Shown one piece after another: positions 1-64,000 of a stretch of 64,000 nt of DNA. The stretch lies in contig CM047430.1 of NCBI GenBank assembly GCA_026168455.1, positions 70,409,044-70,473,043 of the forward strand. Direction: 5' to 3'. The stretch comes from Theocolax elegans. Taxonomy: Eukaryota; Arthropoda; Insecta; Hymenoptera; Cerocephalidae. Below the pieces are notes generated by a model that saw only the letters and a program-made list of their open reading frames with translations, ran no database searches and was not told where the DNA came from. A program made the position numbers and the translations under genes. Positions within the stretch are counted from its first letter, which is position 1, and the number at the start of each line of letters is the position of its first letter.

Positions 1-3000
1 GCAGTGGAAAAAAAGTTAGAGGTGATTTAGTGTTTTGCGTTCAAATAAAGACAAACGCGCACTTGGCTGACTGCGAGTCTCTCATTTCTGTCTTGTAGGG
101 CCCTTGTAGCTTATAGCCCGCGCGACATTTTTTTCACATCTACGCTTGTATCTCGACAATAACAATGGATATGCATATTTTTTAAGACGGGAATCTCTTT
201 AGAAATAAATATTCTTTTATTTAAAAAGTTTTTATATTCAATCATAGGTGTAGAAATATGTATAAATTACGGTAAAAGGATAAATTGTGTCATCACTCCA
301 TAAGAGCCTGTAGCAAAATTTTGAAGTTTGAACTAATTTATTTAAAAAATAAGGTCCGTGACCATATTCAAACCTTATTTGGTCATTCAAGCATATTAAA
401 TGAAATGTTTATAACTTGGTTTCATTCATATCTGTTATTGTCGACTTTAGTATCGAACCACCTTAACCGATTGGTGAAAGAATATTTACCTCCGTATAAA
501 AATGAGCTTTCCAGTATACAATAGTCCATTAGCCATTGTCAAAAGTACATGTACGCGCGTGAAAGCCGAGTAAACGAGTCGCGCGTGCGACAATAAAAAA
601 GTGTAAAATTGCTCTTTCCCCCCTACCCCGTCTCTCTCTCTCTCTCTCTCTCTGTGTGGCTGTATATAGATATAACGTAGGTACATATACACGCACACAG
701 AGGAGAGTCTCGTCGGTTCGTTTAAGCGGTCCGCGTATTCGGAAGACGCGTGCGCGGTGTGTGTCGGGTAATAGAGGTATATAATCCGTCCTGTGATTGT
801 AGGTACAGCAATCGCGAACGATTGTATATCTGAAGGCCCGCTAACTATCTCAAACTAACCCCATTCAAACCGCGAGTTATCCTCCTCTTCTGACTTACGT
901 AGGCGACTCGACGAGCTTACGCACATCTCCCTCTCCCTTTCCCTCTTACTCTCCCTCTACATTTGAGGTAATTTTTTTTGCAAACTCGACGAGAGTATTG
1001 ATTTTTTTATCCATATAGGCTATGCGTAGTTTCTAGATTTTTTGTACTATTTTTTCTTGTATAACTGTTATACGTACCCGCGCATGTTTATATACTTATG
1101 TATTTTAAAATAGATCGTATCTTTTGTTATTTTTAAATTCGAAACTGATTTATAGGTATACGTTTTTTTAGTCAATGGATTTTCCTATATTACAATAACT
1201 GACAGTCGAGTGAATTTGCCATGATTTAAATTCATGCGCACTTTGAAATTTTGCAAAATTTCTTCCTCGATATGGACTTAAGGTACTATATGGCTGTTAA
1301 ATTACAGAAATGTACTTTTTAAACCGAAAAGGTTCAATTAAAAATGAAAAGTGAAATGAAAATCGTCTATGTAACAAGTTATTCTTGAATGATTAATATT
1401 AATTTATTGTCGTTATAACGATGTGTCGATATTTGCGTCTATCTGGTATTTAAAAATAAGTATCAAAGCGTTTCAGGAAGATTTTTCTCGAGTAAAACGA
1501 AAGTACCGTTAATTAAAAAAATAAATTAGGGAAGGTATCAAAATCAAAATAACACATGATAAAACAACGACCGACACATCGCAAAGAATCTGAGGATGTG
1601 AAATAGCATTATTACACGATGAATCGAATGATCAAGAGCCATAAAGGAAAAATAGCAAGGAAGCCACTGTGACGTAGATACATATATATACATATATAGA
1701 TGTACGAAAGGGCGTAAATCCAAAAGCCAGGATGAGATTGTGACTATGGCCCTGAGCTTTAACAAACCGGCTAATATCCTGAGGGCTGGTTCACGGCATC
1801 TCATCCTGGTGGCTTCCGCCGGTATACACACGACGACAACGCGTCCGAGCGCTACGCCACGGAGAATCATCAAAGCTTGAAAACCGAACAAACTCAGTTA
1901 GCGAACTATTCCCTCTCTTCCATCCGTGTATAGCGCCTTCCAACTTCAATATCCTCTCGTGTCTCCTCTCTCTCCCTCTGTGTCTAAACACACACGCGCG
2001 CGCGCGCACGAAAAGTTATATTTCACAGTGAACGAGGCTACTGGAACAAGTGTACCGCTATCATGTACCTTTATTCTCTTTGTATTTAACGGAAAGATCA
2101 ATTATATCTTTACGCTTTATAATCGATGATTACTACTCGCTCGTACCTCCGTATATGCACAAGAATGCGGATATATTCACGGTATTTTGTCTTTTCTTGC
2201 GCTCTCATTATAGGTATATACTGTGCCTCTTTTTTTTTTTTTAATAAACACACGTGTAAACAAAATCATTGAAATTTTATTTTTTTTTTAAATTTGTACT
2301 TTAGTAAAATGTAAGTGTAAAATGGCTAATCGTATTAATAGACAAATTCGATTTAAAAATAAAACATTTTCATTATAAAATATACATATATTACATAACA
2401 TTTGCTATACTCGACGCGTCATTCTGTGTATATACTTTAAAACAATATAATACAAAATACGTTTAATTTAAAATTACGTAACTAAATGCTTCACGTATGT
2501 GTAAATAAAAACAAGTACTTATAATATATTATAATGTGGAATAACTGAATTATCGACTTCCAGTCTTTAAACGGGTGAGATATTATTTTTTTTTTAAATT
2601 GGTGCGTAATCGATGGAATACAGCACGGAGAAGAATATTGTATTAAAAGTTAATATAGACTTTAGTAATTAAATCAAAGACTAGCTAATTCTAAAAGATT
2701 TCTGTATTATGCATCGATCAATTCTAGAAAAAATTCTAAATTTTTACTCGCAAATTCGACTAAGTTTCCTAGACATTTTTTTGTTGCGTTCGAGAGTCTC
2801 TAATTTCATTAATTAAAAGACTATATGGTAATTTTAAGTACAATGTTTTTCTTCGTGTTACAATAAAAACTGTACTAAACCAGGCCATCATGTCTGTTTT
2901 AAGTACGACTAAAAATATGTATGGAATATAAAAATAGAGAGTCCACGCCATTTAGACAACATATTTGAGATTTCTTTTTTTCTCTCTTTTCTCATAGATA

Positions 3001-3013
3001 TTTTCGAGACTAG
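1..3013. other. Intergenic DNA 3' of the SLC5 gene
   Basis: I see no coding region here. The stretch holds AT-rich DNA, a (CT)n tract near 631-652, a (GCGC/CACA)-rich patch near 1988-2009 and T-runs near 2229-2242 and 2279-2290. The 3' untranslated region of the minus-strand transporter gene must lie just below 3014, but I cannot fix its poly(A) site. Short open frames here have no family features. Confidence 0.5.
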
Positions 3014-6000
3014 CTATAAATTGGAATTGTTGATGGTTAAACCTTGATTTACCTGAAATTTAAAATGAACGATATACTGTAAGATAAGTAAATAATAAAA
3101 TGTTGAATCACGACTAAATGTTTAACTTACAGTTGGAGGAATACTGATAACGGAAGGTCTCTTTTCCACGTCTTTTAACGGGACGGTGGATGTTCGCCTC
3201 GACGGTGAAGTTTCACGTCGCCAAACAGTGACTTCGTTGTAAATTCTCGGCACTGGAAGCCACCTTGACACAAGAAATAATATTAATTAAATATACTGTC
3301 TAAATAGATTAGATCGATCAAAGAAAAATATAAATGAATTCCTTTTCGTTACCTATGAATCACAGGAGAAAGTAGATCTTTGTTGATCGTCGAAGGATCG
3401 AGTGGTCCACTCATCCAGGTGACTGCTCCACCAACGAGTATAACGATTATCGTGCCGAGGCCGGAAAACCAATGGTAAGATAACCGGTAAAGTGGAAAAA
3501 TGTCCTCTTCACTGATGGAAATAAATATTTATTATTATTCGAGGGAAAATTTCGATTGCTCCACAAATACAACTTACTCGGGATGTTCAAACTGTTTCAA
3601 GAAACTCTCGGTAACGTTTTCGGGACAATACTCCAACGATACGGGAAGTTTTTTGGGTACGATACTACCCGATCCTATGGCTGCATTGGCACCGAAACAC
3701 GCCCAACCAGCAATTATGAATCCTACAACGGCACCAACAAATGCACCCTATCCGGTAACAAACAAAATTCGTATTCTTTTAATTTTCTGTATACCTGTCG
3801 CGATCTCGACAAGCGATGTGGAATCTGAAAGGAAGTTAATGACGATTTTCTTTTAATTAACGATGATACCCGTCACCTCTACCATTTTCTTTTCTGTACA
3901 CCTATAGGTTATTTTCGTAATACTTTTTCGATGTGATACGATATTTTTAAATTTTTTGTTTCACTTTTTGTTTTCGTGATGAGAGAAAAATTAATGGTGC
4001 GCGTGAACATGTAATACATTTTCATTTCTGATAGAAATTAATTGATTTTTAATGACTACCAGAAATTTTGGCAATGAATACGTGATATCAATGTGTAATA
4101 GTACCTTAGAATTCACCCAAGGAACGAGCATACCAAGTGTGAAAACGCCAAACGATACTCCAGCAGCAATTGCGGCTAAGCTGTTCGTTACCTAAAAATT
4201 ATTGCGCGTGTAAAGATGTATGGAATATAATATAGTATTATAATCGAGGAACTACGCACTCCAAAATCTCGAAAAGATGTCCAAAGACTTCAGAAGTTTT
4301 TATAAGTTTTCAGAAGTCTTTAAAAGTCTTTGGATGTCTTTGAAAGTCTCTGAAAAGTCATCACATTTCAAATCGAAATAAGAATTTTTTTCTTAGTAAA
4401 ATTTCAATAAGATTCCTAAAGACTTGTTAAGATTTTCGTGATTTCTATATTAACTTTTTTTGACTCTTTGGAGTGCGTAACCCCTAGGTTTTATTATTTA
4501 AATAAATTGTTAAATTATTAAATAAAATAAAATATACTTACGGATAAAACTCCTCCTAATTTCTCGACTACGAATACTAAGCCTAACGCGATGAAACCAA
4601 GAACTATTACAACAGTTTTAACAAAAATGTTGGCCCACTTTTCATTCGGTTTCAGTTTGAAACAACCTTTGACGAAATCTTCGAGAAGCACGACTGACGT
4701 CGAGTTTAATCCAACGGACAATGTACTGAAAATATACTGAAGCTATATTCTAGAAATTTCAATCGTAATAATTGTTTAAATAATTAAATACTTGAATAAA
4801 ATATATGCTAAAATAGCCTTAAACAAATATTTGTTGGAAACTAATGAATATTTAATAATATCGAAATCGGTATCTTTATATCAATTTTTACAATTTTGTG
4901 AAGGTCGCATACCTAATTGTTACCGACTGAGCGAAAAAACTTAATTATTTACTTATAGACTTAATGATGTATAGTATTTAATACAAAACCAAAATATAGA
5001 AACACTAGATTATTAATAATTTATCACACTACAAAGTTCCAATTGTATATTTTATCTACACTTTCAAAAATATTTGCATAATAACGTTTTATTCAATAAT
5101 CTAATGCTTCCGTATTTTAGTTTTGCTTTAAACACTATATATCGTTAAATAAGAGTATAATAATCAACGTGAACAATTTTAGTTAAATTGGTAAGAATAA
5201 GGTATACTACCTCCTCAATAAACATATCTTAGTTTCAAACAAACGATTTCGCTGTATAATTGGACTGAATGTTGTAAATTAATCAATCGTGAGATACCTG
5301 AGCGCAGCGCCAAAAATCCCAGCAATGAAAAGTCCAGGAATCCCGTGTAAATCACCAGCAATCTCCATAACGAAAGCCGGCAAAAATTGATCATCGGTGG
5401 CGATGAGTCCAGAAGCTCGAGGATCACACTTTGGCGGTGACCAGTAAGCTAAAAGTACTAAACCGCACCAGCAACACAGCGATATAAAGATAATAACACC
5501 GAGAATAAACAAACCGACTGCTCTGAAATATTGAAAAAAAAAACGTGTAGTACTGATGGGTGAAAAATTGGATCGATCAAATGGATTTTAATAGACTTAC
5601 ATCTTGCAGAGTTTAGTGCTCGAGAGTGACTGATAACGTTGCACCATTGTTTGATTGACGGCTATATAGGCGGTCGAATAGAGAAACGATCCAATTAGGA
5701 CCGTCCATACTGTGTGTCTCGTGTACGGGGAGGAGTCGAAGCTAAATTGGGACAAACGATATCAATTTATTACGACGATCAACTCGGTTTATGTATATCT
5801 ACACACGCGTATATCTTTCGCAATGTTTTTAATAAACACGATCCCAAGTAGCTTACTTTAAAAACTCGATACGACCAGCTTCTGAAGCTTTGCGCCAAAT
5901 AACCGAAACTCCTCCGACTTCGTACGTTCCTAAGGACGTTATTACTACAACGGCTGCAACCATCACACCTACTTGGAGAGCGTCGGTCCATACGACAGCT

Positions 6001-8522
6001 CTTAGGCCACCCTATTAGTTTTTTTAAAAAAAAGTATAATTAAAAATACATCGAAATTGTAATCCTGTCAGAGTGTCTTAATTAATTTAAAACGTTATAG
6101 AATATATTGAAAATTAAAAGTTACTATGTTTAACAAACATAAATAATATATATAAAAATATGTATTAAGTATAAATGCGACAAATTAATATAAATGTACA
6201 GTGTACCAATCTAAATGTTATTTTAACTTTTATTCCAATTTATAAATTTTACACTTTTTAAAATTGCAAAATTCATATTTTAAGTCTTTATAAAATATAA
6301 CAATGATTCCTGACAATTAAATTCAAGTTATTTAAACTATATGAAGAGTACAATTATTAATATTTGATTTTTGTTAATTTATTATAATTTATACACTATA
6401 AGGTTTAAAGTGTAATGTCGAATAAGTGACAAAAATTAAGAGTCACTCAGAAAAAGATCGTCTCATCCTTAGTTCAAAGAAATGATTTTATACTTTATTT
6501 CACTTAAAAAATTCTCACAAATTCCTGTGAATTTTACTAAATTTTCACTAATACAATAACATACTGCCGAAATCTAAAAATTTACTGAACTTTCAGTCAT
6601 TTTGTTAATAAAAAACTACTAATTTTTACTAAAAGTTCAGTAATTTTTTGCATTTTGTCAGTGTGTTACCGCAATAGTGAAAGTTTAATAAAATTTACTA
6701 AATTTTTCTCTCCGTATACACTTTTCTAATATTGTATAGTAAAGATAGTATTATTCATAAAATTAAATTTATGTTTTAAAATTCAGTTTATTACAGAACT
6801 ATGTCCTGTAAATTCTATACATAGATTTAATAATAAAACTTGGATATTGTTGATTTCCAGTGCCAAAAGTAGATGGTAACTTCATAAATATTATTAGCGC
6901 ATAAAAATTTAAAGTTTCTCTATTTTTGCAATAACAAACCCAACTGAATATGAATAAAGGATTACGTGTAAAAAAATGTACTATTAGAATCTATTTTGAT
7001 CCAAGTGGATGTCAATATTAATATTGTCTATCGCGGTATATACTCTCAACAATCATAAAATATCAAACATAGTTCAGTACCCAATTTAGAAAAAGTTCGT
7101 TCATCTATAAAATACCAAAATTATTTAAAAACTAAAATTGTGAACTGAAATAGATAATTCATCAACACGATAAATAATAAAAATGATCATTTATTTGACA
7201 ATACGGGTTTAAAAATTGCTATTTAAATGAACGACTAAAGATCGTGTCAAAATAGAATGATCAATTTTAATTAAACTCCTTTTATATACGCCAATTTATA
7301 AGTCTTTGTACAAAATTTACAAGAGTTAAAGATTCAATTAACTCCTTTTGAACCTAATAATAAATGTATATGTACTTGTGTATATATATTTATCTTACTC
7401 GTATCCCATTATTTTTCACTCATTACGACACGATAAATTTTTCGATTTTTATCTGACCAAAAAGTAATTTGATCAATATGATTAATACGAAATGAATTGC
7501 AAACTCACCGCGACGGTGTAAAAAACACAGGTAAGACAAACGATGCAACCAATCAGATGAATGTTAATACCGCTCACTAAAATTGATTAGAAGCTTAAGT
7601 TTAAAGTAATTCCTATTAATTCGTCATAACGTTTAAAATTGTTTACCTTGGCTAAGAGCTAAAGCTGGAACGTAAACGACGATCGATTGGTACATCACCT
7701 GAATAACGAAAATCAAATTAATCCGACGAATTTTAATCACCGCATAATATTAATCAATATATGAATATATAATTTTTTCCATTCTCGCATATTATATATA
7801 TAACATATTGTGTAATGGGGAAACATTAAATTAAAAAAATTGCAATTACGAGTTACGTAAAAAGTTGATTGATTAATATTCGACGATGTACATTTTTTTA
7901 TTTCCCATATTCTCGTCGTTTATTTAAACATTTTAATAAAAATAATATTATTACCACATCGACGACGAAGATGAGAGATATTAATATCCTGACGGCGCGA
8001 TTAAATCGTAGCTCGAGATACTGAAACACAGAGGAACGAAAAATCAGTCGATCGATCGATTAAAATGATCTGTTCGCGTTTGAATAAGAACCTCGTAAGC
8101 CGAATTAAGTTTGAGCCTCGTGAACACTGGTAGGTATATGTTGATAACGACGATACCTGAAAAAACGAATGAGATCACGGTGATCCAGTATTGAGTACCG
8201 AAATTATAGATCTCGGATGGAGTACCGAGAATCGTGACACCGGATATAAAACTGAAAATATAAAAACGTCCATAACATACTTTTGATGTTCTCTTCTTAT
8301 TTTTTTGTGAAATAAAAATATTTAAAATATTGTATTTTACCTTGCGACGAGTGATGCTGAGACAGGAAATAATTTCAAGTCTTTGCCACCGAGTAAATAA
8401 TCTTCGGTATTTGCGTTTCGAGCTTTTCGGTAATGCCACATACCTGCTCCTGCCGATACCAGGAGCATCAACGCAAATACCGACCAATCGATCCAATGAA
8501 AGTACCATCTTTCCTCGGACAT
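3014..8522 (-). CDS. SLC5-family sodium/solute symporter (sodium-coupled monocarboxylate / multivitamin transporter-like)
   Basis: This is a multi-pass plasma-membrane symporter that should use the sodium gradient to import a small organic anion or vitamin-like solute. Fourteen exons fit, read downward: 8522-8341, 8251-8092, 8020-7955, 7698-7647, 7576-7509, 6011-5857, 5741-5601, 5522-5298, 4725-4542, 4191-4105, 3747-3578, 3511-3353, 3263-3131, 3052-3014. They sum to 1821 nt (606 aa), in phase throughout. The N-terminus (WSVFALMLLVSAGAG, then DYLLGGKDLKLFPVSASLVA), LKLNSAYEYLELRFNRAVR, GGLRAVVWTDALQ and STLSVGLNSTSVVLLEDFV are typical of SLC5A5/6/8/12-like proteins, and the length matches. I chose the ATG at 8522 because it sits just ahead of the first membrane segment. 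The exon 2 donor (GTTCTT) is weak but conserved sequence resumes in phase. The last exon is less certain: reading through the 3130 donor ends the protein after two codons, at 3122. The substrate cannot be told from sequence. Confidence 0.9.
4253..4479. mobile_element. Candidate small inverted-repeat element (MITE-like) in an SLC5 intron
   Basis: Short terminal inverted repeats tacgcactccaaa (4253-4265) and tttggagtgcgta (4467-4479) bound about 227 bp. The terminal TA at each end could be a TA target duplication around CGCACTCCAAA termini. The interior is rich in imperfect copies of a motif like agtctttgaa. It has no coding capacity. It lies between coding exons 4725-4542 and 4191-4105. Confidence 0.45.
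6012..7508. other. Large SLC5 intron
   Basis: A 1.5-kb AT-rich intron between coding exons 7576-7509 and 6011-5857. It has a good GTGAGT donor at 7508. The segment 6530-6710 repeats a ttactaaattttca-like motif several times. I see no nested gene. Confidence 0.6.
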
Positions 8523-11500
8523 TTTTTACTTAGAGGTATGAGGTAGAACTAGAAGGAGGTAGTTTTTTTTAACCAAATTAAATCGATTCATTTTTTGTAT
8601 GGTTTTTAATAGAATTCTCGTTTATTTGTTAATAATAAGTGAAAACGAAGAACGTAATTCACTAATATCATGAATATTATATCGGTTTTGTAAAGTTGTT
8701 TTCAATGTCGTTAAACGCATATTTTTCGTGTACGTGACTTTATTTTAAGGAATTAGATAGCTCGTTGTATCTTAAATAATGTATATACAAATCTTATTCA
8801 TGAAAACATATTTGTTTTAAGTTTTCTTGATTTAGCATAATTTTTTCTATATTATCCTCTTTTATTTGATATTATAATTAGTTTCTATAGAAATTTTAAT
8901 TGGCTAACCAAATAACGGTCGCCTGTAATTACGGTGTAATTTCTACTATAAGATGTACCATTAGCAATTTCATAAGAACATTTTCATTTAATTAAAAATG
9001 TTGGATATTATTTACGTAAATAATTTATCTACATTGATTAACAAAATTAATCAGTAACGAATTAATATTGTCAAATAACGAAAATTTGTATATATGTATA
9101 AAATCGTGTAATAAAATGATAATTATCTGGTTTTAAAAGTATGTATAAAGTTTGTATTGGAATGTTAATCAAACCAACGAGAGATTTCATTCAAATTTCG
9201 CTAATTCTCATCGCGTTAAGGTCATCAACCTTCTTTAACATTTTATTTAAAATTCAACTTGAAATTACTTTAAATTACTGGCTACTCTCCGATTATGTAA
9301 TTTGGTTTTAAATACCAAGATCACCGTTTGTTTAAATATTAGAATTTAACGTAACGAAATCTTTGAAATTACAGCAGATATTCGTACATCAAAGTATACT
9401 TAATAATCAAAATACGCCCAAAAGGAGAAAGAAAACAAAGTGAAACTCAAATTTCCCAAGAAAATGACTCACCAAAAGTAAAATGAATGAAATAAATTAA
9501 CGAGCGTACGTTACAACTGGTCTATAGTACACGCAACAACAACGACCATAAGGAAAATTTGAAACTAATTGCAATACAAAAAAATATCAATAAAACGAGT
9601 GTGGTCTTCGAGACAACAAAGTATAAAGAAAAACAATCACCAATAATTGCTGGACGGGAAAAACAACGTTTTACCACGTGTACGAGGAAAAGTGAAAGGA
9701 TTCACGTGACCAGTTGAATTTTCTGCGCGCGCACACAATTTCCCAGTGTAAACATAACACATGTACGCAGGAGTTACATTTGACCAAATTGTAACTGTGC
9801 ACAGACAATGCCGATCGTTGACGAATCGCAGTGTCGATCGAGTTTGAGGCGAACGGTACCGTTCTCCGTTCGCAACTGTCTTTGCAGACCGGTTTTACTC
9901 GATACGCCGCGTGCGACTCTAGTCTCCCACTCTCCGATCGGTATATATTTTTTCCCACTTCTCCAATGTGTACGACTGTATGGTGACAAATGCATTTTTT
10001 TTTTATTCCGGTGTACGTTTACGCGTTAACGATTTGTTTTCCGCGTGTTGTTTCTTGATTTTTTCGTTTAAGAAAAACGAGAGAGAAGAGAGGAGCGAAG
10101 TTTGGTGAACGTTTTTAAATTATATATATATATGTGGTTTTGAATTGATTAATATAAATTACGTAACTTTTTTTCTGATTTTTTGATTATCGATGTGACA
10201 ATACTTTCTTCTTTTATCTTTTCGTATTAATTCTATAGATTTTATGTATAAGATACAACAGAAAAATTGCTTATTCTATCTCGAGTGGTATATACACGCT
10301 GATAATATACACTGCAAAATATAAAAAATATTACACAACGGTTATTTTGCCCATTATATAATACAAGATTGTAAAATAATGATATAAAGTCGCATTTAGG
10401 TATCCATAATCGAAAAAAAAAAATTTCCAACCGATATTTTTAGATTATGCAGGAATATTGTATGTGATCGGTAAGATAATGAAATAACGACTCAAAAAAA
10501 TTAAAATCTACTTTTTCAACTATTTCTCGCTACATTATAATTACAATGTACCAAATATTCAAAATCGCTGTTCATTCGAAAAATTTCATTATACTAAATA
10601 CATACTTGATGTTTCATTGACTCTAGTAATTATACTTTACATTCCGGAAGTCATTATTATTCACTAATGGATTTTTCGTCCCATTATAAACTATATATTT
10701 CGTTCTCTAATGTTAGATATAGTTGTTACTTTAACATGCAAGTTATAAGGATCGAAAAGTATAAAATGTTATGTAAATATAACTGTGGTTATCACTGTGA
10801 TGCAGATTAATTAACAGTAGTAAAAACATCCGTTTACAGTTACTTAAAAACTTTTATTTTTTAATACATTTCGAATCTCACATTTTGACCTATCCTCGTA
10901 CCATACATCTCTGTATAAAGTATTTCACAAATTGAAATAGATAAAAAAGTGCATATAATCCTTGCAGTACAATATTTACGATAACTTTGTAATATACAAT
11001 TAATTTTGTACAACACAAATTCAGCTGGTTTGACATACAGCTATAGCATTTTTATCCAGAGTCATCACAAGCCACATTGTACATCATATCAAACATTATT
11101 ATTAAATTGAACATATTTGTCTTATGAAATGTAACTCTTGTGATATTTGTATCAATACTGTATACTATTAACTTTATGCAAAAAAGTTGTGTAACTTGAG
11201 CATATACATACTTTTGTAAACAAATATAAGGATAAAAAATATTAGATTTTTTCAAATGTATAATTTACAAAAAAAAAATTAGGCAAGTACATTTTTTAAG
11301 CAGATGATTTTAAGAACATTGATCAATTTTTATCATTTGCAATATAATTTTAAGATTAATTATTATGCATACAAAATGTTTGATGGTAAGTAAAAAAAAC
11401 ACACACAAGCATACAAGAAATACAATAGGCCTTGAGAAAATTAATGATGCTTCTTTCTAAACTAAATAAAAACTAAAATATACGTTTTTTTCGTGCCGAT

Positions 11501-11991
11501 CATGAAAAAAGTAAATACTATAATGATAGATAAATAAAATCATTATGTTTTAACAATGCATGCTTAACGTCCAAATGAAAATCACACAAATATTAAAATT
11601 TTACCGTTTCTTGATATAATATTTACATTAGAAAATGTAATTGTAAGAATAATACAATTTTTAACTTTTAACTGTATAAATGAAATAAATTTTTTTTATA
11701 AGGAATGTACGATTTACAAAATGTGTAGTCTCACACTCTTCGAATATACTAGTATACATATGTATATATAAATGAGTCAATCATCCATAGTTTTCTTCAT
11801 ACGAGATTTTTCGTTTTCTTCAAAAATAATGTCCGGTCACGTAATCACTTGTGTGCACCAGTGTTATGACACCATTGGTAACTACTTACACAAGACGACA
11901 GTCGATAAACATAATTTTACTTTGTTTCCACTTATTTTAAAATTATAAAAACACAGTTCAAGGCTCTCTAAATGCGTCAATGAAAGGTTCA
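8523..11991. other. Intergenic DNA between the SLC5 and P5A-ATPase genes
   Basis: Both neighbours are on the minus strand, so this stretch should hold the SLC5 promoter and 5' leader (toward 8523) and the ATPase 3' untranslated region (toward 11991). The patch 9800-9920 is less AT-rich and CpG-containing and could be near a start site, but I found no decisive motif. A minus-strand AATAAA (TTTATT at about 10854) could be the ATPase poly(A) signal. No other gene is seen. Confidence 0.45.
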
Positions 11992-14900
11992 TCACAGTTT
12001 TCGGTATTTTCCTTCGCCAAACAACCATCGACACGCTCTATCTACTAAAAATGCCAAGACGAAGTTGGCGACTAGTACTTGAACTAATATATTTCGGAAC
12101 TGTAAAGAAATTCAAGTTCAATTAGTAATGGAGTTGAGACAAATGTCTTTTATAATTACAATTATAGCAAAAAATTTACATACATCGCTAGGAAAATCCA
12201 CAATCTCAAAGTGCAAAGCTATCTCTGGTACCACTCCAAGAGCTAATGCAAAAATAGCAATAGTGTTCCCCATCAGACTGTATAAAAGAAGTTTATTCTC
12301 CAATAAACTTTCCATAAATGGTTGACCCTAGAAAAAAATGTACATTATTTTATTTTGTTATATCAAAATTAAGTTAAAAAATGTAAATAAAATTTTTACA
12401 TCTTTACTAACCCTATAATTAACAGCAAACGTAGACACCTGAAGTGTCATAGATACAATGTAAACAGTACTGTTTATTAAATTCATTTCAAACGCTTCCG
12501 ATTCTTCGTCTGTTGTATCCGTAACGTTAGTTCCATTAGACTTAATTGCTAAAAGATTCGATAACTTATCGTCCCTAAAAACAAAAATTAAAATTTTTCA
12601 TATTTTGGTGTATAAAATAAATATAATTATATAAAATACAAATATTAATTAGGCAATTACTTAGGCGATCGCAACGCGGCTTCTCGGACAACATACATCA
12701 TACAGCAAAAATGTACAGCAAATTGAAGTAGTACCGTTAATACGGAATAACTATTGAAAATATTTGGCAGTGGTCGTTGTTTCGACAAAGTCCTTAAAGG
12801 TTTCGATCGAGATATAAATAAGAAGCATGTTGCAATTAAAATGCCTTGTAAGGTGGCTTGTGCATCACTCAGTTTTATTCCATCCAAGTAAAGGACTGAC
12901 TGACTGTACGCTAATATCAAAGCATTTATCGCCAAAATTTTGAACATTTGCAATGTTGTCACGAGCGTGCAACGACCTTGTTTAATCACGTGACAAACTA
13001 AAAAGATAATATTATGTAATGCACTATCTTTAGTGAATAGAATTAGTAATAATAAAACGTCAATTACTGCATTGAATAGAAGAAAATCTGCTGGTAAATG
13101 GAGCAGCGATCGACGCGTCACCAAGTTTCACAATTACAGATTCCTCTTGTTCATTTAAGTCAGTCATTAATTTTTCAATCTTAGTTTTAGCACTCTGCAT
13201 TTGCTGATGCCGTGAATGCAGTCTTGGTCCATTTGTTACTGGTGGAGGTGGTTCCATTGCAACGGTAGGAGTTTTTGCTACATTATCATGTTTTGGTGAA
13301 CTCGAAAGTATGGCAACACCTAAAAAACCATAATTATTTATGAAGATAATTAAGTAATTGATAAATATAATAGCACATGCAAGTTGTAAAGTCGTATTAT
13401 ATAATGAAATTGTTAATTCTATGGAGAAGTAATAATTACTTACCGACTTGTGCATGCTTGAGCGCACCAACATCGTTTGTGCCATCACCGCACATGAGGG
13501 TTGTGTAACCAATTTCTTGCAAAGTGGTAATTATAAATTCTTTTTGCTTCGGAGCACAACGAGCGAATACTACTACGTGGGGCAGTATATTATACAGGTA
13601 ACTCTTTTCTACATCTCGCAAATAGCTCAAACCCTGAAAAAAGGTTATAAGATGTAGGAGCCAGGAAAATTAATTCGATATCGCAAAATATTAAAAATGA
13701 ACATTTTAAATACGTAACGCATACCTCTCCTGTAATACATAAGGCATATTGTTCCCATAACTTATTCTTTCCTGAGCTATCTTTCAAATTGAGTTGTACT
13801 TTTCCATCAATGCTTTCCCAAAGCCATGAATCTTCGACCTTAGTTAAAATTAAGGTCACAGGTTTCTTTGTAAAATGTAATTCACGCGCAACGTGACAAG
13901 CGGTAAGAGGATTGTCACCGGTTATCATGACCACCTAACAGAACAAAGTTTATTTAATTATTATTTTTCAAATGTTTATAATTTTTTTACAAATAAATTA
14001 GTAACTACCGAATGCGAGGCAGATAAAATTTCTTTTACAACACTCTTCGAATCAGATTTCAGTGGACAGCTGATAACAACAAATCCAACAAAAGATAATT
14101 CGCATTCTAAATTCTCGCGATGTAAATTACGCAATTCGTGAAGAGTCGATGAACTCGGAAGTTTACGATATCCTAAGGCAAGTACTCTTGCACCTCGACG
14201 AGACAAAGACAAATATGTTTCCTCGTAATTGTCCGGCACCGATGAAAACTGGCAAAATATTATTTATACTGCACATCATGTATGATCAATCATTTCATAT
14301 TTATAAATAAATATTTGTATTTTACCATGCTTTTTAAAGTTTCTGGAGCACCTTTGACAGTAACAATATAAGTAATATCTGATGAACTTCCAGTTGTGTA
14401 ACCAGCAATAACGGACATCCTTTTCAACGCTGATGAAAAATGATGTCTGTGGAATATTTTAAGTCCTGGCGATTTACCTTTTACCGGAACTACAGCTTCA
14501 CCTGAACAGTTAAAAATATTATTTTTATATACAAATTATCGTGAGATTATACAATTTTTGTGAAAATTACATAGAAAAAAAGAATCAGTAATATAATTTG
14601 TTGTTATAAAATTTTAATTGCTCTTAAACAAATTACGAGATAAAATATTGATAAAAGAATAGTAAACGCAACATATCAAAAATTAAATTTTTTAATACCT
14701 TTTGTAAGATTCCAGTTAATAGCTTTTAATGTAGCTTTTTCTAAAGGATCACCTACAATATTATTATCTAATTGTACCAATGAATGACAAGTTGCTAGAA
14801 CTTGAACACTTTCCATTGGAGCATCTGAAAGTGAAACTACATCTGCTTTTCCACTAATGTAAAAATGGTCAGTATTAAATTCAAAAGCATTTATTCCTTG

Positions 14901-17475
14901 TTACAATGTTTAACAACATTTAGTTTACTCAGTGAATTACTTACTTGACTCCTGATATTCCTTCAACAACTAAATTATCACTAGTTAAGGTACCAGTCTT
15001 ATCGAAACAACAAATCTCAACTTTTCCTGCAAAAGGAATCCTAAACGGTTCCGTACAATAAACACCTGAAATATATAAATTATATTTATATTCTTTCAGT
15101 ACAAAGATCTATGAGTTCTATTAAATAATTTGATCAATCACCTAATTTGGATAAAGCTAATAGAGAAGTGTTTACAGCTAATGATAATTCTATTGGTAGT
15201 TCTGGTGGTACAACGCATGTTAAAATTAATGTACATTCCAAGAATAATTCATATTTATTTTTTGTTGGATCTTCACTTCCTAGAATAATAAATTATTTCT
15301 TTTAGAAAAGAAATTTAAAACAGTAAATTACTGAAGAGTTTCTGAAAACTAACCTTTAATCCAAACATATGCAGCAGCAACAATTGCGAAGAATAGAAGA
15401 AAGAGAATAAATCCAAAAGTTTCCAAATTGTTTGCAGTTACTCGTTTAACACCAAATAAAATAGTTCTCAAAAGCTTTCCCTGAGAAGTTGAAAATCCTG
15501 TTCTCAACACATATGCAATGCAACCATTGTCTGGTGCTAAAAAGCAATAGCAATGTAATTTATATATTTTTCTAATATAAAATTTAACAGAAGTCAATGT
15601 TATATGTACCTCTTAAACCAGAAGTATTTTTTGAAGGAGGTGTATGTTGAACTACTTTTGTACCGCCAAATAACACATAAAGCTTATCATCACCTTCGAT
15701 ATCTATAACTTTATTTTCATCAATATCCTCAATTGGTTCCTTCATTTGAGGAACAGATTCTCCTGTAAGGTATTAAAACATTTGTCAAGTTATGGAACCC
15801 CCATATTTACTGTATTATTCCTTGTATTAATAAATACCTGTTAACATGCTCTCATCTACAACACATGGTCCACGTAAAAGAAGCATATCACATGGTACAA
15901 GATTCTCATTTTGAGATCTGATAATTGAAACAATATCACCAGCAACTAGGTGATCGGTAAAAATAAGCCTCCACCGTCTATTTCTATAAACCTTAATAAC
16001 AATATTTTAATTTAACAATACTTATGAATAACAAACTGGATATAAATTAATGATTTACCATTATCAAATATGGTTTATTTCCCATTTTCCTAATCTTAGC
16101 CATATTTCGCAATTGTTGCTGTACTAAAGTACACTCAAACATAATGAGCATAAGTAATGTAAAAATACTATAATACCAGTACTTATCTAAACACCATAAT
16201 GCCATACAAAAAACTTGAAATACAAAAAAAGGTGCTATGGCTCGTTCCTTAAATAGCTCCCAAAACTCGGGTACCACCATATCCAAACTAGAAATAGAAA
16301 TTCAATAATCATTAAAAATTATAGTTATAAAATATAAACAAATAATCAATAAAGTAAACATACTTATTTTGGCCATATTTTTCTTCTGCTAGCTCGATTT
16401 CCTTTTCATCGGCATAACCTTTCCATTGACTATAAAACTTAACCACTTCATTGATAGGATATAAAAGTGCTTTAAATTCTTTTTTATTAGAATCCCAGAC
16501 GTATTTAGTTTTTTGAAAAATAAACCATGGCTCTTGGTTTTTACTTTGGTGTATTTTAACCAATTCTGCACTGCCATTATTTGGAGTTGGTACTACCTTA
16601 GCAAGAGCTGCTTCACGAGGATTGTTAATCTGAAAGAAAATAGATAAAATTTATTTGCAACATTGCAATTAAGTGACATACTAAAATTTATAACGAGGAG
16701 ATATTCTAATCTAATACTTTATCAAATTAAACAATCGGATGGAAATTAAGGAAAACATATGGATTGTATTTACATACAAATGAAACATATGGTGCAAGTA
16801 CATAAAAACCATTAATATTCGTTAAAAACTAAATTATTATTTTCTCAATTCATTTATGCTCCATCATTGTTTATTATTGGTACTTACAATGTTTTTTAAA
16901 ATTTTAACAAATTATCGAATACATATACATATATGAGCGTATACTAAAAGAGAAAAAGAATGATTTAGCGAAAAGAATATTTACTACCGTAACATAGTAA
17001 AAAGTTACAAAAATTAGTAATGTAAATACTGGATTATTAGCATACATATTACGCAAACATTATTAGATAACTTAAAAATCTAAACGTGGAAAAATCATTA
17101 AATCATTAGACGAAAACCTCCAAGAAAAAAAAAATGAAAAAAATTTGTTCCCACCTATACGTATAAGAAACGAGTGGAGAAGACCAAGAAGTAGAAAAAG
17201 TACAGACGTAAAATAATAAAACTTACCGAGCTGCAATTGAGAAAAGTGTGCACGTGTACAGACCATTGACAACACAAGCAAGCAAAAATCTGAAGTACAC
17301 CAATTACAGCGATACCAACGAGACCGGGTTCGTAATATTCGTGAACGCCATAGACAAATATCCAACAATATATCCAAACGAATTCCGTGAGTACAAATGG
17401 CAAAATGTAACCGTTGAAGAATAATCTTCGAGGATTATGCAGCGAGACACTTTGGACAAGCTCGTCGGTAGCCAT
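11992..17475 (-). CDS. ATP13A1: P5A-type P-type ATPase (ATP13A1 family)
   Basis: P5A ATPases sit in the ER membrane. ATP13A1/Spf1 is known to dislocate mistargeted transmembrane helices and was earlier linked to manganese. Eighteen exons, read downward: 17475-17227, 16629-16364, 16287-16059, 15991-15838, 15762-15610, 15536-15354, 15279-15142, 15065-14945, 14853-14699, 14501-14326, 14248-14009, 13934-13725, 13633-13444, 13319-13068, 12997-12661, 12574-12412, 12327-12184, 12099-11992. They total 3468 nt, 1155 aa, close to family length. Visible motifs: TGES (299-302, actuator domain), PPELP (436-440, the P5A signature in M4), DKTGTLT with phospho-acceptor Asp479, KGAPE (599-603, nucleotide-binding domain), TGDN (693-696) and GDGTND (807-812). 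The N-terminus has the extra hydrophobic helices typical of P5A, and the C-terminal membrane block is complete. The ATG at 17475 is followed at once by the conserved [19 protein letters not shown] start. No damage is seen. Confidence 0.96.
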
Positions 17476-20400
17476 GTCGTTCTGTGTGTATACGTACGTG
17501 TACGTGTGTATATATAAAAAAAGAAATGATTACGACGCTCGATTGAATGAAACGTGTGCTACGTTACGACGATTCTCGTAGTGTTTTCGGTTGCGCATTT
17601 GTCCAGGTGATCCCGAGATCCGGTTTTACGCGTATTAGGAAGCAATGTCAAACGGGAGGTTAAACGACCGCGCGAAACTTTATCCACTCGATCAGTTGTG
17701 CGGGAAGTAGGACCCATCGAGACCATCGAGATCCCATTATAGAGTCACTTGTATGCCTTATCGAGGTTTTGTAAACAACGCATTGTGACTCCATCTGTCG
17801 AGATTACCCTGCGTCTTTCCTTATTCACTTTCACTCGGTCGGTTTTAGTGGAAACTATAGAAGGTGTCCGTGATGCCACCTCGTGGAATTTCATTTTTCT
17901 TTCCAAATTCAAATTTTTTTTTAAATTTGAATTTTATTTCGATTGGACTACTCAATTTTATAAAATGGTATGAAAGTATATACAACTATTAAATTCGCAA
18001 TTCTCGATCCACAATTCTCTATATGTACGTAACGTAATCTCATTACCATAAAAAACAATGGGATCCCCATATCCAAATAATTAAACTTTTAAAATGAATA
18101 TTCGCATGTAAATGCATAAAGTGATTGTTAACGCCACAGGTAATTATAGCGGTGCGTCGACTACGTCTATAACGGCTATAATTATGATATTAAATTTCAC
18201 TCGAACTATTTAAAAAAAAAAAAAAAATCTATATACGAGTACGCGTATCCGCGAACGATAAGAGTCGTTAAATAAATAATTTTATGCATTTTGTTTTCCC
18301 CCTTTTCCAACTGGAAGTATCTCTCGATCGCAATCTGAAATCGCTTTCGTTTAGAAGCAACATTGAGAGTTTCCGTTTTACGTAATCCGTAACAATATAA
18401 TCGAACACACAGCTCAAGTGCAACACAATGAAATTCATTAACTCAATTCAATTCCATTCATTCTTTATTCTTTATAAAATGTATATATATATACCTTCTC
18501 CAACGATCAACCATACGTTTATTCATTCGTCGTATATACGCGCTCTTGCGATAAAAAAAAAAGTGCGTTTTCATTATTGAGCTATATATATGCGTTAAAA
18601 AAAAATTACTATTTACTCGAGGTTTTAAAACAGTAACTTTATATGGTAAGTTTGCTAAATTGAAAACAAAACGAAACATTAATCGAATGTACGTCTATGT
18701 AAGTTTACCTCCATTTCCCGTCGTGCATGCGTAATGCGCACCAGCTGTATATGACATTTCACGGTACGAATAGATCTTTTTTAACGAATCTTTTTGTTTT
18801 TACAACCTTTTAGATTTTCTATTTGTTTTAAGATGCTGAAACGAGACGCCCGCGGCTTTCAAAAGGATGACGCGTTGACGCGCGTATGTATACCAGTGTG
18901 TTTGTGTATATATATATATATACACACACCTATATACACATATGTAATATACGATTTCGTTACGCGTTCTTATTTAAAATTCTAAGCGTTTCGGCAATCG
19001 AGTGCATTGACAAAAGGATTTTTCCCTCGCGGGATTCGAATCTGAAGAAACGACGTCTCCGTATATGAAAAATGTCGAATACCCGTTTTAACGATATATC
19101 ACGTGTACAAGTGAAAACCTAATATTTAATCGGAGAAATTACATATTATTCAAAATGCTTACGATATTGATAAAATTAACGTAAGAATATATATTCAACA
19201 TATATTATACGTCACAGTGTACACACGCTGGCACGTGCAATAAATTTATTATGAAAGTCTTATAAGGAGATATATATAAGCTTGCACAAAATTTAAATTA
19301 TTAATCTATTAGAAACGCATACACTGTATATCAACCAATTTTTTTTTTTAAATTTAATAATCATAAAGCATTTCTAAATGCTATATATGCACGTGTTACA
19401 TGTATATATATATATACCTGAACGATTCTTAACGTAACATTTATTACGTTCAATTAATATTGATTAATTTTAAAAGGAAACTTGTTATAATCAACGCGAG
19501 GTCTGATTTATGTTGCGCGTTTTCGTTCGACGAAAAATCTTTGACGATCGATTTTTACCAAATAGATCGCAAACGTGTAAAATTTGTGAAAAGAAAAAAA
19601 CAAATAGGCGCGATTGCAGAAACGATAATGGGATAGCTGTATATATACATTTACACGTGGTAAAGTTTAATTAATACGGTGCCATTGATCACCGCGCTAA
19701 TGGAAATAAATTACGTGTAAATTTGAATGTCTTGTATTTGGAGTACAATTTATAGAAGATATACCGAACGTAAAAATATATTCTGAATTACTCAATTTTA
19801 AAGTGCACGTTTATGTTTATCTTAAATTTTGTATTGGATAACATTATACGCGTTACACGGTTATATATTTTCAGGGGTTTTCATTTAAATAGATTTTACG
19901 GGGGAAAAATTAATTAACTTTTATAAAGAGAACATACGATGTTTTTCAGTAAAAAGTATATATACGTTTAATCTAATTAACACGAGTTGTGCATTACTCC
20001 ACTGCGACATGATTTATAACATATTCAAACAAATTCGATCCTAATTTTTAAATACCAAACGTCGCCCTTGTGAAAAGGTTTACCTAATTTCGCAAAAGTG
20101 TATATCATCGATGTAAAATCGAATGCAGGCGCGGTATAACTGTTAAAATCGACTAAAAATGTGAGCGCGCGCGAGACTCGCATAGCCGTATATTTGATAA
20201 ATTAAAATTATTAAATATCGCAGTAACGACATTTTTGCTTAACGACACGTCTAATGCGAAAGAGTTTAACCAAAGAAAATATGTAAATGGAGGTGTATTA
20301 GCGGTTCGGTGGCGGAAACGCCGGAATGCCGGGGGGTAACCGAGCAAGGTATATAGGTACATCACTCGTGTATATAAGTGTGGACTCCTATACGTGTGTA

Positions 20401-20943
20401 TATATATATATATATATATAAAGTAGGTGTATAGAGTGGAATAGGCATGTGTTTACAGAAAGCAGATATATCGAGAGAGGGAGAGAGAGACCGCGAAGTA
20501 AAATCCTTTCTCTCCCTCCCTGCGGTGATGGAGAGACGACTAGTGAAAGTGTCTACCTGTCAGCCCCACCCTGGGCATCGTAGACGTCCAGCTCCGCATG
20601 CACTTGGTTCGTAGTCTGCTCGAAGAGGAATCGCGACCGAGAGCCGCACGTGCGTCCCGGTGACAGTCACCTACCTAACCATGATCCGGTCGTACCTATT
20701 TTTCATCCGGGAGACGATTCGAACCCGATAATCGTCTTTATACCCGTTGCAATCATGACGTTTCGGCATAGGTGAAACTCGCTCATGCAATCCCGGTTTC
20801 GTAAATTTTATACATATATGTGTCTATATATCTATACGTATATACATCACGCACATTTTTTAATCTACGTATACCTATACACTATATCGAAAGTTCAACA
20901 CGTGATATTTAGCGTTTAAGAAGTGGTTTATTTATTTAACAGG
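17476..20943. other. Intergenic DNA between divergent P5A-ATPase and spaetzle-like genes
   Basis: The ATPase gene reads left and the spaetzle-like gene reads right, so both promoters should lie here. The stretches 17476-17720 and 20500-20720 are GC- and CpG-richer than their surroundings and are the likeliest promoter and leader zones. TA microsatellites occur near 18907-18922, 19410-19420 and 20399-20420. A (GA)-rich patch lies near 20472-20490. No gene is supported. Confidence 0.45.
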
Positions 20944-23900
20944 ATGTGGACCTACGTCACTTTTTATCTTTTACTCGTGAGTATTGCAAATGTTTTACCG
21001 TTATTATGTGTATTATATATACCTTATACACTCGCTGGTGAAATTGTTTACACGTGTTTTCGTCTACACGTTATATGCACAATTATTTCTCTCGTTCGCG
21101 CGATCATGTTACATTTTTAGCTTAATAGTGACGAGTTACCTTTTTTTCGTTTCGTATATCAATGTCTTTGACATGATTGTTTGATAATAACCGAGTATAT
21201 ATATACGGACATAAATTTTTTATTCAGATTAATTAAACTGTGCAATAAAGAACGAACAGATCTTTTCGAATTAGAAAAAATACTGTATCAGCTGATAGCA
21301 AAATTTAATACAAACAGTAGCATTAATTAATAGAAGTTTAGTTTACTCAATTTTACTATTCTCAATCAGAATGATTTCTTCCTCTTTTACTGTACGATAC
21401 AGTCAATTTGAATTTACATTTTCACTCCGTGTAATAATTATAAAAATCACTGCAAAATGTCTGTGATGTTGACAATCTCCGAAGTACGAATGTGCATTAA
21501 TAATTCGATGCGAATTTGAATCGGTAAATCTTATTTTCAACGTACACTGAAAAAAATGTAGTAAATTCGATTGAATATTTTGTTCTATATATATACGGGT
21601 AGAAATATATTATATTAAAAATGATCGTATAGCGTTTAGTAATGATTAGAAATATTGACAAAATAAAGAAAAAGTATAGTTTCAAAAAACGTTACATGGA
21701 TATTCAGTATTACAGTGTACTACAGTAATATTACAGTAAAATTTATAAATTTTCTAGCAAATTCCAATATATTTTTTAGAAATTTTTTTAATTCTGTCAG
21801 TTTGTGTGATTTTACTATAATTAAAACTGTCGCAATTTTTAATCATACATTTTTCTCCTTGCATTTGTTTGTAACTAATAAACGTTTTGTGATTACAAAT
21901 GAAAATAACGGCCCTTTTAACAAACATTAATTTGTTTCAAACAATTATTTTTACAAATATGTACAACACACATTATTTTATTTGAAACTAAAATATACTT
22001 ATGTTGCGATTAATCATAAATAATTCGTATGTGTACATAAATTAATTGAATGCGCGTAGCTTTATTTATTTGAAAAACTACTTTGTATAACATACTATAA
22101 AAATTAAATTAAAATAAAATCGTATCAGTGCACGTATAAAACCAATAAAATTTTAATAGATATAAATCGATATAGATGAATCATCCATATAGCTATTCAT
22201 ACAGCATAAATTAATTTATTAATGTAACGTACTGTGATGCATTGCAAATAACTTTTAATCCATATGTACTCCGCTGTAATTTATTAAAAATATATTAACG
22301 TACCTCAACGTTATGTAATATATTATTAAATTATTTACCCATCGTACATAAGTATTAAACGTATAGAAGCAAGAGAGCAAAATTAAAATTCAAGCAATTT
22401 TCGACGAAACTGAAGAAAGCTAATGAATATTTTTATTTTATTTAACGTGTAAGCGAGATTGCATTCACAATGATTTATGTGAGTGACATTAATGAGACAA
22501 ACGTGTTACGACCACAAGTTAAAAAATTCACAAACCATTTTCACAATATCAAATATGAATCATTTTCTATGAAAAACCCCAGTTACGAAATAGTCCCCCG
22601 TAATTGCATAAAAATATAGCAGTTCGAAAGAGAGAAGGAGATAATCGTAAAATTAAAATGTGAGTAAAGTCGCTAATAAAATAACGCAACGAGACGACAC
22701 TTATTTGAATTCGATATACAAATGACATATATATATATATATAGATAGATAGATATATATCGAGTACGAGAAAGAGAGGAGAAGAAACGAAACCATCAAG
22801 GCTTCAGACTGGATTTATTAGAATTCCTTTTGTCGAATCACGAATGACGAATGATCGCACTACGAATTTCAAATCGTCGCACGCGCGTGAAAGTGGGTGC
22901 TCGCTCGCGGTATAATCCTATATACGAACGATTAAGGAAGCAGGGCCTTCTTCGTCTTTTTTGCTTCTCCTCCTCTTTTTTTTTTGCTTCTTCTTCTCGG
23001 GTATTTTTTTTTTTTTCGTTTCGGATAAAGGAACTAGACAATTTTTTATGTGCCGCGAGTGAAAGAAAGAGAAAGAGCTCGGTGGTCATAAATTATGTTT
23101 GTCGCCGAAGGAACTCGTTCTCTTACATTCGTATAGGCTTCGTTCGTGTATAGGCTTAATGAGCTCAATCCGACTTTCTCGTCTATCTCACTTGTTGTCG
23201 ATCGCGCTCAAATTATTTTATCAGCTCGACACCCGAAAAATTCACACAAAAGAGATATACCCCGGCCGTTAGAGAAACGTTTCTCGGATTTCTCTTTTAA
23301 TGAGTTTGGTAAACAAATCCAGAGATTGACAAGAGAAAAAAAAAGAAACGAAATGTTGTTCGTATTAAAATAATTATACACAAAAGTAATACCCTTAGGT
23401 TACAAAAATAGAAAGTGTATATACAGATAGAGAATTAGGGTATCGAGTTATTGTTCTTTTATCGAAAAAGAAAAAAAAGTTTCGCTTATTATTAATTTTT
23501 CAGCGGGAGAACCTTGTGGAGATCAGCTTCTATAAGAGTGTCTTATTTATTTGCAGGTATCGGCGAATGGATATCACAACGAGCCATGCTCAAAGTATGG
23601 ATGTCCACTCGCTCCGCCTATACACGTACCATTTGTGCCGGCACCACCTGGTCACACACCGAGATGCGCTAAACCTGGACTGACATTTTGCGAATCCTTA
23701 GATCGATATCCACAGTAAGCTTTGAACATTGGTATAACACGATATTCCGACGTTTATCAATAAACTTTTTAAATATGTCTACCAAACATTTTTAGAAATT
23801 ATTTAATGTTTATAGTATTTCTGAATTAAATAAGAAATTATGAATTATTACGGTATTTCAATAAGCTCAGAAATAACCCTAGTAGAAATTCAACATTTGA

Positions 23901-26900
23901 AGGTTAAATAAAACTCTAATTTTGACATTTATTGGGCATTTATTCGGTATTTTATGACACTTGGCCATTTTTTGGCTTAAAAAACCATTTATGGTCAGAT
24001 TTCTACTAGGGAACTTATAGTTTATATAAAAGGACATTTTTTACCCATGGGGTGCTTTAAATAAATTACAAAATTATCATTGAAAACTTATTGGACTATA
24101 TTTAGTAATATTCAAATAACATTAGTAACATTTCATAAATCGATATACAAGGCAATATATACTCAAATCGTATACAGATTCCTTGACTAAAAATGCAAAA
24201 TATAGTAAGATAATTTGAACGAGAAGGTGTACGTTACATTTTAATTTATACATATTAAGTATTTACTAACACTTTAGATTGAATATCTAAAACAGTAACA
24301 TTCTATTTTCAATCCTGCAGTGTTTCTTATAGTTTGTAACGTAAAATGAGGTAGTGTTATGCATCCAATTTTCTTTTTTCTACAAAATACGAAAAACAAT
24401 GAGGAAACTCGTGACGTCGGAAAAAAACTAAACTAACTATTGTGTACAACTATTTTTATATCAGAATAGCCTTAAAACGACGGAACGTATAAAATTCTAC
24501 ATCAAGTATTTTGCTTGCATCAAGCGTAGTATATACAAGTTGTCTTTTTGTGCGTTATTTTGATAAACGTTAACAAAACCAAGCTCTCAGGAATAAATGT
24601 AAATTAAAAACTGTCCTTACGAGCGTACAAACGCGAATTCGTATCTAAAAATGTTGTCTTACTTACGTCACGGCATCACTGTCACTGTAATAATTTTCAC
24701 ACATAATTTCAACTTCGCATCCCACGATCTTCTTATATAGAAACAACCTTGACAGAAATTTAAACCGTATCAATGAAATAAAAAAAAAACAAAATAGAAA
24801 GATCGAGTGCGAAGTACGCATTTATTAGATCTGAACCGCTCGTCAACTGTCGGAGCTGCCGGAACAACATTCAAATCAAACGATCGGTTCACGATTTTAA
24901 TCTCGAACAACAATAGAGAGACGTTAAATCTTCTAGAGACTCGATTCTTTATTTTTTTTTGTTCTTATTTAAATTATACTATATCGGAGCTCAAGCTTCG
25001 GGTAGAAACAAAAAAAAACACAGTTTGTTGTAAACGATGCTTTAACATTTCGGACAAAGTATGAACGAACGGTGCTACACGGCCGCAACGAATTTCGTCA
25101 AATTTGGTTAAGAAAACAAGTTAAAAGGTTATTACGTAAAACAAAATATAAGACACTCCCGATGATCAGTGTGCCGTGACCGTGGCCTTGTCCTGGTCAT
25201 ACCTTACTCCAAAGATGTTTATCGGCCGTATTTCTACGTGATGCTGTATACACCGACTATTTTGACGACGATTGAAAACGATTTGCATAATCACGCGAAC
25301 GATGGAAAACCCTTTAAATAGGACAAAATTTTCCCGTGTTTATCAATATTCAATTCTTCAAAGTTCATTAAGAAATTGATTATCCTACAGTTTTTAAATA
25401 CATTTACACTATATAGGCGCAGACATTAATTATTACTTCTTATTAAATTTCAATTTCGTGTACAATTAATATTCGTTAACTCGCTAATTCATGATGCATA
25501 CTAAGAATAAATGTATAACGGATAAATATTACTATTTTAATGAAAAAAGAAAACAGACTTGCGTTTGTATAAAAATTGCTATTAATAATCGTAATTAGGG
25601 TTAAATCTAATATTAATACAAGTACATGTATTAGTACGTCCTCCTATTTGATCATTAAAATAATGGTGTTCACCGGATTTATCTCAGCGCACAAACGGTA
25701 AATTAAAATTCTGATCGTAAGCATCTTGATCGCTATAAAGTAAGTTTAGTATCGTTAATTCAACATTTCAATATTTATAAAGATTCGAATTGTCCCGCGA
25801 AACAATGGACAATTTCGATTAACGGATGCATCGATTTAGCGATTCGCGGCGAAGTGCCGGAAGGGAATAAGGGATATAGATATAATTATAAAATTTCCAA
25901 GTGTATACAGAGGTCTATTGAATTATACATCTTTGCTCATCTGTGGGATCGGTGAAAGTTTGGTGGATCGTTTTCGGGACTCGCGGAAATGCCGATATAC
26001 CACTTTATTTTTACGACAGTACAATTTTATCCGTCGAATAATGAACGCAACCTCTTAGCGTATAATGCTTAAAATTGACTATTTCGATATATAGATATAT
26101 TGTATAATACCTTCTCTAATCCCGATTTCGTTGGTCATTTACATTAATATCCAAATTCCAGAAGGCTTATAAACCGACAGATATCTTTAATGCCGTGTAT
26201 ACTAAAACATTCCTTGATCGATATATATGTGTATATATATATATATATTAAAAACATTAACATTTTTTACAAGCACTCTTTAACGCTCTTATCCGAGATA
26301 AAATAAGAAGAATTTCTTATTTATATGGTATACTGCACCTTTTAGTCGATAGAAAAATAATATGAATGTTCGGTAACAAGGCCATTGACTCGGAATGATC
26401 ACGAATTAGCATAAGAAATTAATACCTTGACAGAGGATATACGCTTACGAGTGTTTTTTTTATCGGTGTCAAAAGAAAATTATAATCGTCCGTTTGATTG
26501 AACTGTTAATTACTCTATTCTCGACTACCGAACGAGAAACAGAAGATATAGTTTATTTACTTAAACGGTAAACGAGCGATACGCATTTCGCGGTTGAAAT
26601 GACTTATTCGAAATTAGAAAATAAAAATTTTAAACCCGGAACTTGAATTGAGAAATAGATATTAAATTTTAAATGCTCATAACGAAAATGAATTCCGAAA
26701 TGTTCTCGTTTTATCCTTATTTATTGAAGCTCCTTTTCTTTTTACGAACAAAACTCGTTAAAGATCGGATCAAAATATTGAATTTTGAAAAATGCTTATT
26801 AAAATAAAAGGATGATCACGCACGGCACTTTCAAAATTTGTTATCGATAGAGAGTAGATATTAAAACTTTTCTATAAATAATGTAATGTTATAATATTTA

Positions 26901-28675
26901 TATTCTAGACAACTAATCAAGTATCTCATTGACAAGCGATCCGTGGATTTTGAAAAGTTTCTCCGTGACGAGTCGACCGAAGACTTTAATGCATTCAGGT
27001 AATAATTAATCATCCATCGAGCAAAGTCGAGTGATTAATTATTTCGAATGATTATTTAACTTTTTTTTTATCTTCAATTTTTCAGGAAAAAGCCCGATTA
27101 CGAGTATGGATACGATTATCCGAAGCCCAAGGTTCCTTTAGAGCTTTACCCGCCTTCGCCACTTGTACCACACAGTCAGCCTTCGCTGCACTACGACGTG
27201 CCATTAAACGCGTCGCACAATAGGTAATCAGCCGTGAGCGAAAAAATAAAAGGAGATAGAGAAATTTAATTTTATTCTTAATAGTATAATTTAAATGTTT
27301 ATTATTATAACTTTATATATTTTTATACTTATAGGTATTTACCTGCGGCTAGTGTAAACCCGTTCATCCCGCCAGCTGCTCCGATTGGTGTCCATCAAAC
27401 CTTTGGTTATCAAACAAATAGTCAACTCCGACCGCATTATCAAAATCCGGAACTTTTCAATCCAAATCAAGGGCCTTGGAATCATAGGTATAATATTGTC
27501 GTTTATTTTATCATATTTTTAATTTTTTAGAATTTTTTTTTATTATTTTCTTTGGTGCATTAGCATTCTGATAAACAATATTTCGTAAATATCCATCAGA
27601 AATTTCCGGATTAGTGACTCGATTGTTAATGTAAATCATTTAATGTTTCTCACTCTGGCACAATCTTTTTTTATTATATACGTACTGTTTTCGAAATATC
27701 GAAATCGAATTAGACAAAAATATTTAAAAAATTTTATTTTAGTAGGTTTTGACTTACTCGATGAAACTCATTTTTATGAGATTAAAAATACCTTAAACGT
27801 TGATAAAGGGCATGCAACTGGTGTACGTATTGTAATAAATGGGTAAACGAAATAAGAAAAATCGTTTCATCGTAAGGAAGAAACTGTAACAGTTTCTTAT
27901 TTATCTCTATTTAAAATGCCTAAAATTTGTATTTAATAAATATAATTCATTTCCACCAGGAACGTATTGATCTTTATTTTTTAATTGTTAACAATTATTT
28001 TAGGAATTCCCGCGGAGCGGAGACAGGACGTACTCTATACGAAAATCCGTTGCTCGAATATGCAACGCGTATGAGAAATCGTTCGAAAAGACAATCGGAT
28101 ACAAATGTTGTCTCGATATGCCCAACGCGCTCTCAATTCGTCGTGCCTAGAGCTGCGCTTAACAATCAAGGAAATTGGATGTTCGTAGTGAACCTTGAGG
28201 AACAAGCGAAATATTCTCAACTCGTCAAGAGCGAAGTTTGCATGTAAGATATAATTTTTTATAATAAAATGTACACCACCTCTGTTTTTGTATACAAAAC
28301 TAATTTGAATTTAAGTACATGTACGATCTCATGTTATCTAATAAACTAGAGAGGGTTGTATCGAACCTAAATTTGAAAGCGAAAACTCGTGCATACGCAC
28401 ACTATTTGTTAGTTATAAAATTCAAGGTGTTGCGCCCTGATCAATTTTTCGCGTACTCTGCACATACATACATATACACAAGTGTGCGTTTTTTTTATTA
28501 CAGGAGCGACACGTGCGACGGTCTTTGCTCATTGCCGCTGGGCTACACAAGCAAATGCCAGCAGCAATACGTGCAGAAGAGATTGGTAGCCCTGGAGGGG
28601 AGTGGCAATCGTCTCTACACTGACGTTTTCTGGTTTCCACACGGCTGCACGTGTCAGGTCACGCTAGATTACTAA
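20944..28675 (+). CDS. Spaetzle-like secreted cystine-knot ligand precursor (Toll ligand / neurotrophin-like family)
   Basis: A secreted precursor whose C-terminal cystine-knot domain should be released by a protease to act on Toll-type receptors. Seven exons: 20944-20976, 23557-23714, 26909-26998, 27086-27223, 27335-27487, 28004-28243, 28504-28675, total 984 nt, 327 aa, in phase. Residues 1-16 form a signal peptide split by a 2.6-kb intron after codon 11 (GTGAGT donor). The pro-region has CSKYGCPLAPPIHVPF, a CAKPGLTFCE motif and LIKYLIDK, then a Pro/Tyr/Asn-rich stretch. RSKR (217-220) is a furin-type site. The 107-aa remainder holds seven cysteines and the family-typical GNWMFVVN, CQQQYVQKRLVALEG and LYTDVFWFPHGCTCQ. 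The pro-region resembles the Spz3-Spz6 group rather than classical Spz; I lean to Spz4 or Spz6 but cannot settle it. AATAAA at about 29342 could be the poly(A) signal. Confidence 0.92.
23877..24011. mobile_element. Candidate 135-bp MITE in intron 2 of the spaetzle-like gene
   Basis: Perfect 13-bp terminal inverted repeats: ccctagtagaaat at 23877-23889 and atttctactaggg at 23999-24011. The interior is AT-rich with no coding frame. The flanks (ataa / aact) show at most a two-base duplication. The compact size and perfect ends fit a non-autonomous DNA transposon remnant. Confidence 0.55.
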
Positions 28676-31600
28676 AAAAAAAACCCTCGATCGAATGCGT
28701 CATTTTACACACTCTCTCGCATAAAAGAAGAAACACCATAACTGCGTGTGTCGTGGAAAAAAAAAATTTTTATACATTTTTTCTTTCCGAAAAACAGAAG
28801 AAAAAAAAATAGAAGAAGCGCACTCGACAAATTATGCAAATTTTTTGTCAAGCTTATTTTCTCGAGTGGATTTTGTACGTGACGGGGAAAATTTGTAGGG
28901 AGCGTCCATGATATTCACTCGAACTGCCGGGAATTGAATCGAGACCGGCGTCCGAGCTTGAATACCAATGACTCGTCGAACCGCACGAGAAATGAAAAAT
29001 GAACCGAGTGAAATGGCGAAATGGGACCAGTTTTGTTTTCCGTGTACATAGATTCGTGTATGTATATAAACACACACACGCACGCACGCACACGCACACA
29101 CATATATATGTATGCACGCTCTGACACACACACAGACACGTACATTTGCGAGTGTACGTCTGTGCGTCTATGGAGTAAGAAAAACGACTTGAATCTCGAG
29201 TGACACTCGGTAGTTATTACGATGATTCGGCGGGTTTCGAATCAATCGGGTTCGCATGTGATTTATTATAATGAGCCAAATTATTTACCGTGTAGCTAAG
29301 CATTATTAAGGTGATTGTGTACTGCCCAGTGTATTTATTTAAATAAATTTTTTTTAAAATAAAAGACAAAAAATCTTAATCTACGTTTAATACGTATATG
29401 TATATAAGTATACCTATCGCATATGTATTCGAACTGACGAGTCAATCGTCAACTTCATTATTAATCATTAGTATTATATATTTAATCCCAATTGTCAATG
29501 ACCGTGTGATTTATAAACTTTATTCGTATATTAAGCGAATAAGTAAGAAATTATAAAATTATTTTATAAGCGCTTAACTATATGCACGTATGCGGCACGT
29601 TGATTGAAATTTATCGAGGTGTCTATATAAATGCAAAGTGCTAAAAGCACAATAAAAAAAAAGAGAAAATTTCATTTATAAGTGTTATTATCCACTGCGT
29701 AAAGTGAAATTCAAGGTGTTAACGACAGATGTCGTTAGCGTGAGTTTACACACTCTAATAGACCTGTCCGAGACTTATACATATATATGTATATATGTAT
29801 ATAAAATACGTGCTTTCTAAATTAAAACGTTTCGCGTCGAGCGAATCATTTTGACGAGAAGCGGCATAAAACATTTTCCTATTAACATGTCCATTTCTAT
29901 ACAAACACTCGTATAAATTCGAAATTGCAAACAAAACGGTGTCGTGAATGAAGTTCGCTTAAATTAAAAATAACTTTCATTTTTCGTTTGGATTGTCGAT
30001 TGTTACTATAATAATAATATAATAAGTGAATTTTACTAGATTAATTGATAATGACTGATTTAGATGATTTGGATTTACTGGATATAAGGTTATTATTTAA
30101 TATTTTCGTATAAGTAGAGATTCCTTAAGTGATTTATATTAATAAAAACATGATAAATTTGCGTAAAAATTGAATTGACAATATCATCTACTATAAAACA
30201 TCACGTTAACGTTTGTTCAGTTAGAAAATAATGATTGTAGTGTGTAAAACAAAAATTCCTAATTTAACATAGAAAAGGTATATATAAAATATTGACAAAT
30301 ACGTAAATGTAACCTTTGCCCGATTAACGAGAGAAAAAAAAGAGTGCGAATAAAAAAACAAAATGAAGAATAAGGCGTACGCGTTAAACGTTTAATTCTT
30401 ACAAAACACACAAACAGACACACACACGCACACACACATAGAGAGATAAAAATATACATTCTCGCGTACAACTTCCTGTTAAAAGGTATACACGTAAAAG
30501 AGAAAGTTGAGCGTTTAAAACGGCCGAACGAATCGATACGAAGGGCAGCAGCCAACATTTTTTTTAATCGACAGTCAGGCAAATAGCCTCGCGCAGTCAT
30601 CGTCGCGTATTACCTGCGTGTATACAACACACGTACAGACCGATGGAAAAGGAAGACCGCGCGGAAACTCCGTGAACCGTGAAATAAAGGATCTGGATTT
30701 CACAAAGGGAGGAAAGGGGAAATGAGATATAAAAGAAGCAATGGGTGGGGGAGGATGTCGAAGAGAGGTCAGACACGCGCTCGCGTAACGCGTTTTACGC
30801 ATTGGCTTTTCGTCCCCTTTTCACCCCTCGCGTTTTCCTTGTCGCCGCGAAATCACTTACACCTTTCTTTATTACTTTTTTTTTCTTTTTTTTTTCTTTT
30901 TTTGCTTTCTCTCTTTCTATATTTTCCCTTCAATTTCTTTGGTAAGAGTGCATGTATAGATACTTGAATGTTGCTTCAATGAAATTGGCACTCGCGGGCC
31001 TCGAGTGCAAAGCGAGTGCGTCTCTTCCTCTATCTCGTATATACGTTGATGTATAATTAACTTTCTTTGTAACAGAACGTTTCGATACACGAAAGTAAAG
31101 AACAATGACTACAACTGTAAGCGTGTAAAGCATATAAATCATTGTTATTTCCAAATTACGATATTTTATTTAAAAAAAAAAAGAATTGAGAAAATGAGGG
31201 ACACAATTGTAGTTTATCGACACGACATAGTTTCGTTTTTGACATTATAAAAATTTGTCGTATAAAACATTTGTATGTTGTAGATTAAAAAAATTGTATT
31301 GTGATAGTATGATAAAAATTTTGAAATAAAACAGGGAATCGAGACGTCTCTGCTTGCGAAAATTTACTATCCAGCATGTATTTAAAATTGTAATCTAAAT
31401 ATCAATATCTTTTACAATTTTGGAGAAAAATCTATTATAATCAAGCGAACGTCTGCATTTTGCCATCAACGTTTGGGTTATTTTTATTCATTGTTTCTCT
31501 CCGAAGTTTTCGAGACAGTGTCAGCGCATATATCGTGGATATTACTTGTTTGTAGACAATAAGATTATTACGACAAATAAGGAAAAAGAAGATATATCGA

Positions 31601-32095
31601 CGAAAAAAGTAAAGTATAGAAGAGAAAATGGTAAGTATTAGTAAAATTTGTGCGATTGGTGTAGCCCACCTTCGAAATGAACACACGGGAAGTAGAGGTA
31701 TATAATAAAGTCGTACGAAACAAGGGAGGAATAAAGTCGAGAGGCAGGAGGCAGTAGGCAGTAAAGGATCGGGAAACAAGTTCGTTTCCTAGGAGTTACG
31801 CACGCTACATACTCGGGTAATTTTTTCTTTCTTTAGTATGCGCGAACGCTCGAATATACAGTTGTATAGATTCCTCGGGGTGCACACCCCATGCGGAGAG
31901 AAAGAGAGAGGGTGAGAGAGAGAAAGAGAATATGCACTTGTACGTGTCGCATTCACGTCGAGGATCCCTACCTCCTCCCCCTCCTTGCCCCTCTCCGAGA
32001 AGGAGTGAAGGAAGGAAAGGGGTGGATTTCTAGGCACGTAGCTCGGTGCATCAGCTATGCGGAGCAGGAAACCTCCTGGGCTCTTGCAAAGGGGT

Positions 32096-32131
<36 letters not shown>

Positions 32132-33924
32132 AACTTAGTCCAGGACTTGGAAATTGAAAAACGGCGAGGGTAGTCGAGAAAAAGCGTACGTACGCACGCA
32201 CGAAGCGCACTTGTATTCTACCTCGTGCGTAATCCAAGAGAAGTGTACACGACGAAGGTGTACATAGCGCGCTCGCTCGCTCGCTCTCGCTCGACGGGGC
32301 TGTATACTTGAAGGGTTTCCCATTATACACCCGCGTGTGTATGCGTGTACGTCTCGTGCTGAGTGACGAAGATGACAGTACACCCAAGGAAGGACTCTAC
32401 ATTTTTCTTTTCTACGCACCCGCGCTAATAGGCCAACTTGAGTACATCCAACTTCTTTTTGTATTGCACTCCCTCCCATTTTCCTATACACACACACACA
32501 CATATATATAAACACATATATGCGCGTGTGTGCGTGGGCGGGTGCAATAGCCTAACGATACCTGGACCAAACGACCAATTATATACATAACGAATTTACA
32601 AGTTTTCTCTGTCTATAGAAAATATACTCATCTTTTCCTCTATACTTTCATTTTTATGTTTCTTTGTACGCGAGGATCTCGTTAGCGCGATCAACCTACG
32701 GCGACCTCGATTTTGACCTACCGAGTGTCTGATAACTGTGCAAATGATTATTTGTAAAAAGGGTTCATTCTTTCATTAAATTTAACGAGCTGTAACCAAC
32801 GTTTTTTATTTTTTTTTTCTTCTTGAATTTACATTATATATATACATACGTGGAGTTATATCCGTCGCTAAATATAAGCACGCGTTTAATTACCTTGCCA
32901 ATTGCAAAATTGTGTACGATAATAAATAAATAACTTTGTGTATATACGTTAAGTCGGTAACTAAAATAAGTTTCATTAGAAACTACAGGAAATTCCGAAT
33001 AACTTTTAATTTCAAACTGTCCAGATGGTGACAAACAAAACTGATTGAAAAATCACTGCACCCCTAATATAAATCAAGCGTTTACGAAACGCTTTTTTAG
33101 CCAAAACGTATAGACGTTTGATCAGATACGACCAGAACGTTCGACATTACGTTAAAAAGACTTGATTTAAAAAATATCTAAATATTATTTGATACTCAAT
33201 TTTTATTAAAATTTACGTAAACAAGCGGACATCGGCATTTTATCCAAAACGTTTGGGTAATTTTTATTCATTTATTCTCTTGTATCTATATTATATCAAA
33301 AAAAAAAACTTTTTGTGATCGAGTATTAAAATACAATTTACAACATTACCAAAAATTGTAAACTATAAAAAGAAAAACATTTCTCGTACGGTGTCAAAGT
33401 GAAACGTGGTCAGTAGCCATGCATTTTTTTATTCTCTTGGCTAAGGCTGCAGACCGGCGCGTTGCTCTATACCTAGACGTTTATGCGTCGGGATAAAGTC
33501 ACGAGCAGTAATTATGAACTATAGTAGGGGAGAGAGAGGATATAATTGTGATTGATGGGGAGACGGGTGAGATGCGGAGGCAGGGAGATGACTTCCTTTT
33601 AATCTCAGGCCTAACCCTCTCGCGCGACGTCCATTCCCGTGTCGGCGCGGCTCTACTCTCTTGTTCATCCTACACGGACGATCGATTGATTTTATACTCT
33701 CTTCTTCACTCTGCCTCTTCTTTTTTTCCTTTTTTTTCTTTATTTATTCGTTTTACGTTTCGACGCTGCTTTTATACGCTTTTAGTCCGTATTTACATCG
33801 GTAACTATGGTCAATTTGTAATTGAATTTTTTTGGACTGAAACACCCGCGAACTTGGAAAAATATTAATTAGACATTTAATTAAATTTTGATTATGAAAA
33901 ACAATTATAAAGAAACACGTGCTT
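28676..33924. other. Intergenic DNA 3' of the spaetzle-like gene, microsatellite-rich
   Basis: The start holds the 3' untranslated region. Microsatellites: (CA)-type at 29070-29101, (CA) at 30408-30439, (GA)14 at 32101-32128. Pyrimidine-rich blocks lie at 30870-30935 and 33719-33750. CpG-richer patches lie near 31960-32340. A diverged 60-bp repeat pair is at 31441-31500 and 33219-33278. No gene is supported. Open frames in the simple repeats are low-complexity and have no family features. Confidence 0.5.
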
Positions 33925-33997
33925 TTAAGTTTAGTTCAGTTATGGTAGAGCATGAGGTTTGCAAGTACAAATCAAAGGTTCAAATCTTAAATTTAAA
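33925..33997 (+). pseudogene. Decayed tRNA-like segment (tRNA-Ala relic or SINE head)
   Basis: The 73 nt can be laid out as a tRNA. T8-A9 is followed by GTTCAG...GGTAGAGC, which matches a D-arm and A-box. The loop TTTGCAA carries anticodon TGC (Ala). GGTTCAAATCT matches a T-arm and B-box. The stems are broken: the acceptor pairs at about 5 of 7 positions, the anticodon stem at about 3 of 5 and the T-stem at 3 of 5. It is therefore unlikely to be a working tRNA. Confidence 0.35.
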
Positions 33998-34068
33998 ATT
34001 ATTTTTTTATATGTTTTTATTAAGTATTCCAAATGTTATGCGTTTAATAATAACCATTTATAAACTTA

Positions 34069-34358
34069 CACTGAAAAAAATGGATTTTCGATTTCAGAGT
34101 AATTCAACTTATATGTAACTGAAACATAAACTCCGCTCGCTCTAAAATGATTTTTCTATATATAATCAAGAGGAATATGCATGATCTTAGGATATTAGTC
34201 TTTTCCAGTTAAATTTCCTAATTTTTTTTAAAAAGTAAATTTCATCTTTTATAGAAGAATCCGCTTAATTATGAAAGAAACATTTTTGAGTAAACAGATT
34301 TTACGTTATATTTCAGATTAATTGCTCTTACAAAGAACCAGAGTCCATTTTTTCAGTG
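34069..34358. mobile_element. Candidate 290-bp MITE with CACTGAAAAAA ends
   Basis: Inverted termini cactgaaaaaaatgga (34069-34084) and tccattttttcagtg (34344-34358) differ by one A in a homopolymer. The interior is AT-rich and non-coding. CACTG-type ends followed by an A-run are common on Tc1/mariner-like non-autonomous elements. No clear target duplication is visible. Confidence 0.45.
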
Positions 34359-35133
34359 ATACCTAAGACATTATTTTAAGTTTATCCAAACTTTATACAA
34401 ATGTTTAATGAATATTTTTCTAACTTCGGGAGAGTCTCATTGCGCATCAACATTCGCCAAACATAAACTTTATATTAAGTAAAAAAAAAGCTTTACATTT
34501 TTTACGCAGGTACGTAATATTTGCATAAAAAGTAATTGATTGGTGTGTAAGCTTTCTTAATTAACACGGCTAGAGTTTGAATTATTTATTGTTTCGCGTT
34601 TCGATTTTATTTTAGTACGTTGTGGTTTGATAGGAGAGGTCGCGTATTTTTAAAAATATAAAAAATTAGTGAGAAAATAATTAATTGAATATAGCAATCT
34701 GTCAATGATAAATTAAAGTGTGTGTGTGTGTGTAATAAAAGAAGAACGAATGAAAAAAAGAAAGATTTAATTTCCTTTTGTTCGTAATTTTTTTGATCGG
34801 AGCAACAACCTATTCTCTCTCGTGTTCGTACTCGTTAAAGAATAATTTCGATCCATCAACAAAAAAATTATACAATTAATTTAAAAATTATAACTCAGAC
34901 GAAACAAGCTGATACGAGTATATTAAACGAGAACGGAACAGACAATAAAGAGGCCAGTCGGATGAGAAAATGAGGCGAGAACTGTGAATACGCGTATGAG
35001 ATTTGACCCATTTTCGAGACTTCCGGTTACACACGCGTATATATATATATATATAAAATCGCAGACAGGCGATGACGACGGTCCGCGTCCAGTGTGGCTG
35101 GGTCAAGTTTACGTCATACTCGGAGAGATAGAT

Positions 35134-35170
<37 letters not shown>

Positions 35171-37203
35171 CGATTTTCGTAAACCCTTTTGGCTTACCAA
35201 GGATTTTGACGCTTTGAGCAAAACCAAGCCAGGATTCTCTTCCCTCTTTCGGTTAGACACAGTCTTCGGGCCTTCCCTCCCTGTGTGCGCGTGTGTTACA
35301 TTGGTTGTTTCGACCCTCCCGCTGTGCGCGTCATTAGCGTCTTACCCTGTCGGCTGCACGCGGCTACTGACCTCTCTTTGACGAATTGCGACCTGCAATC
35401 GCTTATTCGATATACCGTACATCTATGAATGTATGTACGTATATGTACGTACACATCGTACAATAAGCTTTAACAAAATATACTTATGGAACGTTGCACT
35501 GTCGGCCCCCTAATTGCTTATTTATAATTCTCTGAACCTCATTAAATTTAATTCGAAGGACGAGGACCCGTGCCTTATTTTCTCTTTACTTCTTTTCTTT
35601 TTATTTACTCTTATCGTATACGCCTTGTTACAGTTAGTAAATTTTGTTTATTTTTTTTTTTCATTTATTTGTTTATCCCGCGGTGATTTCCATGCGCTAA
35701 TCACGATCGTTCAATATTCGCTCGAAACGGGGAATGACTCTTTAGAACGTATATACGGAACGATTATGAGAAAAGTTCAACGAGAGCCAGAGGGAAAGGA
35801 AAAAAAAAGCAGCGTAGATAATGGTTAAGATAAAGCTCACTAGCCGGGTAAATGAAAATCATTCGTTTGTGCAAACGATCGTTTGAAGGCGCTCGTAAGA
35901 GAGAAACGTCGAAGCCCTCGTCATTCAGTCGTGCAAGTCAACCTGTTGACCCGGTGAGAGGAGGCTGCTGCAACGATTTTCACATCCCTCCTCGAACTCC
36001 CCCTTTCCCGGGTTTTCACGGAGGCACGCGCCGTTATTCCCCTCCTCTTTCTCTCTTTCTCTCTTTCTCTCGGAGGGATCTCTCCGAGAGACGCACGTGT
36101 TTTCACGAGGAGCGCGTGCCATGACTTTCTTTTCCCTCTTCGGCGAGCTATGTAGCTGGAGCTTTCGACCCCCCCTTTAACGAAAGGACTACTACCAACG
36201 CGATCCTTCCTTCTTCTTTTTTCCTCTTCTTCTTTACTTTTTTTTTACCCTCTCGTCGTTTTGGTTGTCATTCTCAGCTTAACCCAAATGTCGCTGTTTT
36301 TTTTATCGAACCACCTGCGCGATGTCGCGCGAAAATCATATTCCGCGTGACAAACTGTCAATCACTTTGTGCGCGATTTCTTTATTTTCCTCATTCTCTC
36401 CTCTAGATATTTCGGGGGATGTCGACGATCAACGAATTTTCATCGACACTCAGATTTTCATGCGTCCCTTTATCGCGGAATTTAATCTAATGTTAACCAA
36501 ATTTTTATTTTTTCGTAGACTAAATCGTTTGGTTATTGTAAACATCTTCTAGTTTAGAAATTGTTGTTATGCAATATTCTTTTATTGATGTTTATCATTA
36601 TTTTATAAATTTACGAAAAAAATAGATAGTTTTGGGTGATATTCAAGTAAATTTATAGAAAATTAATAAACACACGCGTCATAAATGTCAAACTTATAAT
36701 TAATTAAAAGCATTTATATAATTTTTCAACGTTTACGTGACTCATACGTACTCCTCGTTGATAATAGTCGTTCATGCGTCGTTTCTATACGTTTCACTTA
36801 ACACACCAAGTTTTATATATACTATTAAAATTCAAAATGGTTAACAACTATATAGTCACTCTTAATCGTCAACTGTATTCTACGAAACGCAGAAAAGTAA
36901 TTAAAATTAAAGTACGGCGTTTAAAGGACGTAATGAAACAATAATTAAATTATATAGAAGGTAAACGTAAAGAAGAAGGAAAATAAACAACATGAAAAAA
37001 GTGAGATTAATCGGTAAAGTAAGTATTTATAGCAGCGAAAATAATGTTGTCGTGCTCGGTGAATTTTAGAAAACTCGAGAGCGAGACGCGTGAAGGAAAA
37101 AAATATATATATATATCCTCGACAGTGTATATGGCAGGGAGTTTTACGCATCGCGTTCGGGCGGTGCGTGTGCAAGTTTTGCGGAACATCGATCGATACC
37201 GCG

Positions 37204-37242
<39 letters not shown>

Positions 37243-38142
37243 CTACCGGCGCTCATTCCCTTTGCTCTTCATCAAGATACAGCCGAGTGCTCCGCACTAC
37301 ATATCGAAGGACGTCGTTAGCGTGGAAAGAAATTGGACCTCTTGTACGGGAAACGCCACTGAATTACCCTTCGCGTATCTAGGTTTTTAGGAAAAATAAT
37401 GATCTTCGATGTGTATCGCGAAATTCCGTTCATTTTTGTTTATTTAAATATTTTTTATTGGAGAAACAATCCAAGGATTTACGTGCCTCTATGTTGTTAA
37501 CGTTGGGTTTGAATTACACTCTGAGATCAAATAGTCCATTGCCAGGTTGTACAACATTGAAATTATTAAACAATCTGCGTCAAATGCGAAGTTCTGTGTA
37601 ATCGAACTTCTTTTTTATATAGGACATCGATGATTTTATAAAAAAATAAACAAAAAGAAAGTGTAATATAAAATTTTTAATGTAACTAGCTATTAAATTT
37701 CGGTGGAAACCATAGTAACGACGCGGAATAATTAAATTTAATTCGTCTCGGAAAACGCGAAAATTTACGTCCAAACGTCTATATATAGTTCGCGTCACTA
37801 CTATTTATTAAAAACTGCGTATCCATTTATCAGTGTTGTAAAGTATAAAAAAAATATTTAATCAGTTGGATGTAAACGTACCTAACCATCGATACCCTAT
37901 CCGTAAGGGATTTTCCTGATGTATACGCGATCGATTTAACTTTAAAAATTCAACAACAAGCTAACTGACCATTAAACAGTATGCGCATACATATACATTG
38001 AACAAAGTAAAATAATAGTATATAATAAAGAATCGATTGTACAAGTATTGCGCGCGCGCGCACACACATATATAGTGAAAATAAAATTATGCGTATGCTT
38101 GCAAGCAAGAGAGAAAGCGAAAAGAGAGTAGATGTCGTATAC

Positions 38143-38173
<31 letters not shown>

Positions 38174-38393
38174 GACACGTAGAGATAGATTTAGGGGGAA
38201 GAAAGGAAGGTGAAGCGAGACGGGTGTATAAAAGGCCAGGGGAGGAGAGAAAGAAGAGAAGTGAGCTCCGACTCGACGATTATCAAGGCGGATCGTACGG
38301 TGCTGCGTGGTGCGTAGCTCACGCGCTCGGTTGCCATAGCGACCGTAGGCCAGCAGCGCTACGCATTGATCGCAGACTCCCGGTGCGTCGGGA

Positions 38394-38431
<38 letters not shown>

Positions 38432-41400
38432 GAGAGAGTGCGTGCGTAGAAATGGAGGCGACGCTGCAGCCACGCATACACGCGCGCACACCCTAATACA
38501 CCGAGAGAGAGAGAGAGAGAGAGAGGAGCGCGTGCCCTACCGCGCGTTTCGCAAGATCGCGAGAGCTTCCTGCTGCTGCGATTTTTACGGGCTGCTACCG
38601 CTTTAGCCCTATCGCCACGACGATCTTACTACGATTCACTCTTTTTTTTATTCCTGTAGCCGGGTACAATTTTCTCCTCTTTTCGGAGATTCCTCTTATG
38701 AAACCTGTGCTCACGGGGCTCTCTCTCTAACAGGGATGTTTCTTTCATTTTATCTTATTCATAGTGATACGTAGTTTCATCTTTAAATTTTATGTTCGTT
38801 AGCGAAATTAAACTAACCAAGAGTTACTATTTAATTACTCGAATTCTTTTTAATATACGTTTCGTGACAAATGTCCATTCAAAATTGCGATTATTAATAA
38901 AAATTATTTATTATAGTAATGATATTATATATTATTGACGGTTTCAGAATATTATAAAGGAAATTGACAATTTCATTGTTAAATTATCTTAATGTAGAGG
39001 TCAAACGATTTTTATTTAAAACTTTACTAGAGAAAAGCTTACTCTCTAGACTTAAATAAACAACATAGGTCAAAAATATGCTTAGCAACATTCAAATAAT
39101 AAATTCAACTAAAGTTTCTATAAATGTACACGATATTAAAATTAAAATTAATAATATTATCATGTTAATAACATATATAAAATTCGTTGAAAGTAAATAT
39201 AAATATTACAAAAAAAAATTGATAACTCAACTTTCTAAAATAAAATCTCCATCACACTCCCACAATTTATCTACGATTCGGTATACCGTTGGTACGCTGT
39301 AAAAACGAAAAAACGCATTACCGAAAAGCCTCCGCGAATCGTCTACCCGCACTCATGATCGATCGAACAATAAAAAAAAAGAAACCAACCCCCAAAAGAC
39401 AGCGTTCTAATGGCTCTCTCTCTCTCTCTCTTTCTGTGGAGCCTCGTAATTTTACGGATTTTTTCGTTCGCGCGAAAAATAACCAAATATGTGTTTACAC
39501 TAAAAAAGCAAAGTATGAGACAGAGCTAGAAATCGAGTGAGGGAGAGAGATAGAAAGAAAAAAACTAGGAACCGAAGGAATATCGTCGAAAGAATCTTTT
39601 TCTCCGTTGGGTCGAAAAATAGAGAAGTGTCATCGTAAATCGTGAAACCTTCGAATTTCGAAATCCGGTCTCGAATTCGCCACAATGCTCTCTCTACTCG
39701 CATACGCGCGCTGTACAATGGGGGTATATACGCGCGCGCGTTTTCTTCGTAACTGCGCGCTAATGTTGTTTGACCAGCGAGCGTACCTGGGACGGCTTTC
39801 ATTATTCCGGATTGGGACCTTTCCTGCGCCCTGGGAACACAAGTTTTATACAAAAAAAAAAGTAAACCATCGAGCGCTCTTCGTGTGTGTATATACGTAT
39901 TCACATAAGTCAAGCGACATCCTCTGGAGTGTCAAATGACTGGGCTTTTCCGAAAGGAAACGGATTCTTATATTTATTCTCACATTTATCACGCGATTGG
40001 TAGGTAGGATGCGTATATGTATATGTGCGTACATGTGCAAAATTGTGAAATTTTTGTTATATGCTCTTAGCAATTATTTATCGACACGTTTTAAATTTAT
40101 CAGTCGAGTAAAAAATACTAACCTCATATTATTGTTTGAAAACGTTGTTTGAAAATTTTTAAACTCACGGTAAATTTGAGCGTTAGTATGTGGGATCGTT
40201 CGCGTATGAAATTGTTTTGTACGAGACTCTATATACATTATACGGGTGTACTATAGATGAAATAAGCTTCACGAGAGTTAGTTTAAAAACTACATTTTGG
40301 AAATCGATGATTCAAAATTTAGTTAAATTGATCGGAATGAAACAAGATATTTTTACTTCATATATACATCGAAAAGTTGCATACTCGTTGGTCAACAATT
40401 AATAGAATAATCATAAAAATTTAACTGTGTTTGTATCCAATATTATATATCGTCAAAATTAATAAATTTATCGTATTCGTTACACGTAAAGCAATCTATT
40501 CGAAACCCATAATGGCAATAATAATTTTGAGTTCGACTGCAGTCAAGACAATTAATTCGTGAGTATACGCGTTTAGGTAATTTAGCACAGCAGCAGCACA
40601 CGAGCTTAATGGCATCGACATTGCGTTAGTAGGTCCACCAACATTCGTGGGAAGCGTGTATGTATGTATGTATGTATATATATATATACCTATATATACG
40701 TATATAATACATGTACGTATGTTGGGCCGTCCAAAATGGGCCAAATGGTAAGCGAGTTTCCGTGGGAGCAATAATTCACTCCTGTTTCCTTCGCATCTGC
40801 GTCTGAGGATTTTCCCTTAAAGCTTTTTACGCGCCATGAAATTAGTGAGCCGCCTCGTTTGAAAAAAAAAATTATACGTATATATAGTAACCGATTCGCT
40901 TCACCGATAAGCTTCTTAAGAAACTGAAATTTCGTGCTCGTAGGCTCGTTGCGCGAAAAATTTGCGACCACCCGTATATTGGAAAAAGTGGGCGGGGTGA
41001 AAGGAAAAAGACAGGGAGGCGCAAAAAGTTGAGCGCAGCTGCTGATTTTTTTTTCTTTTTTCAAACTCTCGATATAATACTTTCTTTATCTTCCCTTATA
41101 TTTTTATTTAAAGAAAATTCTGTTTCGTGGTTACAGCTTCTTCTTTGGGATTAGAGGCGCGTGCCAGGTATTCTTGGGGCATTGTTTGAATCCTTAATGA
41201 GAGATCGGAGAGATGCTTCAAATATTCATGAGACTTTTCTTCTAATAAAGCGATTTTACCCCTGGAAATGGGCGCGACTCTCGAAATTCTTGTTAATTAA
41301 TAATGATCTTCGATCGACTCGTGTCAATATTTTACAATCAAGTTTCTTCATTACTACTACTATTACGAGCTGTTATTTTAATGAACCAGCGCGACGATTT

Positions 41401-42605
41401 AAAAAATTATTTTAATCGTCTTATCGTTATTTAAAGGGGTATATATACCGACTAAATATTGAAATAATATACTTTTTTTACATTTGCGTGTGTAATAAAT
41501 AATTTGAAATTATTTTGTACGTGTATATGAGTTGTGTTAATAATCCTTATTTCTTATAGTACCACCCAAATATTTTTTTTAATGGGTACTGTCAAGACAC
41601 TTGTCGTTACGTTGACTTGGGACCGCTGAACCAAAACTAAAGTCTTCCAAGTTTACTTGTAGCGATCTCTGCATTAATTCACATTCTAATATTAAAAAAC
41701 AATATGCTCATTTAATTTTATATTGGTTAGTTCTATTATTCATTTTTTTTATTAAAAATTGTAAAATGACTTTCTGGATTTACTATGGAGTCTTTTAACA
41801 AAACTTGCACATTATATCGGTCAAATTGAAATATGTGTTAAAAATTTGTTAAAATTATTTTAAATAGAATTTTAATAATAATTATTTATTTCAATATTAC
41901 GGTCTCTAAGAATATTTGTCTGGTTGTCTAGAATGGAATTATAAGCTATCACACGATTACCTCAATTTTTATCTACAATTAGTCAGTGTCATCAAACAAT
42001 TACAAAGACCGTTAAACTATATAACAGCACCGAGCGTGTAACGAGATTTCAATTTGAAAGTTATTACACGGTTATTGGATTTTGAAATGGTCAAAATTTC
42101 AAATTCTCCGAGTCTATATATCTCATATAGCGCAATAGGATTAAATGTCCGCGCGCGCAATGGACTAACCAATGGCCGATGATAACGAAATCAATAGGGT
42201 TTGACGGAACGAGCCGTAGGTTATCCACTCCACTCCTCTCTCTCTCTCTCGGATCGGGAGAGTCGCCGATGCGGTGGCACGTCGAAGCCAATGGCATTAA
42301 CCTGTATATATACAGACACAAACACGTACACATATAGGTACACGTGTGCTATACGTCCAGGACGAGCGATCATCCCCCATTATTTCATCCCGTGCATAAT
42401 TGTCTCTCGCCTTAACGCCGGCCCCGACGAAAATTAACACACCCCGTCGACCGCAAAAACTCGGAAATTGCACACACGCACCAACACGTACACGTATATG
42501 TTTCGATTTTAATTTCGCTTATTCACTTGGAACATTTCGATGTTATTACCGAGATATTTCGAAAATTACGTTCCACGGGGATATATCGTATATATACATA
42601 TATGC
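34359..42605. other. Long intergenic region with (GA)n, (CT)n and (GT)n tracts
   Basis: No gene is supported. Tracts seen: (GA)n at 35139-35168, (CT)n at 37207-37235, (GT)n at 38145-38173, (GA)n at 38395-38427 and 38503-38524, (CT)n at 39415-39430. GC- and CpG-richer blocks at 35200-36160, 38170-38720 and 39640-39930 could be regulatory or leader DNA of an unseen gene. Open frames crossing the repeats give low-complexity peptides. I see nothing else that I can name. Confidence 0.45.
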
Positions 42606-42620
42606 ACATGTATATACGTG
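42606..42620. repeat. Left copy of a 15-bp direct repeat flanking the satellite array
   Basis: acatgtatatacgtg ends where the first satellite unit starts (ttacaaaatttt at 42621). The same 15 nt recur at 57124-57138, where the last unit ends. The final g may also belong to the unit, so the repeat independent of the satellite is 10-15 bp. Confidence 0.75.
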
Positions 42621-42775
42621 TTACAAAATTTTAACGTTCGGTAATATGTATATGTATAATAATATCGGTCTCTCCGAACCAAATGCTTTACTTTTAGAAT
42701 AAAGCAGGCCTATCGTACTCTTTGTCCACTATGGTTGGTGGAATTTCCCAGAGCACGGCCTTTTAAAATAATTAA

Positions 42776-42844
42776 AGGCGTTTCGTCCTCGATCTCCAGC
42801 TTGGACTCCTCAGTAAGGAACTGGAGATCATACCTTAGACGCCT
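42776..42844 (-). ncRNA. Type III hammerhead ribozyme, first copy of the left arm
   Basis: Read on the minus strand, this 69-nt segment has helix III AGGCGU/ACGCCU, cleavage after GUC, helix I UAAGG/CCUUA, core CUGAGGA, helix II GUCC/GGAC and GAAA. It is the same as the right-arm copies. Confidence 0.88.
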
Positions 42845-43551
42845 GTCGCAAGATGATATGCGACGCCAGCAAGATGTTCTGCGGCTATATATATAGAAAA
42901 CAGACGACGATCTCTCCAACGAGTGTAGAGAGATAGTCGTCTCCCTCTGGTGGTGGGAAAAGCCACCAGCCAGAGCGCGAATTTTTAGACCGTATCGCGA
43001 GTTATTTGTTACAAAATTTTAACGTTCGGTAATATGTATATGTATAATAATATCGGTCTCTCCGAACCAAATGCTTTACTTTTAGAATAAAGCAGGCCTA
43101 TCGTACTCTTTGTCCACTATGGTTGGTGGAATTTCCCAGAGCACGGCCTTTTAAAATAATTAAAGGCGTTTCGTCCTCGATCTCCAGCTTGGACTCCTCA
43201 GTAAGGAACTGGAGATCATACCTTAGACGCCTGTCGCAAGATGATATGCGACGCCAGCAAGATGTTCTGCGGCTATATATATAGAAAACAGACGACGATC
43301 TCTCCAACGAGTGTAGAGAGATAGTCGTCTCCCTCTGGTGGTGGGAAAAGCCACCAGCCAGAGCGCGAATTTTTAGACCGTATCGCGAGTTATTTGTTAC
43401 AAAATTTTAACGTTCGGTAATATGTATATGTATAATAATATCGGTCTCTCCGAACCAAATGCTTTACTTTTAGAATAAAGCAGGCCTATCGTACTCTTTG
43501 TCCACTATGGTTGGTGGAATTTCCCAGAGCACGGCCTTTTAAAATAATTAA

Positions 43552-43620
43552 AGGCGTTTCGTCCTCGATCTCCAGCTTGGACTCCTCAGTAAGGAACTGG
43601 AGATCATACATTAGACGCCT
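43552..43620 (-). ncRNA. Hammerhead ribozyme copy with a helix I mutation
   Basis: This is the only unit where I saw a substitution inside the ribozyme. Helix I reads UAAUG instead of UAAGG (+ strand cattag in place of ccttag, at about 43610), replacing one G-C pair with a U/C mismatch. The core residues are intact. Cleavage may be weaker in this copy. Confidence 0.8.
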
Positions 43621-46600
43621 GTCGCAAGATGATATGCGACGCCAGCAAGATGTTCTGCGGCTATATATATAGAAAACAGACGACGATCTCTCCAACGAGT
43701 GTAGAGAGATAGTCGTCTCCCTCTGGTGGTGGGAAAAGCCACCAGCCAGAGCGCGAATTTTTAGACCGTATCGCGAGTTATTTGTTACAAAATTTTAACG
43801 TTCGGTAATATGTATATGTATAATAATATCGGTCTCTCCGAACCAAATGCTTTACTTTTAGAATAAAGCAGGCCTATCGTACTCTTTGTCCACTATGGTT
43901 GGTGGAATTTCCCAGAGCACGGCCTTTTAAAATAATTAAAGGCGTTTCGTCCTCGATCTCCAGCTTGGACTCCTCAGTAAGGAACTGGAGATCATACCTT
44001 AGACGCCTGTCGCAAGATGATATGCGACGCCAGCAAGATGTTCTGCGGCTATATATATAGAAAACAGACGACGATCTCTCCAACGAGTGTAGAGAGATAG
44101 TCGTCTCCCTCTGGTGGTGGGAAAAGCCACCAGCCAGAGCGCGAATTTTTAGACCGTATCGCGAGTTATTTGTTACAAAATTTTAACGTTCGGTAATATA
44201 TGTATAATAATATCGGTCTCTCCGAACCAAATGCTTTACTTTTAGAATAAAGCAGGCCTATCGTACTCTTTGTCCACTATGGTTGGTGGAATTTCCCAGA
44301 GCACGGCCTTTTAAAATAATTAAAGGCGTTTCGTCCTCGATCTCCAGCTTGGACTCCTCAGTAAGGAACTGGAGATCATACCTTAGACGCCTGTCGCAAG
44401 ATGATATGCGACGCCAGCAAGATGTTCTGCGGCTATATATATAGAAAACAGACGACGATCTCTCCAACGAGTGTAGAGAGATAGTCGTCTCCCTCTGGTG
44501 GTGGGAAAAGCCACCAGCCAGAGCGCGAATTTTTAGACCGTATCGCGAGTTATTTGTTACAAAATTTTAACGTTCGGTAATATGTATATGTATAATAATA
44601 TCGGTCTCTCCGAACCAAATGCTTTACTTTTAGAATAAAGCAGGCCTATCGTACTCTTTGTCCACTATGGTTGGTGGAATTTCCCAGAGCACGGCCTTTT
44701 AAAATAATTAAAGGCGTTTCGTCCTCGATCTCCAGCTTGGACTCCTCAGTAAGGAACTGGAGATCATACCTTAGACGCCTGTCGCAAGATGATATGCGAC
44801 GCCAGCAAGATGTTCTGCGGCTAATATATAGAAAACAGACGACGATCTCTCCAACGAGTGTAGAGAGATAGTCGTCTCCCTCTGGTGGTGGGAAAAGCCA
44901 CCAGCCAGAGCGCGAATTTTTAGACCGTATCGCGAGTTATTTGTTACAAAATTTTAACGTTCGGTAATATGTATATGTATAATAATATCGGTCTCTCCGA
45001 ACCAAATGCTTTACTTTTAGTATAAAGCAGGCCTATCGTACTCTTTGTCCACTATGGTTGGTGGAATTTCCCAGAGCACGGCCTTTTAAAATAATTAAAG
45101 GCGTTTCGTCCTCGATCTCCAGCTTGGACTCCTCAGTAAGGAACTGGAGATCATACCTTAGACGCCTGTCGCAAGATGATATGCGACGCCAGCAAGATGT
45201 TCTGCGGCTATATATATAGAAAACAGACGACGATCTCTCCAACGAGTGTAGAGAGATAGTCGTCTCCCTCTGGTGGTGGGAAAAGCCACCAGCCAGAGCG
45301 CGAATTTTTAGACCGTATCGCGAGTTATTTGTTACAAAATTTTAACGTTCGGTAATATGTATATGTATAATAATATCGGTCTCTCCGAACCAAATGCTTT
45401 ACTTTTAGTAATAAAGCAGGCCTATCGTACTCTTTGTCCACTATGGTTGGTGGAATTTCCCAGAGCACGGCCTTTTAAAATAATTAAAGGCGTTTCGTCC
45501 TCGATCTCCAGCTTGGACTCCTCAGTAAGGAACTGGAGATCATACCTTAGACGCCTGTCGCAAGATGATATGCGACGCCAGCAAGATGTTCTGCGGCTAT
45601 ATATATAGAAAACAGACGACGATCTCTCCAACGAGTGTAGAGAGATAGTCGTCTCCCTCTGGTGGTGGGAAAAGCCACCAGCCAGAGCGCGAATTTTTAG
45701 ACCGTATCGCGAGTTATTTGTTACAAAATTTTAACGTTCGGTAATATGTATATGTATAATAATATCGGTCTCTCCGAACCAAATGCTTTACTTTTAGAAT
45801 AAAGCAGGCCTATCGTACTCTTTGTCCACTATGGTTGGTGGAATTTCCCAGAGCACGGCCTTTTAAAATAATTAAAGGCGTTTCGTCCTCGATCTCCAGC
45901 TTGGACTCCTCAGTAAGGAACTGGAGATCATACCTTAGACGCCTGTCGCAAGATGATATGCGACGCCAGCAAGATGTTCTGCGGCTATATATATAGAAAA
46001 CAGACGACGATCTCTCCAACGAGTGTAGAGAGATAGTCGTCTCCCTCTGGTGGTGGGAAAAGCCACCAGCCAGAGCGCGAATTTTTAGACCGTATCGCGA
46101 GTTATTTGTTACAAAATTTTAACGTTCGGTAATATGTATATGTATAATAATATCGGTCTCTCCGAACCAAATGCTTTACTTTTAGAATAAAGCAGGCCTA
46201 TCGTACTCTTTGTCCACTATGGTTGGTGGAATTTCCCAGAGCACGGCCTTTTAAAATAATTAAAGGCGTTTCGTCCTCGATCTCCAGCTTGGACTCCTCA
46301 GTAAGGAACTGGAGATCATACCTTAGACGCCTGTCGCAAGATGATATGCGACGCCAGCAAGATGTTCTGCGGCTATATATAGAAAACAGACGACGATCTC
46401 TCCAACGAGTGTAGAGAGATAGTCGTCTCCCTCTGGTGGTGGGAAAAGCCACCAGCCAGAGCGCGAATTTTTAGACCGTATCGCGAGTTATTTGTTACAA
46501 AATTTTAACGTTCGGTAATATGTATATGTATAATAATATCGGTCTCTCCGAACCAAATGCTTTACTTTTAGAATAAAGCAGGCCTATCGTACTCTTTGTC

Positions 46601-47828
46601 CACTATGGTTGGTGGAATTTCCCAGAGCACGGCCTTTTAAAATAATTAAAGGCGTTTCGTCCTCGATCTCCAGCTTGGACTCCTCAGTAAGGAACTGGAG
46701 ATCATACCTTAGACGCCTGTCGCAAGATGATATGCGACGCCAGCAAGATGTTCTGCGGCTATATATATAGAAAACAGACGACGATCTCTCCAACGAGTGT
46801 AGAGAGATAGTCGTCTCCCTCTGGTGGTGGGAAAAGCCACCAGCCAGAGCGCGAATTTTTAGACCGTATCGCGAGTTATTTGTTACAAAATTTTAACGTT
46901 CGGTAATATGTATATGTATAATAATATCGGTCTCTCCGAACCAAATGCTTTACTTTTAGAATAAAGCAGGCCTATCGTACTCTTTGTCCACTATGGTTGG
47001 TGGAATTTCCCAGAGCACGGCCTTTTAAAATAATTAAAGGCGTTTCGTCCTCGATCTCCAGCTTGGACTCCTCAGTAAGGAACTGGAGATCATACCTTAG
47101 ACGCCTGTCGCAAGATGATATGCGACGCCAGCAAGATGTTCTGCGGCTATATATATAGAAAACAGACGACGATCTCTCCAACGAGTGTAGAGAGATAGTC
47201 GTCTCCCTCTGGTGGTGGGAAAAGCCACCAGCCAGAGCGCGAATTTTTAGACCGTATCGCGAGTTATTTGTTACAAAATTTTAACGTTCGGTAATATGTA
47301 TATGTATAATAATATCGGTCTCTCCGAACCAAATGCTTTACTTTTAGAATAAAGCAGGCCTATCGTACTCTTTGTCCACTATGGTTGGTGGAATTTCCCA
47401 GAGCACGGCCTTTTAAAATAATTAAAGGCGTTTCGTCCTCGATCTCCAGCTTGGACTCCTCAGTAAGGAACTGGAGATCATACCTTAGACGCCTGTCGCA
47501 AGATGATATGCGACGCCAGCAAGATGTTCTGCGGCTATATATATAGAAAACAGACGACGATCTCTCCAACGAGTGTAGAGAGATAGTCGTCTCCCTCTGG
47601 TGGTGGGAAAAGCCACCAGCCAGAGCGCGAATTTTTAGACCGTATCGCGAGTTATTTGTTACAAAATTTTAACGTTCGGTAATATGTATATGTATAATAA
47701 TATCGGTCTCTCCGAACCAAATGCTTTACTTTTAGAATAAAGCAGGCCTATCGTACTCTTTGTCCACTATGGTTGGTGGAATTTCCCAGAGCACGGCCTT
47801 TTAAAATAATTAAAGGCGTTTCGTCCTC

Positions 47829-47842
47829 AACAAATAACCTCC
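47829..47842. other. Inversion junction of the two satellite arms
   Basis: Fourteen nt (aacaaataacctcc) separate the broken last left unit from the first right unit, which starts at 47843 (tgtaacaaataac). The first ten nt of the filler repeat the aacaaataac found at 47846-47855. The filler therefore looks templated, as at a repair or strand-switch junction. Confidence 0.85.
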
Positions 47843-48011
47843 TGTAACAAATAACTCGCGATACGGTCTAAAAATTCGCGCTCTGGCTGGTGGCTTTTCC
47901 CACCACCAGAGGGAGACGACTATCTCTCTACACTCGTTGGAGAGATCGTCGTCTGTTTTCTATATATATAGCCGCAGAACATCTTGCTGGCGTCGCATAT
48001 CATCTTGCGAC

Positions 48012-48080
48012 AGGCGTCTAAGGTATGATCTCCAGTTCCTTACTGAGGAGTCCAAGCTGGAGATCGAGGACGAAACGCCT
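48012..48080 (+). ncRNA. Type III hammerhead ribozyme, first copy of the right arm
   Basis: The element is self-cleaving by all visible criteria. Helix III pairs 48012-48017 (AGGCGU) with 48075-48080 (ACGCCU). The cleavage triplet GUC ends at 48018. Helix I pairs 48019-48023 (UAAGG) with 48038-48042 (CCUUA). The core CUGAGGA at 48043-48049 fits the CUGANGA consensus. Helix II pairs 48050-48053 (GUCC) with 48068-48071 (GGAC). GAAA follows at 48072-48075. The open end is at helix III, which makes it type III. Loops I and II are 14 nt each and share a 9-nt complement (GAUCUCCAG at 48027-48035, CUGGAGAUC at 48057-48065). Cleavage of multimeric transcripts would give 388-nt monomers with 5'-OH and 2',3'-cyclic phosphate ends. 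Confidence 0.9.
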
Positions 48081-51000
48081 TTAATTATTTTAAAAGGCCG
48101 TGCTCTGGGAAATTCCACCAACCATAGTGGACAAAGAGTACGATAGGCCTGCTTTATTCTAAAAGTAAAGCATTTGGTTCGGAGAGACCGATATTATTAT
48201 ACATATACATATTACCGAACGTTAAAATTTTGTAACAAATAACTCGCGATACGGTCTAAAAATTCGCGCTCTGGCTGGTGGCTTTTCCCACCACCAGAGG
48301 GAGACGACTATCTCTCTACACTCGTTGGAGAGATCGTCGTCTGTTTTCTATATATATAGCCGCAGAACATCTTGCTGGCGTCGCATATCATCTTGCGACA
48401 GGCGTCTAAGGTATGATCTCCAGTTCCTTACTGAGGAGTCCAAGCTGGAGATCGAGGACGAAACGCCTTTAATTATTTTAAAAGGCCGTGCTCTGGGAAA
48501 TTCCACCAACCATAGTGGACAAAGAGTACGATAGGCCTGCTTTATTCTAAAAGTAAAGCATTTGGTTCGGAGAGACCGATATTATTATACATATACATAT
48601 TACCGAACGTTAAAATTTTGTAACAAATAACTCGCGATACGGTCTAAAAATTCGCGCTCTGGCTGGTGGCTTTTCCCACCACCAGAGGGAGACGACTATC
48701 TCTCTACACTCGTTGGAGAGATCGTCGTCTGTTTTCTATATATATAGCCGCAGAACATCTTGCTGGCGTCGCATATCATCTTGCGACAGGCGTCTAAGGT
48801 ATGATCTCCAGTTCCTTACTGAGGAGTCCAAGCTGGAGATCGAGGACGAAACGCCTTTAATTATTTTAAAAGGCCGTGCTCTGGGAAATTCCACCAACCA
48901 TAGTGGACAAAGAGTACGATAGGCCTGCTTTATTCTAAAAGTAAAGCATTTGGTTCGGAGAGACCGATATTATTATACATATACATATTACCGAACGTTA
49001 AAATTTTGTAACAAATAACTCGCGATACGGTCTAAAAATTCGCGCTCTGGCTGGTGGCTTTTCCCACCACCAGAGGGAGACGACTATCTCTCTACACTCG
49101 TTGGAGAGATCGTCGTCTGTTTTCTATATATATAGCCGCAGAACATCTTGCTGGCGTCGCATATCATCTTGCGACAGGCGTCTAAGGTATGATCTCCAGT
49201 TCCTTACTGAGGAGTCCAAGCTGGAGATCGAGGACGAAACGCCTTTAATTATTTTAAAAGGCCGTGCTCTGGGAAATTCCACCAACCATAGTGGACAAAG
49301 AGTACGATAGGCCTGCTTTATACTAAAAGTAAAGCATTTGGTTCGGAGAGACCGATATTATTATACATATACATATTACCGAACGTTAAAATTTTGTAAC
49401 AAATAACTCGCGATACGGTCTAAAAATTCGCGCTCTGGCTGGTGGCTTTTCCCACCACCAGAGGGAGACGACTATCTCTCTACACTCGTTGGAGAGATCG
49501 TCGTCTGTTTTCTATATATATAGCCGCAGAACATCTTGCTGGCGTCGCATATCATCTTGCGACAGGCGTCTAAGGTATGATCTCCAGTTCCTTACTGAGG
49601 AGTCCAAGCTGGAGATCGAGGACGAAACGCCTTTAATTATTTTAAAAGGCCGTGCTCTGGGAAATTCCACCAACCATAGTGGACAAAGAGTACGATAGGC
49701 CTGCTTTATTCTAAAAGTAAAGCATTTGGTTCGGAGAGACCGATATTATTATACATATACATATTACCGAACGTTAAAATTTTGTAACAAATAACTCGCG
49801 ATACGGTCTAAAAATTCGCGCTCTGGCTGGTGGCTTTTCCCACCACCAGAGGGAGACGACTATCTCTCTACACTCGTTGGAGAGATCGTCGTCTGTTTTC
49901 TATATATATAGCCGCAGAACATCTTGCTGGCGTCGCATATCATCTTGCGACAGGCGTCTAAGGTATGATCTCCAGTTCCTTACTGAGGAGTCCAAGCTGG
50001 AGATCGAGGACGAAACGCCTTTAATTATTTTAAAAGGCCGTGCTCTGGGAAATTCCACCAACCATAGTGGACAAAGAGTACGATAGGCCTGCTTTATTCT
50101 AAAAGTAAAGCATTTGGTTCGGAGAGACCGATATTATTATACATATACATATTACCGAACGTTAAAATTTTGTAACAAATAACTCGCGATACGGTCTAAA
50201 AATTCGCGCTCTGGCTGGTGGCTTTTCCCACCACCAGAGGGAGACGACTATCTCTCTACACTCGTTGGAGAGATCGTCGTCTGTTTTCTATATATATAGC
50301 CGCAGAACATCTTGCTGGCGTCGCATATCATCTTGCGACAGGCGTCTAAGGTATGATCTCCAGTTCCTTACTGAGGAGTCCAAGCTGGAGATCGAGGACG
50401 AAACGCCTTTAATTATTTTAAAAGGCCGTGCTCTGGGAAATTCCACCAACCATAGTGGACAAAGAGTACGATAGGCCTGCTTTATTCTAAAAGTAAAGCA
50501 TTTGGTTCGGAGAGACCGATATTATTATACATATACATATTACCGAACGTTAAAATTTTGTAACAAATAACTCGCGATACGGTCTAAAAATTCGCGCTCT
50601 GGCTGGTGGCTTTTCCCACCACCAGAGGGAGACGACTATCTCTCTACACTCGTTGGAGAGATCGTCGTCTGTTTTCTATATATATAGCCGCAGAACATCT
50701 TGCTGGCGTCGCATATCATCTTGCGACAGGCGTCTAAGGTATGATCTCCAGTTCCTTACTGAGGAGTCCAAGCTGGAGATCGAGGACGAAACGCCTTTAA
50801 TTATTTTAAAAGGCCGTGCTCTGGGAAATTCCACCAACCATAGTGGACAAAGAGTACGATAGGCCTGCTTTATTCTAAAAGTAAAGCATTTGGTTCGGAG
50901 AGACCGATATTATTATACATATACATATTACCGAACGTTAAAATTTTGTAACAAATAACTCGCGATACGGTCTAAAAATTCGCGCTCTGGCTGGTGGCTT

Positions 51001-54000
51001 TTCCCACCACCAGAGGGAGACGACTATCTCTCTACACTCGTTGGAGAGATCGTCGTCTGTTTTCTATATATATAGCCGCAGAACATCTTGCTGGCGTCGC
51101 ATATCATCTTGCGACAGGCGTCTAAGGTATGATCTCCAGTTCCTTACTGAGGAGTCCAAGCTGGAGATCGAGGACGAAACGCCTTTAATTATTTTAAAAG
51201 GCCGTGCTCTGGGAAATTCCACCAACCATAGTGGACAAAGAGTACGATAGGCCTGCTTTATTCTAAAAGTAAAGCATTTGGTTCGGAGAGACCGATATTA
51301 TTATACATATACATATTACCGAACGTTAAAATTTTGTAACAAATAACTCGCGATACGGTCTAAAAATTCGCGCTCTGGCTGGTGGCTTTTCCCACCACCA
51401 GAGGGAGACGACTATCTCTCTACACTCGTTGGAGAGATCGTCGTCTGTTTTCTATATATATAGCCGCAGAACATCTTGCTGGCGTCGCATATCATCTTGC
51501 GACAGGCGTCTAAGGTATGATCTCCAGTTCCTTACTGAGGAGTCCAAGCTGGAGATCGAGGACGAAACGCCTTTAATTATTTTAAAAGGCCGTGCTCTGG
51601 GAAATTCCACCAACCATAGTGGACAAAGAGTACGATAGGCCTGCTTTATTCTAAAAGTAAAGCATTTGGTTCGGAGAGACCGATATTATTATACATATAC
51701 ATATTACCGAACGTTAAAATTTTGTAACAAATAACTCGCGATACGGTCTAAAAATTCGCGCTCTGGCTGGTGGCTTTTCCCACCACCAGAGGGAGACGAC
51801 TATCTCTCTACACTCGTTGGAGAGATCGTCGTCTGTTTTCTATATATATAGCCGCAGAACATCTTGCTGGCGTCGCATATCATCTTGCGACAGGCGTCTA
51901 AGGTATGATCTCCAGTTCCTTACTGAGGAGTCCAAGCTGGAGATCGAGGACGAAACGCCTTTAATTATTTTAAAAGGCCGTGCTCTGGGAAATTCCACCA
52001 ACCATAGTGGACAAAGAGTACGATAGGCCTGCTTTATTCTAAAAGTAAAGCATTTGGTTCGGAGAGACCGATATTATTATACATATACATATTACCGAAC
52101 GTTAAAATTTTGTAACAAATAACTCGCGATACGGTCTAAAAATTCGCGCTCTGGCTGGTGGCTTTTCCCACCACCAGAGGGAGACGACTATCTCTCTACA
52201 CTCGTTGGAGAGATCGTCGTCTGTTTTCTATATATATAGCCGCAGAACATCTTGCTGGCGTCGCATATCATCTTGCGACAGGCGTCTAAGGTATGATCTC
52301 CAGTTCCTTACTGAGGAGTCCAAGCTGGAGATCGAGGACGAAACGCCTTTAATTATTTTAAAAGGCCGTGCTCTGGGAAATTCCACCAACCATAGTGGAC
52401 AAAGAGTACGATAGGCCTGCTTTATTCTAAAAGTAAAGCATTTGGTTCGGAGAGACCGATATTATTATACATATACATATTACCGAACGTTAAAATTTTG
52501 TAACAAATAACTCGCGATACGGTCTAAAAATTCGCGCTCTGGCTGGTGGCTTTTCCCACCACCAGAGGGAGACGACTATCTCTCTACACTCGTTGGAGAG
52601 ATCGTCGTCTGTTTTCTATATATATAGCCGCAGAACATCTTGCTGGCGTCGCATATCATCTTGCGACAGGCGTCTAAGGTATGATCTCCAGTTCCTTACT
52701 GAGGAGTCCAAGCTGGAGATCGAGGACGAAACGCCTTTAATTATTTTAAAAGGCCGTGCTCTGGGAAATTCCACCAACCATAGTGGACAAAGAGTACGAT
52801 AGGCCTGCTTTATTCTAAAAGTAAAGCATTTGGTTCGGAGAGACCGATATTATTATACATATACATATTACCGAACGTTAAAATTTTGTAACAAATAACT
52901 CGCGATACGGTCTAAAAATTCGCGCTCTGGCTGGTGGCTTTTCCCACCACCAGAGGGAGACGACTATCTCTCTACACTCGTTGGAGAGATCGTCGTCTGT
53001 TTTCTATATATATAGCCGCAGAACATCTTGCTGGCGTCGCATATCATCTTGCGACAGGCGTCTAAGGTATGATCTCCAGTTCCTTACTGAGGAGTCCAAG
53101 CTGGAGATCGAGGACGAAACGCCTTTAATTATTTTAAAAGGCCGTGCTCTGGGAAATTCCACCAACCATAGTGGACAAAGAGTACGATAGGCCTGCTTTA
53201 TTCTAAAAGTAAAGCATTTGGTTCGGAGAGACCGATATTATTATACATATACATATTACCGAACGTTAAAATTTTGTAACAAATAACTCGCGATACGGTC
53301 TAAAAATTCGCGCTCTGGCTGGTGGCTTTTCCCACCACCAGAGGGAGACGACTATCTCTCTACACTCGTTGGAGAGATCGTCGTCTGTTTTCTATATATA
53401 TAGCCGCAGAACATCTTGCTGGCGTCGCATATCATCTTGCGACAGGCGTCTAAGGTATGATCTCCAGTTCCTTACTGAGGAGTCCAAGCTGGAGATCGAG
53501 GACGAAACGCCTTTAATTATTTTAAAAGGCCGTGCTCTGGGAAATTCCACCAACCATAGTGGACAAAGAGTACGATAGGCCTGCTTTATTCTAAAAGTAA
53601 AGCATTTGGTTCGGAGAGACCGATATTATTATACATATACATATTACCGAACGTTAAAATTTTGTAACAAATAACTCGCGATACGGTCTAAAAATTCGCG
53701 CTCTGGCTGGTGGCTTTTCCCACCACCAGAGGGAGACGACTATCTCTCTACACTCGTTGGAGAGATCGTCGTCTGTTTTCTATATATATAGCCGCAGAAC
53801 ATCTTGCTGGCGTCGCATATCATCTTGCGACAGGCGTCTAAGGTATGATCTCCAGTTCCTTACTGAGGAGTCCAAGCTGGAGATCGAGGACGAAACGCCT
53901 TTAATTATTTTAAAAGGCCGTGCTCTGGGAAATTCCACCAACCATAGTGGACAAAGAGTACGATAGGCCTGCTTTATTCTAAAAGTAAAGCATTTGGTTC

Positions 54001-56934
54001 GGAGAGACCGATATTATTATACATATACATATTACCGAACGTTAAAATTTTGTAACAAATAACTCGCGATACGGTCTAAAAATTCGCGCTCTGGCTGGTG
54101 GCTTTTCCCACCACCAGAGGGAGACGACTATCTCTCTACACTCGTTGGAAGATCGTCGTCTGTTTTCTATATATATAGCCGCAGAACATCTTGCTGGCGT
54201 CGCATATCATCTTGCGACAGGCGTCTAAGGTATGATCTCCAGTTCCTTACTGAGGAGTCCAAGCTGGAGATCGAGGACGAAACGCCTTTAATTATTTTAA
54301 AAGGCCGTGCTCTGGGAAATTCCACCAACCATAGTGGACAAAGAGTACGATAGGCCTGCTTTATTCTAAAAGTAAAGCATTTGGTTCGGAGAGACCGATA
54401 TTATTATACATATACATATTACCGAACGTTAAAATTTTGTAACAAATAACTCGCGATACGGTCTAAAAATTCGCGCTCTGGCTGGTGGCTTTTCCCACCA
54501 CCAGAGGGAGACGACTATCTCTCTACACTCGTTGGAGAGATCGTCGTCTGTTTTCTATATATATAGCCGCAGAACATCTTGCTGGCGTCGCATATCATCT
54601 TGCGACAGGCGTCTAAGGTATGATCTCCAGTTCCTTACTGAGGAGTCCAAGCTGGAGATCGAGGACGAAACGCCTTTAATTATTTTAAAAGGCCGTGCTC
54701 TGGGAAATTCCACCAACCATAGTGGACAAAGAGTACGATAGGCCTGCTTTATTCTAAAAGTAAAGCATTTGGTTCGGAGAGACCGATATTATTATACATA
54801 TACATATTACCGAACGTTAAAATTTTGTAACAAATAACTCGCGATACGGTCTAAAAATTCGCGCTCTGGCTGGTGGCTTTTCCCACCACCAGAGGGAGAC
54901 GACTATCTCTCTACACTCGTTGGAGAGATCGTCGTCTGTTTTCTATATATATAGCCGCAGAACATCTTGCTGGCGTCGCATATCATCTTGCGACAGGCGT
55001 CTAAGGTATGATCTCCAGTTCCTTACTGAGGAGTCCAAGCTGGAGATCGAGGACGAAACGCCTTTAATTATTTTAAAAGGCCGTGCTCTGGGAAATTCCA
55101 CCAACCATAGTGGACAAAGAGTACGATAGGCCTGCTTTATTCTAAAAGTAAAGCATTTGGTTCGGAGAGACCGATATTATTATACATATACATATTACCG
55201 AACGTTAAAATTTTGTAACAAATAACTCGCGATACGGTCTAAAAATTCGCGCTCTGGCTGGTGGCTTTTCCCACCACCAGAGGGAGACGACTATCTCTCT
55301 ACACTCGTTGGAGAGATCGTCGTCTGTTTTCTATATATATAGCCGCAGAACATCTTGCTGGCGTCGCATATCATCTTGCGACAGGCGTCTAAGGTATGAT
55401 CTCCAGTTCCTTACTGAGGAGTCCAAGCTGGAGATCGAGGACGAAACGCCTTTAATTATTTTAAAAGGCCGTGCTCTGGGAAATTCCACCAACCATAGTG
55501 GACAAAGAGTACGATAGGCCTGCTTTATTCTAAAAGTAAAGCATTTGGTTCGGAGAGACCGATATTATTATACATATACATATTACCGAACGTTAAAATT
55601 TTGTAACAAATAACTCGCGATACGGTCTAAAAATTCGCGCTCTGGCTGGTGGCTTTTCCCACCACCAGAGGGAGACGACTATCTCTCTACACTCGTTGGA
55701 GAGATCGTCGTCTGTTTTCTATATATATAGCCGCAGAACATCTTGCTGGCGTCGCATATCATCTTGCGACAGGCGTCTAAGGTATGATCTCCAGTTCCTT
55801 ACTGAGGAGTCCAAGCTGGAGATCGAGGACGAAACGCCTTTAATTATTTTAAAAGGCCGTGCTCTGGGAAATTCCACCAACCATAGTGGACAAAGAGTAC
55901 GATAGGCCTGCTTTATTCTAAAAGTAAAGCATTTGGTTCGGAGAGACCGATATTATTATACATATACATATTACCGAACGTTAAAATTTTGTAACAAATA
56001 ACTCGCGATACGGTCTAAAAATTCGCGCTCTGGCTGGTGGCTTTTCCCACCACCAGAGGGAGACGACTATCTCTCTACACTCGTTGGAGAGATCGTCGTC
56101 TGTTTTCTATATATATAGCCGCAGAACATCTTGCTGGCGTCGCATATCATCTTGCGACAGGCGTCTAAGGTATGATCTCCAGTTCCTTACTGAGGAGTCC
56201 AAGCTGGAGATCGAGGACGAAACGCCTTTAATTATTTTAAAAGGCCGTGCTCTGGGAAATTCCACCAACCATAGTGGACAAAGAGTACGATAGGCCTGCT
56301 TTATACTAAAAGTAAAGCATTTGGTTCGGAGAGACCGATATTATTATACATATACATATTACCGAACGTTAAAATTTTGTAACAAATAACTCGCGATACG
56401 GTCTAAAAATTCGCGCTCTGGCTGGTGGCTTTTCCCACCACCAGAGGGAGACGACTATCTCTCTACACTCGTTGGAGAGATCGTCGTCTGTTTTCTATAT
56501 ATATAGCCGCAGAACATCTTGCTGGCGTCGCATATCATCTTGCGACAGGCGTCTAAGGTATGATCTCCAGTTCCTTACTGAGGAGTCCAAGCTGGAGATC
56601 GAGGACGAAACGCCTTTAATTATTTTAAAAGGCCGTGCTCTGGGAAATTCCACCAACCATAGTGGACAAAGAGTACGATAGGCCTGCTTTATTCTAAAAG
56701 TAAAGCATTTGGTTCGGAGAGACCGATATTATTATACATATACATATTACCGAACGTTAAAATTTTGTAACAAATAACTCGCGATACGGTCTAAAAATTC
56801 GCGCTCTGGCTGGTGGCTTTTCCCACCACCAGAGGGAGACGACTATCTCTCTACACTCGTTGGAGAGATCGTCGTCTGTTTTCTATATATATAGCCGCAG
56901 AACATCTTGCTGGCGTCGCATATCATCTTGCGAC

Positions 56935-57003
56935 AGGCGTCTAAGGTATGATCTCCAGTTCCTTACTGAGGAGTCCAAGCTGGAGATCGAGGACGAAACG
57001 CCT
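56935..57003 (+). ncRNA. Type III hammerhead ribozyme, last copy of the right arm
   Basis: The final unit keeps the full ribozyme unchanged, including core, GUC triplet, GAAA and all three helices. Even the edge copy of the array has not decayed. Confidence 0.88.
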
Positions 57004-57123
57004 TTAATTATTTTAAAAGGCCGTGCTCTGGGAAATTCCACCAACCATAGTGGACAAAGAGTACGATAGGCCTGCTTTATTCTAAAAGTAAAGCATTTGG
57101 TTCGGAGAGACCGATATTATTAT

Positions 57124-57138
57124 ACATGTATATACGTG
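57124..57138. repeat. Right copy of the 15-bp direct repeat flanking the satellite array
   Basis: acatgtatatacgtg here follows the last unit (its acat is shared with the unit, which otherwise continues atacatattacc). It matches 42606-42620 exactly. Joining the outer flanks through a single copy would give a plausible empty site. Confidence 0.75.
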
Positions 57139-57340
57139 GTCTACGCGTATAACCTGTATATGTAGATCGCATACGAAAGATTAGGTCTAACTTGATATAT
57201 ATATATTTCATATCCAACAGTAGAAAAGTGGTAGGTTTGTAATTTTATAGCGATGCCGCTGAATCTCGTATCGTACACTGTGTTCGTCTGGATAATTCCT
57301 TGAAATTAATAGAGATTCGCGTTTATCAAATATGTGTATA

Positions 57341-58997
57341 TGGGTGGTTCTCTGTGACATCGAAGATGAAAAAAATAAATATTGCTATAACTGTGGGAAT
57401 ATGTTTTAGAGGTATCCAGTAGTTCTCCTGAATTTTTTCAAATTTTTTCTGGGTCCTTATTTTAAGTTACAGAGAGTCAAAGTTGACATTTTAGCACTTT
57501 TTTGCATTATATGCCCATTTTCATGAATTTTTAGCTCCCAGGGGATGCATTTTTCACTAAAAACATAAGTATGACTTTTTTTGTAAAATTTTCCGAACTT
57601 TTCATTAAAAATACTTTTAAAGACATAAATGTATGCTGTCACACTCTTGTAAGCCATTTAAACCTTAAATAGTGAAAATCAGCAATTCTGCTCCGGACTC
57701 TGGTAACCTAATACTATCTAAAAGATGTCTTTTTATAGTCAGAAACTGCCTAAAAATTTCCAGAGTGGGTCTAAATCATCAAGATCACTTATGGTCAAAA
57801 TATCCGGGAAAAGTGCCCGAAATATTAATAGAAATGTATATTTGTTGCCTTATAACGATGAATCTAGTAGCATGATCATTGCAAAAAAATTTATGCACTT
57901 ACCTTGGAATGGTAGAAAAGTATCTCCACTTGTTTCAGTATCCATCTAATCCCCTGTAAGCTGCTAAAAATACAAATATTATTATAAAATTATAAAAAAT
58001 TATTTTTTAAACATTTATAATGCTGGATTTTTAGTTTTACATCCCTTACAAGAATTATAATACTAATCTGAAGGATTACTATAAAAGTATCAACATTATT
58101 ATTATTATTATTCAGCAATACATTGTTTAGATTTCACAAACTTGTCACTGTCACGTTATCATATTATTCATTATAATTATATATCCGATTTATTTATATA
58201 TCTTTTGTATTAAATACGTATATTCAGTTATTGTCATAATGATGTTTATATATTTATAGTGATCCTTCAGATTAGTATTATAATTCTTGTAAGGGATGTA
58301 AAACTAAAAATTCAGCATTATAAATGTTTAAAACTTAATTTTTTACATTTGTATAATAATATTTGTATTTTTAGCAGCTTACAGGGGATTAGATGGATAC
58401 TGAAACAAGTGAAGATACTTTTCTACCATTCCAAGGTAAGTGCATAAATTTTTTTGCAATGATCATGCTACTAGATTCATCGTTATAAGGCAACAAATAT
58501 ACATTTCTATTAATATTTCGGGCACTTTTCCCGGATATTTTGACCATAAGTGATCTTGATGATTTAGACCCACTCTGGAAATTTTTAGGCAGTTTCTGAC
58601 TATAAAAAGACATGTTTTAGACAGTATTAGGTTACCAGAGTCCGGAGCAGAATTGCTGATTTTCACTATTTAAGGTTTAAATGGCTTACAAGAGTGTGAC
58701 AGCATACATTTATGTCTTTAAAAGTATTTTTAATGAAAAGTTCGGAAAATTTTACAAAAAAAGTCATACTTATGTTTTTAGTGAAAAATGCATCCCCTGG
58801 GAGCTAAAAATTCATGAAAATGGGCATATAATGCAAAAAAGTGCTAAAATGTCAACTTTGACTCTCTGTAACTTAAAATAAGGACCCAGAAAAAATTTGA
58901 AAAAATTCAGGAGAACTACTGGATACCTCTAAAACATATTCCCACAGTTATAGCAATATTTATTTTTTTCATCTTCGATGTCACAGAGAACCACCCA
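57341..58997. mobile_element. 1.66-kb foldback (long inverted-repeat) element
   Basis: Two arms of about 745 bp (57341 to about 58086, and about 58253 to 58997) are near-perfect reverse complements around a 165-bp AT-rich spacer. The ends are TGGGTGGTTCTCTGTGAC and its complement, flanked by TA (TATA on the left), which fits a TA target duplication. The same 66-67-codon frames occur in both arms, in opposite directions, as expected of a palindrome; I recognise no transposase in them. One arm has ATG at 58392 followed by 14 codons and a GTAAGT donor near 58435, which could be the relic first exon of a parent element. It begins about 200 bp from the satellite array. I cannot assign a superfamily. 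Confidence 0.8.
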
Positions 58998-59002
58998 TAT
59001 AT

Positions 59003-61153
59003 ATATACATACCTTTTTTACAAAAAAGGACTAGTTGTCGTTGCCTGTATATATTTTATAAAAATTTATATGCGCACAAAGGAAAACGTTTAATTAAACT
59101 TATTATTATACTGTTTAACAATGGACTATACTAAGGATGCCGAAATACTAAGAAGTGCTATATTTATGTAGGTATAATATAATTTCATACAAGAACATTA
59201 ATTTTTGTTGCAACAATTAAGGAAGTTTTACTATATATATCACATGTTTCTTATTCAATATTAATACAATATAGAATTGTAATGAAAATTAACATTTTGT
59301 TACAAACATTTAGTAATAAAAATACGAAGACTGGCAAATAAGAAAACTGTAAATCATGTATATAGTAAACTTTTCGAGAAAATTCCCTAATAGTTACAAC
59401 AAAAATTAAAGATAAATGTAATAGTTTAATCAATATTTCCGATCAAGCACAAAAATTTGAACAAATCTTGTATGTCATCATACATACATTTTTTAATTTC
59501 AATGAAATATATAATATAATACTATTAAATTTTTTATAAACAAAATACTAATTTTTAATGTGATACAATTTTCTCGATACAGTATATATATGTGCGTTTA
59601 TATCCTGCATATATTAATATGCATTTTAAAAAAAAGTAAATTTATTCCTCGCTTAAAAACAACAGTTGGCCAAGTCACGATCAATCTGAAATTGAAGAAA
59701 AATACCGTTTACGAAAAATTCTCTAACTGCATATTTAATTTAAATGTATATCTATATCCGTGGATCGGCCCGTAAAATTAAACGAAAATACGTATATAAC
59801 GAAACGATAAATGGGAAACTATATCGATCCTTAAAATCGATAAGATCGATCGTGCGATTTCAAAAAAACAAAAAAAAAGGAATAGAATGTGAATCGACAA
59901 GAAACTCTTAACGCGTTAGAATTTTGAATGAGGTGTTTGTGTATCAGTGATATCCTCCATTATTCATCGTGTAAGATGGAAAAACGCGGGGGTATTAAAC
60001 AAACCGTCGACTTCCTCGAGTAATAGCCTTGGGAATAAAATTTTGTCGTACACACATCGCGTAATAAATATTATCGTCGGAATAGTAACGCGGAAGCTAC
60101 CGGAGTTATCTTTTCACCTCGAGTGAGAAAGAGCGGGAGAGATCTCGGGAGAGAGAGAGAGAGAGAGAGAGGAAAAGAGAGAAAAAGAGAGAGAGTATAA
60201 CGATCGGCTTATCGCGATCGATACTCGTATTCTTAAGCCGCCGACGCTCGTTAGAAACATCTGCCGCGTCTCTAGGGTAGTATTCTGGCGCGTGGCCACG
60301 CACCAATCAGGCACTCTCTTTCTCGCTCTCCCTCTCTCTCTCTTTGCGCGTCATTGTCCAAACGTTTCTCTCTCGCTCACTCGTTCGCTCTCCGTTCAAC
60401 GGGGCCTCGCTCGCGGGAAACCGAGCGATCGGAACGAGACAAGTATTCTTTATACCCATGTATACATATATACATATATGTATGTATATACGCACATATA
60501 TATGTATACACCTGGAATGAAAGACGAATGCTGCGATTTTGATCTTGTATTTATACTCAGGGTTTACTATTGCAGATGCGGCGATAGTCATTGCAATGAC
60601 AATAGATTGTTTACATTGTTTAGCTGAGGAGTATTAAAATTTATAAAACGTATACAATATTGCAGTTTGTTATTAATTTTCTCTCTCTCTCTCTACGATT
60701 ATTAAAATAGGTACAAAATATTCATATTCCGCAATAAAAAAATATAAGGAGATCTAAAGAAAATAAAGAAATCGATAAATTCCAAACGATGGGAAATCTA
60801 TTGAAAACAGAAAGCGTATAATGAACCCGAAACGTATAAATATATAAAAAAAAAAGCCCTCGAGGAATGGTGAAAAACTGACGTGCATTGTCGAGAGAAT
60901 CGGTGACGCGGCAAACGTCTACGAAACCGAACGAGAAAAGAAAAAGAAAAAAAAAGGCCGGTGCACCTTACTCTCGAGTGGTCCCCGCGTGCACCGAAGC
61001 TCGCGAGAGGGTGCACGCAAGTGGGAGAGTCGATGTTGCGGCATCCCTCGGTGCTTTTTACGCCGGGCCACAAGGAAACCCCCGCACAAACCTCGGGAGG
61101 GAGAGAGAGAGAGAGAGAGAGAGAGGTCGTGGCTCCTAGGTGTTGGAGCTGAT
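59003..61153. other. Intergenic DNA with (GA)n tracts and CpG-richer blocks
   Basis: 59003-59950 is AT-rich and featureless. 60100-60440 and 60880-61150 are CpG-richer, with (GA)n at 60149-60171 and 61101-61125 and (CT)n near 60329-60344. This texture resembles insect promoter or leader DNA, but no exon is supported. Confidence 0.45.
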
Positions 61154-62240
61154 TTTGAATCCGCGTAGGGTCGTGAACGCGCGCGCGCCCCCGGAACCGA
61201 GGCGCGTGCCCTCTTCAATGGAGTAGAAGTATAGCTGCCCCGAATCCCCGATCGGCGAAAGGGCTACGGTCGATGCTCTTTTCTCCTTCGGTCTATACGG
61301 AGCTTTAATTTCCTTTGTCTCGTCTATCTCTCTCTTTATTTTTGACAATACTGTTACAGCTTATGAAGTTTATGGATGCTGATCACGATTTTTGACCATC
61401 GTGGTTGACGAGATTTTTGCGTTATTGATGAGTGCTTTTTGTTGTGATGACGATTGTGATCGATGTACAATTTTTTGGAAACTTAGACAGATGAACTATG
61501 AGACTAACGGTTTTTCTGTAACCATTTAGTATAACAAATTTTAACCAATAATTTTTACACATTTTTTGCAATTTTGTTTGCCTTTATAGTTTGTAATTAT
61601 AGAAGTGGAAAGGACAATTTTATTATACTGTATTGCAGTTAGACCTCGTGAAATATCAAAAATTTTGAATGGTAATATGAACTCATCACTATGTATATAT
61701 ATATATATATACCATAGAAATTTGTTATTTCGACCAAGTCATTGTAACAAGCGTATATATGCATCACTTCGGAAAGAAAAGTCAGTATAGTCGAAAAGTA
61801 AGGAAAAAAGAAAATGCAATTCAGTAATGAAGGATACGCATTCGATCAAGCTAAATCAGCTTCGTCTTGTATAAAAGTGTCCTTTGTCCGTCTTTCCTCG
61901 AAGGTCGTATCGTAAGCATAAATTAATGGAGATCGACGGGAAGATGAATGCTCGGTTTGGAAAAATGATTTCTCCGTCGAAATGGAAGGATTTTGCTCGG
62001 CGGAAAGCCGGCGAGTGAGAAAGAGAAGAGAAGAGAAGAGGAGAGGAGAGAAGGGCGGTGTAGGAACGAAACGAAACGAGAAAGAGAAAAGAGGGCCCAG
62101 GTGAACGGCCTAACGACTGGAAGGACGATTTTTCATTTTTCGATGCCACGAGACCCCCGACAATGGACGCGTGTCACGAGCCGGCTGCAGCTGCTTGCCA
62201 CTGTTTGTCGCGCACACATGGCGCCCGAAACCTCGTGTGC

Positions 62241-62242
<2 letters not shown>
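61154..62242. repeat. Direct duplication, copy 1 (1089 bp)
   Basis: This segment recurs 1758 bp downstream at 62912-64000 with near identity. Two single-base length differences were seen: an A-run near 61660 and a T near 62058. The left boundary lies next to (GA)n tracts in both copies. A 60-odd-codon minus-strand frame (starting at 61348) is present in both copies but matches no family I know. A TA microsatellite (61692-61711) and a GA-rich block (62016-62050) lie inside. Confidence 0.95.

Positions 62243-62273
<31 letters not shown>
62241..62273 (+). repeat. CAG trinucleotide tract
   Basis: CAA, nine CAG repeats and CAA, starting where the visible duplication ends. In one frame this is a run of eleven glutamines. 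I do not call a gene, because the surrounding frame has no recognisable domain and no clear splice context. Confidence 0.7.
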
Positions 62274-62274
<1 letters not shown>

Positions 62275-62911
62275 GCGAGAGATCTCTACGCGAGATCAAA
62301 GTACGTATGTTGCCTCTGGTCTACGGGCTACGTTCGCTGCTTATATTGCATTTGCACGTGCCTCACTATACACTTCGACCCTTTTCGCGCTTCGTGAATT
62401 TTTACGACGAGTCGGTGATTAGATTACTCGGATTATTCGCCGATGATAAGACTTCAAAACGACGACTTGTACGTGACTTTTTCCGTACGGTCGCTCAATC
62501 ATTGCCACTGTTTCCTACGATAAACACTTCAATATACATATATACAGATATATATAGTATCGTAAGAGAATTATTTTAAATTGCTGGACCATAGCGCAAT
62601 GTATACGTACAAAGAAAAGGTCTTACCGAATTTCACGAAATATCGAATAAAAACAATAAATATATTTAAGGAGGAGCCGAAAAAAAGGCAACCGTAATGC
62701 GATGGCAAGCCTAACGGAACGCGTCGGTCGAAAAAATTAAATGGTATTTTTCATCAAATAGGAACAGCTGCATCCACATGGACCGTTCGAGGCGAGAGTG
62801 GAAAGCCAGCGGCTGAGAGATCGATATATTCGAAAGGATCCGTAGGACAGATAATATCTTTGCCTCTTCGGTCGAGAGAGAAACAGAGAGAGAGAGAGAG
62901 AGAGGAGAGAG
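62274..62911. other. Unique DNA between the two duplication copies
   Basis: About 640 bp with no supported gene. It is CpG-bearing at the left end and AT-rich in the middle. It ends in a (GA)n tract at 62885-62904 that touches the start of duplication copy 2. Confidence 0.5.
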
Positions 62912-64000
62912 TTTGAATCCGCGTAGGGTCGTGAACGCGCGCGCGCCCCCGGAACCGAGGCGCGTGCCCTCTTCAATGGAGTAGAAGTATAGCTGCCCCG
63001 AATCCCCGATCGGCGAAAGGGCTACGGTCGATGCTCTTTTCTCCTTCGGTCTATACGGAGCTTTAATTTCCTTTGTCTCGTCTATCTCTCTCTTTATTTT
63101 TGACAATACTGTTACAGCTTATGAAGTTTATGGATGCTGATCACGATTTTTGACCATCGTGGTTGACGAGATTTTTGCGTTATTGATGAGTGCTTTTTGT
63201 TGTGATGACGATTGTGATCGATGTACAATTTTTTGGAAACTTAGACAGATGAACTATGAGACTAACGGTTTTTCTGTAACCATTTAGTATAACAAATTTT
63301 AACCAATAATTTTTACACATTTTTTGCAATTTTGTTTGCCTTTATAGTTTGTAATTATAGAAGTGGAAAGGACAATTTTATTATACTGTATTGCAGTTAG
63401 ACCTCGTGAAATATCAAAATTTTGAATGGTAATATGAACTCATCACTATGTATATATATATATATATACCATAGAAATTTGTTATTTCGACCAAGTCATT
63501 GTAACAAGCGTATATATGCATCACTTCGGAAAGAAAAGTCAGTATAGTCGAAAAGTAAGGAAAAAAGAAAATGCAATTCAGTAATGAAGGATACGCATTC
63601 GATCAAGCTAAATCAGCTTCGTCTTGTATAAAAGTGTCCTTTGTCCGTCTTTCCTCGAAGGTCGTATCGTAAGCATAAATTAATGGAGATCGACGGGAAG
63701 ATGAATGCTCGGTTTGGAAAAATGATTTCTCCGTCGAAATGGAAGGATTTTGCTCGGCGGAAAGCCGGCGAGTGAGAAAGAGAAGAGAAGAGAAGAGGAG
63801 AGGAGAGAAGGGCGGTTGTAGGAACGAAACGAAACGAGAAAGAGAAAAGAGGGCCCAGGTGAACGGCCTAACGACTGGAAGGACGATTTTTCATTTTTCG
63901 ATGCCACGAGACCCCCGACAATGGACGCGTGTCACGAGCCGGCTGCAGCTGCTTGCCACTGTTTGTCGCGCACACATGGCGCCCGAAACCTCGTGTGCCA
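62912..64000. repeat. Direct duplication, copy 2 (cut by the window end)
   Basis: Matches 61154-62242 at a constant offset of 1758 bp after two compensating single-base indels. The window ends inside the copy, so its true length and the number of copies are unknown. Confidence 0.95.

What the first reader, a model, noticed from the sequence alone, without database searches (positions are those of the whole stretch)
42620..57127. A 388-bp satellite in which every unit carries a complete hammerhead ribozyme
Seen directly: in each unit, in strict order, AGGCGUC, UAAGG, a 14-nt loop, CCUUA, CUGAGGA, GUCC, a 14-nt loop, GGAC, GAAA, ACGCCU. All three helices pair perfectly, and the invariant hammerhead residues (CUGANGA, GAAA, NUH cleavage triplet) are present. 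Known biology: hammerhead-bearing satellites occur in newts, schistosomes and Dolichopoda cave crickets, and as retrozymes that make circular RNAs in plants and animals. Inference: transcripts self-cleave to 388-nt units and may circularise. About 37 copies at near identity make this a candidate undescribed insect ribozyme satellite.
Basis: partly seen in the sequence, partly recalled or inferred. Interest (0 to 1): 0.97.

Follow-up and report, generated by a model that had tools for sequence, protein, structure and literature searches.

The report
Wasp repeat carrying self-cutting hammerhead RNA
A parasitoid-wasp chromosome carries 37 near-identical 388-base repeats, each encoding a hammerhead RNA that should cut itself, of the kind usual in plants and viroids, and the block looks as if it was copied in at one stroke from an RNA template, probably a small circle.

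Summary
In detail: 37 hammerheads in 42619-57127, 13 on the minus strand (left array) and 24 on the plus strand (right array); 36 of 37 are letter-identical over 69 nt and 27 of 35 complete units are identical. The host is a chalcidoid wasp.

(1) Topology is type III, the plant/viroid kind; the animal retrozymes of PMC7229834 carry type I. Rfam RF00008 scores 36.5 bits, below its cut-off of 48.5. (2) The two 14-nt loops are complementary over 9 nt (28 of 100,000 shuffles): a kissing contact, or, in the predicted circle, a hairpin replacing helices I and II. (3) It looks like one 14.5-kb insertion, not a classical satellite: head-to-head arrays between 15-bp direct repeats, with 2- and 4-nt microhomologies and two matching breakpoints (unit 213 and 217-219). 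That is the anatomy of twin-primed reverse transcription of hammerhead-sense RNA, most simply a circle.

Cleavage, circles, copies elsewhere and helper enzyme are untested; all 11 genome-search requests did not complete. Verdict: new variant of the retrozyme kind.

The parts
42606..42620 (.). left copy of the 15-bp flanking direct repeat ACATGTATATACGTG, candidate target-site duplication
   Evidence: Exact repeat found only twice in the window, at the two outer edges of the block. A 15-bp repeat within 6 nt of both of two random breakpoints in nearby flanks occurred in 26 of 300,000 pairs.
42619..47828 (-). left array, 13.43 copies of the 388-bp unit, hammerhead sense on the minus strand; overlaps the left direct repeat by 2 nt (TG)
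47829..47842 (.). 14-nt filler at the head-to-head junction; its first 10 nt (AACAAATAAC) copy unit positions 216-225 in the sense of the right array
47843..57127 (+). right array, 23.93 copies, hammerhead sense on the plus strand; overlaps the right direct repeat by 4 nt (ACAT)
57124..57138 (.). right copy of the 15-bp flanking direct repeat
48012..48080 (+). representative type III hammerhead: helix III 48012-48017/48075-48080 (6 bp), predicted cleavage 48018|48019 after GUC, helix I 48019-48023/48038-48042 (5 bp), core CUGAGGA 48043-48049, helix II 48050-48053/48068-48071 (4 bp), GAA(A) from 48072
48027..48035 (+). loop I segment GATCTCCAG, complementary to the loop II segment
   Evidence: control
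48057..48065 (+). loop II segment CTGGAGATC, complementary to the loop I segment
   Evidence: control
43552..43620 (-). the one hammerhead of 37 with a substitution (G to T in helix I)
48019..48406 (+). representative complete 388-nt unit from predicted cleavage site to predicted cleavage site; 27 of 35 complete units have this sequence

Best explanation
A non-autonomous retroelement of the retrozyme kind. Transcripts of the repeat cut themselves at GUC|UAAGG by a type III hammerhead and release 388-nt RNAs; these are ligated to circles, in which the two complementary loops hold the ribozyme in an inactive hairpin. A target-primed reverse transcriptase from another element (a LINE or a Penelope-like element) used both nicked target strands as primers on hammerhead-sense RNA and copied it about 24 and 13.4 times round, giving the two head-to-head arrays. 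Shown here: hammerhead anatomy, array structure, the 15-bp flanking repeat, the microhomologies, the breakpoint coincidence, loop complementarity. Inferred: cleavage, circularisation, a circle as template, the helper enzyme, the switch.
For: 37 hammerheads, 36 identical; 0 of 20,000 shuffled units fit the descriptor; end-to-end RF00008 match. The block is bounded by an exact 15-bp direct repeat. In the head-to-head layout both outer ends begin cDNA copied from hammerhead-sense RNA, with 4-nt (ACAT) and 2-nt (TG) microhomology between target and unit. The right array starts at unit 213 and the left array at 217-219, so the first cDNA would have ended almost where the second was primed, an overlap of 5-7 nt (within 6 nt by chance about 13/388 = 3.4%, my arithmetic). 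In human L1 insertions with inversions, 132 of 287 have these two points within 20 bp, with overlaps of median 12 bp and TSDs of median 13 bp (PMC12016303, section read). The centre is not a palindrome in unit coordinates (left array ends at unit 48, right begins at 213), which argues against simple fold-back self-priming. The unit is unusually structured: circular fold -133.4 kcal/mol, 0 of 100 shuffles as low, z -8.0. Literature: short tandem repeats with hammerheads in animals give circles and are modelled as templates for primed reverse transcription into tandem cDNA, with LINEs or PLEs as candidate helpers (PMC7229834, Discussion) and, when present, TSDs above 4 bp; rotifer Penelope insertions often show inverted copies, mostly head to head, several with 8-10 bp TSDs (PMC3846280, passages).
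Against: No RNA evidence at all. The most stable nested fold of the motif and of the circle lacks helices I and II; if that hairpin always wins, the ribozyme may be weak. The Rfam score is below the curated cut-off. [quoted passage not shown] here it is 1 bp. The flanks are AT-rich and repeat-prone (26 of 300,000). No other copy lies in the window, and the rest of the genome could not be searched, so mobility is inferred from one locus. T140A occurs in 3 of 35 units, in both arrays, and an extra A at the same place in a fourth; the site is not in a simple repeat, so one clean template circle does not explain it without repeated misreading of that base, mixed templates, or later exchange between units. 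In a lizard PLE, ribozyme mutants did not affect insertion in vitro and unprocessed RNA was the main substrate (PMC11167929), which speaks for an uncut template; and that PLE starts at a site without homology to the cut DNA, unlike the 4-nt match here, so a PLE helper is not favoured by this detail.
Confidence: 0.58

Rival explanations
1. Ordinary satellite DNA amplified by unequal crossing-over or replication slippage, with an inversion; the hammerhead is a passenger that may or may not cleave.
For: Long near-identical tandem array; T140A shared by 3 of 35 units in both arrays could be spread by exchange.
Against: Does not predict a 15-bp direct repeat at the two outer edges, microhomology at both edges, or an inner and an outer breakpoint at nearly the same unit position.
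Confidence: 0.15
2. Integration of a DNA circle (extrachromosomal multimer of an older array) by a double-strand-break repair pathway.
For: Templated 14-nt filler and short microhomologies also fit end-joining.
Against: Needs two oppositely oriented multimers; no reason for the inner breakpoint of one arm to match the outer breakpoint of the other (213 against 217-219).
Confidence: 0.08
3. Twin-primed reverse transcription of one long uncut linear multimer rather than of a circle. (Shares the insertion mechanism with the best explanation, so the two are not fully exclusive.)
For: Gives the same anatomy; predicted folds leave the ribozyme blocked, so long transcripts could persist; in a lizard PLE unprocessed RNA was the main insertion substrate in vitro (PMC11167929); scattered T140A units would simply be copied from a template array that had them.
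Against: Needs a transcript of about 14.5 kb with some 37 ribozymes all uncut; animal retrozyme RNAs are reported mainly as circles (PMC7229834).
Confidence: 0.22
4. DNA copy of an infectious viroid-like or satellite RNA of the wasp, caught by a host reverse transcriptase. (Same insertion mechanism, different source of the circle.)
For: Small structured unit, with both polarities more stable than shuffles (z -8.0 and -5.8, 0 of 100 each); type III hammerheads occur in plant subviral RNAs and in HDV-like RNAs of a toad and a termite (PMC7936874).
Against: No ribozyme found on the opposite strand; a 25-nt piece of the unit has no exact match in the viral contigs; retrozymes described so far have one ribozyme in one polarity (PMC11721086, passage).
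Confidence: 0.07

Closest known systems
Metazoan non-LTR retrozymes (Cervera and de la Pena 2020, PMC7229834; passages and the Discussion read)
   Same: Short unit (150-450 bp), G+C below 50% (43.6% here), tandem copies, no LTR, TSD longer than 4 bp, hammerhead in every unit
   Different: Those carry type I hammerheads, and most of their circles are predicted to leave the ribozyme free to fold; this one is type III and its circle is predicted to block it
Plant LTR retrozymes (PMC4918200 seen in listings only; described in passages of PMC7229834 and PMC7761336)
   Same: Type III hammerhead; ribozyme predicted blocked in the circle
   Different: Plant elements are about 700 nt between ribozymes, with LTRs, PBS, PPT and 4-bp TSD; here 388 nt, multimeric, 15-bp repeat
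pDo500 satellite of Dolichopoda cave crickets (PMC2837043, Background read in full, other passages)
   Same: Insect tandem repeat with a hammerhead in the unit
   Different: About 500-bp units, about 5% of the D. schiavazzii genome, 49-nt hammerhead with a proposed 68-nt double form that adds a 'stem 0'; here a 69-nt type III motif in one insertion
Type III hammerheads of termite and toad HDV-like RNAs and of termite and dipteran genomes (PMC7936874, section 3.2 in full, other passages); elements with type III hammerheads in insects are also mentioned, without detail, in PMC7761336 (section 8)
   Same: Type III hammerheads in insects; the toad and termite ones are said to have pseudoknot contacts (PMC7761336)
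   Different: Those have a longer helix I with an internal loop and an extra hairpin; the termite genomic ones are isolated motifs; that paper found no similar motifs in the hymenopterans it searched
Pseudoknotted hammerheads (Perreault et al. 2011, PMC3088659, passages)
   Same: Base pairing that links stems I and II, likely in about 40% of their hammerheads and needed for fast cleavage in the construct tested
   Different: The passages mention contacts of four or more, five and six pairs; here up to 9 between two 14-nt loops, with a 1-bp stem difference

Membership tests
Hammerhead ribozyme, type III | CUGANGA and GAAA core, NUH cleavage triplet, three helices | tested here: met
   36 of 37 copies perfect, one with a helix I mismatch; descriptor control 0 of 20,000
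Hammerhead ribozyme, type III | Helix III open, helices I and II capped | tested here: met
   Order III-I-II-III; RF00008 model matched 1-54/54; the RF00163 (type I) match in the same 482 nt has 14.1 bits
Hammerhead ribozyme, type III | Score at or above Rfam's curated cut-off | tested here: not met
   36.5 bits against 48.5, E 7.7e-7; a curation threshold, not a mechanistic feature
Hammerhead ribozyme, type III | Self-cleavage at NUH | not testable with these tools
   Needs transcription in vitro
Metazoan non-LTR retrozyme | Tandem units of 150-450 bp, G+C below 50% | tested here: met
   388 bp, G+C 43.6%
Metazoan non-LTR retrozyme | No LTR, PBS or PPT | tested here: inconclusive
   The block consists of units, filler and flanking repeats only; PBS and PPT motifs were not searched for
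Metazoan non-LTR retrozyme | Target-site duplication longer than 4 bp (when present) | tested here: met
   15 bp; background 26 of 300,000
Metazoan non-LTR retrozyme | Type I hammerhead | tested here: not met
   Topology is type III; hence 'variant of the retrozyme kind', not a member of the published type I group
Metazoan non-LTR retrozyme | Expressed as linear and circular RNA | not testable with these tools
   No RNA data
Metazoan non-LTR retrozyme | Multiple dispersed genomic loci | tested here: inconclusive
   No other copy in the window; the genome search unanswered in 11 of 11 requests
Plant LTR retrozyme | LTRs of about 350 bp, 4-bp TSD | tested here: not met
   Two multimeric arrays of a 388-bp unit in opposite orientation and a 15-bp repeat
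Twin-primed TPRT insertion | Two cDNAs of opposite orientation, TSD, end of one cDNA near the start of the other | tested here: met
   definition and human L1 figures from PMC12016303. Human L1s also have a poly(A) tail, absent here
Viroid or viroid-like RNA | RNA-only existence; ribozymes on both polarities (Avsunviroidae) | tested here: not met
   Present as DNA; no second ribozyme found on the opposite strand

The most novel reading that the evidence does not exclude
An animal retrozyme with a plant/viroid-type ribozyme that is its own switch: the same 9-bp pairing between loops I and II acts as a kissing contact in the cutting form and, with helices I and II melted, as a hairpin that seals the circle. 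The locus would be a record of one twin-primed rolling copy of a 388-nt circle, in which even the four changes at unit position 140 could be repeated misreadings of one template base. Bolder still, the circle could have been an infectious viroid-like RNA of the wasp caught as DNA.
Probability: 0.27. Interest if true: 0.85.

Novelty: new variant of a known kind. Interest (0 to 1): 0.6.

Why it matters
How animal hammerhead repeats spread is modelled (circle, primed reverse transcription into tandem cDNA) but, in the passages seen here, inferred rather than read from one insertion. This locus shows both outer edges, both inner breakpoints and the polarity of the template, so the model makes testable claims: an empty allele with one 15-bp site, 388-nt circles of hammerhead sense, and a helper with this target signature. 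A type III ribozyme in a hymenopteran tandem element would also narrow the reported split between animal (mostly type I) and plant or viroid (type III) elements, and its 9-nt loop complementarity is a simple, mutable hypothesis for how a circle avoids cutting itself.

Tried and rejected
Rfam at gathering cut-offs and on 14.8 kb missed the motif; the short stretch found it. A 15-mer across the core matched 14 viral contigs; none of the 14 showed GGACGAA within 50 nt downstream (one, L010, is cut 7 nt after the match), so I take them as chance matches. All 238 loci were screened; 52 distinct type III-like motifs in 39 loci had at most 4 nt of loop complementarity. That control is loose: stems were extended greedily, the pattern fixed helix II as GTCC/GGAC, and these are prokaryote and viral motifs, not relatives. 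A 25-nt unit piece had no exact match in viral contigs.

Fold-back self-priming as the cause of the inversion was rejected because the centre is not mirror-symmetric in unit coordinates. Fold-back assembly artefact was rejected because the two arms run into different flanks; a wrong copy number by the assembler cannot be excluded. A first idea that most changes among units are polymerase slippage did not hold: only 3 of 9 events (ATAC at 187-190, TA at 331-332, A at 338) lie in short tandem repeats. Pfam on 10 ORFs of the window found only Spaetzle, in 2 of 10; the other ORFs were not scanned, so a reverse transcriptase elsewhere in the window is not excluded. Two papers (PubMed 20705646, PMC110794) are not held.
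Full report
What is there. Two arrays of a 388-bp unit meet head to head. The left one, 42619-47828, has 13.43 copies with the hammerhead on the minus strand; the right one, 47843-57127, has 23.93 copies with it on the plus strand; 14 nt lie between. 37 hammerheads are present, 24 plus and 13 minus, 36 of 37 identical over 69 nt. Of 35 complete cleavage-to-cleavage units, 27 are identical; the other 8 carry 9 events: T140A three times, an extra A at 140, a one-base deletion at 312, a TA deletion at 331-332, a one-base deletion at 338, an ATAC deletion at 187-190, and G4T. Three of the 9 (187-190, 331-332, 338) lie in short tandem repeats and may be slippage; the four at position 140 do not. 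These four, in both arrays and not in neighbouring units except 44774-45160 beside 45161-45549, could be repeated misreading of one template base, mixed templates, exchange between units, or sequencing error. I cannot tell which.

The ribozyme. Order along the RNA is helix III 5' strand, GUC, capped helix I (5 bp), CUGAGGA, capped helix II (4 bp), GAA, helix III 3' strand (6 bp). Helix III is the open one, so this is type III. RF00008 Hammerhead_3 matches from model position 1 to 54 with 36.5 bits, E 7.7e-7 for 151 nt, under its cut-off of 48.5. The RF00163 (type I) match listed in the same 482 nt has 14.1 bits. A structural descriptor for type III finds 37 cores, none outside the arrays, and none in 20,000 shuffled units. 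No ribozyme was found on the opposite strand of the unit.

The loops. Loop I and loop II are each 3+9+2 nt, and the two 9-nt parts, GAUCUCCAG and CUGGAGAUC, are exact complements. Independent shuffles of the two loops reach 9 nt in 28 of 100,000. Nested folding cannot show a kissing contact. Without it, the hammerhead form of the 69-mer is -12.9 kcal/mol and the best fold -28.1, in which this same pairing replaces helices I and II. In the 388-nt circle the free minimum is -133.4 and the hammerhead-enforced minimum -119.7; helices I and II have probability 0.0, the hairpin pairs 0.998 or more, and helix III 0.69-0.96. The 9-bp duplex alone is worth about -13.8, and the two whole loops as free strands -18.2, so a kissing hammerhead and the hairpin could be near in energy; this ignores loop strain and is only indicative. 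When growing prefixes are folded, helix I is there with only its own sequence made and is already gone from the minimum fold once the 5' strand of helix II is made, so the time for cutting may be short. Perreault et al. report likely pseudoknot contacts between stems I and II in about 40% of hammerheads and strong loss of activity when broken in the construct tested, but in type III mostly where the stems differ by 2 bp, against 1 bp here (PMC3088659, passages). Cervera and de la Pena note that most animal retrozyme circles leave the hammerhead free whereas plant retrozymes and viroids block it (PMC7229834, Discussion). This element would behave like the plant kind. That is prediction.

The insertion. 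ACATGTATATACGTG stands at 42606-42620 and 57124-57138 and nowhere else in the window. For random breakpoint pairs in nearby flanks, with 6 nt of play, a 15-bp repeat arose in 26 of 300,000, so the repeat is significant but the region is repeat-prone. The left array overlaps its repeat by TG and the right array by ACAT. Read as target-primed reverse transcription, the bottom strand ending in ATGT paired with ACAU of the RNA (unit 183-186) and the top strand ending in TG paired with CA (unit 218-219). Both products are complementary to hammerhead-sense RNA, so the polarity of the template follows from the head-to-head layout. The first cDNA ended at unit 213; the second began at 217-219. In 287 human L1 insertions with inversions, 132 had these two points within 20 bp, 54 of those 132 with overlap (PMC12016303, section read in full); here the overlap is 5-7 nt, about 3.4% likely by chance. 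The filler's first 10 nt repeat unit 216-225, next to the same place. Rotifer Penelope elements show inverted, mostly head-to-head copies, several with 8-10 bp TSDs; those authors favour self-priming on antisense RNA (PMC3846280, passages). Self-priming would give a mirror-symmetric centre, which is not seen here (left array ends at unit 48, right begins at 213). A lizard PLE starts internally on its RNA, at a site without homology to the cut DNA, and uses mostly unprocessed RNA in vitro whether or not its hammerhead works (PMC11167929, second half of main text). The 4-nt match here therefore leans, weakly, to a LINE-type helper, and a long uncut multimer as template stays a live rival. I still prefer a circle because it yields two long multimeric cDNAs without a 14.5-kb transcript of uncut ribozymes.

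Host and surroundings. Joined exon pieces of ATP13A1 (about 12361-17529, minus) match best Nasonia vitripennis (80% identity over 64% of the query in the best local alignment), then Eretmocerus, Phymastichus, Ceratosolen, Copidosoma and Trichogramma (120 of 2858 hits listed). That these six are chalcidoid wasps is recalled. Two Spaetzle exons lie at 27924-28672. No other copy of the unit was found in the window; the best outside match is 25 nt at E 0.10.

Novelty. In PMC7229834 animal retrozymes are type I, and metazoan genomes 'mostly' show type I. Insect type III hammerheads are reported from a termite HDV-like RNA, isolated termite motifs and dipteran genomes, and motifs of that architecture were not found in the hymenopterans searched (PMC7936874, section 3.2). 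PMC7761336 mentions insects as holders of elements with type III hammerheads, citing an earlier paper and work in preparation (neither seen), so the type alone may not be new. Searches for hammerhead ribozyme with Hymenoptera (7 papers), with Nasonia (3), with retrozyme and insect (8), with satellite DNA, Hymenoptera, wasp or ants (any 3 of 5 terms, 20 of 3858 listed) and with twin priming and related terms (any 3 of 5 terms, 20 of 34 listed) showed no title or abstract start describing such an element in a wasp; subscription journals are mostly not held. I call it a new variant of a known kind.

Limits. No RNA data, no second locus, no relative from another wasp. The copy number in the genome is unknown because the genome search did not answer in eleven tries. 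The mechanism rests on anatomy at one locus.

Noticed in passing
57331-59007: Long inverted repeat about 200 bp right of the array: arms of 772 nt, 98% complementary, 133 nt apart; looks like a fold-back or MITE-type element.
   Followed up: partly
61151-64000: Stretches repeated at a spacing of 1757-1758 bp with 100% identity (61151-61450, 61659-61958, 62059-62242 and their copies): a recent tandem duplication reaching the window's end, or an assembly duplicate.
   Followed up: no
27924-28672: Two exon-like ORFs with the two parts of a Spaetzle domain.
   Followed up: no
4521-5587: Minus-strand ORFs that look to me like sodium/solute symporter (SLC5) exons; recalled resemblance only, Pfam gave no match.
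   Followed up: partly
33925-33997: Weak tRNA match, 30.4 bits against a cut-off of 29; ARAGORN finds no tRNA in the window. Perhaps a decayed tRNA or SINE-like remnant.
   Followed up: no
49183-49570, 56166-56553, 44774-45160, 45161-45549: The same T140A change in three units spread over both arrays and an extra A at the same place in a fourth, outside any simple repeat: repeated misreading of one template base, mixed templates, exchange between units or sequencing error.
   Followed up: partly
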